From Rugalucina vietnamica (taxonomy: Eukaryota > Mollusca > Bivalvia > Lucinida > Lucinidae), in contig OZ024884.1 of assembly GCA_964017185.1 (NCBI GenBank), positions 12,501,548-12,565,547 on the forward strand: DNA of 64,000 bases, in the 5' to 3' direction. The notes under the pieces are model-generated. The model was not told the origin of the DNA and did not search any database. It was given only the letters and a program-made list of their open reading frames with translations. A program made the position numbers and the translations under genes. Below are positions 1-64,000 of the stretch, one piece after another (position 1 is the first letter of the stretch; the number at the start of each line of letters is the position of its first letter).

Positions 1-300
1 TCACAGTGACCTAGGACTACTTCAGGGTCAAAGGTCTTGTCATACGCAAACATACTTTGAAAGAAGTTTGTTCATAAACCATTTGAGTACCGAGATATAA
101 GGCAAAATCACTGAACCGTGAAATTAGGTCACAGTGACCTATAAGTATATTGGGGTCAAAGGTCTGGTCATACTCACTCATAATCTGAAAGAAGTGAGAA
201 AATATACTAATTGAGAGGCAAAATCACTGAACCATGGAAAGTAGTTCAAACGACCCTTACCGTCATGACACACAAGTCAGTGTCACAAAGTCAAAAGATG
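1..300 (+). repeat. dispersed repeat with AGGTCA palindromes, two partial units
   Basis: CACAGTGACCT plus GGGTCAAAGGTC(T)TGGTCATAC recurs at 2 and 131. Position 126-140 is AGGTCA-CAG-TGACCT, the textbook inverted-repeat-3 nuclear receptor site. The left edge is cut by the window. Confidence 0.6.
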
Positions 301-354
301 AATGACCAACCATCTTCCTAAGTTGTTTCTATTAAGAAATAAAAAGAAAAAAAC

Positions 355-1130
355 AATTCGGGGAGTTCTAGATTTTGACCTCTAGCCACGCCCCCCTCAC
401 TCCGACCCAGAGGTCCGATGTCATGGAACCTAAAGTGTATGAAGTATGAATGCTTTATGATAAGTTGTTGTCAAGATATGGACTCCTTGTAAAAGTTACA
501 CAGCAGTACATCTATTTTTACAGTGTTCTAGTTTTTAACCTCCAGCCCCACCCCCAGGCATGGACCCAGAGATCCGATGCCATGAGATGAAACTCAACCC
601 TACAGGGTACCTATGGTCCGAGTATGAAAGCCCTCTGATAAAAAGTTTTCAAGATATAGACTTCTAGAATACTATATCACAGAAAAGCCATTATTATTAA
701 TGGTGTTCTAGATTTTAACCTCTAGCCCCACCCCCTGGCATGGACCCACGGATCTGATGCCATGGAATGAAAGCCGACCCTACAGGGTGTCAATGGCCCA
801 AGTATCAATGCTTTCTGATGAGTGGTTGTCAAGATATGGACTTCTAGAAAACTTTAACACAAGAATTGCCATTTTTGAAGGTGTTCTAGATTTTAACCTC
901 CAGCCCCACCCCCTGGCCTGGACCCAGGGGCCAGATGCCATGGAATGAAAGCTAATCCTACAGGGTATCTATGGTCCAAGTATGAATGCTTTCTGATGAG
1001 TGGTTGTCAAGATATGGACTTCTAGAAAACTTTAAGTGTGACGCGCACGGGAACGGGAACGCACACGGGAACGGGAACGTGGACGACCGGGGTGACTGCA
1101 ATAGCTCTATGCACTTCGTGCAGTCGAGCT
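355..1130 (+). repeat. 160-180-bp tandem array with a CG-rich terminus
   Basis: Four units begin GTTCTAGATTTT at 365, 525, 705 and 883; each holds TTTAACCTCYAGCCCCACCC and CATGGACCCA. The last unit ends in GACGCGCACGGGAACGGGAA and TGCACTTCGTGCAGTCGAGC, a hairpin-like terminus of a larger dispersed element. Small open frames inside are by-products. Confidence 0.7.
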
Positions 1131-1680
1131 AAAAACCCAAAGAGGACAAGAAAATATATAATAATGTTAAATTGTTGACCAGTATGCATGAATAACTTTA
1201 TTATGTGCCCATGTCATTGAAACCATAATCTGTTCCATATAACTGACGAATTTATTACATCAATAAAGAAAATGCTTTTTTGACATTTAGAGTTAGAAGC
1301 CAAAAATAATGACAAAAAATAATGACAAATGTACACAGTCTGATCTGTTACTGTATCAGAATTCCCATTATATATATCAACAATTCTTGAAAGTCAAATA
1401 ATTCCTGTTGTGAACATAATATTAGATATAAATTTATTTTGCTATTTTCTATTACTCTTTTTTTCCAGAAAAAGAATTTTCAGCACATCTTGAAATATAA
1501 TCAGAATTTATTCATAAAATCAATCACGATTACAGGCATTTTTGAAAAGTATTCGAATAAGATTAATTCCAATCGTAAAATCTACGATTACAGAATAATG
1601 TTTGATTGAAAAAAAATTTCAATCGAATAAAAGTAATCATGATTAATGATTTAGATTAACCCAGGTCTGTTGTCCACCCT
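1131..1680. other. AT-rich stretch without recognisable features
   Basis: No open frame, RNA gene or repeat family copy recognised. Confidence 0.4.
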
Positions 1681-2560
1681 GTCATTGTTGTTACGGACAT
1701 TGTCAATGACGCTACGGTTTCCTTCAAAAGTGTTAATATACACAAGAACTGTATTGTCTTAAGAGATGATAACCCTCTTGGGTGTGATTTTGAATATGAG
1801 AGTTACCTAAGGATGGCATGTATTGGATTAGTGAGCTGTAATCATTTGTCTACACTGCTGATAAATAAAAAGTGTGTAAAAAGACTAAAATTTGATCAAA
1901 ATTTTCATTTTTATTTAGTTTTAGCAGCCATCTTGGATTCCATATTTTATATTTCACAATGATATAAATCTCATTTTATATGTGTGCAACGTTTACACAA
2001 TATGATACAAATATGACATAACTGGACTATATTGGGTCAGAAAACACAAGAATTTGCACTACAGGTGTTTAGTACTGTGTGGTTGAAATAGATGGCAGCC
2101 ATCTTGAACTAATTTTATTGCCAAAGGGTGACAAGGTGATGTCAGTTGTGTTCATTTGTTGCATATTCATCCTCTACACCACTTATAATGTTCAAAAACA
2201 TGAAAAAAATGAAAGTTGGTTGAAAATTCAACTTTTTTTAAATTTAGGCGGCCATCTTGGATGCCATTTTTGTTTTACACTCACAAAAGACTATTGAGAG
2301 TATGACTCTTTCACAAAATGATACATCTGTAACAATTATTGATAAAATATGCTCAGAAAAGTTTGGATTTTGCACTATACAGGTATTGTACTTTGAAGTT
2401 TTAACAGATGATAACCCTATTGGACGCCATCTTGAATTATGAGAGTTGCCCAAGGATGACAAAGTGGCATCAAGTGGATTCTTGTTTCTGAAGGTGTTGG
2501 CTGTCCTAATCAGTCAAAACATTTTCTATACACCGCAAATCCAGGTCCACCCCCGAATCT
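1681..2560 (+). repeat. about 320-bp tandem repeat with GCAGCCATCTTGGA
   Basis: Three diverged units, each carrying a GCCATCTTG(G)A block (about 1926, 2095, 2250, 2423), GATGATAACCCT and GAGAGTTRCCYAAGGATG. Short frames across it are not coding. Confidence 0.55.
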
Positions 2561-2689
2561 GCCAGACTATAATGGATTTTGCTTAATATAAGAAGCCCTT
2601 CTGTTTTCGTTAAAAAATCGTTAATAGTGGAGACGGTGGGTAGGGAATTTTTTCGTTTCGCACAACACCCTCCACATACTAGGTTTGAT

Positions 2690-3400
2690 ACTATGGGTGG
2701 CTTCTTTGATCAATATAAAGAGCTTCTAGGCACGTTGTCGCCCTGTGATATGGTGCATTTGTCCTCCAGAAGCCGTTACGTATGTTACCAATTCAAACCA
2801 GAAATGTGCTCTAAGTTTGTAAAATGCACTATGAAGCTCTCATCTAAATTCCAAACCTAAATGTATCAATATCATCTGATGAAAGAATGTTACGGGTACA
2901 TATTTTGATGTAGTTTATCATTTTCATGCATCGATGGTGTTACGTATGTTACATTCTCAAAACAGTCTGTGTAAATGTTAATTACAGAACAGTAAGCTAT
3001 TTTAATATATTTCTCTTTGCGAATTTCACTTTTAATACACTTCGGGTGGCTTGGTTTATCAATATAAAGATTTTCTATGCACGTTGTCGCCCTGTGATAT
3101 GGTGCATTTGCCCTCCAGAAGCCGTTACGCGCGTCGTATGTTACCCATTCAAAACAGAAATATACTCTTAAGTTTGAAAGATGCAATATGAATCTGTAAA
3201 ATAAATTCCAAACCTAAATATATTAATGTCATCTGATGAAAGAATGTTACTGGTACATGTGTTGATACTTTTAATCACATATAAGCATCGATGGTGTTAC
3301 GTATGTTACATTTTCAAAACAGACTGTTAAGAGTTTAATTACAGAACAGTAAGCTATTTTAATATACTTTTATTTGCACATTTATATTTTAGATACACTG
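2690..3400 (+). repeat. tandem duplication of the left end of the 4.3-kb element
   Basis: About 2690-3040 and about 3045-3400 share CACGTTGTCGCCCTGTGATA, TGGTGCATTTG(T/C)CCTCCAGA, the GTTAC palindrome and TTACAGAACAGTAAGCTATT. Confidence 0.75.
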
Positions 3401-4162
3401 GTCTAAAAGACACTTATTCCTTTTCTTTTACAAACCTGAAAAAACTAATCATCATGCCATTCTTTAGTCGAAAGTTATTGCATATAGTCCACAATAACCC
3501 ACTTCAGATTATGAAAGAATAAAGTGTTCAAAGTCAACTATGAACAGACAAGTTTGAAAAAAAGAAGAAAAATATACAATCATCTTGTTGTTGATCAATA
3601 ACATATATGCCTTCTTTAAGTTGAATGCTCACTGCTTTGACAGAAATGTGTACTTTTGATTTGTAAACATGGTAACGTATGTAACACATAATTATTAAAT
3701 ATCAAAAATCAATTTTAATGATTTTAATGCCGATAAAATGCTCATCGCTCTATATAATTATGATTTATCACTAAATTAAAAAATTATATAAGATACGTAT
3801 AGCAAATACATGTATTCAAGACTGTAATCCGGTTGTCAGTGAAATTAAAGCGCGCACACCCAAACCACAAAATCCCAAAGCATGTTTTACACCATTTATA
3901 GTATCCAGTGTTATTCAATGACATTATCAACACCGTCTGTTACTATTTCTTAAGTAACCTTTCACAAAGCTTTCCAATATTAGTAAGCAAATATCAATGC
4001 GGGTGACGGGCGATTTAATGGTAACGTATGTAACACATTTTTCACTTAAAATTTTAGGTGTTAAAACTTAAGGAAAACAAATAGTAATAAGATATAATAA
4101 TCGTCACCTTAAGATTGTTTTCCGATTTCCGGATTATGAAATGACTCGCCGGCCATACAAAA

Positions 4163-4352
4163 GCACAACTCTGCGCATGCTAGTTCATTTTGTCTGGGTT
4201 CGGGGCACATGTGAGACAAGCCAAGTTCTGCTTGCGCGTGTGCCAGGTGTTGTTTTTTTTTCCTCGGGATTCTCCCGTTTTCGCCCCACCTACCGGTTAG
4301 CCCGTCTTATACTGAGCTGAAATAATATTGAAAGGGACGTTAAACGGAACAA
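4163..4352 (+). mobile_element. SINE, 3' body copy
   Basis: Contains CACATGTGAGACAAGCCAAG, TTCTCCCGTTTTCGCCC, TTAGCCCGTCTTAT and AATATTGAAAGGGACGTTAA as in the copies at about 30375 and 48515; the tRNA-like head is lost. Confidence 0.65.
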
Positions 4353-4407
4353 AAAGTCATGAGCACTGCTTCAATATAAGTACCATTGATGTTCCAGACA
4401 TTGCCTG

Positions 4408-4725
4408 ATGCAGTTGTTTGATTTTGAGTTGATGCTTAACAGCCTAGTCAACAGCTATTGTCAAATTGAGACGTTGACTCCATTTATGGGACTTTTGCCC
4501 GAAAATTGGGATGCCATGACATCCAAACAATGCTTTAAATATAACCACCAAAGTAAGCCACTACGGCTTATACGTATGTATGGTTTTATTTTAACACTTT
4601 TCCTGACCAGGCACAGATCTGAGCGGGTAACCAGTAATAAGATGGCCAGTAAGTAGCGTATAAGATATGCCTGGAGGCAAAAGAAGTCCATCTATTTCTT
4701 AAGCACCCGATGAGCGGGGCCCATA
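4408..4725 (+). repeat. repeat M copy (SINE-like, GTTTGA..TGCTTAACAGCC)
   Basis: Parallels 36046-36305: GTCAACAGCTAT, CCATTTATGGGA, AGTAAGCCAC, CACTTTTCCT and a GGGGC end. Reversed copies lie at about 29140-29320 and 39600-39772. Confidence 0.6.
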
Positions 4726-6000
4726 TTCCCACCCGACCAACCTTCTGAGGGATTCTGCTTAGGCTGATACGGTTGAGCGCTTCTGCTAAGGCTGAAAACA
4801 TGTTTTTGAAGTTTTCACGTTATAAATGTCATGCTTTGTTGGTACATTTTCATTTGTGTAGTGGTAATGGCAACAGAACAAGTGACGGACACTATTTACA
4901 CTTGGACCATATTGCCCAGCAGATGAACAGAATCGGCAATTGGTTTTTCGTACACCTTCTTATGTGCTGTGGGGAGTGTTATCGTCTGTTTGCACAAGGT
5001 AGTTTGTGATTGATCGCTTTTCTCAGCAACATTCCAAGCTTTCGTTTTACCAATGCCATTGTGTGGAGTCTCACCTAAACTGCCTTATTGTATATTCGTA
5101 ACTTCTATTTTCTGAAAGATATGGAATGGTCGAAGAAGGCTTGCTCTAAACGACAGACTGCTAGTATCGTGCTTTTTCCGGATTTCCAGCGTGGAACCAT
5201 AATGTATTGCAATCATTTGGCTAGAATAGACAGCAGCATAAACCAAGACATATGATTCAGATGATTGTACCGTCAGAAGCATCGTGGTTGTTATGAACAT
5301 TCGCGTATCTGTCTTCATTGTCTAAAGTGCAGTTACGTCATCCCTGTCAAGAAAGCATTTTCGTTACCTGTAAAAACGCATATACGTTTGCAGATCCTGT
5401 TCTATGTTCGGATTTCACACCGAGGGCCCTCAAGAAATTCACATTTTGTGTTATTACTGCTTTACATTGGGTTTTGCCACTCCCGGGGAACTGGTGTCGC
5501 AGGGCTATATAATGTCCTTCTTTCAAGTTCATCCCATCTGATGGATTTACTCTACAGGTATATAGCAAACACTACGTCAAATCAAGTAGTTTCGAAAGGC
5601 GCACACAAGCTGTAAGGAATACCACATAAAGTATAAAATAAATGGGTCCAGGAGTTTGAGGATAATATCCGCATCTAGTTGGATGCGACTGTCAGTGTGA
5701 TATTTGCGAAGTCATTTAGTTCGCACATGTGAAAGATCCATCGTGGATCGTGGATCTTGTTCAAGGACACAACATGACACCGAAGAGGTCGAACAAAACA
5801 AACTCGCGATCAGGAGCGGACGCTTTAACGATGGGTCACCAACTCATAATATATACCTTACAGTGCCCAATATGAAAAAGGCGTTACATACGGTACCATG
5901 AGCATACTGACAAGTCACCAGTGGGTCAACATATTCCAAACACCTTAATGTGTTCGATGCGAAAAGCTTTGCAGATAATTATGTGAGACCACTTTCACGT
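4726..6000. other. interior of the 4.3-kb element, no coding signal
   Basis: Open frames of 60-116 codons occur here but overlap each other in several frames and show no domain I recognise. Confidence 0.35.
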
Positions 6001-6194
6001 AAGCCGCAAGCGCGAAAACCCCTCTTCCGACAATATTCCTTTTACACAGTCACAGAATTTAGACGCTTGAATGTTCGGATTTAAGAAGAAGTTTGAATTA
6101 TCTGTGTAGATTAAACAAGTGTGCTGATCAGCTGTGCAGTATCAGCATCTTCGTTTTCATATAGGAAGAATCTGGTTTTCGCATAAAGCGGCTC
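6001..6194 (+). mobile_element. MITE-A copy (diverged)
   Basis: AAGCCGCAAGCGCGAAAACC at the left and GGTTTTCGCATAAAGCGGCT at the right match MITE-A ends; the core reads GATCAGCTGTGCAGTAT but the second hairpin arm is largely lost. Confidence 0.6.
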
Positions 6195-7049
6195 ACTAAA
6201 TATACATTTATAATCACCAAAATGAAATCTACCCATGTTTGAACATTAAGGTGTTACATACGTTACCATGAGTATACTTGCAAGTCACAGGCTGTGTATT
6301 TTAGCACACTCAACATGTATTTATCATAGGGTGTGTAAAATAGAACTAAATAATTTACACAAACATATAACAATTATTCATTTTGATATTTTGTTGAAAC
6401 GCCTACTTTTCAAATGTTACTGCATACGGCAGTACCCTTAGAAAATGTTAAATTATTTAAATAAAACAAATTAAATATTTAATATAAATATATGATTTTG
6501 TGTAATAGCAAAGTTGAACTATTGGTCAGTAAGAAAGGACCTATCGTTTTTTGGAATATGAAGAAAGAAATGCCAAAAACAAAAACGTTTTTGAACCAAA
6601 ACCCGCATTTTCACGCCATAGATGTAGAAGTAACGTTTGTAACATCGTATAATGTCTATTTTCAACTTTTAAATATCATAAAGCATGTCCGTTAAATTGT
6701 TCTAGTATGTGATGTAATTAGTGTCGTTGCATGATTAAAGTGGGTGGAGCATAGTAGGTTTCGCTATTTTGTTGGTACAAATATATTTTGAACATGTAAC
6801 TTATGTAACGAGCTACAGAAATATTGTGCACCACTTGCCAGGGCGACAACGTGCCTAGACCTCATCTAGGATGACCAATGGACCATTTGCATGCTGCAAA
6901 CAAAGTATGTGAAGGGTGTTGTGCGATTTCGTTAAATACGGTAGATACAGAATCTAGCGTCTCGCCTATAATCCTTGACCGACATCAATACATAATAAAG
7001 CCAATTTGAAGTATGAAAGTTTCCAACGATGCGTGAAGATTTGCATTGA

Positions 7050-7300
7050 TTAGTTGCTATCCATAATTCAATTTATATCCATAACTGTATTTATAGATAC
7101 TCATTAATCAAGCTGATTTAATGATATGAATAAGTCAAATTATGGATAATTCATAAATCGTATTCTGGATGTCCATAAGTCCAAAATTGAGGCTGATTGT
7201 TGGATATCCAAAAATGGATTTATGGATATCCATAAATTGCCTTAATTCAGCTTGATTAAGTGATATTGAATTATGGATATCCTAAATTGGTGAATAAATA
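7050..7300. repeat. foldback element rich in TTATGGATATCC
   Basis: TAATCAAGCTGATTTAATGA (about 7105) is inverted as AATTCAGCTTGATTAAGTGA (about 7243), with TTATGGATAT repeats between and outside. An AT-rich MITE-like foldback. Confidence 0.55.
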
Positions 7301-7324
7301 GTAAAACGGGCCCATAGAATCTGA

Positions 7325-7530
7325 CTTTTTATCTCGAAACTCGAAAATTTTAACTCGAAAATTTTGACTCGAAAATTTTGACTCGAAAATTTTAACTCGA
7401 AAATTGTAACTCGAAACTCGAAAATTTTAACTCGAAACTAGAAAATTTTGACTCGAAACTCGAAAATTTTAACTCGAAACTAGAAAATTTTGACTCGAAA
7501 CTCGAAAATTTTAACTCGAAAAATAGAAAA
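7325..7530 (+). repeat. minisatellite, AACTCGAAAATTTTG unit
   Basis: About twelve units of AACTCGAAAATTTT(A/G) alternating with shorter AACTCGAAACTCGAAA forms. It shares the AACTCGAAA core with the array at 10968-11405. Confidence 0.85.
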
Positions 7531-8320
7531 ATGGCGATAGATGATCTCTTGCAGAGGAGTTAGATGATCTCTATGCTAACCAATCGAAGAAATACTCTTT
7601 AATTCGAATGACATGTACTTTCGGTTGACAATCATCGAAGATTGGGTTTATTGATTGACTAACATCCGGTTTTTTGATATTGGTACGTGACATATATCAT
7701 GTTTCTGACATGATTTGAATTCGACCTTGGGGACATAAAACTGATGTAATATTTATGCAAATCACATGTAACCTTGATATTTTTATGTGTGTCATTGATG
7801 TGCTGACGCAATGTTAAAAAACGCGCTTTTTACAAATCAATTTCTGTGCACCACGACGATTCATATTGCGTCAATCCAAAATATTTTAAACCAAGGTCAG
7901 TGAGCGTGTTTTCCGAAAATGATACACTTTTAAAAAGGAAAGGTCATTAGTACAGAGCTGTGTCATGCGAAAAGACGTTGATTTTCCAATAATCGTTTTT
8001 GACTGGACAGTTTATCTCATTCAGTCACAATGTTCTATAATAAATCTACCCTATAACTGATCTGTATCTAATTGATTGCCTCTAAGTTTATGATAATGAT
8101 GTAAATCAAGAAAAAACATTGATAAATTCATTGATATAATTTCCTTTTCTCTGGACATGACCATTTACTGCACTTGTGAACAAACTTCAATAAGAAAGAA
8201 TTTGTTTGATGTTTGACTTCCGCATTAGTACAATTTGATCTCGTGACCTAAAATATTTCATTGACAGGTCTAGTTTTCTCATGTTTGCATCACCGCTTTC
8301 GTCGTGCCTTTGTGAAATCG
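7531..8320. other. no features recognised
   Basis: AT-rich sequence, apart from a short direct repeat GAGTTAGATGATCTCT near 7540-7572. Confidence 0.35.
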
Positions 8321-8321
8321 G

Positions 8322-8846
8322 TAGCTCACCTGAGCCGAAGTTACAGTATACCCATGCTCCGGCGTCCGTCCGTCGTCCACAATTTCAAACATCTTCTCTA
8401 AAACCGCTTGGCCAATCAAAGCCAAACTTTATTTGAAGCATCGTTTGGAAGGAGGAATGAAAGTTTGTATGAATGGTCAAGGTCGTATGACCAAGATGAC
8501 CCATCATGGCTATAAATAGCAAATTCCTTTAAAAATCTTCTAAGGCCTATGATTTTGAAACTTGCCTTGAAGCATCAGTGAATGGAGCTCTACAATTTTT
8601 TTTTATAAATTATGACCCTGTGGTGACCTTGACCTTTCACGGCAAGGTCAACTTAGGATGCCTACGCATTTGAATGGGTAAAACTGGGAAAATGTCATTT
8701 AATGGCAGGAAACTTGCTTGAAGTGAGCAAATGGACAGAAGATTTATGTTTATGTAAAAACATTACCCCACGGTGGTTGTCTGCCAAGTTTATTGGTATA
8801 TATCCCAGATCTCAGGTGAGCATTTACAGGACCATTGGTCCTCTGG
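8322..8846 (+). repeat. repeat D copy (short form)
   Basis: Starts TAGCTCACCTGAGCCGAAG, carries TATACCCATGCTCCGGCGTC and CTTGGCCAATCAAAGCCAAA, then TGACCTTGACCTTTC, and ends TCTCAGGTGAGC ... ACCATTGGTCCTCTGG. Longer copies are at 52609-54143 and 62968 onward. Confidence 0.75.
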
Positions 8847-9130
8847 TTGGTATAATCCTTGCATTGTTTGTTGTCGCCTCCTCGTGACCGACTGAAATCC
8901 GTTTTAACTTTTTTTAGTTAACGGAACCAATATGACATTTGTCACGACATCAGAATTAGAATAGTTTATTGGCGAAACGTCAACCTGACAATACCACACC
9001 AGGAGGATGGGGTTTGACCGGAGGGGATTAGTCCCGAGCTCTCACAAGAGAAGTAAATTTAGACACACAATCATCCGAAATTTCAGCAGAGGAGATCAGA
9101 GAATCAGGGAGTTCATTCCAATCTTTAATA

Positions 9131-9406
9131 CATTACGTAAACTTGCCCATGCAATATCATATTTTTCAGCAGCAAAAATTGAAAGTTTCATTGGAAAACT
9201 TGATATTTTTAGTATTTTTGCTCAAAACATTGATTGTGGGTACACGTTAAAACAGCCTCGCCGAGGCGGTTCTAACGAGTACCCACAATCTATGTTTTGG
9301 ATCAAAAACTTAAGAAAAATAGGTATACCCCTGCATACCCCAGTTTTGCTATATAAAAGTGGGGTGTAAGGGGGTATGGACATTGTATGGACATGTTTTC
9401 CCGATG
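9131..9406 (+). mobile_element. MITE-B copy
   Basis: CATTACGTAAACTTGCCCAT start; palindrome GCCTCGCCGAGGC; TATATAAAAGTGGGG; ends ATGTTTTCCCGATG. Confidence 0.85.
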
Positions 9407-9659
9407 AGTCTGGAGGAAAAAGCTATGCAAATAGGCCTTTGTACTTGCTGAGGGTATATGAAATGCCAAGGAGTGCTGATTCCTACACAGCCTGTTTTTT
9501 GGGGATAAGGTCATCCGTGGGTACGGACTTAGATTTTGTGTTTAAGTTTTTGGTTAAAGTTTTTATAAGTCTATATATCTCTTGGTCCTGTTGATGGATA
9601 AAGTAGATACTTTGCATGTTGGTAGAATTGGTCCGAAGTTTTATGCAGTACCGTCATGA

Positions 9660-9800
9660 CCAACCCTGGGTGACCTTGAGGTCAAGGTCATGGACTTAGA
9701 AATTTTGTGTTAAAGTTTTTGTTTTTTTTATTCTGATAGTCCGAGGGCCCAATAGTCCTAGGGCCCGTTAATCCGAGGGCCCGATAGTCCGAGGGTTGTG
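9660..9800 (+). repeat. AGGTCA cluster and 19-bp GGGCCC tandem repeat
   Basis: GTGACCTTGAGGTCAAGGTC at about 9670 is followed by four units of AGTCCGAGGGCCCGATAGTC-like sequence (about 9739-9797). Confidence 0.6.
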
Positions 9801-10810
9801 AAGCCAAATGATTTTCAATTAAATGTATCCCACCCTTTTCATTTTCTGTCTTACAGCTGCAATTTGGTATGTTTTACAACACGTGACCTGGCGTGGCTTC
9901 ATATAAAGTATTTGATATACGTTGCAAATTTATAATCGTTTGCCTCAGATTTAAGTAACCCCAATCGCAGCAGACTTGTAAATGACCAAAATGGCTTAAA
10001 ATAAAAAACAACACCATGGTATGTCCCACAAACTTGCATACATACTACCCATCTTGAAAAATCATTGTTTATGTTTAAACACGGTACACCGATAGCCAGG
10101 ACCAGAAGAGCCGTAATATATAAGGCAAAAATGTATTCATATATATCTGGCTCTTTGTTGTATTCCTTTAGGGAAACGCCCAAAAATAAACAGAAGTCAA
10201 TTGCAGTCCTGTATTCAAAATCTTGGAACACAGTAAATCAGAAATGTCTAAATTGGCAGTTGTCTGTTTCTATTTGATACGATCAAAAATGACTACTTGG
10301 AGACTCAGCATCACAGAAACATTGTAACCAATTAATCACTCATATAGGGACACTTAATATGAAACAAATTTGGAGAATAACAACAATTAAAACTTTCAAC
10401 AGTTACTAAACCTGCAAGAGCTGTCAAAACTAGCTGCCAACACTTAATTTCTTTCACGATAATATCTGATTCCACCATGTAAAAGCTGTTTTCGTGCACA
10501 AAAACAAAAATAAGCTGACTTTTGATAAAAAATAATTTGAGAATGTGATCAAGAACTTCGTCACTGTATGGGAGACATCCTGCATGTCTGGGGTCAGATC
10601 GAGGCTGCAATAAAACCAGATCTTACTTTCTTCTTAGGGCCTCAGTTTCCGTATCAGAAGGTTTATGTTTAATATTCTAAAGAATTATGTTATTTATGAA
10701 AATGGACCTATAAAATGGTGACCATTTGACTATTTCAATTTAACAATTAGTCAAGTCAAAGAAGATGTGGCTAAATTCTTACTAAAAAGAAACAATATTA
10801 ATAATAATAA
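9801..10810. other. no features recognised
   Basis: Open frames of up to 110 codons occur (10231-9899 on the minus strand) but show no domain and overlap frames on the other strand. Confidence 0.3.
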
Positions 10811-10811
10811 T

Positions 10812-10967
10812 AGCAGCTCTGTCATACATTCACGTATCAGCGGCTCAGCTCTGTCATACATTCATGTATCAGCGGTGCATCGCTCGCGTATCTGTGAGAA
10901 TTTCGAAAAGCCGAGGTCTGAAGCGTATTTTGTTCGAAGTATATACCACGTACGTGTGACGTTCCTG
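10812..10967 (+). repeat. repeat F fragment (CTGTCATACATTCACGTATC)
   Basis: A 38-bp block CTCTGTCATACATTCAYGTA + TCAGCGG is duplicated, followed by CGTATTTTGTTCGAAGTATA and CCACGTACGTGTGA, which match the CpG-rich repeat at 56826-57980. Confidence 0.6.
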
Positions 10968-11405
10968 CTACTCGCTTTGTTAACTCTAAACTCGCTTTTT
11001 AACACGAAACTCATTTTTTTATATATTAACTAGAAACTCTCTCTTTTAACTCGAAACTCACTTTTTTAACTCGAAACTCACTTTTCTAACTCGAAACTCA
11101 TTTTTCTAACTCGAAACTCACTTTTCTAACTCGAAACTCGCTATTTTAACTCGAAACTCACTTTTTTAACTCGAAACTCGATTTTTTAACTCGAAACTCA
11201 CTTTTCTAACTCGAAACTCACTTTTTTTTAACTCGAAACTCACTTTTTTAACTCGAAACTCACTTTTCTAACTCGAAACTCACTTTTTTAACTCGAAACT
11301 CGCTTTTTTAACTCGAAACTCGCTTTTTTAACTCGAAACTCACTTTTTTAACTCGAAACTCACTTTTCTTACCAGAAACTCGCTTTTCTTACTCGAAACT
11401 CACTC
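10968..11405 (+). repeat. 20-bp minisatellite AACTCGAAACTCACTTTTTT
   Basis: About twenty units of AACTCGAAACTC(A/G)CTTTT(T/C)T. It begins directly from the repeat F fragment. Confidence 0.9.
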
Positions 11406-11509
11406 CCTACCAATAGTGACACACGAGTGAAAGGCTGTTTGCGAAAGTGCATTTTGTATTTGTCCATTTGCTTGCGCAGTTATTGGCGCTTTAATTCAAA
11501 AATATATAC

Positions 11510-11775
11510 CATTGCGAAACCTTGCCCATGCTATATGTAGAGATTTTTAAGAAAAAAAAAAAAAAAAATCTTTGGATTTTTTTTATTATTTTCGCTCATC
11601 ATATAAATTGTGGGTACACGTTAGGACCGCCTCGCCGAGGCGGTCCTAACGGGTACCCACAATGTTTTGTTTTTGATGAAAAATAAGGAAAATAGGCGTG
11701 TCCATGCATAACCCGGTTATTTCTATATAAACGTGGGGTTTAAGGGGGTATATTTTACATGGAAATGTTTTATAA
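11510..11775 (+). mobile_element. MITE-B copy
   Basis: CATTGCGAAACCTTGCCCAT start; palindrome GACCGCCTCGCCGAGGCGGTC; CTATATAAACGTGGGG; the right end is decayed. Confidence 0.8.
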
Positions 11776-12124
11776 AATTCAATGCTCAAATGTACAGTTG
11801 ATACAGTTACAAACACGTCTTTCGTGTCGCGGCTCAGTTGAACTTAACAAATACACGTTCTTGTCTTCATTTGCTAGTTGTAGTCTGAACTATCAAAAAA
11901 ATCTACAGGTAAATTTTAATCTCCTTGCAAATAATGATAAGCCGCGGGCCCTTTTTCGACCACAGGTAGTCTGACCGCCAGGTACACTATCGGAAAATCA
12001 CGGAAATTTACGAAGATAACTTTACCTTTCTAGATGCGACTGTCACTAATCCCCTAGTTCGATAAGGCCAATATTTGATGATGAGATTTTTTGGGTATGA
12101 TTTCATAACTATGGCGTGCGTTCG

Positions 12125-13140
12125 TAGTTTTTTCCAATTGTAAAAATGGTACCATTGGTAGACAAATTTCGTTCAAGGTTTTACCAATGGTACCATTGGT
12201 ACCAATGGTACCAATGTTACCAACATACGGCAGCAAATGGTGCAGACAGAATACAGCGTGGGAAATTCTACCAACGCGGGAAAAGTCACGTGATTCAATA
12301 TGGCGAGCCTTAAAATATATCATGAATTTCGTAAAATAAGCAATACTTTTGTCATACATGCAAATGTAAATGTTACTGTCTAAAAACTTACCTCTGATAA
12401 TGGCTTTTCGCAGAAAATGTTTGTATGGGGACGACAGAAAAAATATTTTCATGTCAAAATCTTGATCTTAGTTTGTCCTAATAGGACCTACAAAAATTTT
12501 GAAAATCGGTGAACAAATAAAGTTTTTATGGCCAAAATGAATTTTGCATAGGGATTTTGCATTGGCAAGGGAGATAATCGATGATCGTGAAAATGCATAG
12601 TTTTCTAGATTTTTTACCTGGTCATGAAGATTTTGTCTTACGTATGACATTTGTATCAATTTATAATAATTTTGAGCAATCATGATTAAATAGCTAGAAT
12701 TTAAAATTTTTGCGGGAAAATATTTACCTCCCTTCCATGAGATTTTTGTACAGGAAATCCCTATTCAAAAATGTTTTTGACCATTACATTTTTATTTGTC
12801 AACCGATTTTCAAAGTTTTTGCTGCACATATTGCGACAAAATAGATGCTTAATTATGCTTAGAAAATATTTCTTCTACATTTGAACAGTTGTAAAATATC
12901 TGCAGAAAACCATTATCACACAGTACGAAACAGACAATAGTAATAACACAATATACATGAAGTAAATAAGAAAGACAAAAACGAGTGAGGTGTATTGACC
13001 AATATGATAAAAATTCCACCATGTGATCTACCAGTGGTACCAATGGTACCATTGGCAGCAGAAAACGTTCAGGGTTTTCTGGTTACCATTGGTTGAAATG
13101 GTACCAACAGTACCATTGGTAGATTTGCAGATTTTAAGCC
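12125..13140. repeat. segment bounded by GGTACCATTGGTACC palindromes
   Basis: Clusters of ACCAATGGTACCATTGGTA at about 12140-12225 and 13028-13125 flank a foldback copy. Both clusters also share a CGTTCA(G)GG TTTT block next to the palindrome. Confidence 0.5.
12380..12965. repeat. repeat G copy 1 (foldback, about 580 bp)
   Basis: It is a direct duplicate of 13917-14492. Within it ATTTTGAAAATCGGTGAACA (about 12495) is mirrored by CAACCGATTTTCAAAGTTTT (about 12798), so each copy is an inverted repeat. Frames of about 70 codons on the minus strand are duplicated with it and are not evidence of a gene. Confidence 0.8.
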
Positions 13141-13490
13141 CGCCAGTAAATTTGTGTTACTGATCGTTCCAAGTCGATACTTCTGTAGTGGTTCGTTTTG
13201 TTTTATGTCTTGGTGTTTAAAATTTTTTTGTGCTGTTGGCGCCTTATGTATGTTTTCATATTTTTAGTTAAGTTAAGGTAACTGAGTGGCCACCTATTGG
13301 GAAAATAGCTGCTCATTCGGCTTACGATATGTTTCATGTTATAAGTACCTGATTGTTAGTTTGGTTTTTTCCCCACCTCGGTTTTTGGAGTGGGAATCTT
13401 TTTCTGATTGCGCCTTTTCCTGATCTTTGCCTACTTGTACCTTTTTACCATTGGGAGAACCCCGAACGTAGCCATGGTATATTTTAATTA
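13140..13490 (+). repeat. repeat H copy
   Basis: Contains CCACCTATTGGGAAAATAGC, TGCTCATTCGGCTTACGATA and TGATTGCGCCTTTTCCTGAT. Same orientation at 59585-59750; inverted at about 15060-15250 and 19735-19935. Confidence 0.75.
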
Positions 13491-13916
13491 TTTTCTAAGA
13501 AAATGAAAGTGAAAGTAGACGGCTTCAAATTGGGTAAAGTTTAGTGCCAATTGTAGCAGGTCGTTTCGTCCTATGAATCAAACTCCACGCCGCGGTGTTC
13601 CACTTCCGGGCGTAAGTCCTCTCGGAAAATAATTCATACCGGAAAGCAACGGAGGTGATGGCACTGTTAGAAGTTCACCTATTAACATGATTAATGCTTT
13701 AATTAGCGGAATCAACTAATAACAGGTATTCGTCCCAGCTCAGCACTCGAAAAAAGTTGCAGTTTATTAAATGTGAAGTATGAAACACAGAAAACTGAGA
13801 TTCAAAACACTGAAGATTAAAATAAACTATGATGGTGTTGAGACCGAGACAAGGAAATGTCAGATTCATCAAGTCTCGTCCAAGGTTCTGCCGTGTTAAA
13901 CTTTTATTGATATTAT

Positions 13917-14492
13917 TTACTGTCTAAAAACTTGCCTCTGATAATGGTTTTTCGCAGAAAATTTTTGTATGGGGGACGACAGAAAAAGTATTTTAATGTC
14001 AAAATCTTGATCTTAGTTTGTCCTAATAGGACCTACAAAAATTTTGAAAATCGGTGAACAAATAAAGTTTTTATGGCCAAAATGAATTTTGCATAGGGAT
14101 TTTGCATTGACAAGGGAGATAATCGATGATCGTGGAAATGCATAGTTTTCAAGAATTTTTACCTGGTCATGAAGATTTTGTCTCAGGCATGTCATTAGTG
14201 TCAATTTATAATAATTTTGAGCAATCATGATTAAATTGTTAGAATTTAAAATTTTTGCGGGAAAATATTTACCTCCCTTCCATGAGATTTATGTACAGGA
14301 AATCCCTATGCAAAAATGTTTTTGACCATAACTTTTTTATTTGTCAACCGATTTTCAAAATTTTTGCTGCACATATTGCGACAAACTAGATGCTTAATTG
14401 TGCAAAGAAAATATTTCTTCTACATTTGAACAATCGTAAAATATCTGCGGAAAACCATTATCACACACTACGAAACAGACTATACATTTATA
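13917..14492. repeat. repeat G copy 2 (foldback)
   Basis: Near-identical to 12380-12965, starting ACTGTCTAAAAACTTGCCTC and ending at CACTACGAAACAGAC. Confidence 0.8.
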
Positions 14493-14740
14493 CCACATTA
14501 TGTGAGTGCTCTTAGCGGTTCGAGGAAAATACTATCTATCTTCATATACTGAGGCGATCAATTTCTGATCATCATCTCAGATGTTGGGTGGGTGCTAAAT
14601 TTTGAATTTAGCAAGTTGGGAGAACATTATACATACATACAAAAAAGAAAAAAGTTAACAGCTGATCTTGCCCATGTATCTGATCTTGACTCCTTTCAAA
14701 TAGGAGCCAGTAAGATCATCCACATACACCCTTAAGTCAT

Positions 14741-14981
14741 TATGGTAGGTAGGTAGGGAGGGAGGGAGGCTGGGTGGCTGGGTGGGTGGGTAGGTAGGGA
14801 CGGAGGGAGAGTGGGTGGGTGGCTGGATAGGTAGGTAGGCAGGTAGGCAGGTAGCAAGGGAGGGTAGGTAGGTAGGTAGGTAGGTAGGTAGGTAGGTAGG
14901 TAGGTAGGTAGGTAGGTAGGTAGGTAGGTAGTTGGGTGGGTAGGTAGGTAGGTAGGTAGGTAGGTAGGTATGCCGGCAGGC
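14741..14981 (+). repeat. (TAGG)n / (GTAG)n microsatellite
   Basis: A long GGTAGGTAGG tract with GGGTGGGT and GGGAGGGA variants. It produces low-complexity LPTY frames on the minus strand that are not genes. Confidence 0.95.
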
Positions 14982-15049
14982 TTGTGTGAAATATAAACAC
15001 ACGTTTTCCTAAAAAGGTAAACTTAAAGGTAGGCAAAAACCAAACTAGC

Positions 15050-15570
15050 AATTAAGTACTAATACTAAGAAAATGCCTCGCAAGCCGAGTGAGCAGCTAT
15101 TTTCCCAAAAGGTGGCCTCTCAGTTACTCAAACTTAACTTAAAAATATATGAGAACGTACATAAGGTGCAAACACCACATAAATCTATACCAAAACATAA
15201 AACAATATGAATCATCACAGAAGTATCGCCTCGGAACGGTCAGTAATATAAAATTACTGGCGGGCTTAAACTAGTTTTACAGGATCTTAATCTCACCCTC
15301 AGCTTCTGTAGTGGTTCACATAATTTTGTTAGTTCTCCGGCGCTTCTGGCGAATCTCTAAATCAAGGACAAACAAATAAATCATGATGATAACCACCATG
15401 TTGAATCCAAAACGAGGACTCACAGATTAGCCTGGCGACGGAGAGCCCTGGGCACTTTACAACATCACTAAAAATCTGGAGCAAAAGAAAAAACACCAGT
15501 TTAACCACGGTGGGCCAAGCAACAGACAAGAAGCTCCGGCTCCGACCAAATGTAATGTCTCATAAAAATA
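15050..15570 (-). repeat. repeat H copy and possible LTR-element remnant
   Basis: Inverted repeat H (GAGCAGCTATTTTCCCAAAA). At 15547-15565 GCTCCGACCAAATGTAATG resembles the LTR/primer-site junction of the element at 20226 (GCTGCCACCAAATGTAACG). Confidence 0.5.
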
Positions 15571-15775
15571 TTGATTCAAGAAATATCGTGTTCTAAATCC
15601 GACTTGGATGTATAAAAAAGAGAACAATCTCTGTTAGAATGTCTGTAAATCATTTACAAACCACAAAAAATGACATTTTTTCTGGGGAATGGGGATCGCT
15701 ACAAGTGTTGCCTTTGATCATACAAAGTTATAGAGCCCGAATTAAAAGCTAGCTGTATCCATGTATTCTCATTAG
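15571..15775. other. no features recognised
   Basis: Short unassigned stretch between the repeat H region and a MITE-B half copy. Confidence 0.3.
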
Positions 15776-15874
15776 ATATAGGTGGGTACCTACCTACCCC
15801 TCTATACCCCAATTTTACTATATAAAAGTGGGATTTGAGGGGGATATACATTTCACGGACGTGTTTCCCTAATG
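15776..15874 (+). mobile_element. MITE-B right half only
   Basis: CTATACCCCAATTTTACTAT, ATATAAAAGTGGG and ACATTTCACGGACGTGTTTC; the left half and palindrome are missing. Confidence 0.75.
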
Positions 15875-16065
15875 GTACAGTTCTTTACTGGATTCGACAT
15901 TTAATAAAAGGAATGGATTCGGAACCGCATAAGACGCCGTATGTATACGTAAAATACCATCATAAATTCATTCTTGGTACAAGAGAATGCATATCGGGTT
16001 TGTTACGCAAAATATTCGTATTGAAAGTTGGAAAACCTTCGTTTTTTTCCTGCATCTGAGTGAAT

Positions 16066-16095
16066 CGCCATCGTTGTTGTTGTTGTTGTTTCTTA
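16066..16095 (+). repeat. (GTT)n microsatellite
   Basis: CGTTGTTGTTGTTGTTGTTT; short. Confidence 0.8.
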
Positions 16096-16245
16096 GAGTT
16101 CCCCCGCTTGTTTATTCGGGGCACACGTCTTTTGACGTTACTTGGGCAAGTTAAGAGCTCAATTTAATTATTTCGGTGTTTCAATGTACGCGACTGGTGA
16201 CTTGTTATTTACAGTGCTATATACACAGTACTGTCTCTTGACAAA

Positions 16246-17298
16246 TTATCCAATGTTCTTCAGAGCAGCGAACCGTCGATTGTGAATATTAAACACAAAC
16301 TCCCTCGTACAGATTTCTAGCGACCCCAACTGAATTTCATCGATGTCCTTCAGGCTGGGAAGTGCAGATGCATCTAGGGTGAGTTGTGTCAAGAATTCTG
16401 GGTCTTGTAGTTGATGTTTCACTAAATCTCCTAGTCCATCGATTGCTAGTAACTTTCTGATATAAGGCTCTCTGATAGAGTCATATATGGGACACTTTCC
16501 TATGAAATGTTCTCTAGTTTCAGGTTCTTTAGAGCACAGTTTACAAGTAGGATTCACAGAATACTGATTAAAAGCAGCCCTGTTTGCTTGCAATATATAT
16601 GTGCCAGTTAGCAGTTTACACTTTAATTGTGCCCTTTTACTGTCATGTATGTTATTTCTAACTGTTGACCAAATATGATGGCAACTGCCAACTTTAAGAA
16701 CATTTGGATTGACATGTTTGGTTGAAGATTTGCTGGCAATATCTGCTTGCCACAAAGATTCTACCTTCCCATGGATTTTGTGGTTTAGCATACCTTTCCA
16801 TTCCTCCTTAGTTGGGGGGTTATTTAAAAGGGAGAAAATTGAGGGTAGTTCATACAAATTTAAAATATCTCTTATATAATTAAAGAGGCTTTTTTGTTGT
16901 GGATCTATCATAACCAATTGCCTATGTGCAATTTCATACTCAATTGAGTTGTCATTTCTAATCATATTAACATACATGTTTAAGAGGTTTTTATGAAGAA
17001 CCACTTCTATAGGAAGAATGCCAAGGAGTGCTAAGCAGGCAGAATTTGATGTATTATCTGGTAAACCTTGAATCTGCTTTAGGCATTGCCTTTGAAACTT
17101 TTCTAGGTTATCAAAGTCTTTCTTCTTAAGTAACTGAACATCCAAACCATAGAGAAGTCTGGGGATTATGAAAATTGACCAGACATGACCATTCTGGGCA
17201 GCCCTCAGACCATTACAACCATCTTTATCGGGTATGGTTACCGGTTTATCGATAATTACACGGTGAACGCGGTAACCAGTATAAAGCTGTGACGTCAC
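16246..17298 (-). pseudogene. 5'-truncated LINE (non-LTR retrotransposon), C-terminal part of the RT protein
   Basis: A 350-codon minus-strand frame, the longest non-repetitive one in the window. Residues about 28-80 (SIFIIPRLLYGLDVQLLKKK, LEKFQRQCLKQIQGLP) look like the region after reverse transcriptase in LINEs, and CKLC (252-255), His264 and Cys269 form the C-x2-C-x8-H-x4-C motif near the end of many LINE ORF2 proteins. Reverse transcriptase and endonuclease domains are absent, so it is a dead 5'-truncated copy despite the open frame. The first 27 or so residues come from unrelated flanking DNA reaching the inverted repeat at 17286. The open frame suggests recent insertion. The exact clade (CR1/L2/Jockey-like) cannot be fixed by eye. 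Confidence 0.75.
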
Positions 17299-17455
17299 TC
17301 ACTCACTTTCTCTTTAAGCCGCTCATTTCAATTGCAAGACGTTCAAATATTCTCGCGATAATTTCGTTATTTTATTTTGTATTTGTGGATATTTTCTGCG
17401 TTAAACTTGATAGAAGTGTTTATGTGATAATACCGGAGAATAATATTTACCGAAG

Positions 17456-17563
17456 ATGCCTCAGTACCAGGCGATTAACTGTAAAAACAAGCCACAGAAA
17501 GGAGGTAAAAGTTTTTTTTTCCAGATACCTGTCGTCGGCTTTTTGCTTCCCCCAAAGCGATAA
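17456..17563 (+). pseudogene. THAP-like N-terminal fragment
   Basis: ATG at 17456 gives MPQYQAINCKNKPQKGGKSF and then FFQIP before diverging to a stop at 17561. THAP domains begin MPxxC-x4-C-x-N and have a later SFHxFP; here the C-x-N and SFF-x-IP echoes are present but the first cysteine is not. 35 codons only. A TCTCGCGATA core-promoter-like motif sits upstream at about 17354. This could be coincidence. Confidence 0.3.
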
Positions 17564-17709
17564 AAAAATCGTAGGTGTAGACATTTTCACTATTTCTTAT
17601 TAATAATCCAGTATGAACGGAATGGAATTACTGTTACATGTATCTACGCACCTTAGTTTTTATTCCGAATTTTTGCATTTCACATACAATTCGTCAAAGA
17701 ATCGCGCAC

Positions 17710-18030
17710 ACTAGAAAAAGAATAGGAATTCGCAAGTTTTTCATCCATTTTATTCCAAAACGGAATCGGTACACACTCCAGGGGTAATCTCACTTTTTTT
17801 TTTACATAATTTGCCTCAGCTATCTATTTCATTTAATTTATAATCGGAGATGAACCGCCCATCACTAATTGTTTTTGCGCATTCGTTTCTAATTTGTTTG
17901 CCACCAATCCAGAAAAGATTTTCATTCAATTATTATTTTTTTTATAATTATTTTTAGCATGTGACACGGTAAACACGCCTCAAACGGTCAGCTGACCTAA
18001 CAGCAATGACTGCAATTAAAGATGTTTACA
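17710..18030. other. no features recognised
   Basis: AT-rich interior of the inverted-repeat element. Confidence 0.3.
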
Positions 18031-18032
18031 TA

Positions 18033-18158
18033 AAGACACGCGCCATCAAAAGATGCGACCGCCATTCTTTAAATCGTTTGATCGCCATATAAGTTGTTTA
18101 AAGACATGCGCCATCAAAAGATGCGACCGCCATTCTTTAAATCGTTTGATCGCCATTA
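18033..18158 (+). repeat. 63-bp perfect tandem duplication
   Basis: GCGCCATCAAAAGATGCGAC, CGCCATTCTTTAAATCG and TTTGATCGCCAT occur twice (about 18040 and 18105). Confidence 0.9.
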
Positions 18159-18554
18159 AACGTATGAAAGATTATCGACTACCTAACTATCGTTACATAA
18201 TTTTGATTGGATTTTCATCATAAAGGTGCATAATACACTCGGATGGATGTCTCTAAGATGGTTTTTTTGCTCATAGACAACAAAACACGGGTAAATATTG
18301 GGACGTATCTCGGCAAAAACAACTTGCGCCTCGGGAATCACCACTGAGGAAAACCATGTGTCTGAGCCCAGATTTACTTGTCCCGGGACGCCGGGTCCTG
18401 CGTCCGCGAGATCCCTGTGACAGATGACATTTTTTCTGTTTTTATTTCTTTTTTTCTCTGCGAATTTTTTCGATAAAATGAAGTAGAGTACGAACGCTTG
18501 TAAATGGCTCTCAACCGAAAGTGAGTGAGTGACGTCACAGGTAAACAAATATGG

Positions 18555-19735
18555 CGACAACCTTCGCGATTCGAGACGCATTTTAGCGTAATTTTCAATC
18601 GATGATTGTGTACTTATTATGGGGTAAATCGTTGGAATTTGATTTGTAACACGTACTGTAACATCTAAATGAATATGTACAGGGCTAAATATGCGTTTCC
18701 GAATCGATTCCTTTAAAGCTCTAGTTAGCTTCATGTCGTTAGATAGTGTTATATATAGTCTGAACCCCAAACGTAGATTTATTTTCTTATGACATGGTCT
18801 TTTGAAGCTATGTGGCCGGGGAAAGACATGCAGCCTAGAGCATCCAGTTTCTTTCACTCTCCCTATTCAAACGTCAAGTCTGTTCCTGAGCATGTCCATC
18901 GTTACATGTATTTTAGTATACGGGTATACTCGATAAGCACTGCCAGAATTAACCCTTGTATGGCATTCTGGGACACCATTGTTACCTTTTAGAGCGGTCT
19001 GCGAAGTATTCTGGCATTTTCACAGACTTCAGGAATTCCGGTGTCAATGTATATACGTTAACTTTTTATATAAAAAGCTTCGACAGGATGTTCCCGTCGG
19101 TGTTCCGTGATTACGGTCACGGAAGTGGAGCAATGCCACGATGTGAAACGGACAGCGGATTAGCCAGCTGACGTCCTGTTTTGCTTAGAAAATATTCTGC
19201 CAGTGTGTTAATAGGAACTTTCTAAAAGATATAGTTGCATGATTTCTTACTGTTGTGTTCCCGCGATGTACTTGTTTATATTCTCGTTTGGAAAACCATC
19301 CCTCGTTTGTGTTATCTGGATGAACGATGTGCTTTAACGGAAGTAAATATTGGGTGTTTATTTCTATTTTAACGTCTTTTTTGACTTATTGAACTTTAAG
19401 TAGGGGATCGGTTGACTTTTTGAATAGCTCCAAGACTATAACCCATCGAACCTCTCCATACCCAAAGCTGTAAGGTAAGTGGAACGAGGTACCGAAGTGG
19501 AGCGGAGTGACTGTTAGCCAGCTGACCTACATTTAACCAAGCATCAAAGAGTACCGTTGTTATTGTAAGAGTTATTGTAAGAACTCTCTTCATTGTATAA
19601 TTGCAATATCTCGTCAAAATAATGGGGGTCTTTAGGACAGATGCCTCTAATTGTAACGTTGCAAGCGATTGGTCCAAAGTTTGGGCAGATCTTCCGCGTT
19701 AAATTTATAAAATGTAACGCTACCTACGATTGGTC
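18555..19735. other. gene-free stretch with CpG and CCAAT-like sites
   Basis: Contains AACAAATATGGCGACA (about 18544; YY1-like ATGGCG) and two CGATTGGTC (inverted CCAAT) sites at about 19668 and 19728. No supported gene. Confidence 0.3.
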
Positions 19736-19950
19736 ATAAAAAGGTACAAGCAGGCAAAAATCAGGAAAAGGTGCAATCAGAAAAAGATTCCCACTCCAAA
19801 AACCGAGATGGGAAAAAACTAAATTTACAATCACGTACTTATACCATGAAAACATATCGTAAGCCGAATGGGCAGCTATTTTCCCAATAGGTGGCCACTC
19901 AGTTACCTAAACTTAACTAAATAAATGAAAACATACATAGGTGCCAACAG
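19736..19950 (-). repeat. repeat H copy, inverted
   Basis: CAGGAAAAGGTGCAATCAGA, CATATCGTAAGCCGAATGGG and GGTGGCCACTCAGTTACCT are the reverse complement of 13190-13480. Confidence 0.75.
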
Positions 19951-19969
19951 CACAAAAAAAAAAAAAAAA

Positions 19970-20385
19970 CAGCCGAGCCAAGCCACAGCAAACACCGTCG
20001 GTGGAAAAGCATGCTCATCCACCAAGGGTGGTTTACTGCGCTATAAACCCAACACTTACTCGATTCACAAAGTCTCGAGTTTGAAATTTGCATATTTCCA
20101 AGGGAGGCTATCCCGTCACATTACTTCCCCCTCCGAGAAGACTCGTCCCGAGTCTTGTCCTGGGGACTACGTGGGTAAGGCAACCCCGGTCTGGCGGTTG
20201 TCATCATCCCACCGCTGCCACCAAATGTAACGAACAGCCGAGCCAAGCCACAGCGAACCCCGTCGGTGGAAAAGCATGCTCATCCACCAAGGGTGGTTTA
20301 CTGCGCTATATACCCAACACTTACTCGATTCACAAAGTCTCGAGTTTGAAATTTGCATATTTCCAAGGGAGGCTATCCCGTCACA
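19970..20385 (-). mobile_element. very short LTR retrotransposon (TRIM-like)
   Basis: Near-identical direct repeats at 19970-20120 and 20226-20385 flank only about 105 bp. Read on the minus strand the repeat is bounded TGTGACG...CGTTACA, the interior starts TTTGGTGGCAGCGGTGGG (primer-binding-site position) and ends GGAGGGGGAAGTAA (polypurine tract) immediately before the second repeat. No coding capacity. The left copy lacks the first bases and abuts an A-run. Confidence 0.7.
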
Positions 20386-20394
20386 TTATCAACA

Positions 20395-20476
20395 GTCTTT
20401 AATAGTCGAAACCGCGGTATGGCCCATCCCCTTTCTCATTAATGTGTTCACTGCTTTTAAAGGATCTCAGTTTTAA
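20395..20476 (-). repeat. repeat K copy
   Basis: GGTATGGCCCATCCCCTTTC and TTTAAAGGATCTCAGTTTTA are the reverse complement of 30598-30680. Confidence 0.65.
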
Positions 20477-20479
20477 TTT

Positions 20480-21550
20480 TTATTTGTAACATGAAAGTAT
20501 AACTTTTCTTGAATATTTTGATATGCATGTATCGTGTGATTTAATCAGCTGCTGTTTTGCCATACAATGGCCCATTTGCGGATGTAGTGATTTTTGAATA
20601 ATAATTTTTTTTGATTGTTGAGCAATTTTGAGGTATCCCTAAACAGCGGAAAATGCCGTCATTGGATGCTGGCTAACACCATATGTTTTGCTGCACTTGT
20701 ACAAGGCCTGAGGCATTCTCTGCTGGATGTGTTGGGGTCCACTATTAGTTGTAGCCGTCTTGTTTTGTGGTGTATATGGGAGCTATAATTACAGGTCTCT
20801 ACCCTAAATGTCAGCGACATACCTGAGTGGTTACAAGTTTTACCCATTCATGGAGACAACCAGTCTATTTGACCCACATTAAGAAAACCAATGAAATGAT
20901 GCGTTACAACTGGCCAATTGTCCACGTGACCTCAGGTGTGTTGATGCTCGCGGCGAACTTCTGATGATTGAAATTCCAGGTATGATTAATTAAAATCCAA
21001 TCAACAGCCTTATTAGTACCGCATCTCTTTACAGAACGGATTCAAGTAAGTTGATAATAACATCAAAATGCCTTTGTGTGGTTTAACCTAATTGAAAAGA
21101 TGCTGATGGACGTCAAAATGCTTGATTCAGTGACCTCAGAAAGAAAATCAAAACAGGAAACGAATTTGTAAACAAACTTCTAAAAGTGTTCTTTGCCTGT
21201 TTTTGCAGCGCCTTTCTATTTCACTTTCATAGATAATTAGTTTGTTTCAGTACCGGCTGCATGCCATGTAAAAGAAGTGGTAAAATTATTAATCAAATGA
21301 TTTGATTCAACAAACTTTTTGCATTACCCACTCACCCCACCCACCAAGTTCAATCAATCTGTCATCAGCTATAGCTAGTCATTAGGAAGTAATTGTGGTG
21401 ATTAGTGGACACTGATGTCCTAACAGAATAACAATAGGGTACACAACACTTTGCCGAAAAACATTTCGCCAAAGCAACACATTGACGAAAATTCTCTGGT
21501 GTGACATTTCACAGAAAGTTAAACTGTTTTAATGTGAAATAAGGCCACTT
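20480..21550. other. no supported features besides the possible first exon
   Basis: Upstream region of the MAGUK gene. No repeat family recognised; an E-box CACGTG is at about 20922. Confidence 0.3.
20890..20979 (+). promoter_or_regulatory. possible non-coding first exon / promoter zone of the MAGUK gene
   Basis: The coding start exon has its own upstream acceptor (TTTTTCAG ending 22676), so a 5' non-coding exon must lie upstream. A candidate ends at 20979 with a good donor (TTCCAG followed by GTATGA) and contains an E-box CACGTG at about 20922. Nothing else supports it, and other upstream exons are equally possible. Confidence 0.15.
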
Positions 21551-21552
21551 CC

Positions 21553-21855
21553 AACAGCCTTGTTGGGCTAGCTCTTTAACAACATGGTTAGAGTGGTCGC
21601 TTGTCACACCATAGATCCGGGTTCGATCCCAGCAGGCGATATATGGTCTCTTTCTCCTAAAATACTTCTAAGGCTACAAGGTAAATCGGACAGTAAGAGC
21701 GCAGTATGTGGCACACTGGTATATGGTCTTTTTGGAATTCAGGGAGCGTGCTGACGCATAAGTGATGTTAGCTGAATATTTGCAAGTTCCAGCTTTTATA
21801 AAAGGCTTGTAGTCCCTAATGGACCTTAAGTGCTATTGTGAGTGAGTCAGTCACA
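21553..21855 (+). mobile_element. tRNA-derived SINE
   Basis: A-box-like ATGGTTAGAGTGGTCGC and B-box GGTTCGATCCC spaced as in a tRNA, followed by a body and GTGAGTGAGTCAG tail. The tRNA fold lacks a clean acceptor stem, so it is not a tRNA gene. Confidence 0.6.
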
Positions 21856-21859
21856 ACTG

Positions 21860-22340
21860 ATGTGCATGACCATTTTCTTCTTTCTGTGAATACCTAGGAC
21901 TCGGTGAAACATCTTCGTAACAACCCAGGTCATAAACTATTGCGAACGTTTGAAATGACACATGGCAGTTATATATGAGCATTCATAATATTATGAGGAA
22001 ACCAAGAATCTCGGTTTCAGACAAAGTCTGACACTAAACAGTCTGTACAGCCACAGGAGAAGGCTAGAGGCTTGAAATTGTGGATTTAAGAAGAAGAAAG
22101 ATTGTAACATCTGTGTACCAAAAACCACCTCTGTTTTCGCCTATAAATGCATGTTGTTGGTTTTCTGAATCTCAAGACTCATGTGACAGCTCAAAAATAG
22201 GTTTGCACTGCATGCTATGCTCTCAAGTTTTAATTGTATAAGTCTGGTGTCCTAGATGTGATGCCACAGAATGTTGCATCCCATCTGGGGATATTCTGTG
22301 ACCTATTTCATTGAAATATGAAATATGAAATTTTAATTCA
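21860..22340. other. no features recognised
   Basis: Unassigned; direct upstream region of the start-codon exon. Confidence 0.3.
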
Positions 22341-22346
22341 CTCCTG

Positions 22347-22577
22347 GTCCTGAGGTTATAAAACTTTTTTCATGCTCAACTCAGCTGAGACTAAAATTTA
22401 TCCTGCTCATAAATGTTAAAATGGCATTTTAACATTTATGAGTAGGATAAATTACTGGTTTTTGAGTTTTGAACCTGAATTTTCCACCAATTTTGACTAT
22501 TCAAAAATTTATGAGCATTTGAAATTTCATGCTCAGCTGAGCTGAGCTTGAAAAAAGTTTTATAACCTCGGGGCCTG
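22347..22577. repeat. foldback element upstream of the start exon
   Basis: CTGAGGTTATAAAACTTTTT (about 22353) is inverted at about 22550-22570, and an inner palindrome AAATGTTAAAATGGCATTTT sits at about 22412. It ends 100 bases before the acceptor of coding exon 1. Confidence 0.75.
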
Positions 22578-22676
22578 CTGATGTCCCTGAATATGGAGGT
22601 AGACTCACCCAAATGATAATGATGGGTGAATCCATTTGTCATATATGGGTTAAAGTTTTCATGCTATCTTTTTCAG

Positions 22677-22754
22677 AAAGTGATACAATAGATCTGAGAT
22701 AACCTTGACTTTTCAAAATGCCGGCCTCCTCAGCTCAAGATGACTCTGGGGCAG
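22677..22754 (+). CDS. MPP2/MPP6-like: MAGUK coding exon 1 (start codon exon)
   Basis: Acceptor TCTTTTTCAG ends at 22676; 41 nt of 5'UTR precede ATG at 22718. It encodes [12 protein letters not shown] plus one nucleotide and ends at donor GTATGT. MPP2 proteins also begin MP with a short small-residue stretch before the first L27. An in-frame stop lies upstream of the ATG in the exon (TAG at 22689-22691, TGA at 22698-22700 depending on frame), so this ATG is the likely start. Confidence 0.8.
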
Positions 22755-25700
22755 GTATGTAGACATTTTCTACCATTCAGAAAACACACCCATGCATTAC
22801 ACAACAATTTTTAACTGTGAAAGTTGATAATTTAGCTTGTTTGTCATAGAAACATAATTATGTTTTTTGCATGCCCATTTCAGTTTTCTCAAAAATAAGT
22901 GTTTCAATGATATAAAATTGTGACTTTACAACAAACAAAGATTTGTCAGTGTAAATTACAGTTTTTTTTTTACAAAAAATAATATTTCAGTGGCAGTGCG
23001 GACATTACACCACAATTTAGACAAGCTACAAGATGCTGCTGATGCTAGTGATGACGAGATTGACTTTCTACGCAAATTTCTGTCCAGTAATATTCTACAG
23101 ACATTAGTTGAGGTATGTTTTTGGTAAACAGTAAGTATTTTATTATCGCACCTGCCTATAGCAGGGTGCGATATAGGAGTTCAAATTTCCGTCCGTCTGT
23201 CCGTTCGTGCGTTCGTCAACATTTACGTCGAAGTTTAGTTTTCTCGACATCAGAGGTAGCTGCGAGTCTGAAATCTTGCATAGTAATTGTCCTTGACATA
23301 CCCTTCAAGCACACACCTTGACCCCCTGACCTTGACCTATATTTCACAGTCCACTGACTTTGAAATTTTTTACGTTGAAGTTTGGTTTTCTCAACATCAG
23401 TGATAGCTGCGAGTCTGAAACCTTGCATAGTAATTGTCCTTGACATAACCTTCAAGCACGCAACTTGACCTGCCAACCTTGACCTATATTTCACGGTCTA
23501 CTGACTTTGAAATTTTTTACGTCAAAGTTTGGTTTTCTCGACATCAGTGATAGCTGCGAGGGTGAAACCTTGCATAGTAATTGTCCTTGACATAACCTTC
23601 AAGCACGCACCTTGACCCGCAAACCTTGACCTATATTTCACGGTCTACTGACTTTGAAATTTTTTACGTCAAAGTTTGGTTTTCTCGACATCAGTGATAG
23701 CTGCGAGGGTGAAACCTTGCATAGACATACCATTCAAGCACACAACGACCTGCTGACCTTAACCTATATTTCACGGTCCACTGATTTTTATCGCACCTGC
23801 TTATAGCAGGGTGCGATATAGGAGTTCAAATTTCCATCCGTACGTTCGTTCGTTCGTCCGTTCGTTCGTCCGTTCGTTCGTCCGTCAACATTTACGTCGA
23901 AGTTTAGTTTTCTCGACATCAGAGATAGCTGCGAGTATGAAACCTTGCATAGTAATTGTCCCTGACATACCCTTCAAGCACGCACCTTAACCCGGTGCCC
24001 TTGACCTATATTTCACGGTCCACTGACTTTGAAAATTTTTACGTCGAAGTTTTGTCAACATTTATGTCGAAGTTTGGTTTTCTCGCCATCAGAGATAGCT
24101 GCGAGTCTGAAACCTTGCATAGTAATTGTCCTTGACATACCCTTCAAGCACGCTACTTAACCCAGTGCCCTTGACCTGTATTTCACGGTCCACTGACTTT
24201 GAAAATTTTTACGTCGAAGTTTGGTTTTCTCGCCATCAGAGATAGCTGCGAGTCTGAAACCTTGCATAGTAATTGTCCTTGACATACCCTTCAAGCACGC
24301 ACCTTGACCCGGTGCCCTTGACCTATATTTCACGGTCCACTGACTTTGAAAATTTTTACGTCGAAGTTTGGTTTTCTTGCCATCAGAGATAGCTGCAAGT
24401 CTGAAACCTTGCATAGTAATTGTCCTTGACATACCCTTCAAGCACGCACCTTAACCCGGTGCCCTTGACCTATATTTCATGGTCCACTGTCTTTGAAAAT
24501 TTTTACGTCGAAGTTTGGTTTTCTCGACATCAGAGATAGCTGCGAGTCTGAAACCTTGCATAGTAATTGTCCTTGACATGCCCTTCAAGCACGCACCTTG
24601 ACCCGGTGCCCTTGAACTATATTTCACGGTCTATTGATTTTGCCCGATGCAGGTGCGATATCGACCTCTGCGGAGTTCTTGTGTTAATTTTTATGTCGAA
24701 GTTTGGTTTTCTCTGGATCAGTAATAGCTGCGAGTGTGAAACCTTGCATAGTAATATTATTGTCCTTTACATACCCTTCAAGCAGGCACCTTGACCCGCT
24801 GACCTTGACCTATATTTCACGGTTCATTAACTTTGTTAATTTTTATGTCAAAGTTCGGTTTTCTCTGCATCAATTATAGCTGCGAGTGTGAAACCTTGCA
24901 TAGTAAATGTCCTTGATATACCCTTTAAGCACACGCCTTGACCCGCCGCTGACCTTGACTTATATTTCACAGTCCATTGACTTTGTTCATTTTTATGTCG
25001 AAGTTTGTTTTTTTCTGCATCAGTGATAGCTGCGAGTGTGAAAGCTTGCATAGTACATGTCCTTCACATACCCTTTCAGAACACACCTTAACCTGGTGCC
25101 CTCGACCTATATTTCATGTTTTATTTTGCCCAATGCAGGTGCGATATCGACCTCCGCGGCTTTCTTGTTGTACATTGAAGGCTTGGCATGGGTTAGTGTA
25201 CCAATCAACAGCTATGGTCATGTCATCTTAATATTCATAAACATTTCAATCACATGCTTACCTATATCAATTGAGCCTGTGCATGAGAAAAACAACAATT
25301 TGCATAGGCGAAAACAAAGACGCAGATCAGCTTCGCGGTGACCGCGAAGCTGATCAGCGCCTTTGTTTTCGCTACACGGATAGTACACTTCCTCTTCTTC
25401 TTAAATCCGAAATTTCAAGCTTCTAGCCTGCTTCTGTAACTGTGCAGCCTGGTTTGTGTCAGACCTGGTCGGAACACCAAATTGTTGGTTTTCTCATGCA
25501 CAGGCTCAATGTGTATTCAAGGGTTATTCTGGCTCTGCAATATGGTGAGAGAAAATCACTCATTCAACAAAAATTGACAAGATTTTCCATTCTTTTTGTC
25601 AATTTCAATAAGATTTTTAGCAAAACAAAATGAGCAAATCTCTCACAATCTCCTCAGAAAATAATCCCTTTATCTTTCATTCTTTCTTTCACAGACACAG

Positions 25701-28700
25701 GACAAGCTAGAGGACCAGCCGGAAATTCCTGATGATCTACACGTGAATCGTTGTGTCGGCGATGTTTACGAAGTCCTCGGTGACCTCATCAAAACCCACC
25801 CTGATGCCGAGGAACTGGACAAACTTCTGTATAACCCACATGTTAGGGTAAGGCTGACATTGGTGTTGTATTTGATAGATTATTTTTCGGCATCAAATCT
25901 TTTGTAGTGCTGTGGCATGACGTGCCTGAAAAATTGAGCCGCCCTATACAAAAACCAGCAATTTGGTTTATGAACAGGTCTGACACAAACTGAGCTGTAC
26001 AAGCAATGAAGATGGCTGGAGACTGGAAATTTGTATTTAGAAAGTAGAGGAATTGTACTATTTGTGTATCAAAAACAAAGGCACTGATCAGTTACAGCGA
26101 AGCTGATCTGTGCCTTTGTTTTCACATATGCAGATTGTTGGTTTTCTCATGAGGCAGCACAATTGTTGACTGCACTGGGATGTTAAGACTTTGACCCAAA
26201 CAATTTTTTCTTGGCTTAAATTTAATAGCTAGGTTATTAGACATTCTCTTGGACTTTGGCTATTATTCAGGTTAATGGGCAATTTTTTAAAATTCCATAT
26301 TTTTCTATGATCACAAAAAGATTTGGGGAAAATTTGAGTGTTGTATAGTTTTTGACCCTTTATCAGCTTTAAAAATGAGCTAGTGCATGAGAAAACAAAC
26401 AATTTGCATATGCTAAAACAAAGATGCAGATCAGCTGTGCAGTATCTAATAATAATAATCTCTATATTTATAGAGGATGATAACGTATTTAGCACAGCGG
26501 CCAGTGTTCCATACGGTCCTCTAGTGAATACAGACATTGATTATTTTCGGACCTTTTTTGTTATTGTTCGGACTTTTTCATATAAGACATGCGATGTTAG
26601 TGATGCTATATTTTGTTTTTGGGAGAAGCCAGTGCTTGCCTTATACTGCTGAGCGTCAAGCAAGGTAGCCACTGGTACCATTTTTAAAGTCTTTGGTATG
26701 ACCCGGCCCGGGATTGAACCCACGACCTCCTGCTCCCAAAGCGGACGCTCTAACCATTTTGCTATCAGCTGATCAGCGCCTTTGTTTTCGCTACATGGAT
26801 AGTTCAATTCCTCCTCTACTTAACTTTAGAATTTCAAGCTTCTAGCCTGCTTCTGTAGCTGTACAGGCCGGTTTGTGTCAGACCTGTTCGGAAACCAAAT
26901 TGTTGGTTTTCCCACAAGGCGGCTCAAATGTCTCTGATAACAATGATAAACCTAAGCTGAATTGCCTCAAAATGACCAAAATTGCACAGAGTGCCACATC
27001 TGATGCATGAAGATTTGCAAACTACGTAACACATTTGAACCACGAGGTGAGAAAACCAGTCTTCAGGGTCAGGGTCTTTGACCAGGTCTGACACAAACCG
27101 ACCTGTACAGGTTAGAAGCTTGCAAATTCGGATTCAAGAAGAAGAGAAACAGTACTATCCGTGTGGCGAAAACAAAGGCGCTGATCAGCTTCGCAGTTGC
27201 TGGGAAGCTGACCTGCTTTTGTTTTCGCATTGGCAAAAGTCTGGTTTTCTCATGAAGCGGCTCATTTGGTCAAATATTTAATCTAAATAAAAACAGTTAA
27301 TTCAAACACTAGTTTAAAACGATTCTGTTGTGTGTATGAGCAGTTTATACATCAGACTACATTCCTGTGGTTGTAAGTATGTAATGTCATTCTACAAAAG
27401 AGCCGCCTTGTGGGAAAACCAACAAAGTGGTTTCCGAACAGGTCCGGCACAAACCGAGCTGTACAAGCACAGAAGAATGCTAGATGCTTGAAATTTTGGA
27501 TATAAGTAGAGGAGGAATTGTACTATCCGTTTAGCGAAAACAAAGGCGCTGATCAGCTTCGCGGTTACCGCGAAGCTGATCTGCGTCTTTGTTTTCGCAT
27601 ATGCAGATTGTTGGTTTTCCCACGAGACGGCTCAAAACTTTTATTTTGTGATGCCAGAACATCAAATGGTGATTCTTTGGTCGCATTTCCGAACTTTGTC
27701 CATACAATATACAGAGGTTTTTTTCAGCTGTAAAAATAGAAAATTTCATCAGAAAAAAGATATTTTTGATAGGTTTGCCAAATTATAAATATTGATTGTG
27801 GGTACATGTTAGAACTGTCTCGCTCGAAGAGGCGGTTCTAATGGATACTCACAATCTATGTTTTGGATAAGAAAATAGGTATACCCCTGTAAACCCCAGT
27901 TTTACTATTTAGAAGTGGGGTATGATGAGGTATACATTTTATGGACATGTTTTCATGATGGATAGGATATTTCTCTTAAATTATACACACATATATTATA
28001 CATACATGTAAATATCATTCTATCAATTGCAGGCCCTACTGACAGCCCATGATGATATCGTGGATAGAAACTATGAAGAATTACCGGAATTAGCTCCACA
28101 GATGATACAAGAAACAGCCGCCAGTGTTTAAATAATGTATTTCAGTAATTATACACACATAAAAATGCATACATGTAAATTTCAATCAATTGCAGGCCCT
28201 ACTGACAGCCCAGGATGATATCGTGGATAGGATATTTTTTAACTTATACGCACATATATTATACATACATGTAAATATCTATGAATTACAGGCCCTACTG
28301 ACAGCCCATGATGATATTGTGGATAGAAACTATGAAGAATTGCCGGACGTAGCCCCACAGATGATACAAGAACAACCCCCGGTGTTTAGTAATGTTAACG
28401 ACCAGATCAGACTTGTTGGAATTATGAAGAGTGATACAGAACCACTGGTAAACTTCTTTCTTAGTAGAAAACATATCAGCGGCCCCGGTGGACGTGTGGC
28501 TAGGAGTGCTGATATTTTATTACTGTGCTTAACCATTCAACAAAGATGCTGATCAGCTGATCAGTAACTGCACAGCTGATCTGCATCTTTGTTTTGGCAT
28601 ACTGCAAATTGTTGGTTTTCTCATGTGGTGGCTCAAATATTAATAATATTTTGTAAATATTGATGACACATAATTTGAGACGCCTCGTGGGAAAACCAAC

Positions 28701-31700
28701 AATGTGGTTTCCGAACAGGTCCGACACAAACCGACCTGTACAAGCACAGAAAAGAGCTAGAAGCTTGAAATTTTGGATTTAACTAAAAGAGGGATTGCAC
28801 TATCCGAGTAGCGAAAACAAAGGCGCTGATTAGCTTCGCGGTTACCGCGAAGCTGATCCGCGTCTTTGTTTTCGCCTAGGCAGATTGTTGGTTTTCTCAT
28901 GAGGTGGCTCATTTAACTTTCATTGATGGAATAATATGTATGTGACGACTTTTGTATCTTTGTTTCTAGGGTATCACCGTAAAGATAGATGAGACTGGTG
29001 ATTTGGTGATAGCTAGAATTATGACGGGCAGCATGAGTGATAAATTAGGTATGAGAAATTTCTCTAAGACGTTTTAGACTCCTAATTTTCTACTGGTTAA
29101 CGGCTCAAGTGTGAGTCTGCCCATGAAAAGTTTAGTCAAACCATCCATACATATGTATGAGCCTTATTGGTTCGCTTGGGTGGTTATGTATGTATGAAGC
29201 TCATTTTGAGTGTCATGACATCCTCATGTTGGGTAAAAGCCCCACAAGATGGGGGCAACGTCCCGACGTGACCATTGCTTTTGCCTGGGACGTAATGCAT
29301 CAATTCAAACAAACAAATTTGCCTCTAATACATGCACTTGTTTTTTCCCATACTCCTAATTTCTCTTGTTGAACAAATATTCTAAATTCTTCAAATTATT
29401 TCGTACAGAAATTTCTACCTTTTTATCGCACCTGCTTATAGCAGGGTGTGATATAGGAGTTCAAATTTCCGTCCGTCCGTCCGTCCGTCCGTTCGTTCGT
29501 CCGTTCGTTCGTTCGTTCGTCCGTCAAAATTTACGTCGAAGTTTAGTTTTCTCGACATCAGAGATAGCTGCGAGTCTGAAACCTTGTATAGTAATTGTCC
29601 CTGACATACCCTTCAAGCACGCACCTTAACCCGGTGCCCTTGACCTATATTTTACGGTCCATTGACTTTGAAAATTTTTACGTCGAAGTTTTGTCAACAT
29701 TTACGTCGAAGTTTGGTTTTCTCAACATCAGAGATAGCTGCGAGTCTGAAACCTTGCATAGTAATTGTCCTTGACATACCCTTCAAGCACGCACCTTAAC
29801 CCAGTGCCCTTGACCTATATTTCACGGCCCACTGACTTTGAAAATTTTTACGTCGAAGTTTGGTTTTCTCGACATCAGAGATAGCTGCGAGTCTGAAACC
29901 TTGCATAGTAATTGTCCTTGACATACCCTTCAAGCACGCACCTTGACCCGGTGCCCTTGACCTATATTTCACGGTCCACTGACTTTGATAATTTTTACGT
30001 CGAAGTTTGGTTTTCTCAACATCAGGGATAGCTGCAAGTCTCAAACCTTGCATAGTAATTGTCCTTGACATACCCTTCAAGCACGCACCTTAACCCGGTG
30101 CCCTTGACCTATATTTCACGGTCCACTGACTTTGATAATTTTTACGTCGAAGTTTGGTTTTCTCAACATCAGAGATAGCTGCGAGTCTGAAACCTTGCAT
30201 AATAATTGTCCTTGACATGCCCTTCAAGCATGCACCTTGACCAGGTGCCCTTGAACTATATTTCACGGTCTATTGACTTTACCCGATGCAGGTGCGATAT
30301 CGACCTCCGCGGAGTTCTTGTATTCATATTTACTCCAGTTACATGTGTGCACCGCAAAGTCCCAAATTCTCCAAAGGGCGGCCCCCATGGCCGAGTGGTT
30401 AAGAGCACTGTTTCTTAATCACACCGCTGTGGAGTTGTTTGAGCCCCGTTATGGCCACATGTGAGACAAGCCAAGTTCTGCTTGTGGGTGTGCCAGGTGG
30501 TTTTTCTCGGGGTTCTCCCTTTTCCCCCACCTACGGATTAGCCCGTCTCATAATTTTATGAGCTGAAATAATCTTAAAAGGGATGTAAATAAAAATAAAA
30601 CTGAGATCCTTTAAGAGCAATGAGAATATTCATGAGAAAGGTGATGGGCCATACCCCGGTTTCGGCTTTTCAAAACTGAATCATAAAAAAAAAAAATCGA
30701 AGTCCATACATTTTAAATTCCCTAGTTCTCCAATTTTCCTTGAAAATCCAGGTACCTTAGTTCACAAAACTCAATTGCATTTTGAATTCCCAAGTTATCC
30801 ATTTCCCTTGCATTCAATTCCCAAGTTCTCCAATTTCTTAAATAGCATTCAAATTGTCTGTGATTGAATTATTGACGTCTCAAACATGGGAGAAGCGGCT
30901 TTAAAATGCCCCGCAAAGGGCAATAAACATATTGCTAACACTGCTCACAAAGAAAATGACACCTCCAATAAAATTACTTCATTAATTTATCTGGCTCTCC
31001 AAAGTTGAAATCTGAATCAAGTCAGTGGTTTTATCGATAAAATTTTGTCCTAGAAAAATGTAAAAATATCCTGGAAAAGTCTTGGAATTTTGCTTTTCCA
31101 TTTCTATATGAACCCTGAATTATAAATTGTCAATGACATCTTTCAGGGCTTCTACATGTGGGAGATATCATCAAAGAAGTAAATGGTATTCCCGTGTTTA
31201 CACCACAACAGTTAATGGACATCATCAGGAACGCTGACAGAAGTGTCACCTTAAAAATCATTCCAACATACTTAGAGCAGCACACATCGTCACAGGTAAT
31301 GTACAACTTTGCACTTAAATGTTTATAATTTGGCATGAACTAGCACTATTGAAATAGTGCTATTTTATAAGACACAATAACGTTGGCGTAAAAATCACTT
31401 AAAATCATTTCAGTCTATTTATAAGGTACACTTCATCGCAGGTAATATAGGATCTTCTGTGGAATAACTTAGAGCAGTTTTGCTCTTCAAGCAAACCCCA
31501 GCAGGCACATGAAGTCAAAATGACATCAAATCGACGTCAATGCGACATGACGTGGCGACGATGTGGATATGACTTCATTTTGATGTCATGTGCCTGCCGG
31601 GACCATTGCACTTTGAGGGGAAAATTATATGAGCCGCGACGCAAGAAAACCGGTCTTCGGGGTTTCCGACAAGGTCTGACACAAACCGGCCTGTACAAGC

Positions 31701-34700
31701 ACAGAAAAGAGCTAGAAGCTTGAAATTTCGGATTTAAGTAGAAGAGGAATTGTACTATCCGTGTAGCGAAAACAAAGGCGCTGATCAGCTTCGCGGTTAC
31801 CACGAAGCTGATCTGCGCCTTTGTTTTCGCATAGGCAATAATCCCGTTTTCTCACGATGCGGCTCATATCATCTTATCCAAGACAACTAATGGGAAGGAC
31901 TTGAGTTCTAAGTTGATGCCTATGCCAAAGATTATCATAACTGTTTACCAAATATGTGTTAATAAGTTATGTCTTTTGCTTTTACTTGTAGATGTTCGTT
32001 AAAGCACACTTTAGTTACAACCCAATGAATGATCGACTGATCCCGAGTAAGGAAGCAGGGCTTGCCTTCCAAGACGGTGACATTCTGATGATTCTAAACC
32101 ATGATGACCCCAACTGGTGGCAGGTCAGTAATATTTGAGCCGTGGGACGAGAAAAAAATGGGGGTTTTCGACTACATCAGACACAAACGAGCATCAGTGC
32201 TCCAGATAGCGTACGTACAGCCGTAATTTACGGACTTAATTTTCGCAGATACGGTAGAAATTGAAATTTTGTCAGTACCAAAAACGGGAACGAAATGTCC
32301 GATACGGTTGGGTTACGCTTATTGACCGTAACCTTAACTCATTATCCCCAGAGTGCCGCTAATTTGAGGCAGATTTCTCCGCATGCCATTATTTATTCCC
32401 GAGTGCCACGAAAAGTCGTCACATACGATTGGTCCACAAAATACGAATTTCTAGCTTTGTTTAAATTTCAACCAATCAAATTCGCGCTAACATCGGTAGT
32501 TGGCATATTTTACTACAAGGAAAACGAAAGTAGAACATTTGTTTCCGGAGTTAAATGCAAGTAAACAACGATGGAAAACGGTGAAAATCAAGGGGTTTTA
32601 AATCGTGATTGTACTGGTGACACGCCAAATTCACAAAATTCCACCATGTACTTAAGCTGATACATCGCTTTGAAACCAGAGTGTGTAGCATTTTCATATC
32701 TATCTAAGGTCAATAAGGGGAAAGGTTGTGCATTGGACGCTGACACTTAGTCAAGACTTGCAAGTCTTTATGAGCCAATGTACTCCCCCACCTTCCCTTT
32801 TACTTCTGTCTTGCCCATATCTTTCAATAGGCCTGGGTTATTAAGGAGAGGGTGAAGAATAAAATGCAAAATACAGGGGAACCTATGCCCAAATTTTTCA
32901 CAAGGTTGGACTTAAAAAAAGTCTTCGTGGGCAAATAGAACAGATACTGAAGCCGAAATCTGGATACTGATTGGCTTAAATTTTGACCAGTACCGTACTG
33001 ATTGAGAAAAAAATTATCTGGAGCACTGGAGCATGTAAAGTCGCATAAACCGGCATGACAGGGCCCTAACCTCACTCTCAGCTTTTTCAAAATCCACTTC
33101 AACCACTTGTACATGTGGATGTGTCAGACCTGGTTGGAAACCCCAGAGATTGGTTATCTTGTGTCGTGGCTCATATGGTAAAGGTTACCTTGGTTTTTCA
33201 GATAATGGTCATGCAAAAGACTTCTCACTAGGATTTTGAAAATTGGAATAAAAATGAAGTATATCTTATAATGAGCCGCCTTGTGGGAAAACCAACAATG
33301 TGGTTTCCAAACAGATCTGACACAAATCAGGCTGTACAGTCACAGAAAAGAGATTGAAGCTTGAAATTTCGGATTTAAGTAGAAGAGGAACTGTACTATC
33401 AGAGTAGCGAAAACATAGGCGCTGGTCAGCTTCGCAGTTACTGCGAAGCTGATCTGCGCCTTTGTTTTTGCATATGCAGATTGTTGGTTTTCTCATGAGG
33501 TGGCTCAACTGTTGGATTCTATCTTTACTTTTCTATTTTGGATGTTTCGAAAAGTTGGAGTCAGAATCAAATGTGTCAACCCTTTTTAATTTAAATGAAT
33601 ATAGACATTTCATACCGAAAACATGCCCATGCAATATACAGAGATTTTTAATGTGTTAAACAATGAAAATTTTCATTTGAAATTTGTTCATATTTTTCTT
33701 ATTTTTGCTCCTCAATCTATGTTTTGGAGCAAAAATAAGAAAAATAGGACTGGTATACCCCTGCAAACCCCAGTTTTTTTCTATGTAAAAATCGGGTTTA
33801 AGGGGGTATACATTTCACGAATATAATTTCCTGATGATCATCTTCATTCTTTATTCAAGGCTCAAATTGTGGGAGATGAAACAAACAGAGTTGGTCTGAT
33901 TCCGTCCAAAAACTTGGAAGAGAACAGGAAGGCATTTGTCAGATCAGACATGGACTATTCAAAGAGCAGTTTATGTGAGTACATACTGAAACAAAAATTT
34001 TACAAGAATAGGTACCTTCTAAAAGTCAACAATAGCTGGTTTCTTTGTCTGTTGACATAACTTTATACCAGGATATTGCAAACCAGGGGCCAGTTGTTCA
34101 AATCTTTGTTAGCTTAATGTCATCGTTAAGTCCTGAACTTGTTAAGTAAATGCTGACTACATAAGCAAATACAGTGTTATTTTTTGTTGACAAAATGTGA
34201 GAATCCTTTGCACTGCAAAGGATTCTCACTTTTTTCAACAAAAAATAACAGTGTATTTGTAATATTCATGTTTGAAATTTTAATGAATCCTTAACTAACA
34301 ACATCGTTAATTTTGAACAACTGACTCAAGTAAATTAATGGTATTGCTGAAAGTATAACAGTAGAAAAGTATGTACATGTATGTTTGCCAAAATTATAAG
34401 CCTTTTGATTTCTCCTCTGAAAGATTATTGTCATATTTGCTTGTGTTAAATATTAACGAAATCCTGTGTAAAGGACATAAATCTATACAAATGATTCTTT
34501 TATCCTTGTTACAGTATGTGGTTTGAAGAGGAAGAAAAAGAAGAAAATAAAATACAGCACAAAAAGTACAAATGGTAAGAGTAAAACGCCCACGCAATAT
34601 ACAAAGATTTTTATTTTCAGCTTAAAAAATTGAAAATTTTACCAGGAAAAAAATATGATATTTTTAATATTTTTGCTCCAAACATAGATCATGGGTACAC

Positions 34701-37700
34701 ATTGGAACCGCCTCGTCGATGCGGTTCTAACGAGTACCCACAATCTATGTTTTGAACCAAAAATAAGAAAAAAAATTAAGTATACCCCTGCATACCCCAG
34801 TTTTTATGTCTCCCCCCGACAGGGTCGGGAGACATATTGTTTTTCCCCGTGCGTCTGTCTGTCCGTCCGTCCGTCTGTCCGTCACAAATCGTGTCCGCTC
34901 TATAACTTGAAAACCGTTAAAGATTTTTCAATGAAACTTGGTACACTTGTAAACCACGACGAGACGATGTGTCATGCACAAGAACCATAACTCTAGCTTG
35001 AGTATTTTTGGAGTTATTTCCCTTTGATTATTTTCGATACAATTTCGTGTCCGCTGTATAACTTGAAAACTGTTTAAGATTTTTCAATAAAACATGGTAC
35101 ACTTATTAAGCATGATCAGACGATGTGTCATGCACAAGAACCATAACTCTGGCTTGAGTATTTTATGAGTTACTTCCCTTTGATTATTTTCCATACAATT
35201 TTGTGTCCGCTTTATAACTCGAAAACCGTAAGAGTTATTTCAATGAAACTTGGTACACTTATAAAGCACGATGAGATGATGTGTCATGCTAAAGAACCAT
35301 AACTCTGGCTTGCATATCTATGGAGTAATTTCCCTTTGATTATTTTTCCATACAATTTCATGTCCACTCTGTAACTTGAAAACCATGAGAAATATTTCAA
35401 TGAAACTTGGTACACTTATAAAGCATGATGAGATGATGTGTCATGCTAACGAACCATAACTCTTGCTTGCATATCTTTGGAGTTATTTCCCTTTGATTAT
35501 TTTTCATACAAATTTGTGTCTGCTCTATAACTAAAAAACCATTAGAGTTTTTTCAATGAAACATGGTACACTTATAAAGCATGATGAGATGATGTGTCAT
35601 GCACAGGAATCATTACTCTTGCTTTCATATCTTTGGAGTTATTTCCCTTTGATTATTTTCCATACAATTTTGTGCCCGCTCTTGAACTTGAAAACTGTAA
35701 GAGATATTTCAATGAAACTTGGTACACTTATAAACAGAATGACAGGATATGTGGTGCACAAGAACTATAACTCTTGCTTGCATATTTTGGACATGCACGT
35801 AGAAAGGGGGGAGACATCAGTTTTCACATAGAAAACAAATTCTAGTACTATATAAAAGTGGGGTTTAAGAAGGTATTTATTGCACAGATGTGTTTTTCTG
35901 ATGCATTTGATAACTTTTGTGTGATTTTTTATTTTAAATAATGAGGCCATGTTTTGAAAAAAATATGGATTGTTTGCTGTGACCCATTAATCATAAAGTT
36001 TAAATTAAACAAGCAAACTTTATAACAAACTGACTAAAATATTATTTGTTTGAATTGGTGCTTAACATCCCAGTCAACAGCTATGGTCATGACGGGACGT
36101 TGCCTCCATTTTATGGGAATTTTATCCAAAATGAGGATGTCATGAAATTCAACAAGTGCTCTAGTAAGCCACCGAGGCTTTCAGTGTATGGATAGTTTGA
36201 CTTGAACCACTTTTCCTTTGCCAGTAATCCAATGGTCAGTCAGTAGCATATTAGCTTTGCCGGGAGGCACAAACAGTCCTTTTATTTCTTTAGGCCCCAA
36301 TGGGCAGGGCAAAATTTGATGTAGCACTGTAGTTTGCACTGCAAAACTGTGTAGACACTAGACCCTGATCAATTAACTTTGGTACTGTTAGCTAGATTTA
36401 TTTAACCATAAATCAAGGCAAATGTTGTCTCAAGTATGAGTCAAATGGGGTCAGCATTCACCAACAGAGAGATTGATTAAAACATTATGGTAAATTTACC
36501 CAATTTTATCAATATGTTTAGAATGGGATAAGGCTGAAATGATTCTGTACTATGAAGAGGTATCCTGAGTGCCTTCATTCCAGAGAAAATACCTTGTCTT
36601 AGTCAGAGCTAACGGTGTTGGTCGGCGATCACTAAAAGAGAGATTGATAAAAAATTATGGTCAATTTACCCAATTTTAACAATGTTTTCAGAGTGGGATA
36701 AGGCTGACATGATCCTATATAAGCAAGTAGCCAGGATGCCACCCTTTCAAAGAAAATCACTCGTCTTAGTCGGAGCCATCGGGGTCGGTCAGCGATGGCT
36801 AAAAATGAGATTAATAATATCTGATCATTTTAAAATATTTTAACAATAATTTCAGAATGGGACAAAGCTGATATGATCCTATATGAAGAAGTTGCCAGGA
36901 TGCCACCATCCCAAAGAAAATCACTCGTCTTAGTCATAGCCAACGGGGTCGGTCAGCGATCGCTAAAGGAGAGATTGATAATATCTGATCATTTTAGCAT
37001 ATTTTAACGATAATTTCAAAATGGGACAAAGCTGACATAATTCTGTATGAAGAAGTAGCCAGGATGCCTAATCACTTGTCTTAGTCGGAGCCAACGGGAT
37101 CAGTCAGCTATCACTAAAGGAGAGATTGATAATATCTGATCATTTTAGCATATATTAACGATAATTTCAGAGTGGGACAAAGCTGACATGATTCTGTATG
37201 AAGAAGTAGCTAGGATGCCGCCATTCCAAAGAAAATCTCTGGTCTTAGTCGGAGCCAACGGGGTCGGTCGGCGATCCCTGAAGGAGAGATTGATAAAGTC
37301 TGACCCACAAAGATTTGGGGGTGCCATGCCTCGTAAGTACCTCTTTAATACTCGTAAGTACCTCTTTAATATCTTACAAACATCCAAGGTCTGAAAAATT
37401 ATAGTTCTAAGTTCAGAAATATGCACAATAACTTAAGTTTTGCTATCCTATGTGACTGAATGACCTTGTTTATTTCTGACTTTGTTTGAGACCTCAATCA
37501 CAGGTTTCCTCTTAACATGGCTGAAGGGCTTAAGCGCAGGGGTCCAGTTACTGGGCTCTACGGCGAAAAATATCGCCAAAAGTTGTGAGATTTCGCCTTA
37601 TGTAACCTTGAAAGAGAAGTCGACTTCGCCCTGTTTTTTTCAGATTTCAAAAGTTTACTTTCGATTTTGATCACAGTGATTCACTTGTTTGATTGTATAC

Positions 37701-40700
37701 AGCTCTCGAATAACACCATCTTCGCCCACGGCGACACAGCTGATTGTCAAGTGACATTAAACAGATAACCTTTATTGATTAATCCCTATGCAATTATCGA
37801 ATAATTGCCGCACCTCAAGTTCGATCATTAATTCACGGCGACATGGCAAGTGTCAGCTGAAGCGTCACCAATGCTGATTGGCTAATTAGCGTCACGTGTC
37901 GAAAGCAACTTTGACAAGGGGCAGTTCAGAGGGCGGAGTCATAAATTATTGACTAGAAGACACGCTTCTGTGATATAATAACTGCAAATCATCTACTGTT
38001 CAAGTCTGTTGGCCTTTGAACTAGACTTTGGGAGAAACGGTCGCCGTGAAACTGTTTCGTTTTTATGAGCAAAATATGTTACAACTATCTATTAGCCGCA
38101 TTTTTAACATTCAATATGCCTGAAATTGTGTTTCCTGGCAAAAATCCTGATTCAAATGCATTTTCCAGACTTAAATTGCCAAAGAAACGCTGTATTTTTA
38201 CGTTGAATTTTCTGCCATAAACGCTATTGTTGTATTATATTATCCTCCTTTAGTGGCACACCTCAAACTGGACTCTCATAGAGACTTACTTACAGGGACT
38301 AGTATAATAATAATGCCTCACCCATCAATGTATTTACACGCAACTCATAGATGTTGACCCCTCTCTGTCCTCTCCCCACCACGTGCCCTATCCCCCCCCC
38401 CCCCCCCCCCCAAAAAAAAAAAAAAAAAAAAAAATTATGATTTAATGAGAAAAAACAAAACCAATATAAATGAATATAAATGTTACTTGGGCCACTGGAA
38501 CTTAATTAAATCTTAGGAAATGAGTGTCCGGCACTGAAAGGGGCCATCAATCTTTATCGATGAGTAGTCAAAGTCACTTCTCTCTGATGTCTCAAACTTC
38601 TCCCTGTTTGGGCTGGAAGGAGAAGTCACTTCTCCCTGTTGTCATGGGCTAGCAGGACCCCTGTTAAGTGAGAGTATCAAGTTTTCCGAGTACCCTTGAC
38701 TTTAAATTGTTTGCAAGCCATAAAAAATCAACATCTTTAAATATGTTTTTTATTCAATGATATTTGCATACCATATCATTTTTTGTCAATTTATTTTTCC
38801 CCAAGTATGTTAATTTATTTAGTAATTAAATTTATTTAGTAATTAAATCTATGACACTTAGGTTTATTATCGCACCTGCTTATAGCAGGGTGCGATATAG
38901 GAGTTCAAATTTCTGTCCGTTCGTCCGTTCGTTTGTTCGTCCGTCTGTCAACATTTACGTCGAAGTTTAGTTTTCTCGACATCAGTGATAGCTGCGAGTC
39001 TGAAACCTTGCATAGTAATTGTCCCTGACATACCCTTCAAGCACGCACCTTAACCTATATTTCACGGTCCACTGACTTTGAAAATTTTTACGTCGAAGTT
39101 TTGTCAACATTTACGTCGAAGTTTGGTTTTCTCGACATCAGAGGTAGCTGCAAGTCTGAAACCTTGCATAGTAATTGTCCTTGACATACCCTTCAAGCAC
39201 GCACCTTAACCCGGTGCCCTTGACCTATATTTCACGGTCCACTGACTTTGAAACTTTTTACGTTGAAGTTTGGTTTTCTCGACATCAGAGATAGCTGCAA
39301 GTCTGAAACCTTGCATAGTAATTGTCTTTGACATACCCTTCAAGCACGCACCTTAACCCGGTGCCCTTGACCTATATTTCACGGTCTTTTGACTTTGAAA
39401 ATTTTTACGTCGAAGTTTGATTTTCTCGACATCAGAGATAGCTGCAAGTCTGAAACCTTGCATAGTAATTGTCCTTGACATACCCTTTAAGCACGCACCT
39501 TAACCCGGTGCCCTTGACATATATTTCACGGTCCACTGACTTTGAAAATTTTTACGTCGAAGTTTGGTTTTCTCGACATCAGAGATAGCTGCAAGTCTGA
39601 CCATCCATACATATAAGCCTTAGTGGCTTGCTTAAATGGTTATATTTGAAGCACTTTTTGTATGACGTTACATCCTGATTTGGGGTAAAAGTCCCATAAA
39701 ATGGAGGCCACATCCCAACAGGACCATAGCTGTACACTTGGACGTTAAACAGTAATTCAAACAAACAAGAGTTTCTTTCCCTGGAAATTCCATTTACAGG
39801 TACAGTGGGTCACTTCTTTCATCTTGGCCACTTAATGTCATGAAAAGTGATGATTTAGGTCCCTATTCGGATTTTCTGACAGTTCTAGTTTGTTCTATTT
39901 ATAGATACATCCAGAGCTCCGAGAGAAGGCGAGGTTCATGGGAAAGGTTACTTCTTCACCGACCGAGAAACCATGGAATTGGATATCAAAAATGACAACT
40001 TCTTGGAATATGGAGAATTTAACGGGAACTTGTATGGCACAAAATTAGACACTATCGACAATGTGATACGATCAGGGAAAATGTGTGTCCTGGATGTTAA
40101 TCCTACTGTAAGTATCAAGTTGACCAAAAAAGGTATTTGTCGATCATTCAAATAAGAAAAAGAATCCATGATACTTTCTGTCTGGAAATGTTTGTGTCAA
40201 TGTAAACTTAGCTAAGATTTGTTATTTTGCTTCTTGAGTTCAAAGATTGTTCATATTACCTAAAAGCTTTAAAGCCTACAAAAGTAATTGCTTGAAAATT
40301 TAAAGACATATTTTTTTGTTAAATTGGAGTCAAAAGCCTTCTTGTACTTTTTTTTTAGAGTCTACATGTCTAATTGTTTTTCAGTCTCTAAAAGTGCTAA
40401 AGAATGCTGACTTTATGCCATACATAATCTTCATCGCGGCACCAAGTGCTGAGGCCCTCACCGTCATGTACGAGGAGGGTCGTAGGAAAGGAAAATTCAA
40501 GGGACGGTCGGGACCTGGAACAGTGGATGTCAGAACGGTAAATATTTTCATGATTTTAATGTTGGCTTAAACGATAGATTTCGTGAACAAAAAAGCTGAA
40601 AGTATGCAGATTGAAAACGTTTTATGTATAAGAGTTATTTTTATGCGATAATAATCAATGACTAGTATAGAAAGAAAAATTCAGAAAAAAATAGTTATCA

Positions 40701-41703
40701 ATAGCTAAAAATCACCCATTAATTTTTGACATATTTATTTGTAGGAGGAAGATTTCTTGAACACAATAGCAAAAAGTTCACAGTTAAGATTGTCAATGGC
40801 TTTAAAAAAAAAAATCTGAAAAATAGTTATCAATAGCTAGCAGTCACACTTTAACTTCACCACTGTCTTGCAAGAGGAAGATCCCTTCATTGTGAAAACA
40901 TGCCCATGTAATAAACAGATTTTTCCAAAATCTGTAAAAATTGAAAATTTTCAGTTAAAAGTAAATGATGTTTTCCTTATTTTTTGCTCAAAACATAGAT
41001 TGTTGGTACAAGTTAGAACCGCCTCGCCGAGGTGGTTCCGCCTCGCCGAGGTGGTTCTAACGAGTACCCACAATCTATGTTTTAGAGCAAAAATAAGAAA
41101 AATATGTATACCCAATAAATTCAAGTTTTACTATATAAAAGTGCCAGGGGTGTTATGGGGTATACATTTCATGGGCATGTTTTCCTGATGTTGAACAAAA
41201 TTGCAGAAAGTGCACAGCTTGAAAAGTTTACAAGAGATATTTTGATGTGATGATTGTCAGTGCAGACGATCATACTGTATGTGTGGAAATTTTCCCGTGA
41301 CTTTTATTCGGCGAATTTTCGATTTCCAAATTATTAGCTGGTCTTTGAATTTGCGAACGAGTACTTGTGCAGTTTATAAAGCTTATTGTTAATCTTTATT
41401 AGCGAGAAGTTCTCGCAATTATTTCCGAATTTACAGTATTTACTTGAATATGAAAAATAACTGAATAAAAAAGCAATTATCAGTACCTATAAATCACACA
41501 TTAATCATTGACATATTTATTTGCAGGAGGAAGATTTCTTGAACACGATTGCAGAAAGTGCACAGATTGAGAAAGTTTACAAGAGTTATTTCGATGCGAC
41601 GATAGTTAATGACAGTTTCGAAGACACATTCCTGGAAATTAGAAAAATGGTGAACGACCTGAGTACAGAGACACAATGGGTACCGGTTAACTGGGTGTAC
41701 TAG
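22718..41703 (+). CDS. MPP2/MPP6-like: MPP2/MPP6-like p55-family MAGUK scaffold protein, 13 coding exons
   Basis: Seen: exons 22718-22754, 22991-23112, 25695-25847, 28292-28447, 28970-29048, 31147-31295, 31992-32123, 33860-33974, 34515-34574, 37171-37332, 39905-40107, 40385-40537 and 41527-41703 join in frame with GT/AG junctions to 565 codons plus TAG. Domains by residue: tandem L27 (about 13-120), PDZ (about 140-222, carboxylate loop PLGI), SH3 (about 233-300), lysine-rich HOOK (about 315-334), guanylate kinase-like (about 355-565) ending QWVPVNWVY. Length fits vertebrate MPP2/MPP6 (about 540-580). Known of the family: non-enzymatic membrane-associated scaffold; L27 pairs with Lin-7/other L27 proteins, PDZ binds C-terminal tails, HOOK binds protein 4.1; the GUK P-loop is degenerate, as here (GANGVGRRS). 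Inferred: lateral-membrane or synaptic scaffolding in a mollusc. MPP2 and MPP6 are vertebrate paralogues, so a single orthologue name cannot be chosen; the insect counterpart would be Varicose. Several exons have decayed tandem copies nearby. Confidence 0.93.
22991..23112 (+). CDS. MPP2/MPP6-like: MAGUK coding exon 2 (first L27)
   Basis: The acceptor AATATTTCAG ends at 22990 and the donor GTATGT follows 23112. Phase 1 in, phase 0 out. It encodes [13 protein letters not shown]... to ...[10 protein letters not shown], an amphipathic L27 half that aligns by memory with the N-terminal L27 of MPP2/MPP6 (IDLIFLKGIM-like block matched here by [10 protein letters not shown]). Confidence 0.9.
23144..25170 (+). 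repeat. repeat C cluster in intron 2
   Basis: Starts with the hairpin ATCGCACCTGCCTATAGCAG, then (TCCGT)-rich sequence, then about fifteen 100-145-bp units of TTTACGTCGAAGTTTGGTTT / AGCTGCGAGTCTGAAACC / CCTTGACCTATATTTCACGG; a second head starts at 23789 and tails GATGCAGGTGCGATATCGAC lie at about 24645 and 25132. Frames such as 24441-24157 on the minus strand are unit artefacts. Confidence 0.9.
25273..25507 (-). mobile_element. MITE-A copy
   Basis: Reverse orientation; core CTTCGCGGTGACCGCGAAG with matched arms. Confidence 0.85.
25695..25847 (+). CDS. MPP2/MPP6-like: MAGUK coding exon 3 (L27 linker and second L27)
   Basis: 51 codons, phase 0 to 0, donor GTAAGG. It encodes [20 protein letters not shown] to [11 protein letters not shown]. 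There are two tandem acceptors six bases apart (CACAG at 25694 and ACACAG at 25700); the upstream one keeps TQ and better matches the family's length before the KLED-type motif. Confidence 0.9.
25936..26159 (+). mobile_element. MITE-A copy, core partly decayed
   Basis: GAGCCGCCCTATACAAAAAC start, GTTGGTTTTCTCATGAGGCA end; core GATCAGTTACAGCGAAGCTG has lost arm symmetry. Confidence 0.8.
26377..26925 (-). mobile_element. MITE-A copy split by a SINE
   Basis: The left part ends in the hairpin at about 26448 and the element resumes at about 26763 (ATCAGCTGATCAGCGCC) to GGCGGCTC at 26925. The insert sits in the palindrome centre. Confidence 0.8.
26449..26762 (-). mobile_element. full-length tRNA-derived SINE inside MITE-A
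   Basis: On the minus strand: head AATGGTTAGAGCGTCCGC, TTTGGGAG anticodon-like loop, GTGGGTTCAATCCCGGG, a body of about 220 bp, and an (ATT)n tail at 26449. Transcription would be from internal A and B boxes (RNA polymerase III). Confidence 0.8.
27037..27263 (+). mobile_element. MITE-A copy, ATTT duplication
   Basis: GAACCACGAGGTGAGAAAAC to AAGCGGCTC, flanked both sides by ATTT (27033-27036, 27264-27267). Confidence 0.85.
27400..27633 (+). mobile_element. MITE-A copy, AAAA duplication
   Basis: Complete; core arms CTTCGCGG / CCGCGAAG; flanked by AAAA on both sides. Confidence 0.9.
27684..27960 (+). mobile_element. MITE-B copy just upstream of the exon-4 triplication
   Basis: ACAATATACAGAGG, palindrome around GAACTGTCTCGCTCGAAGAG, CCCCAGTTTTACTATTTAGA, end ATGGACATGTTTTCATGATG. 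Confidence 0.85.
28033..28131 (+). pseudogene. decayed tandem copy 1 of MAGUK exon 4
   Basis: After acceptor ATCAATTGCAG this copies exon 4 nearly base for base, reading [20 protein letters not shown] and on, then small indels shift the frame into TAA at 28129-28131. The acceptor is intact. If spliced in it would end the protein after the L27 pair (about 136 residues). It could be a dead duplicate or a rare poison/alternative terminal exon. Confidence 0.8.
28196..28231 (+). pseudogene. truncated tandem copy 2 of MAGUK exon 4
   Basis: Acceptor TCAATTGCAG followed by the first 35 or so bases of exon 4 ([11 protein letters not shown]), then the sequence jumps to the intron segment beginning GATATTTT that also precedes copy 1 at about 27966. 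The join marks a duplication breakpoint at GTGGATAG. Confidence 0.8.
28292..28447 (+). CDS. MPP2/MPP6-like: MAGUK coding exon 4 (end of second L27, start of PDZ)
   Basis: 52 codons, phase 0 to 0; acceptor ATGAATTACAG, donor GTAAAC. It encodes [20 protein letters not shown] to KSDTEPL. It is the third and only full-length member of a local triplication (see copies at 28033 and 28196). The EPL at its end runs into GITV of the next exon to form the PDZ carboxylate-binding loop. Confidence 0.92.
28539..28634 (+). mobile_element. MITE-A right part
   Basis: ACAAAGATGCTGATCAGCTG to GTGGTGGCTC; the left half is missing. It lies about 90 bases after the exon-4 donor. Confidence 0.75.
28677..28910 (+). 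mobile_element. MITE-A copy, ATTT duplication
   Basis: Complete; matched core arms CTTCGCGG / CCGCGAAG; ATTT on both flanks. It ends about 60 bases before the exon-5 acceptor. Confidence 0.9.
28970..29048 (+). CDS. MPP2/MPP6-like: MAGUK coding exon 5 (PDZ)
   Basis: 79 nt, acceptor TTTCTAG, donor GTATGA, phase 0 in and 1 out. It encodes [20 protein letters not shown] then SMSDKL, matching the PDZ beta-strand block (DLVIARIL-type) of MPP2/MPP6. Confidence 0.92.
29140..29320 (-). repeat. repeat M copy
   Basis: CCATCCATACATATGTATGA, GGGTAAAAGCCCCACAAGAT, ACGTCCCGACGTGACCAT and a CAAACAAACAAA tail; inverted relative to 36046-36305. Confidence 0.65.
29424..30322 (+). repeat. repeat C, complete copy
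   Basis: Head ATCGCACCTGCTTATAGCAG, (CCGT)n/(TTCG)n tract, six internal units, tail CCGATGCAGGTGCGATATCG. The outer GATATCGCACCTGC ends are inverted repeats. Confidence 0.9.
30375..30600 (+). mobile_element. tRNA-derived SINE, full length
   Basis: Head CCATGGCCGAGTGGTTAAGA (Ser/Leu-like A box), B-box-like TTTGAGCCCC, body ACATGTGAGACAAGCCAAGT and TTCTCGGGGTTCTCCC, end AATCTTAAAAGGGATGTAAA. Sister copies at 4163 and 48515. Confidence 0.8.
30598..30685 (+). repeat. repeat K copy
   Basis: ACTGAGATCCTTTAAGAGCA and GGTGATGGGCCATACCCCGG; reverse complement of 20395-20476. Confidence 0.65.
30690..31140. other. intron 5 sequence without recognised features
   Basis: A few short CCCAAGTTCTCCAATTT repeats (about 30720-30840) only. 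Confidence 0.35.
31147..31295 (+). CDS. MPP2/MPP6-like: MAGUK coding exon 6 (PDZ C-terminal half)
   Basis: 149 nt, acceptor CTTTCAG, donor GTAATG, phase 1 in and 0 out. It contains [14 protein letters not shown], a strong PDZ signature shared with MPP2/MPP6, then [10 protein letters not shown] closing the fold. Confidence 0.95.
31497..31602. repeat. 105-bp foldback element
   Basis: AGCAGGCACATGAAGTCAAA at the left is inverted as TTGATGTCATGTGCCTGCCG at the right, with GACGTCA/TGACGT palindromes between. Confidence 0.8.
31631..31865 (+). mobile_element. MITE-A copy (GAGCCGCGACG subtype), ATAT duplication
   Basis: Complete; CCGGTCTTCGGGGTTTCC left body; flanked by ATAT on both sides. Confidence 0.9.
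31992..32123 (+). CDS. MPP2/MPP6-like: MAGUK coding exon 7 (SH3)
   Basis: 44 codons, acceptor ACTTGTAG, donor GTCAGT, phase 0 to 0. It encodes [20 protein letters not shown] and ends DDPNWWQ, the SH3 tryptophan pair. The L-I-P-S-K-E-A-G-L block is typical of p55 MAGUKs. Confidence 0.95.
32137..33172. mobile_element. 1,036-bp element with MITE-A-type ends on both sides
   Basis: Left GAGCCGTGGGACGAGAAAAA ... CATCAGACACAAACGAGC and right (reverse complement) GAGCCACGACACAAGATAAC ... CAGGTCTGACACATCC are both the long-end type of MITE-A, inverted to each other, enclosing about 0.9 kb without the hairpin core. Inside is a CpG/CCAAT patch (about 32410-32510) and ATG GAA AAC GGT at 32571 starting a 29-codon frame. 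Confidence 0.5.
33273..33506 (+). mobile_element. MITE-A copy
   Basis: Core arms CTTCGCAG / CTGCGAAG, both changed relative to the CGCGG form. Confidence 0.88.
33611..33836 (+). mobile_element. MITE-B copy lacking the palindrome
   Basis: CATACCGAAAACATGCCCAT start, ATTTTTGCTCCTCAATCTAT shows the palindrome deleted, end TTTCCTGATG, 23 bases before the exon-8 acceptor. Confidence 0.85.
33860..33974 (+). CDS. MPP2/MPP6-like: MAGUK coding exon 8 (SH3 end, start of HOOK)
   Basis: 115 nt, acceptor TTATTCAAG, donor GTGAGT, phase 0 in and 1 out. It encodes [20 protein letters not shown] then [13 protein letters not shown] is the SH3 closing strand and RKAFVR the conserved start of the HOOK linker. 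Confidence 0.93.
34091..34323. repeat. foldback element CAGTTGTTCAAA
   Basis: Outer CAGTTGTTCAAA / TTTGAACAACTG and an inner near-perfect hairpin (TGTTATTTTTTGTTGACAAA ... about 34168-34256) with loop TTTGCACTGCAAA. Confidence 0.8.
34515..34574 (+). CDS. MPP2/MPP6-like: MAGUK coding exon 9 (HOOK, polybasic)
   Basis: 60 nt, acceptor TTGTTACAG, donor GTAAGA, phase 1 to 1. It encodes [20 protein letters not shown]. The lysine run matches the protein 4.1-binding HOOK segment of p55 MAGUKs. A MITE-B copy begins at or within a base of the donor. Confidence 0.9.
34576..35903 (+). mobile_element. MITE-B copy starting at the exon-9 donor, interrupted by repeat E
   Basis: Left part 34576-34806 with palindrome GGAACCGCCTCGTCGATGCGG, right part 35846-35903 with TACTATATAAAAGTGGGG and TTTTTCTGATG. 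Confidence 0.85.
34807..35845 (+). mobile_element. repeat E, nested in MITE-B, flanked by TA
   Basis: Begins with hairpin TGTCTCCCCCCGACAGGGTC, has a (CCGT)n tract and six roughly 150-160-bp units (CATACAATTTTGTGTCCGCT / AACTTGGTACACTTATAAAG / GATGTGTCATGC), and ends GGGGGGAGACATCAG...TTCTAG. TA dinucleotides at 34805-34806 and 35846-35847 look like a target duplication. Confidence 0.8.
36046..36305 (+). repeat. repeat M copy
   Basis: TTGAATTGGTGCTTAACATC, CCAGTCAACAGCTATGGTCA, AGTAAGCCACCGAGGCTT, ending near GGGCAGGGC. Confidence 0.65.
36450..36500 (+). pseudogene. remnant of a further exon-10 duplicate
   Basis: CAACAGAGAGATTGATTAAA followed by TTATGGTAAATTTACCC repeats the 3' part of the unit seen between the exon-10 copies. 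It marks the upstream edge of the tandem array. Confidence 0.5.
36522..36655 (+). pseudogene. decayed tandem copy a of MAGUK exon 10
   Basis: Acceptor-like TGTTTAG, then an exon-10 copy reading [10 protein letters not shown], an extra TAC codon, and a stop after EEVS. There is no donor; after the GUK P-loop region the copy passes into intron sequence. Confidence 0.8.
36692..36830 (+). pseudogene. tandem copy b of MAGUK exon 10, open through the P-loop
   Basis: Acceptor TGTTTTCAG is intact and the frame is open: [20 protein letters not shown], then P-loop GAIGVGQRW, then reads into intron-derived SDHFKIF and stop. The exon's 3' quarter and donor are missing because the duplication unit joins exon 5' part to intron 3' part. 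Confidence 0.8.
36856..36996 (+). pseudogene. tandem copy c of MAGUK exon 10, open through the P-loop
   Basis: Acceptor AATTTCAG is intact; it reads [21 protein letters not shown]-loop [22 protein letters not shown] and stop. It lacks a donor, as copy b does. It is closest to the functional exon. Confidence 0.8.
37019..37135 (+). pseudogene. decayed tandem copy d of MAGUK exon 10
   Basis: The acceptor AG is changed to AA (TTTCAAA) and a deletion after MP shifts frame to a TAG. Otherwise it is very close to the functional exon 10 that starts 152 bases later. Confidence 0.8.
37171..37332 (+). CDS. MPP2/MPP6-like: MAGUK coding exon 10 (GUK P-loop), with duplicated donor
   Basis: 162 nt, acceptor AATTTCAG, phase 1 to 1. 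It encodes [40 protein letters not shown] and on to RFGGAMP. The donor segment (CTCGTAAGTACCTCTTTAAT) occurs twice in tandem, 21 bases apart, so a second donor near 37353 would insert seven codons (RKYLFNT). The first donor fits the family length. Four decayed copies lie upstream. Confidence 0.92.
37537..38663. mobile_element. hAT-like non-autonomous element in intron 10
   Basis: Starts CAGGGGTCCAGTTACTGGG and ends CTAGCAGGACCCCTG (inverted CAGGGGTCC); flanked by TTAAGCG and TTAAGTG, a one-mismatch 7-bp match compatible with a decayed 8-bp hAT target duplication. 1.1 kb; no transposase seen. Confidence 0.6.
38390..38435 (+). repeat. poly-C / poly-A homopolymer block
   Basis: About 20 C followed by about 24 A; length is likely unreliable in assemblies. 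Confidence 0.95.
38868..39598 (+). repeat. repeat C copy, 3' truncated
   Basis: Head ATCGCACCTGCTTATAGCAG, (TTCG) tract, five units, then joined directly to a repeat M copy at about 39600 in the middle of a unit (GCTGCAAGTCTGACCATCC). Confidence 0.85.
39600..39772 (-). repeat. repeat M copy
   Basis: CCATCCATACATATAAGCCT, TTTGGGGTAAAAGTCCCATA, GGACGTTAAACAG and a CAAACAAACAAG tail. Confidence 0.65.
39905..40107 (+). CDS. MPP2/MPP6-like: MAGUK coding exon 11 (GUK core)
   Basis: 203 nt, acceptor TATTTATAG, donor GTAAGT, phase 1 in and 0 out. It encodes [33 protein letters not shown] and CVLDVNP. These match the GMP-binding-like region of MAGUK GUK domains. Confidence 0.95.
40385..40537 (+). 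CDS. MPP2/MPP6-like: MAGUK coding exon 12 (GUK)
   Basis: 51 codons, acceptor GTTTTTCAG, donor GTAAAT, phase 0 to 0. It encodes [20 protein letters not shown] and a basic tail [31 protein letters not shown] is diagnostic for the MPP2/MPP6 group; the glycine-rich stretch differs from vertebrates. Confidence 0.94.
40745..40819 (+). pseudogene. decayed copy 1 of MAGUK exon 13 (5' part)
   Basis: Acceptor ATTTGTAG followed by [13 protein letters not shown], nearly identical to the start of exon 13, then unrelated and poly-A sequence with a stop. Upstream intron sequence (CATTAATTTTTGACATATTT) is also shared with the functional exon. Confidence 0.75.
40875..41275 (+). pseudogene. decayed copy 2 of MAGUK exon 13, split by MITE-B
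   Basis: The copy starts AGGAAGATCCCTT (40875-40887), is broken by a 303-bp MITE-B (40888-41190), and resumes TTGAACAAAATTGCAGAAAG at 41191. Compared with the intact exon (GAAGATTTCTTGAAC) only a TT at the junction is doubled. Frameshifts follow (GATATTTTGATGTGATGA). Confidence 0.8.
40888..41190 (+). mobile_element. MITE-B copy inside a decayed exon duplicate
   Basis: CATTGTGAAAACATGCCCAT to GGGCATGTTTTCCTGATG, 303 bp. The palindrome arm GCCTCGCCGAGGTGGTTC is locally doubled. Exact ends are defined by the intact exon 13 as empty site. Confidence 0.92.
41527..41703 (+). CDS. MPP2/MPP6-like: MAGUK coding exon 13 (GUK end and stop)
   Basis: 58 codons plus TAG; acceptor ATTTGCAG. It encodes [29 protein letters not shown] and the terminal QWVPVNWVY. 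The C-terminal WVPVSWVY-type ending is shared by MPP2/MPP6. Confidence 0.95.
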   Translation, partial: EEDFLNTIAESAQIEKVYKSYFDATIVNDSFEDTFLEIRKMVNDLSTETQWVPVNWVY

Positions 41704-42640
41704 GTTCATTAAATGTTTCAAGTCAAGCAACAGAATTAAAGAAAACCGTCGCTTTAGGAGCTTATAATTCATAACTGGTTTAGTAGTAGACACCAGTTAA
41801 CTGGTGTGTATTGTGCACAGAAACGCAATGGTTACGGGTTTACTGGGTTTCTAGATTCATTTAATGTTTCAAGTTGGAGCTATAGTCAAGCAAAATACTG
41901 TTAACATTACGGTAGGAGCTTATACTAAGGTGTATTAGGTTCATAAAATGTTTCAAGTTTAAACTATTGTCAATCAGAATACTATTTATTGTTTACGATA
42001 GGAGCTTATACTAGGGTATATTAGGTTCATTAAATGTTTCGAGTTCAAGAAACAGAAATACAGGAAACCATTACTTTAGGGGCTCATAATTTATTGTTAA
42101 TTAATTTTCGAACAAAAAAGCAGTGTGGATTGTGCGCAGAAACACAATGGATACCAGTTAACTGGGTTTACCATGTTCATTAAATGTTTCAAATTCCAGC
42201 TTAAGTCAAGCAGAATACTGTTTATTGTTTACGGTAGGAGCTTATACTAGGGTGCACTAGGTTCATTAAATGTTTCAAGTTTAAGGAACAGAAATTAAAC
42301 TGTTACATTATGAGCTTATAATTCATAGTTAAACGTTTGAGAACAGAAACACAGTAGATTACAGTTAACTGGTGTGTATTTTCTTGTGCACAGAAACACA
42401 ATGGATACTAGTTAATTAGCTTTACTATGTTAATTAAATGGTTTTAGTTCAAGCTACAGTCAAGCAGAATACTGTTAATTGTTTACGGTAGGAGCTTATA
42501 ATTTCAAGTACAGCAGAGGACATAGTTAAAACTGTTTATGTGAGGAGCTGATCATTCAAAGGTGTTATATGAGTGCAGAAACACAATGGTCCTTGTAAAT
42601 GGGGTGTATTAGGTTATTCGGTTTTGCAACTGTCTTAAAT
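41660..42640 (+). repeat. tandemly duplicated C-terminus / 3'UTR units of the MAGUK gene
   Basis: About eight imperfect units, each with AGGTTCATTAAATGTTTCAA and often TAGGAGCTTATA, follow the stop codon. Some retain the coding end: at about 42140 a unit still reads TQWIPVNWVY then HVH and stop. They are probably part of, or just past, the 3'UTR. A candidate poly(A) signal AATAAA lies at about 42889. Confidence 0.75.
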
Positions 42641-43154
42641 CCAAGCTACATAATTTATTGTAAAATACAGAATTTCAGCGAGTAGTATGTGAATAACAAG
42701 ATCAAGATATTACAATCCGGAAGTATACAAGTACAAGAACATTTTATCTTGTGTTATTGGACAGACTATGTTACATGTACTTGGATACACTACAAATCAA
42801 GACACGATTTTGCTATGCTTAATTAATGTAGCAAAAGAATGTAGGTGGATAGGCCACTATAGCCCAATATGAACACATTTAATAAATTGTGGAAAAGTGT
42901 AAACTAGTAGAATCTATTACTTCAGATTTTCAAAAACCATGGGAATGTCTTTGATGTTTACTCCGACTGCTCTTTGTTTTGTACACAGAATTCTTCATCA
43001 TATTTAAAAATAACAAATAATATCACTTCATCTGTTTTGAAATAATAAGCAGGGTTTGCAGTGTCCTTTGATGATTTTTTCTATCATTCCAATTGTTTTA
43101 TTTTTCATCCTGAACATCAGAAAAAGCAGAGCAATTAGAAGGAGGTTATGATAT
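42641..43154. other. 3' flank of the MAGUK gene, no repeat recognised
   Basis: AT-rich sequence with one AATAAA (about 42889). I see no open frame or repeat copy here. Confidence 0.4.
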
Positions 43155-43389
43155 GAGCCGCCACGTGGGAAAACCAACAATCTGCATAGGCGAAAACAAA
43201 GGCGCAGATCAGCTTCGCAGTAACTGCGAAGCTGATCAGCGCCTTTGTTTTAGCTACACATATAGTACAATTTCTCTACTTTCTAAATCCAAAGTTTCCA
43301 GCCTCTAGCGATCTTTTGTAACTGTACAGCCTGGTTTGTGACAGGCCTGGTCGGAACCCCAAATTGTTTGTTTTCTCATGCACAGGCTC
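43155..43389 (-). mobile_element. MITE-A copy
   Basis: Core arms CTTCGCAG / CTGCGAAG. Confidence 0.88.
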
Positions 43390-43902
43390 AATTATCATCT
43401 CATTTAGCTTTTAAATTTTTAGGGCAAGATATGTGTCTTATCGACACTTTTCCTTTTCGTGTTAAACTGCGAAATTGTTCATTTCAGGAATTCTTTTTTC
43501 CTAAGATTTGTTAGTCAAGATTGAATGTATTTTTAAACTGATTGTGATTGGTTCTTTGAAACTTGAAAGTGGCCAATGGCAAGTGATTTCACATAGTCAA
43601 TCATCATGTAAATCATATATCACATATTTTCCCCATATATCAACCAGTCATATTACACATGTATGTATCATGTTATCCATATACACCAATCAAGCCTTGA
43701 ATAATAGTTATGCATGATGTATATAATACATTGAAATTGTAAATAGAAGAGATGCTTATTTTAAAACTGTATTTCATTGTACACAGTTAAAAACTTTGTT
43801 TTGTGAATGTATGTACTCATCTATTAGGAAATCAGAATTGTAAAATTAATGTGTTACAAGGTCACCATAGCAGATCAAAGCCTGGTTCTCCATACATCAT
43901 AT

Positions 43903-44144
43903 GAGCTGCATTATGAGAAAACCGGATTTTTGCCGATGCGAAAACAAAGGCGCAGATCAGCTGTGCACTGTGCAGTAACTGCACAGCTGATCAGTGCCTT
44001 TGTTTCCACCTTATGGATAGTACATATCCTCTTCTTCCTAAATCCAAAATTTCAAGCTTCTAGTCTGCTTCTGTGACTGTACAGGTCGGTTTGTGTCAGA
44101 CCTGGTCGGAAACCCCGAAGACCGGTTTTCTCGTGTCGCGGCTC
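43903..44144 (-). mobile_element. MITE-A copy, ATAT duplication
   Basis: Core arms CTGTGCAG / CTGCACAG with a partial doubling (CTGTGCACTGTGCAGTAACT); ATAT on both sides. Confidence 0.9.
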
Positions 44145-44365
44145 ATATGATAAGCCTTATCACATAAAACTGTTTTTGGCATTTCTGACATGGTAGCCAA
44201 AGGTTCTTTTACCCTATTCACACACAGTCATTCCTTATCACTTGTGCCTTTTCTAGAATCTTACACATATCCTTTTGTCAACTACATTAAATTTGAAAGA
44301 TCTATCATTTTTGCTCCATGTTTTATGAGTGTTTTAACATCATATTCAATATGACATTGTAAGTT

Positions 44366-44600
44366 GAGCCGCATCGTGAGAAAACCGGATTTTTGCCTAT
44401 GCGAAAACAAAGGCGCAGATCAGCTTCGCGGTAACCGCGAAGCTGATCAGCGCCTTTGTTTTCGCCACTCGGATAGTACAATTTCTCTTTTTCCTAAATC
44501 CGAAATTTCAAGCTTCTAACCATTTTCTGAGACTGCACAGACCGGTTTATGTCGGACCTGGTCGGAAACCCCGAAGACCGGTTTTCTCGCGTCACGGCTC
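44366..44600 (-). mobile_element. MITE-A copy, AAGTT flanks
   Basis: Core arms CTTCGCGG / CCGCGAAG; flanked by AAGTT on both sides (5 bp). Confidence 0.9.
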
Positions 44601-44947
44601 AAGTTTATACACAACTTCAGGCTTTATTGGTTTGTTCTCCTGATTCGATATTTTATTTAGCTTACCGGAAATTGTCAAACGAGTTACTGCATTCTCAGAT
44701 TTGCACTTCTTTTTCTAAATCCAATATTTGTAGCAGGGTATCTAAAGTTTAAAGCATCTTGCCATTTGTTTTTGTCAATGCAGAACCCTGTTTGAGTTAG
44801 ACCATGTCAAAAGCCCATTAAAAAATCTACAGCAGTGCTCAAATGAATGTGAATTTAGTATTGTAATTGGTAAACTGTTCAACTGGATTCCTTGAGGCAG
44901 TCTAGTTACCCAAATGAGCTCTGAATGATCTTAACAAAATCATAATT

Positions 44948-45118
44948 GAGACTTTGTGTGGGAAAACCAACAATTTGGGTTCTGTAGCTCGCAAATCAGG
45001 GTGGCTACAGTTCCGACCAGGTCCGATATAAACGGGGCTGTACAGCCAATGGAAGCGCAGCTGACCTGGGTGTTAGTTTTTGCATATGCAGGTTGTTGGG
45101 TGTCTCACTCAGATGCTC
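44948..45118 (+). mobile_element. MITE-A copy, half of the hairpin deleted
   Basis: GAGACTTTGTGTGGGAAAAC to GATGCTC; only one arm (GAAGCGCAGCTGACC) remains. Confidence 0.6.
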
Positions 45119-45336
45119 AAATCTCTGTTTATGATACTTACCTTACCCCCCCCCCATCCAATCAAACATCATACAAGGAATTTGCAGATGCTGTTGGCAG
45201 GGATACAAGTTATTTCGTTTCTGTTATTTCATATCATTTATTTTTGTATTTTACCCCTTTCATATGAAAATGTTTATTATCATGTCTCATACGAGTCATA
45301 TCTTGAGAAAACCTGTTTTTTGCCTATTCAAAAAAG

Positions 45337-45790
45337 GACAACCTGCACTGGAACCATGCTGCAGTATAGAATATAGGAATCTTACATGAGTGTCAGGACC
45401 TGGTATGGATACTGGATAGATAAATCTGTCCTGAGGGGCATCACGAGGCACAAATTTGACTAACCATGCCTTACGCGCAAGCTAGATTCTTTTTGCTTGC
45501 CTTAAGGCGGCAATGCGTGATTTTCATAACATTTACTTAGAAAAACGCTACAGTCACTTCATCTGCCATATTGAAATAGAACATTATTGACATCATTGTG
45601 GCTTATGAGCTTATAATGTCAAAGTTACACGATGTCCTATACAACCAGTGTTAAAAAGAAACATGAATGCAGGGTCAGACAACCTGGAATTTCTGCCCCT
45701 GGCCAAAACCTTGGATATACTGATATTTTCTCGCCAGGTGTGCAAATAAGTTTCTATACTGCAGCATGGTTACAGTGCAGGTTTTGTTTT
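45337..45790. repeat. 450-bp element with 34-bp inverted ends
   Basis: ACCTGCACTGGAACCATGCT (45339 on) is inverted as AGCATGGTTACAGTGCAGGT (about 45765-45786). It interrupts a MITE-A-like left end (GAGTCATATCTTGAGAAAAC at about 45293). Confidence 0.8.
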
Positions 45791-45833
45791 GTTTTTCTCT
45801 CTATCTAGGTAGTCAGTGCTCTAATTTCTAAAT

Positions 45834-46063
45834 TAGCCTCTACATGAGAAAACCAATAATTTGGTTTGGGACCAGGTCCGACAGAAACCGGCCTGTGCAA
45901 CCAAAGAAGATGGCTAGAAGCTTGAAATTTGAGATGAAGAGGGTCTGTACTATTATCTGTGTAGCGAAAACAAAGGCGCTGATCAGCTGTGCATTGAATG
46001 CACAGCTGATCTGCGGCTCTGTTTTCGAATAGACAAAGATCAGGGTTTCTCATGAGGCAGCTT
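45834..46063 (+). mobile_element. MITE-A copy
   Basis: TAGCCTCTACATGAGAAAAC to CATGAGGCAGCT; core arms CTGTGCAT / ATGCACAG, a fourth matched variant. Confidence 0.85.
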
Positions 46064-47813
46064 ATTTCTCATTCTCAGATTTCAAGCCTTTATTGCCACC
46101 CTGTATGGGGAATTTTGTATCACTACTGTTCAGAAACCACAAAGACAGTTTTTCCCATGATATGGCTAATGTTTCACCTACCTTCTGTGATGTTTTAATT
46201 TTTACTCATTCAGTTGACCAAACAAGGGACGTCATCAAAGATAATTTCGAATACTCTCCCATAAAGTCTAAGCTTTGCTAGAAACATTGTAGCTTAATGT
46301 TAGAGCCTTGGATTCTCATGTTTTGTCGTCCTTGAGCAAGTCACTGCTAAAAATGACTGCAACATTGTTTACTGGAATAAGCATCATATCAAATTTTAGT
46401 TTTGTACTCTTAAGTATAGATTGCTATATTTTGTGGATAGCTTTTGCATCTTTATCCATAGGTGCTTGAGGTCGTAGCCAAAAAGCTGCCTACTTGTACC
46501 TTCTTAAATCATAATGATTGACACAAGTATTTGCAAGCAACTGACTGCAGTTGTAATAAATTGTATTTAGTTTTGGGCTTTTGTTCTTGTGACAAATGGG
46601 ATTAAAAAATATGTAATACATGTAATTTCAATACTAGTACTCCTGTATGAGTATTTATGGCAAAATTTCTAATTTTTAGTTTAATAATGCTTTATAATGT
46701 ATTTTTTCTTTTTGTTTAGTGCCATTTTCCATATCATTCCATTCTGTTCATTTACATGAAAACAATTTTTATTAAAGTTATATGCTACTTGAAGTATATG
46801 GATAATGTTGTCAAAATTTATTATTTTATATCAGATGGATCACAAATGAGCTGCTTATAAAGAGAATAAATAAAAAAAAAATGTAACCTTTATCTTGTGA
46901 ATTTTTCCTCCAAGTTATTAGCAAGTTCTATTTTTATTTGCTTGTCTGGTTTATAACTTAAAAGAGAATGCAGTATTCAACAACATTACCTTCTAAACTA
47001 AAGAACTGATCAAAGCAAACATTTTGGTGCAAATTTTGTTCGAATCGGTCAAGGAATAAGTGAGATATTGAAATTTGAAGTTTTGGAATGAAGTGACTTT
47101 TGGCTGCCATTTTGAATATTTAATTAGAAAATGTAAAATCTTAAACAAAGAATAAATTTTATATTTCAAAACTGATGAAATATGGTCAGACTTGATAGTA
47201 AATCAATAGTAGAAAACATTCAAAAAACATTGAAAGAAAACTATTAATAGTGTTTCATTAATATTGATTATGCATATTTAATTAGGGCTTTATGACATCA
47301 TAAAGCCTCGTGAATATCCAAAATAGCTGCCTCTTTAAACAGAAATTAATAAATATTCAAACCAACATAACTTTATTAATTTCTATCCCATTTTAATAAA
47401 ACTTGCTCCATTTTGTTAAGGAAGGCAAGTTCTTGTATTTTAAGTTTCGTTGTATTTCAACCTTGCATTTCCCTTTAAAGCTTGAGCTTTGAATGAATTA
47501 TGATATATGACATGTATTTGCAAATATTAACAAGAATTAAGTTCTCAGCAAACATTTCAGAACTAACAATATAGTGTGTAGTCAAAGATCTTACAGACAG
47601 AGGCTCTCTTTAGCTCATGATAACAACAAAAATTTTGCGCTCAAATGAAACTGCATGTAGTAATATCCATTTGCTTTATGTTGGCATGTATAAAATATAC
47701 TCTGATTTTAGTTCATGTATAATCATTAATTTGTGCTTGTTAAGTCAATCACACTAAAATTCTTGCATTAAGTTAAATAGCCTATGTTTATAAGACACTA
47801 TTTGAGCCGTGAC
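46064..47813. other. 1.7 kb without recognised features
   Basis: AT-rich; AATAAA motifs at about 46866 and a GGCTGCCATTTTGAATATT block at about 47102. No coding signal. Confidence 0.35.
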
Positions 47814-48038
47814 GCGAGAAAACCGGTCTTCGGGGTTTCTGACCAGGTCCGACATAAACCGGGCTGTGCAGTCTCAGAAAATGGTTAGAAACTTGAAATT
47901 TCGGATTTAGGAAGAAGAGAAATTGTACTATCCGAGTGGCGAAAACAAAGGCGCTGATCAGCTTCGCAGTTACTGCAAAGCTGATCTGCGCCTTTGTTTT
48001 CGCATAGGCAAAAATCCGGTTTTCTCACGACGCGGCTC
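47814..48038 (+). mobile_element. MITE-A copy, ATTT duplication
   Basis: Complete; core CTTCGCAG / CTGCAAAG (one mismatch); ATTT on both flanks. Confidence 0.9.
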
Positions 48039-48056
48039 ATTTAAGACTGTCTATCC

Positions 48057-48292
48057 AGGTTTGACACACCAGACATCCAGAGACAACCAACGTTGAACTC
48101 AATTTAAGCAATAGGACACAAAAAATACCAGTGTGGCAACAACTTACCACGGATCACAGATCAGAACGATGCATGTTAAGTTGTTCCAAGACAAGTTTAC
48201 TCAGTATAGTGGCTGAATGGTTTCATCTGCGTTGGTTGTTCTCGGTCATGTTGGTCGTCTCTGGAAATCAGGTGTGTTGAACCTGACTTTAA
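48057..48292. repeat. 235-bp foldback element
   Basis: CAGGTTTGACACACCAGACA ... AGAGACAACCAACG at the left is inverted as CGTTGGTTGTTCTCGG ... GGTGTGTTGAACCTG at the right. Confidence 0.8.
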
Positions 48293-48339
48293 TGTTGAAG
48301 ATCTGATACTTCAGTGATGGTACTTCAATAATTTTAAAT

Positions 48340-48515
48340 AATCATAGTTTGCTTTAATACAGAACACCCTGTATACCTGGTATGCAACAAAATTTGTTAC
48401 AATGCAGATTGATGCAACAACACACAACTAGTGACAAAATGGAGTGTTATGACTGGAAGCTGAATTGATTAGGCTGCAACTCCAATTGTTGAACTCCATT
48501 TTGTCACATAATGTT
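48340..48515 (+). repeat. dispersed repeat shared with 50505-50620
   Basis: CACCCTGTATA, CAGATTGATGCAACAACACA and GTGACAAAATGG recur at both places; an inverted GACAAAATGGAGT / ACTCCATTTTGTC pair lies within it. Confidence 0.55.
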
Positions 48516-48715
48516 GTTCTCACCGCTGTGTCTGGTGTGGGTTCGAGCCCCGCACTAGCCACATCTGAGACAAGCCAAGTTCTGCTTGCAAGTGTGCCAG
48601 GTGGTTTTTCTCAGGGTTCTCCCGTTTTCGCCCACTTACTGATTGATCTGTCTCATATGAGCTGAAATAATCTTGAAAGGGATGTTAAACTCAATTAAAA
48701 AACAAAACAAAAACA
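48515..48715 (+). mobile_element. SINE copy
   Basis: B box GGGTTCGAGCCCC, ACATCTGAGACAAGCCAAGT, CTTGAAAGGGATGTTAAACT and an A-rich tail; sister of 30375-30600. Confidence 0.8.
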
Positions 48716-49051
48716 CAATGTATCAATCTGCACTGTAAGAATCACATAAAAATATATGGTCCAGAATTTGTCACTTGTTTAAACAAGAACTGTCTGGTAA
48801 TGTGGAAATGAACCCGTTATCCGCAGTCTGTATGTTATTGGCTGACTGAATTAAATTTTCGTATGAAGATTTTTACAGTTGTTAAAACCAATTGTTTTAT
48901 AGCATAGGTGTATTAACATGATATTTAATCATGTGGATGTAAAATTTTAAAATTACTTACCACAGGTCAAGGACACTTATCATATTTTTGAACATAGATT
49001 ATCATACAAAATATAATTAAAACATAAAAAAATCACCATCTCCCTTGTTTC

Positions 49052-50098
49052 TTTACTTTGATATTCCATAAAATGATACAGATATTCCATAAAATGATAT
49101 GGGTATGACAGGCATTCCATAAAATGATATGGATATGACAGACATTCCATAAAATGATATGGATATTCCATAAAATGATATGGATATGGCAGATATTCCA
49201 TAAAGTGATATGGATATTCCATAAAATGATATGGATATGACAGACATTCCATAAAATGATATGGATATGGCAGATATTCCATAAAATGATATGGATATTC
49301 CATAAAATGATATGGATATGACAGGCATTCCATAAAATGATATTGATATGACAGACATTCCATAAAATTATATGGATATGACGGAAATTCCATAAAATGA
49401 TATGTTTATGACTGACATTCCATAAAATGATATGGATATGATGAATATTCCATAAAATGATATGGATATTCCATAAAATGATATGGATCATAAAATGATA
49501 TGGATATGATGGATATTCCATAAAATGATATGTATATGACAGACATTCGTTAAAATGATATGGATATGACATATGGATATTCCATAAAATGATATGGATA
49601 TTCCATAAAATGATATGTATATGACAGACATTCCTTAAAATGATATGGATATGACATGTGGATATTCCATAAAATGATATGGATATGATGGATATTCCAT
49701 AAAATGATATGGATATGACAGGCATTCCATAAAATGATATGGATATGATAGATATTCCATAAAAAGATATGGATATTACATAAAATGATATTGATATGAC
49801 AGACGTTCCATAAAATGATATGGATATGACGGATATTCCAAGTGATATGGATATTCCATAAAATGATATGGATATGACAGACATTCCATAAAATGATATG
49901 GATATGACGTATATTCCATATGGATATTCATAAAATATGGATATGATGGATATTCCATAAAATGATATGGATATTCCATAAAATGATATGAATATTCCAT
50001 AAAATGATATGGATATGACATGATATGGATATTTCATAAAATGATATGGATATGACGGACATTCCATAAAATGATATGGATATTCCATAAAATGATAT
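49052..50098. repeat. satellite of mixed 30-bp and 21-bp units
   Basis: Units ATTCCATAAAATGATATGGA + TATGACAGAC (30) and the same without the last 9 bases (21), about 40 in all. Both lengths are multiples of three and stop-free on the minus strand, which creates a 351-codon artefact frame. Confidence 0.95.
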
Positions 50099-50178
50099 GA
50101 GCCATATTACAAGAAAACCTGTCTTCAGAGTTTTCACGCAGGTCCTACACAGTCTGGCATGTACAGTCTCAGAAAACA
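50099..50178 (+). mobile_element. MITE-A left end only
   Basis: GAGCCATATTACAAGAAAAC, GTCTTCAGAGTTTTC and TGTACAGTCTCAGAAAAC; it abuts the satellite directly. Confidence 0.65.
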
Positions 50179-50228
50179 TTCAAAATACAAACATTAGAAT
50201 CCCCAACTCCTTTCAGTTTCCAAGCATT

Positions 50229-50498
50229 CATTACAAAACATGTCTTTGCAATATACAGTGATGTTTTTAGATACAAAAATTGAAAATTTTCTGTGAATAA
50301 ATTTTGATATTTTTCTTACGTATGCTCAAAAACATTGATTGTGGGTACACATTAGAACCGCCTCGGTGAGATGGTTCTAATGAGTACCCACAATTTACGT
50401 TTTAGAGCAAAAATAGTTCTACCCCTGTCTACCCCAGTTTTACTACATAAAAGTGGGTAACTTAAGGGGTATATTTTCATGGACATGTTTTCCTGATG
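50229..50498 (+). mobile_element. MITE-B copy
   Basis: CATTACAAAACATGTCTTTG start, palindrome GAACCGCCTCGGTGAGATGG, ACTACATAAAAGTGGG, end ATGTTTTCCTGATG. Confidence 0.85.
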
Positions 50499-50702
50499 GT
50501 TGTCTTCACATCACCCTGTATATCCATGATGCAACCACACTTCTTACAGCGCAGATTGATGCAACATCACACAGCATGTGACAAAATGGTGTCTGATAAT
50601 TGGAGGCCAGATTAACTGGGAAACAATCTACAGCGACATGTTCATTATTTTGCTGTAAGTTGCAGCCAAATCAATGTGGCTACCAAATCACCATACTCCA
50701 TT

Positions 50703-50911
50703 TGCCATATGTTGTGTGTAGCATAGTGGTAAAGCGTCGGACTCCGAATCGAGAGGTCCTGTGTTCGATCCCCACAGGCGCCACCGTGTTGTGTCCTTGA
50801 GCAAGACACATTAACTCCCTTCTGTACTGGTTAAACCCAGGAAGCGTTGGCTCCGTCCCGACATGACTGAAAAATTGTTGACTGGGACGTTAAGCCTCAA
50901 CTCAAACAAAC
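50703..50911 (+). mobile_element. tRNA-derived SINE
   Basis: Head GTAGCATAGTGGTAAAGCGT, B box GTTCGATCCC, body CCTTGAGCAAGACACATTAA, tail GACTGGGACGTTAAGCCTCA + ACTCAAACAAAC. Confidence 0.8.
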
Positions 50912-51094
50912 CATTTGCCATACATGTATGTTGTGTGTAGCAGCAGTATGGGCTGTAAGAAATTTGGTTGCATCATTGGTATACAGGGACGGTGAATGTA
51001 AATATCACCGTGATGTCCCTTGACAATGTATATAAGCCTCGACTGAATAAAACTTTGCTTTGCTCGAATGGAAGATTTGAAATGTCATCTATTT

Positions 51095-51320
51095 GAGCCG
51101 CCCCATGGGAAAACCAACAATCTGCTTAGGCGAAAACAAAGGCGCTGATCAGCTTCGCGGTAAACCGCAAAGCTGATCAGCGCCTTTGTTTTCGCTACAC
51201 GGATAGTACAATTCTTCCTCTACTTAACTCCAAAATTTCAAGCTTCTAGCCTGCTTCTGTAGCTGTGCAGCCCGGTTTGTGTCGGACCTGTTCGGAAACC
51301 ACATTGTTGGTTTTCCCACC
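51095..51320 (-). mobile_element. MITE-A copy, right end lost
   Basis: GAGCCGCCCCATGGGAAAAC to TTGGTTTTCCCACC; core CTTCGCGGTAAACCGCAAAG. Confidence 0.8.
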
Positions 51321-51324
51321 AATT

Positions 51325-51965
51325 TTTTTATACAGCCACCATATTGCAGAATGTTGGATGCAGACATTGTACGTATTACCTTCGCACAGTCCTGGCTCTT
51401 CGAATTATTTGGAAGGTGGGGCAGCAGATAGACTGGATTTTTTTACAGTTTTTGTCCCAATCATTACAATTTTTGCACAGTCATCATTTTCAACTAAGAT
51501 AAATCAGCTAGAACTAATTTGACCCTAGTTGGAAAGTTTCCACTAAGATAACTTTGGCATCATTATGTTGAATCCAAATGGACAGACAGAATTCAGTATC
51601 TTGAAATTTTATTTATGACACTGAGGCTTAAAGCAGCGCAGACCTTCTCACTTTTGACGTTCCTGTAAGGGTTATTTGCACTGAATAAAAGCAGTTTTTC
51701 ACATGACAAATATCACTTTGGTGTGACAAAACTATATCAAATTTCAAAATATTGTTATGCTTTTGTAATATGTTATATTCTCACCTCAGAGCAATATTTG
51801 AAAATAGACTTCAGTTTTTATTATTTTCCTAACAATGTAAATAAAGTCCGGCTAATGGATTAGGCAATGTTTTATTGCCCATTGATTCGTAAAATTAACA
51901 AGGGACCCCCTTTTCTTTGCATTGTGTAGAAAATTTACTTAACTAATGTTCTTATCATAAAATGA
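51325..51965. other. no features recognised
   Basis: AT-rich flank. Confidence 0.3.
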
Positions 51966-51971
51966 CAATAT

Positions 51972-52206
51972 GAGCCGCGACGCAAGAAAACCGGTCTTCG
52001 GGGTTTCCGACCAGTTCCGACACAAACCGGCCTGTACCAGCTCAGAAAAGAGCTAGAAGCTTGAAATTTCGGATTTAAGTAGAAGAGGAATTGTACTATC
52101 CGTGTAGCGAAAACAAAGGCGCTGATCAGCTTCGCGGTTACCGCGAAGCTGATCTGCGCCTTTGTTTTCGCCTAGACAAAAATCCGGTTTTCTCACGATG
52201 TGGCTC
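51972..52206 (+). mobile_element. MITE-A copy (GAGCCGCGACG subtype), ATAT duplication
   Basis: Complete; perfect core arms CTTCGCGG / CCGCGAAG; ATAT both sides. Confidence 0.92.
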
Positions 52207-52469
52207 ATATAATTATTGAATTGACAACACAAAGTAGTGAAAATATTAGCTGACAAAATCCCTCAAAAGTATTTTTAATCGCACCTTTGAAAAGTATAAT
52301 AGATAACCGATTTTAATGTTGCAACCCATTTTTAAATTAGGTCACGAAAAATGTATAGATTTTGTAAGGTGTTGTTTCAAATAGGAAAATGTCATGAGAA
52401 GCGTTCATTAATAACTAAATGAGTATACGTAGAAAGAACGCAAATTCTTGGCTGTTCTGATTTTACAAA

Positions 52470-52575
52470 GGCTCTGTCACACATTCACGTATCAGCGGCG
52501 CATCGCTCGCTGATATCTATGAAAAGGGGGGGGGGGGTCTCATATGCGCCCACGCACCAATTTTGTTCTTGCTTT
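52470..52575 (-). repeat. repeat F, deleted form
   Basis: CTCTGTCACACATTCACGTA, GCATCGCTCGCTGATATC, a G-run, CATATGCGCCCACGCACC: the two ends of the 56826-57980 repeat, inverted, with the middle gone. Confidence 0.6.
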
Positions 52576-52608
52576 GCATGGTGAATGCCTTCATTCTAAC
52601 ACCTATAA

Positions 52609-54143
52609 CCAGAGGACCAATGGTCCTGTAAACGCTCACCTGAGATCAGCTGCATATACCAATAAACATGTTTGAATATTATGGTATTTAACTCCAGTGC
52701 AGGGGCAGATAAGCCCTTGGGCCATTTTCTTTTTTCAGAATCTTCAATATTCTGTCCATTTGCCAATTTCCTGTTGGCTTTTTCCTTCAAATGACATTTT
52801 AACAGTTTTCCCAATTCAGATGCACAGGCAACCCATGTTGACCTTGCCATAAACTTGGTCAAGGTCATCACAGGGTCATGATTTATATATACATTGGAGT
52901 ACTTTAGCCATCGATGCCTCACGCCAAGTTTCCTTGAAATCAGTCTATTGGTTTCAGAGAAGATGATTTTTGATGGTTTTTTACCATATATGGGCATGGC
53001 GGCCATCTTGGTCATGTGACCTAGATTATTTATATACACATTGATTCCCCCATTCTATAGATGCTTCACTTAAAATTTGGCTTTGTTTGGCCAAGCGGTT
53101 TCAGAGGAGAAGACGTTTGAATATTATGGAAATATACATGTATATTGCCCCGGGGTGGGGGCACATGAGCCCCTGGGGTCCAATTTTTTTCAGAATCATT
53201 AATATCCAGTCCTACTGCCCATTTCCTGCAAGACTTTCACTTTAAATGACATTTTAAAAGTTTTCCCCATTCAAATGCATTGGTGACCTATGTTGACCTT
53301 CCCGTAAAATAGGTCAAGGTCATCACAGGGTCATGATTTATATACACATTGTAGTGCTTGAGCCATCGATGCTTCGTGCCAAGTTTCGTTGAAATCGGTC
53401 AACCGGTTCTGGAGAAGAAGATTTTTGAACGGTTTTTACCATATATGGGCATGGCGGCCATCTTGGTCATGTGACCTGGATTTTTTATATACATATTTGT
53501 TACCCCTTCCTATTGATGCTTCACATAAAATTTCGCTTTGATTGGCCAAGCGGTTTCAGAGGAGATGATGTTTGAATATTATGGAGATATACATGTATAT
53601 TGCCCCGGGGTGGGGGCGGATGAGCCCCTGGTGCCCAATTTTTTTCAGAATCATTAATATTCAGTCCTACTGCTCATTTTCTGCAAGATTTTTCCTTTAA
53701 ATGACAATTTAACAATTTTTCCCATTCAAATGCATTCGCGACCTATGTTGACCTTGCCGTAAAATAGGTCAAGGTCATCATAGGGTCATGATTTATATAC
53801 ACATTGTAGTGCTTGAGCCATTAATGCTTCATGCCAAGTTTGGTTGAAATCGGTCCAGTGGTTCCGGAGAAGAAGATTTTTGAAGGGTTTTTACCATATA
53901 TGGGCATGGCGGCCATCTTGGTCATGTGACCTGGATTATTTATATACACATTGGTTCCCCCTTCCCATAGATGCTTCATGTAAAATTTGGCTTTGATTGG
54001 CCAAGCGGTTTCAGAGGAGAAGATCTTTGAAAATGGTGGACGACGGACGGACGACGGACGACGGACGACGGACGGACGGACGGACGACGGAGCATGGGTA
54101 TACTATAAGCTCACCTTGTGAGCCTGACGGCTCAGGTGAGCTA
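52609..54143 (-). repeat. repeat D, long copy
   Basis: Begins ACCAGAGGACCAATGGTCCT; three roughly 440-480-bp internal units (TATGGGCATGGCGGCCATCT, GTCAAGGTCATCACAGGGTC, TTGGCCAAGCGGTTTCAGAG); (GACG)n tract at 54040-54090; ends GGCTCAGGTGAGCTAAAA. The 147-codon frame inside is not a gene. Confidence 0.88.
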
Positions 54144-56825
54144 AAAATGCACTTATTTTGAAAAACATTTTTAGGTCTCAGGATAGCACCCTGACGTACT
54201 CCATCTTTGTGACCATACCTGCCTTATACTTTGCCTATATATTATCTCTTAAATAACTTTGATTTGCCCAATTAAAACTGGAATCAAAAAAGGACTCCAT
54301 ATGGCTTACTTTGATACCATTTTGGCTTAAATAGATAAACAATTAGATTTTCTATGGAAACTCAAACTTGAAATTGTCAAAATTTTATCAAAATTATTTT
54401 CGAGAATGACAAATTGTGTCTCATATTTTGATATGTTCTAGTGCTTGTCAACCTATTATATGGTCTATAAAATTGGCCAGCGGTACCCTCTTCATGCTGG
54501 TAAAGTTTTATAAATTTTCAAAACCGGTAACACTGTTGAAATGTACATGATATACATGTAAGTCAATTTTTGACAAAAATGGATTTTAGTGTTTTTAGCT
54601 GTTTTCTCGTCTAAAATCATATTATTCCACAATTTTATCATTAGAAATGATAAAACACATAAGTAATATGAATTCTTAGTATAAAGAATGCTTATTTCAT
54701 TTGGCAATTTCACATATTTAATATTTAATAAAGTTATCATTTATTTATTATACAAATGATCAGCAAACATTTTCAGGTCTCAACAAAAATTTCAAATATA
54801 TTAATGAAAGGTTCTATAATTTCATCTCTAAATATATCTTTATGTTAAGATGCATTTACATAATTTTATTGGAGTAATATTAACTTAATTTGTGATTGAC
54901 CACCGTAATGGTAATAGACATTTGATTGATTCCTTGTTTTGTTTTACCATCTTGTATTGTCGTTTATAAGATTGTACATAACTTTATTTATTTAACTGTT
55001 GTTGATGCCAACATTAGTTAAAAGGTTGACAAGAATACCAAATACAGTGGCACTTTCTAACGTTTCTATCACCGTTGTCTTTATACTTATCCAGTAAGTA
55101 CATAATTCAGCCATGTGACAGGCTTTTCTCTTTGTACGTGTTCAGATGTGATGCTCAGGTATAGCTTTCACTTTAAATATCAGATTGTTTTAATTCTTCA
55201 TTAAAAACATCCATTATTGACATTATTGCGAGATTGTCTACCATTTAAATGTGGTTCTTTTTTTCTATTTTGAAATGAATATGAGAGTAATGAAGACAAA
55301 TATCCAAACTTGATGTTTAAAAATCTCAACATTTATGGCTCATGTTCATGCTTTTAGTAGTCAATTATAAATACAGCGAAATGTTTGTAATTTCGTGCTG
55401 ATAGTTGTCTAGATACTCTTCTTTAATACTACATGTATCATAGGTTAAAAATTATGGCTGTTTTGTCCATTATCTGTCATGTAAGTAAAACACCTCTCAG
55501 CTACATGTAAGTTTATAAGTTCAAAAGCTACATTGTGGGATAGGGTTTCCAATTATGATTTGATGGAAGTATGTTTGAAAGTTCCAGCAAAAGGTGTGCC
55601 TGTTGTAGCAGATGATTAAATGCATGCATTAGATTGATATATGGTATAACCTGTTTCAAACATGCTATTATGTATTGTTAAAATGCTGTCAAGTACATGT
55701 ATCTTATGCATCAAATAGAGAAAAACACACAAAACACACAAAAGTAGTTAACCGGTTCCTGTTGTTAGCAACTTATCATATAATTTTATCTAATGGGATT
55801 TCGTTTTCTCTCTTCGCTTCATTATATACTTGGGTGGGTGGGGTGTTTTTCTGAGATCATGATATGAGCAGCAGGAAATAAACTGTCCTTAGCCTCATCT
55901 GTTTATTTGTTTTCCTTATAGCATGAGTTATAGGATGTGGAAATCAGCAATATAGCTGTATAAGTTCATTAAAATAATTAATACCTAATTAACAAATTAT
56001 TTTTTGTGAAGAAAAAAAAAATAAACAAAACAGTAAAAGTTATGTAATTGCAACATAAACACAAATACATTATAGAGAATGACTTACTAATAAATAGAAT
56101 CATGTTCTAAAATCTAATTATGAAAACTTACAATGATGGGCAGATAGCTTTTTAAGGTCCAAGACAGGGTGCAATTTTCTTACTTAAATCAATATTCTAA
56201 ATATGTATAGTAGCGTTGATGGCCATGCAAGACACAAAATTGCTTACCTTGAAACTTTTTCACAAAAAAAAAAGTTTTCTTTGTAACATGTTAATAACAT
56301 GAAATACTTATAATTGGGTAAAATCATTATAAGTTTTACGTTTTTCAGAATTCCGACTTGTATCATTCAATTTTCTAGAAAAAGATGTTACCGGTCTTCA
56401 AATTTTACGAAATTTTCAGCATATAATCTGTATATGTGTAGCCTAATTTAAGGTTGAAATTATAGGTTGACAAAACCGGGAACATGTTAAAACTGAAAAT
56501 CAAACTTGTGATTACACCATTATGGAGCTAAAATTTGGGGTCATCTGCGAAACAAATGATAATCAGCTGAATTCAATATTATAGCTATCAACAATTATGC
56601 AATACTAATATGATCAGTGATCATTCTAGATTATTTTACAAACAAACAGAACCAGGAACTTGCTATTATGATGGTTAATGGCGACTTTAATTACACATAC
56701 CCCTATATTCAGACCCCCTCTAATATAAAATGCTGTATTTAAACTTTTTAAGTAGTTAAGAGAAAATCTGTATTACTAATTAAGTGGTCATGCACCCAGC
56801 AAGCAATATGCATAATATCATAAAA
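54144..56825. other. 2.7 kb of AT-rich DNA without recognised features
   Basis: No repeat family of this window, RNA gene or coding signal recognised. Confidence 0.4.
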
Positions 56826-57985
56826 ATCGGTGCGTGGGCAGAACCCTATGTAAATTTCATATACCGTGAGACCCCCCCCCCCCTTTCGATACGCCGAGGT
56901 ATGAGCCGTATTTTGTTCGAGCGACGTATGTACCACGTACGTGTGAAGTTCCTGCTACGTTCCCGTGGCGTATTAGCGACGTATCTGTATTCGTATGGAA
57001 TTTCACTTTCGTATGTACGGCGTATCAAGGCGTATATGCTACCTACGTACGTGTGACGTATGTATGGCGTATTTTAAAGTGTACGCATGACGCATCTACG
57101 GCGTATGTACTACGTTCGATTCTTATCTGCGGCGTATCTGTTTTGTACCAATTGTTTTTAATACCTATGAGAACAAACGGTTGTGATCACTTTGTTCATG
57201 CAATTTGCACATTACAGTTATCAATTATCAGAGGTCGAAGATGCCACCGGAGAAATCAAGATAATCTAGATTAACACCGAAGAAAAAAGGTGTGTGGGGG
57301 TGGGGGTGGGGACATCTCCAAGCTCAAGACGACAAGAACAAAGACAGAGGCTACACCAAGCGTATCCCTGAAAGAACCCTGCACGGCACCTCGAACCGTG
57401 AGAAACATCTGATCCATGACTTCGGAAAAACAAAAAACATTTATAAAGAAGCATCAAGATTCTCTTGGAACGCCACAAAATATTCCTAATACTCCTAATA
57501 CGTCACACATACTCCACAGCAGCGAAACGTACGTAGCACATACGCCATTGATACGCGAGATACGCCACACGCACACCGCTGATACGCCGTAGATACGAAA
57601 AGAGAGTCTAGGATACGCCACACATACGTCACACAAACGTAGCAGATACGAAAGGTACGCTGTACATACGTCACGGTTACGTGGCATGTTAACCGCGACG
57701 TACGTGTGTTGTATCAGGAGTATGAGCTACGTATCTAAGGCGTACCTGCCGCGTTGCTTTCGTATGTTACGTATGTGTGACGTATGTACGGTGCATCGGA
57801 CCTGCTACGTACGTGATACTAATTTTTAAGTGCAAACATAAAAACGTAGCACCTCGGCGTATGAGTAGTATAAGCTACGTATCGAGGAGTATGAGCTACG
57901 TATGCTCACGTATGTACGACGTTCGCGTGACGTACCTATTGTATCATACGTGAGTCGATACGCAATAGTGTGACAGCGGTTTTAG
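56826..57985. repeat. repeat F, CpG-rich TACGTA-type element
   Basis: GGTGCGTGGGC start, C-run at about 56873, then dense degenerate CGTATGTACGGCGTATC words; from about 57490 the words appear inverted (GATACGCC, ACATACGTCAC), so the element is broadly symmetric around a non-CpG core (about 57180-57490). Confidence 0.7.
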
Positions 57986-58007
57986 TTCTTTGCTGCACGA
58001 CATGACG

Positions 58008-58149
58008 GCGAGGCGGTTCTAACGAGTACCCACAATTTATGTTTTGGACCAAAAGTAAGAAAAATAAGTATACCCCTGCAAACCCCAGTCATGCTATATA
58101 AAAGTGGGGTATAAGGGGATATATCTTTCACGGACATGTTTTCCTGATG
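58008..58149 (+). mobile_element. MITE-B right half
   Basis: Begins in the palindrome (GGCGAGGCGGTTCTAACGAG) and runs to TTCCTGATG; the left half is missing at the junction with repeat F. Confidence 0.8.
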
Positions 58150-58370
58150 AGAGTATTGTGGGCCCGCAAATATCTTAATCCTAATATCCAACGCTTTTCT
58201 TCACGTATTAAAAAAGCGAGGGTCCACAAAAACAAACATACATATTAACAAACAAACACCTATATTTATTAAAACATGAGAAAACATGTGAAATATTTTT
58301 CAAGTAGTAATAAGAATTAAGATAAGTCCTGTCTGTTGTTTGAATACTTTATAAACAGACAAAAACTATG

Positions 58371-58617
58371 CATCAGGGTAACATAATCATGAAAAGTATA
58401 CCACTTTTTTACAGTAAAACAGGGGTTTACAGGGGTAAATCTATTTTTCTTATTTTTCATCCAAAACAGAGATTGTGTGTACTCGTTAGAACCGCCTCGT
58501 ATACCCATATAAATCAATGTTTTGAGCAAAAATATCAGATTTTTTCTGACGAAATTTTCAATTTTTACAGATGAAAAAAAAAATCTCTGTATATTGCACG
58601 GACAAGTTTTCGATATG
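58371..58617 (-). mobile_element. MITE-B copy, palindrome shortened
   Basis: CATCAGGGTAACATAATCAT start (right end reversed), GAACCGCCTCGTATACCCAT, end TTGCACGGACAAGTTTTCGA. Confidence 0.8.
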
Positions 58618-58747
58618 GTAGAAAAAATAATTCTATTGTTATATTTGATCAGATCAAGGTATTGAAAATACTAATATTTTGACAATACCAGTAGAATTAA
58701 CAGTTTAATACACACCGTTGGGTTTTTGTATTGTTAGGAAGATAAAT

Positions 58748-58983
58748 GAACTGAATTATGAGAAAAACCATTTTTTGTCTATGCGAAAGCAAAGACGCAG
58801 ATCAGCTGTGCAGTAACTGCACAGCTGATCAGCGTCTTTGCTTTCGCTACTCGGATAGTACAATCCATCTTCTACTTGTATCCAAACTTTCAAACTTCTA
58901 GCCTTCTTCTGTGACCGCACAGCCCGGTTTGTGTCGGACCGGGTCGGAAACCTCACGGACCGGTATTCTCGCGTCTCGGTTCA
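58748..58983 (-). mobile_element. MITE-A copy
   Basis: GAACTGAATTATGAGAAAAA start; perfect core arms CTGTGCAG / CTGCACAG; end GCGTCTCGGTTC. Confidence 0.85.
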
Positions 58984-59352
58984 AATGGGTATAGCACCCT
59001 TTAATTCAGTGCACAACTTTTTGACTGCCTAGATAGATCTATATGTTGATTTTAACACTTGTATCATGGTACCCTGTTAAATAGGCATTTAAATTGTTAC
59101 TGGACTATATTACAATTCAGTTTATGGATACCTCTAATGGAATAAAGACGGTTTGAAGGTAGGAGATGCTAACTGGTTAATTCAAATTTCAAATTATGTA
59201 AAACTACTAAATTTTGACGGTTTAAACTTTATTTTTAGTTGTACACGTAGCGTTACTTTAAAGATAATAACCGATACTACAAAAATGTGCCCAGAATCTG
59301 AATTTAAGCCACCATCAACAAATGATAAACTTGAAAAAAAAAATAATAATAA

Positions 59353-59360
59353 TGATAATA

Positions 59361-59402
<42 letters not shown>
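59353..59402 (+). repeat. poly-A tract
   Basis: (AAT)n leading into about 40 A. Confidence 0.95.
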
Positions 59403-59403
<1 letters not shown>

Positions 59404-59458
59404 ATTATGTATGTTTCGAAAAAAAAAACTGAGTATTTTAGCCATTGCCGCACGAAAG

Positions 59459-59538
59459 GTTTGTTGGATCATATTTGTAACAAATCATATATGTAACACA
59501 TTTGTTACGTACATGTTACAAATATGATCCAACAAAGG
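59459..59538. repeat. short near-perfect palindrome
   Basis: TTTGTTGGATCATATTTGTA (59460) is exactly inverted at the right (TACAAATATGATCCAACAAA to 59537), with GTTACGTACATGTTAC in the middle. Confidence 0.85.
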
Positions 59539-59584
59539 TTGTTTAAAGGGCCATGAACTTGTTTCCCCTTAATGCTTAACTTCA

Positions 59585-59752
59585 TTATTGCCACCTATTG
59601 GGAAAATAGCTGCTCATTCGGCTTACGATATGTTTCATGGTATAAGTACCTGATTGTTGGTTTGGTTTTTTCCCGCCTCGGTTTTTGGAGTGGGAATCTT
59701 TTTCTGATTGCGCCTTTTCCTGATCTTTGCCTACTTGTACCTTTTCAGTCTG
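59585..59752 (+). repeat. repeat H copy
   Basis: TTGCCACCTATTGGGAAAAT to TTGCCTACTTGTACCTTTT; nearly identical to 13285-13455. Confidence 0.8.
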
Positions 59753-59905
59753 AAAAAAGAAACTTGGTCAAAGTAATGCAGTGTAAATCGCATAGTTTTA
59801 GTCCTACTTCTCTTTCTCTCGCATTTAATACAAACCAACGTGGTCAACATATAAAGATTTTACGGCTCTGTCTGTTACAATACGATTGAAAAAAATGGCT
59901 AATTA

Positions 59906-60182
59906 CATTACGAAAACTTGCCCATGTAACATACACAGATTTTTTTTTCTCATAAGGAAAAAAAATGAGATAAAAATGAAAATTTCAGTGGAAAAAGTTC
60001 CATTTTTTTATGTTTTCGCTCAAAACATACATTGTGGATACACGTTAGACTAACGAGTACCCACAATGCATGTTCTGGATCAGAAATAAGAAAAATAGGT
60101 ACACCCCTGCATACCCCAGTTTTACTATATAAAAGTGGGGTGTAAGGGGTATACATGATTTCACAGACATGTTTCCCTGATA
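59906..60182 (+). mobile_element. MITE-B copy, palindrome mostly deleted
   Basis: CATTACGAAAACTTGCCCAT start, GGATACACGTTAGACTAACG at the deleted palindrome, end CATGTTTCCCTGATA. Confidence 0.88.
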
Positions 60183-60189
60183 CATGCAT

Positions 60190-60610
60190 GTATGCTACCC
60201 ATTTCCATTGAATGTCTCATACACATTATGTCTCTTACACATTATGGAGACATTCTGTTATGGTGTACCAAGTCGAAACCAACGGTAGTTTAGACACGTT
60301 AAGTACAATACACTATACTGAACATCCATTTCGCACAATTTCAAGCAAATAAACCCAGACAAAATTTAACGCAAGGGTTTACTGTCGAGAAATTATTTAG
60401 AGGTTTACAACCTAATCAAACTTCAAAAGGTTTTCACAGGAAATAAACACTTTTTAATACCCCAAATATCCAAATTTAAGTGAAATTATATTTTATTAGA
60501 TGCGCTTAAAGTTTATAACCCAAAGCCCCATTAGAGTAATTATTTTAAAACCAGACAAATAGAATGGATAAATAAAGTAACTTCGATATGATAGAATTTT
60601 TTTCATATAC
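60190..60610. other. no features recognised
   Basis: AT-rich; a short CATTATG..ACACATTATG duplication at about 60222-60245. Confidence 0.3.
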
Positions 60611-60615
60611 AATGT

Positions 60616-60619
60616 CACG

Positions 60620-60656
<37 letters not shown>

Positions 60657-60700
60657 AACTCGGCCGGGATTCGATCTCGGGTCCTTGCATATACATGCAT
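60616..60700 (-). mobile_element. SINE end: poly-A tract with tRNA-like B box
   Basis: Minus strand: CCGAGATCGAATCCCGGCCG followed by a T-run (poly-A on + strand at 60617-60653). Only part of a tRNA-like head remains. Confidence 0.5.
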
Positions 60701-60713
60701 GTATGCCCTTTTG

Positions 60714-60806
60714 AACCCCACTATAGTAAAACCTGGGTGTACAAGTGTATACAATTTTTTGCTCTAAAACACAGGCAGATTGTGGGTACTCGTTAGAACT
60801 GCCTTG
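60714..60806 (-). mobile_element. MITE-B right-half fragment
   Basis: CACTATAGTAAAACCTGGGT, TTTGCTCTAAAACACAGG, GATTGTGGGTACTCGTTAGA. Confidence 0.7.
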
Positions 60807-60834
60807 CTGTATGGTGTCATACATCCCACTCAAT

Positions 60835-60945
60835 GACTCCTGTCATATGGGGAGCAGTGCTTCGGTTTAAAGCCCCACAGAGAGGCTGAAGAAGCCCGGG
60901 ATCAAACTATCGACCCCCTGAATTACAGTGCTGGTCTTTTTGTGT
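60835..60945 (-). mobile_element. SINE fragment
   Basis: CCCGGGATCAAACTATCGAC and CCCCTGAATTACAGTGCTGG reversed give a tRNA-like B box and anticodon arm. Confidence 0.45.
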
Positions 60946-60961
60946 GGATATATTTGAAATT

Positions 60962-61200
60962 CATCAGGAAAACATATTCAAGTTACAATACCCCCTTGAA
61001 CACCAATATTATGTAGCAAAACTGTGGTTCACAGGGGGACACATTTATTTTTTTGCTCCAAAACATAGATTGTCGGTACCCACAATCATTGTTTTGAGCA
61101 AATATATTAAAATATCAAACATTTTTTCCAATAAAATTTTCATTTTTTACTGCTTAAAAAATCCGTATATACATTGCGGCATGGGCAAGTTTTCGCAATT
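60962..61200 (-). mobile_element. MITE-B copy, head-to-head with the next
   Basis: CATCAGGAAAACATATTCAA start, GCATGGGCAAGTTTTCGCAA end; palindrome reduced to GATTGTCGGTACCCACAATC. Confidence 0.85.
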
Positions 61201-61476
61201 ATTACGAAAACTTGCCCATGCAATAAACAGAGAATTTTCGAGCTTTAAAATTGAAAATTTTCAACCGAAAAAGTTTGATATTTTTCTAATTTTTGCTCAA
61301 AACATAGATTGTGGGAACACGTTAGAACCGCCTCGGCGAGGCGGTTCTAACGAGTACCCACAACCTATGTTTTGGAGCAAAAATAAGAAAAAAGGTATAC
61401 CCCTGCATACCCCAGTTTTGCTATATAAAAGTGGGGTTGAAGGGGGTATTTATTGCACGGACATGTTTTCCTGATG
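61200..61476 (+). mobile_element. MITE-B copy, complete and the cleanest
   Basis: ATTACGAAAACTTGCCCATG start; perfect palindrome centre AACCGCCTCGGCGAGGCGGTT; CTATATAAAAGTGGGG; end ATGTTTTCCTGATG. Confidence 0.92.
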
Positions 61477-61864
61477 TTATGTCGTCTTTTAGTGTGACCT
61501 TATTTGTATTGTGAGTGACCTGGGACCAAACAATGTATGCCCCCGAAAACATGTCGGTTTCTTAGAGTTTCCATTTGTATTAGTAAACGATAATATTTGC
61601 GAGGGATTTTAGTACCTAACAGTTTTGTTACAAATTTGAATAGTTCAAATATTTTGATATGTTTCCGACTTAAACTTTATGTATGTTTACATTAACTGTA
61701 TTAAGTTGTTAAAAGTCAACACAGTTCTAGTATGTACAAACGTCTTATGGAGTGATAGCCCACTTAAAATGTCAAAATCTCCACAATGGATGGGAAGATA
61801 GGTTTTGATTGAGTATTTTCACTTTCTTTGATTACGATAAATCATTGATAACAGCACTATAGCT
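61477..61864. other. no features recognised
   Basis: AT-rich spacer between MITEs. Confidence 0.3.
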
Positions 61865-62106
61865 TGAGCCGGAACGCCAGAAAACCGGTCTTCGAGGTTT
61901 CCGATCAGGTCCGACATAAAACAGCCTGTATAGTCTCAGAAGAAAGCTAGAAACTTAAAATTTTGGGTATGAGTAGAGGAGAAATTGTACTATCCGTGTA
62001 GCGAAAACAAAGGCGCTGATCAGCTGTGCAGTAACAGTAACTGCACAGCTGATCTGCGCCTTTGTTTTCGCACAGGCAAAAAACCGGTTTTCTCATGACG
62101 CGGCTC
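61865..62106 (+). mobile_element. MITE-A copy
   Basis: GAGCCGGAACGCCAGAAAAC; core arms CTGTGCAG / CTGCACAG around a GTAACAGTAAC loop. Confidence 0.88.
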
Positions 62107-62165
62107 ACACTATAACATAAGTATAATGCCAGGATAAATGCGCTGATAAAACTTTGCTTTGATAT

Positions 62166-62399
62166 GAGCCGCCTCGTGGGAAAACCAACAATGTGGTTTC
62201 CGAACAGGTCCGACACAAACCGACCTGTACAGTCACAGAAGAGAGCTACAAGCTTGAAATTTCGGATTTAAGTAGAAGAGGAATTGTACTATTCGTGTTG
62301 CGAAAACAAAGGCGCTGATCAGCTTCGCGGTTACCGCGAAGCTGATCTGCGTCTTTGTTTTCGCATATGCAGATTGTTGGTTTTCCCATAAGGCGGCTT
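62166..62399 (+). mobile_element. MITE-A copy, ATAT duplication
   Basis: Complete; perfect core arms CTTCGCGG / CCGCGAAG; ATAT on both flanks. Only about 60 bases after the previous copy. Confidence 0.92.
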
Positions 62400-62967
62400 A
62401 TATAATATTCTTTTCGTAATAATTGCATTTTGAAAAATAATGGGTGATTTAAGTTGTTAAGTTTGATTTTTCACTAAAATACTAGTATAACTATGCATAA
62501 ATCAACAGATGAATTATCTAAATGGCACTTTTCGCATTGTTATAAGGGTAACAGATGTCTATATAACATTCTTTTAATGCATTTGTTTCTAAAATGCACG
62601 TCACGGTTTCTTTCATTTATTACATACAAATACGCATGAATGTTGCTTATTGCAACTGAAGTACATTGCGAAGAGCACAGTCCCTCCAATACTGCGTTTA
62701 CACTATGTTTCCGGCGGCCCCGGCAGCCCCGTTTGCTCGAAACGTAGCGACGTGCCGTGGAATTTTGGTCATATATTTCTCTGTTTTCAATGTTAAGTTT
62801 TTTTACGTTGTAGTACGACCGTGGTAGTGATAAGCCGGTGTGTCACGGAGCCGTCAGGTACGTTACGGTTATCCACGATCTATCACGATTATTAGCACGT
62901 TCTATTACGACCTGTTACATTCTTATTCGGTCAGTTGCGTTTTGGCCAAGCGTAACACGTTTTTTTT
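62400..62967. other. no features recognised
   Basis: Contains a short CG-rich patch (about 62700-62760) and TTACG-rich words (about 62800-62960) but no supported gene. Confidence 0.3.
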
Positions 62968-64000
62968 AGCTCACCTGAGCCGAAGGCTCACAGGTGAGCT
63001 TATAGTATACCCATGCTTCGGCGTCCGTCCGTCGTCCGTCGTCCACAATTTCAAAGATCCGCTTGGCCAATCAAAGCCAAACTTCATGTGGAGCATCCTT
63101 AGGAAGGGGGAACGAAAGTTTATATAAATGGTCCAGGTCACATGACCAAGATCTTCTTCTCCAGAACCAGTGGGCCGATCTCCACGAAACTTGGTATGTA
63201 GCATCGGGGACGCGGGCCCATCATAGTTTATATAAATCATGACCCTACAATGACCTTGATCTATTTTACGACAAGGTCAACCTAGGTCGCCAATGCATTT
63301 GAATGGGAAAAAATGGTAAGATGCTATTTAATGGGTAAAACTTACTGGGAATAGGCAAATGAAAGTTTGTATAAATGGTCAAGGTCACATGACCAAGATG
63401 GCCGCCATGGCTATGATTTTGAAACTTGGTATGAAGCATATATGACCATGTTAATGGAAAATTTTACCCTTGGGGGGTTGTCTGCCCCTGCCCCGGGGCT
63501 TTGAAGCATCTGGGAATGGAGCTCTACAAAATTTATATAAATCATGTCCCTGGGATGACCTTGACCTATTTTACGGCAAGGTCAACTTAGGTCTCCCATG
63601 CATTGGAATGGGAAAAAATAGGAAAATGTAATTAAATGGCAGAAAACTTGCTAGAAATGAGCAAATGGACAGAAGATTTATGTTTAAGAAAATATTTTGG
63701 GCCCAGGGGGTTGTCTGCCCCTGCCCCGGGGCTATATACATGTATATGACCATAATATTGAAACATCTTCTTCTCTGAAACCACTTGGCCAATCAAAGCC
63801 AAACTTTGTGTGGAACATCCTTAGGAAGAGGGAATGAAAGTTTGTATAAATGGTCAAGGTCACATGACCAAGATGGCCGCCATGGCTATAAATAGCAAAA
63901 ACGTTTAAAAATCTTCTTCTTCAGAACCAGAAGGCCTATGATTTTGAAACTTGGTATGAAGCATCTGGGAATGGAGCTCTACAAAGTTTATATAAATCAT
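62968..64000 (+). repeat. repeat D copy, runs off the window
   Basis: TAGCTCACCTGAGCCGAAGG hairpin head, GCGTCCGTCCGTCGTCCGTC, then units with CTTGGCCAATCAAAGCCAAA, GACCAAGATGGCCGCCATGG and TGACCTTGACCTATTTTACG. Confidence 0.88.

Follow-up and report, generated by a model that had tools for sequence, protein, structure and literature searches.

Tandem half-exon copies resembling amphioxus mirages at the guanylate kinase P-loop exon and two other exons of a MAGUK gene

Background

Mirages were described in amphioxus as tandem duplications that join the 3' end of an intron to the 5' part of the exon that follows (PMC3087553). According to the available sections of that report, the mirage of BflGb6 consists of units of 150-160 bp with 81-100% identity, numbers 6 units in one haplotype and 3 in another and has undergone concerted evolution inside the array; in BflGb9 the duplicate has 157 bp and covers a 3' exon boundary, and a further mirage was reported for Adh3. 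Several units of the amphioxus globin mirages keep their splice signals, and RT-PCR, as given there, suggested regular splicing (PMC3087553). Imperfect tandem repeats over splice sites, of 60 and 108 bp, were likewise described beside two exons of the lancelet PGBD5 gene, in a paper whose available part also cites cases in Adh and troponin C (PMC3902484). The mirage cases given in these portions of the two papers are all cephalochordate, and our literature search on mirages, judged by titles, returned lancelet genes and PGBD5 but no mollusc case, a result from which we claim no absence from print.

Here we analyzed a window of 64,000 nucleotides, the whole stretch of DNA under study, which contains an array of partial exon copies at the guanylate kinase (GUK) P-loop exon of a MAGUK gene. 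Judging from its tandem units across an intron-exon boundary, its single splice site per unit and its intact host gene, this array fits the mirage kind closely.

Results

The host gene was reconstructed by scanning 28.0-46.0 kb (+ strand) with Pfam in six frames, followed by motif patterns and reading by eye. Twelve exons with AG/GT ends were found on the + strand from 22991 to 41703, and when joined they give a single 552-aa open frame closed by a stop codon; the protein start and the first coding exon or exons upstream of 22991 were not found, and exons before this position may be missed. Pfam matches on the 552-aa protein comprised two L27 stretches, PDZ, SH3 and Guanylate_kin (1.8e-48), all above cut-off, and the order L27-PDZ-SH3-GUK matches that of p55/MPP MAGUKs. 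The best solved relatives were chains of MAGUK p55 subfamily member 5 (1.5e-77), and the host gene is presumably closer to MPP2/MPP6. The domains and the intact 12-exon frame bear out the original prediction of a MAGUK gene with a GUK P-loop exon, which is the ninth (E9) of the exons found. Elsewhere in the window, a 350-aa frame on the - strand (16246-17298) had a weak zf-RVT match (2.3e-4, below cut-off) and is likely a retrotransposon end.

A repeat search revealed a five-copy repeat before and including E9, with steps of 170, 164, 164 and 151 bp, and TRF reported 4.9 copies of a 164-bp unit (36503-37303). Alignment resolved the unit as about 31 nt of the intron 3' tail, including a TTAAC-like branch site and the AG, followed by the first ~133 nt of the exon, with four near copies (a to d) lying upstream of the true unit (e; Table 1). 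BLAST of E9 with 60-nt flanks against its surroundings recovered these four copies at 132, 177, 221 and 231 bits, compared with a maximum of 28.3 bits in 60 shuffled surroundings. The array is confirmed as a real feature, and the predicted recurrent tandem duplication is recovered at the 164-bp scale, with the acceptors of a, b and c re-found at the very positions proposed. The copies end inside the exon at nearly one point, position 127 in a and 133 in b, c and d, and run directly into the intron tail of the following unit. Neither BLAST nor alignment showed the exon's final 29 nt, with its donor end, in any of the upstream copies a to d. The unit holds a single splice site, as had been anticipated from copies that join an intron end to an exon start and lack a donor, and the true exon stands at one end of the array.

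The states predicted for the individual copies also held when re-read in the alignment: copy d is without its AG, copy a is stopped by a TGA after 15 codons, and the frames of b and c run through the P-loop region up to a stop after 50 codons. Use of acceptor a, b or c would give an exon of 811, 641 or 477 nt with a premature stop, compared with 162 nt for the true exon. Between the exon-end fragment and copy a, a donor-like site (ATG/GTAAAT, 36482-36492) was seen by eye only. On the other side of E9, the donor itself is duplicated, and the second copy, if used, would add RKYLFNT in frame. Of all the pieces, only this exact 21-bp duplication might stem from an artefact or be polymorphic; another possible reading of it is a GUK isoform longer by 7 aa.

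Table 1. Positions and states of the exons, half-exon copies and related features. Acceptor scores are from the small matrix described in the text; divergence of copies a to d is from unit e.
Feature	Position	Strand	Acceptor (score)	Match or divergence	Basis and remarks
E3 half-exon copy 1 (intron tail + about 105 nt of exon)	27966..28138	+	AG kept (9.4)	203 bits, 87%	
E3 half-exon copy 2 (intron tail + 36 nt of exon)	28149..28230	+	AG kept (7.1)	97.8 bits, 87%	
True E3, end of L27 region	28292..28447	+	(8.0)		Open frame, Pfam
Tentative copy of the donor end of PDZ exon E5	31398..31450	+		Local score 30 vs maximum 29 in 500 shuffles	By eye; no BLAST match
Exon-end fragment of E9, remnant of a further, mostly lost copy (possibly the oldest)	36449..36482	+			Repeat family
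Copy a	36491..36654	+	TTTAG kept but weak, AG ends at 36521 (0.1)	21.7%	3-nt insertion, in-frame stop
Copy b	36661..36824	+	AG kept, ends at 36691 (8.5)	19.1%	Open through P-loop region
Copy c	36825..36988	+	AG kept, ends at 36855 (8.2)	12.1%	Open through P-loop region
Copy d	36989..37139	+	AG changed to AA	9.7%	13-bp deletion
Unit e, 5' part of true E9 (31-nt intron tail + 133 nt of exon)	37140..37303	+			Alignment, BLAST
True E9, GUK P-loop exon	37171..37332	+	(5.8)		AG/AGTGGG ... CCTC/GTAAGT; canonical acceptor and donor, in open frame with the 11 remaining exons, Guanylate_kin
Two exact 21-bp copies of the E9 donor	37330..37371	+			GTAAGT twice, strong donor; repeat search, TRF
E12 half-exon copy k1	40576..40682	+	Lost	56.3 bits, 73%	
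E12 half-exon copy k2 (60-nt intron tail + 38 nt of exon)	40686..40783	+	AG kept (11.1)	114 bits, 86%	
E12 half-exon copy k3	40873..41257	+	AG changed	79.7 bits, 87% (right part, 41191-41257)	Left part by eye
True E12, last exon, to stop codon	41527..41703	+	(10.2)		Open frame
Series of E12 3'-end copies (stop-codon end + following sequence)	41817..42615	+		8 BLAST matches	Self-comparison

The copies are 78-90% identical to the true unit, and their divergence from it grows with distance, from d through c and b to a (Table 1). For the whole unit, the ordered tree (ab/c/de) was the shortest (71 steps, next 72; bootstrap 57.5%), and the exon part alone favours other trees by 1-2 steps (54-55 vs 56 for the ordered tree). 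Probably, the oldest copy lies farthest from the true exon. Pairwise comparison with the true exon gave synonymous to nonsynonymous counts of 16:7 (a), 15:7 (b) and 11:4 (c), against a neutral expectation of about 70% nonsynonymous changes. Coding selection on the copies was considered as a source of this excess and rejected, since placement on the tree assigns much of the synonymous excess to the true exon and the internal branches and removes most, not all, of the signal. On the ordered tree, about 1.5 nonsynonymous changes fall on the true exon and internal branches together, compared with about 11.5 synonymous ones; for copies b, c and d the corresponding counts are about 14 and 11 (Fisher test of constrained lineage versus copies, P = 0.005 to 0.036 according to how the counts are rounded; with another tree, P = 0.002 to 0.008). 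Fourteen of the 25 changes in b, c and d are nonsynonymous, compared with ~71% under fully neutral decay (P = 0.08), and the branch of copy a (7 nonsynonymous, about 10 synonymous) is inseparable from the root. This split of changes on the tree fits a functional lineage under constraint and copies that would be unconstrained or much less constrained.

We further compared all 12 exons, each with 60-nt flanks, with their own surroundings by BLAST, using shuffled maxima as the baseline. Matches to exon sequence that outscored the best shuffled control occurred at three exons: E9, the L27 exon E3 and the last exon E12. The original prediction had covered E9 only, and neither the exon-end fragment at 36449-36482 nor the duplicated donor was part of it. 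Two other exons had matches in their flanks only, within dispersed repeats, and this search detected no copies of the remaining seven. The two copies at E3 have acceptors spaced 163 bp and no age order, each being about 87% identical to the true exon; at the junction of the nearer copy (TGGATAGGATATT), TGGATAG is common to intron and exon, which suggests a 7-nt microhomology at this duplication event. At E12, half-exon copies lie upstream (k1 to k3) and copies of the stop-codon end lie downstream; the best shuffled score there was 31.0 bits, which seven of the eight downstream matches exceed and the remaining one equals. The first step of the downstream series is 152 bp, and the series is possibly in the 3' UTR.

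A 291-bp element at 40894-41184 seems to interrupt copy k3. This palindromic element, whose inverted ends are GAAAACATGCCCATG and CATGGGCATGTTTTC, has look-alikes near 27860-27960, 33600-33800 and 34580-34800 by eye. Long-unit tandem repeats are numerous in the window, with units of about 147-178 bp or double that length by TRF, a set picked after the fact (442-1035, 23222-25116, 29523-30280, 34884-35791, 36503-37303 and 38954-39600) that includes a dispersed 147-bp satellite family; a repeat of a 455-bp unit at 52730-54031 (2.9 copies, 88% matches) has a 147-aa frame with no Pfam match. Between 22.9 and 42.7 kb, four of the five local, non-dispersed duplication clusters touch an exon, the fifth (34884-35791) being a 156-bp satellite away from exons. 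Random placement would give 2.5 of five (P = 0.19 for at least four), and a preference of the duplications for exons was dropped on this value.

Across the three exons, the AG is kept in six of nine copied acceptors (a, b, c, both L27 copies and k2) and lost in d, k1 and k3, with the status of k1 and k3 judged by eye from the alignment. The neutral expectation at 10-20% divergence is 5.8-7.3 of nine. Acceptor strength was scored on a small matrix built from nine acceptors of exons without such copies, on which left-out true sites score -3.8 to 8.8. On this scale, b and c both outscore the true E9 acceptor, in line with the original prediction of live-looking acceptors that the spliceosome has to pass over; at E12, k2 likewise outscores the true site, and at E3 the two copies score above and below it (Table 1). 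The further claim that purifying pressure silences the copies found no support, since these nine acceptors give no sign of pressure destroying them, and a stop in copy a arose in 57% of simulations of neutral decay.

Discussion

In exon definition, a donor and the nearest acceptor are recognised across the exon. We consider it likely that the array at E9 is a mirage, that is, the product of near-neutral tandem duplication at an intron-exon boundary that is tolerated through exon definition. A tandem duplication recurring at the living exon would copy about 31 nt of the intron tail together with the exon's first ~133 nt. The final unit, still joined to the exon remainder and its donor, would be the functional exon, and the upstream units, with neither donor nor coding duty, would decay. 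Tolerance of the copies would follow from pairing of the donor at 37332 with the acceptor closest to it, which would define the exon and leave the upstream acceptors unused. Such pairing would forgive duplications of one exon edge, and other duplications would be removed, leaving half-exons. Forgiveness of this kind would hold on both sides of an exon, and the duplicated donor of E9 and the downstream copies of the last exon lie on that other side.

The same layout at three exons, extended to the 3' side at the last one, the retention of AG at the neutral rate and the gradient of divergence with distance all speak for neutral duplication. Against it, acceptor strength fails to explain why the copied sites would be avoided, as the small matrix ranks both b and c over the true acceptor. 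The shortfall of nonsynonymous changes in b, c and d (P = 0.08) and the 57.5% bootstrap of the ordered tree also weigh against it. Laboratory constructs with duplicated acceptors have given mixed results in the available part of one report, in which a beta-globin construct was spliced only to the distal acceptor (PMC5389562), and proximity rules therefore depend on context. A more tentative and rather unlikely extension treats the copies as stacked fossils, shed from the living exon at different times and recording past states of the exon and its acceptor. The ~150-170 bp units at unrelated exons would then point to one duplication process of nucleosome or Okazaki-fragment size, frequent in some invertebrate genomes, with half-exons left because only one-edge duplications escape selection.

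Other readings have to account for the same features. It is improbable that acceptors b and c serve as regulated poison sites, which would cut off the protein in the GUK domain or lead to message decay. Their kept AGs, their scores above that of the true acceptor, their frames that stay open through the P-loop before stopping and the shortfall of nonsynonymous changes relative to fully neutral decay would all agree with such a role; however, copies a and d are disrupted, the nine copied acceptors keep AG at the level of neutral decay, the same kind of copies occurs at unrelated exons of the gene, and amphioxus arrays of like layout, as far as the available account goes, left splicing undisturbed (PMC3087553). 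A history in which selection keeps the copies silent and the order of decay records that pressure is very unlikely, as the lost AG of d and the stop in a, which could be read in this way, are set against acceptor retention and a stop frequency that neutral decay yields without selection.

Even less plausible is an assembly artefact, the worry attached to the original prediction, in which two haplotypes or repeated reads were strung together. Assemblies classically go wrong at tandem copies, and a mis-assembled mirage is mentioned for the amphioxus draft in the available sections of PMC3087553, but the copies at E9 are 10-22% divergent, far beyond duplicated haplotypes or repeated reads, private indels occur among them, and their changes fall into the constrained and unconstrained pattern, as judged from the assembly sequence. 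Copy number in an individual may differ from that in the one assembly analyzed. Hardly credible, finally, is an origin as the remains of a mutually exclusive cluster of full exons that lost their donors: tandem exon copies do adjoin the true exon, yet a to d all stop at nearly one point within the exon and pass straight into the next intron tail, and no upstream copy contains the last 29 nt.

Near-neutral duplication at the exon boundary, the reading that we prefer, would have several implications. If it applies generally, arrays of this kind amount to natural experiments in the choice of splice sites, in which acceptors that score as high as the true one, 150-650 nt upstream and backed by exon-copy sequence, would have to be ignored. 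The arrays show a gene bearing repeated damage at its exon edges without loss of the protein, and copies that are age-ordered would provide an internal record of exon change. If the host is a mollusc, as the original prediction took it to be and as its dispersed repeats may suggest, mirages would extend beyond lancelets.

Compared with the amphioxus mirages, the array at E9 is alike in unit layout and unit length, whereas its gene has three affected exons, including the stop-codon end of the last one. Splicing was followed by RT-PCR in amphioxus, whereas the present array is described from DNA sequence. Unlike the units of BflGb6, the copies at E9, 78-90% identical to the true unit, are probably age-ordered and not homogenised, with a bootstrap of 57.5% for the ordered tree. 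Lancelet PGBD5 shares imperfect tandem repeats at splice sites beside more than one exon of a gene, but its units are shorter, abut 5' splice sites and in part enter predicted coding sequence. Mutually exclusive exons and whole-exon tandem duplications similarly place exon copies side by side, but none of the copies at E9 combines an acceptor with a donor. Intron gain by internal tandem duplication, reportedly described by Gao and Lynch in 2009 and said to have occurred in the potato RdRp gene, involves the same type of mutation within a gene, but no new intron is shown at E9. The system is of a known, rarely described kind, and what is new here is the involvement of three exons of one gene, the copying of a last exon's stop-codon end and the gradient of divergence with distance.
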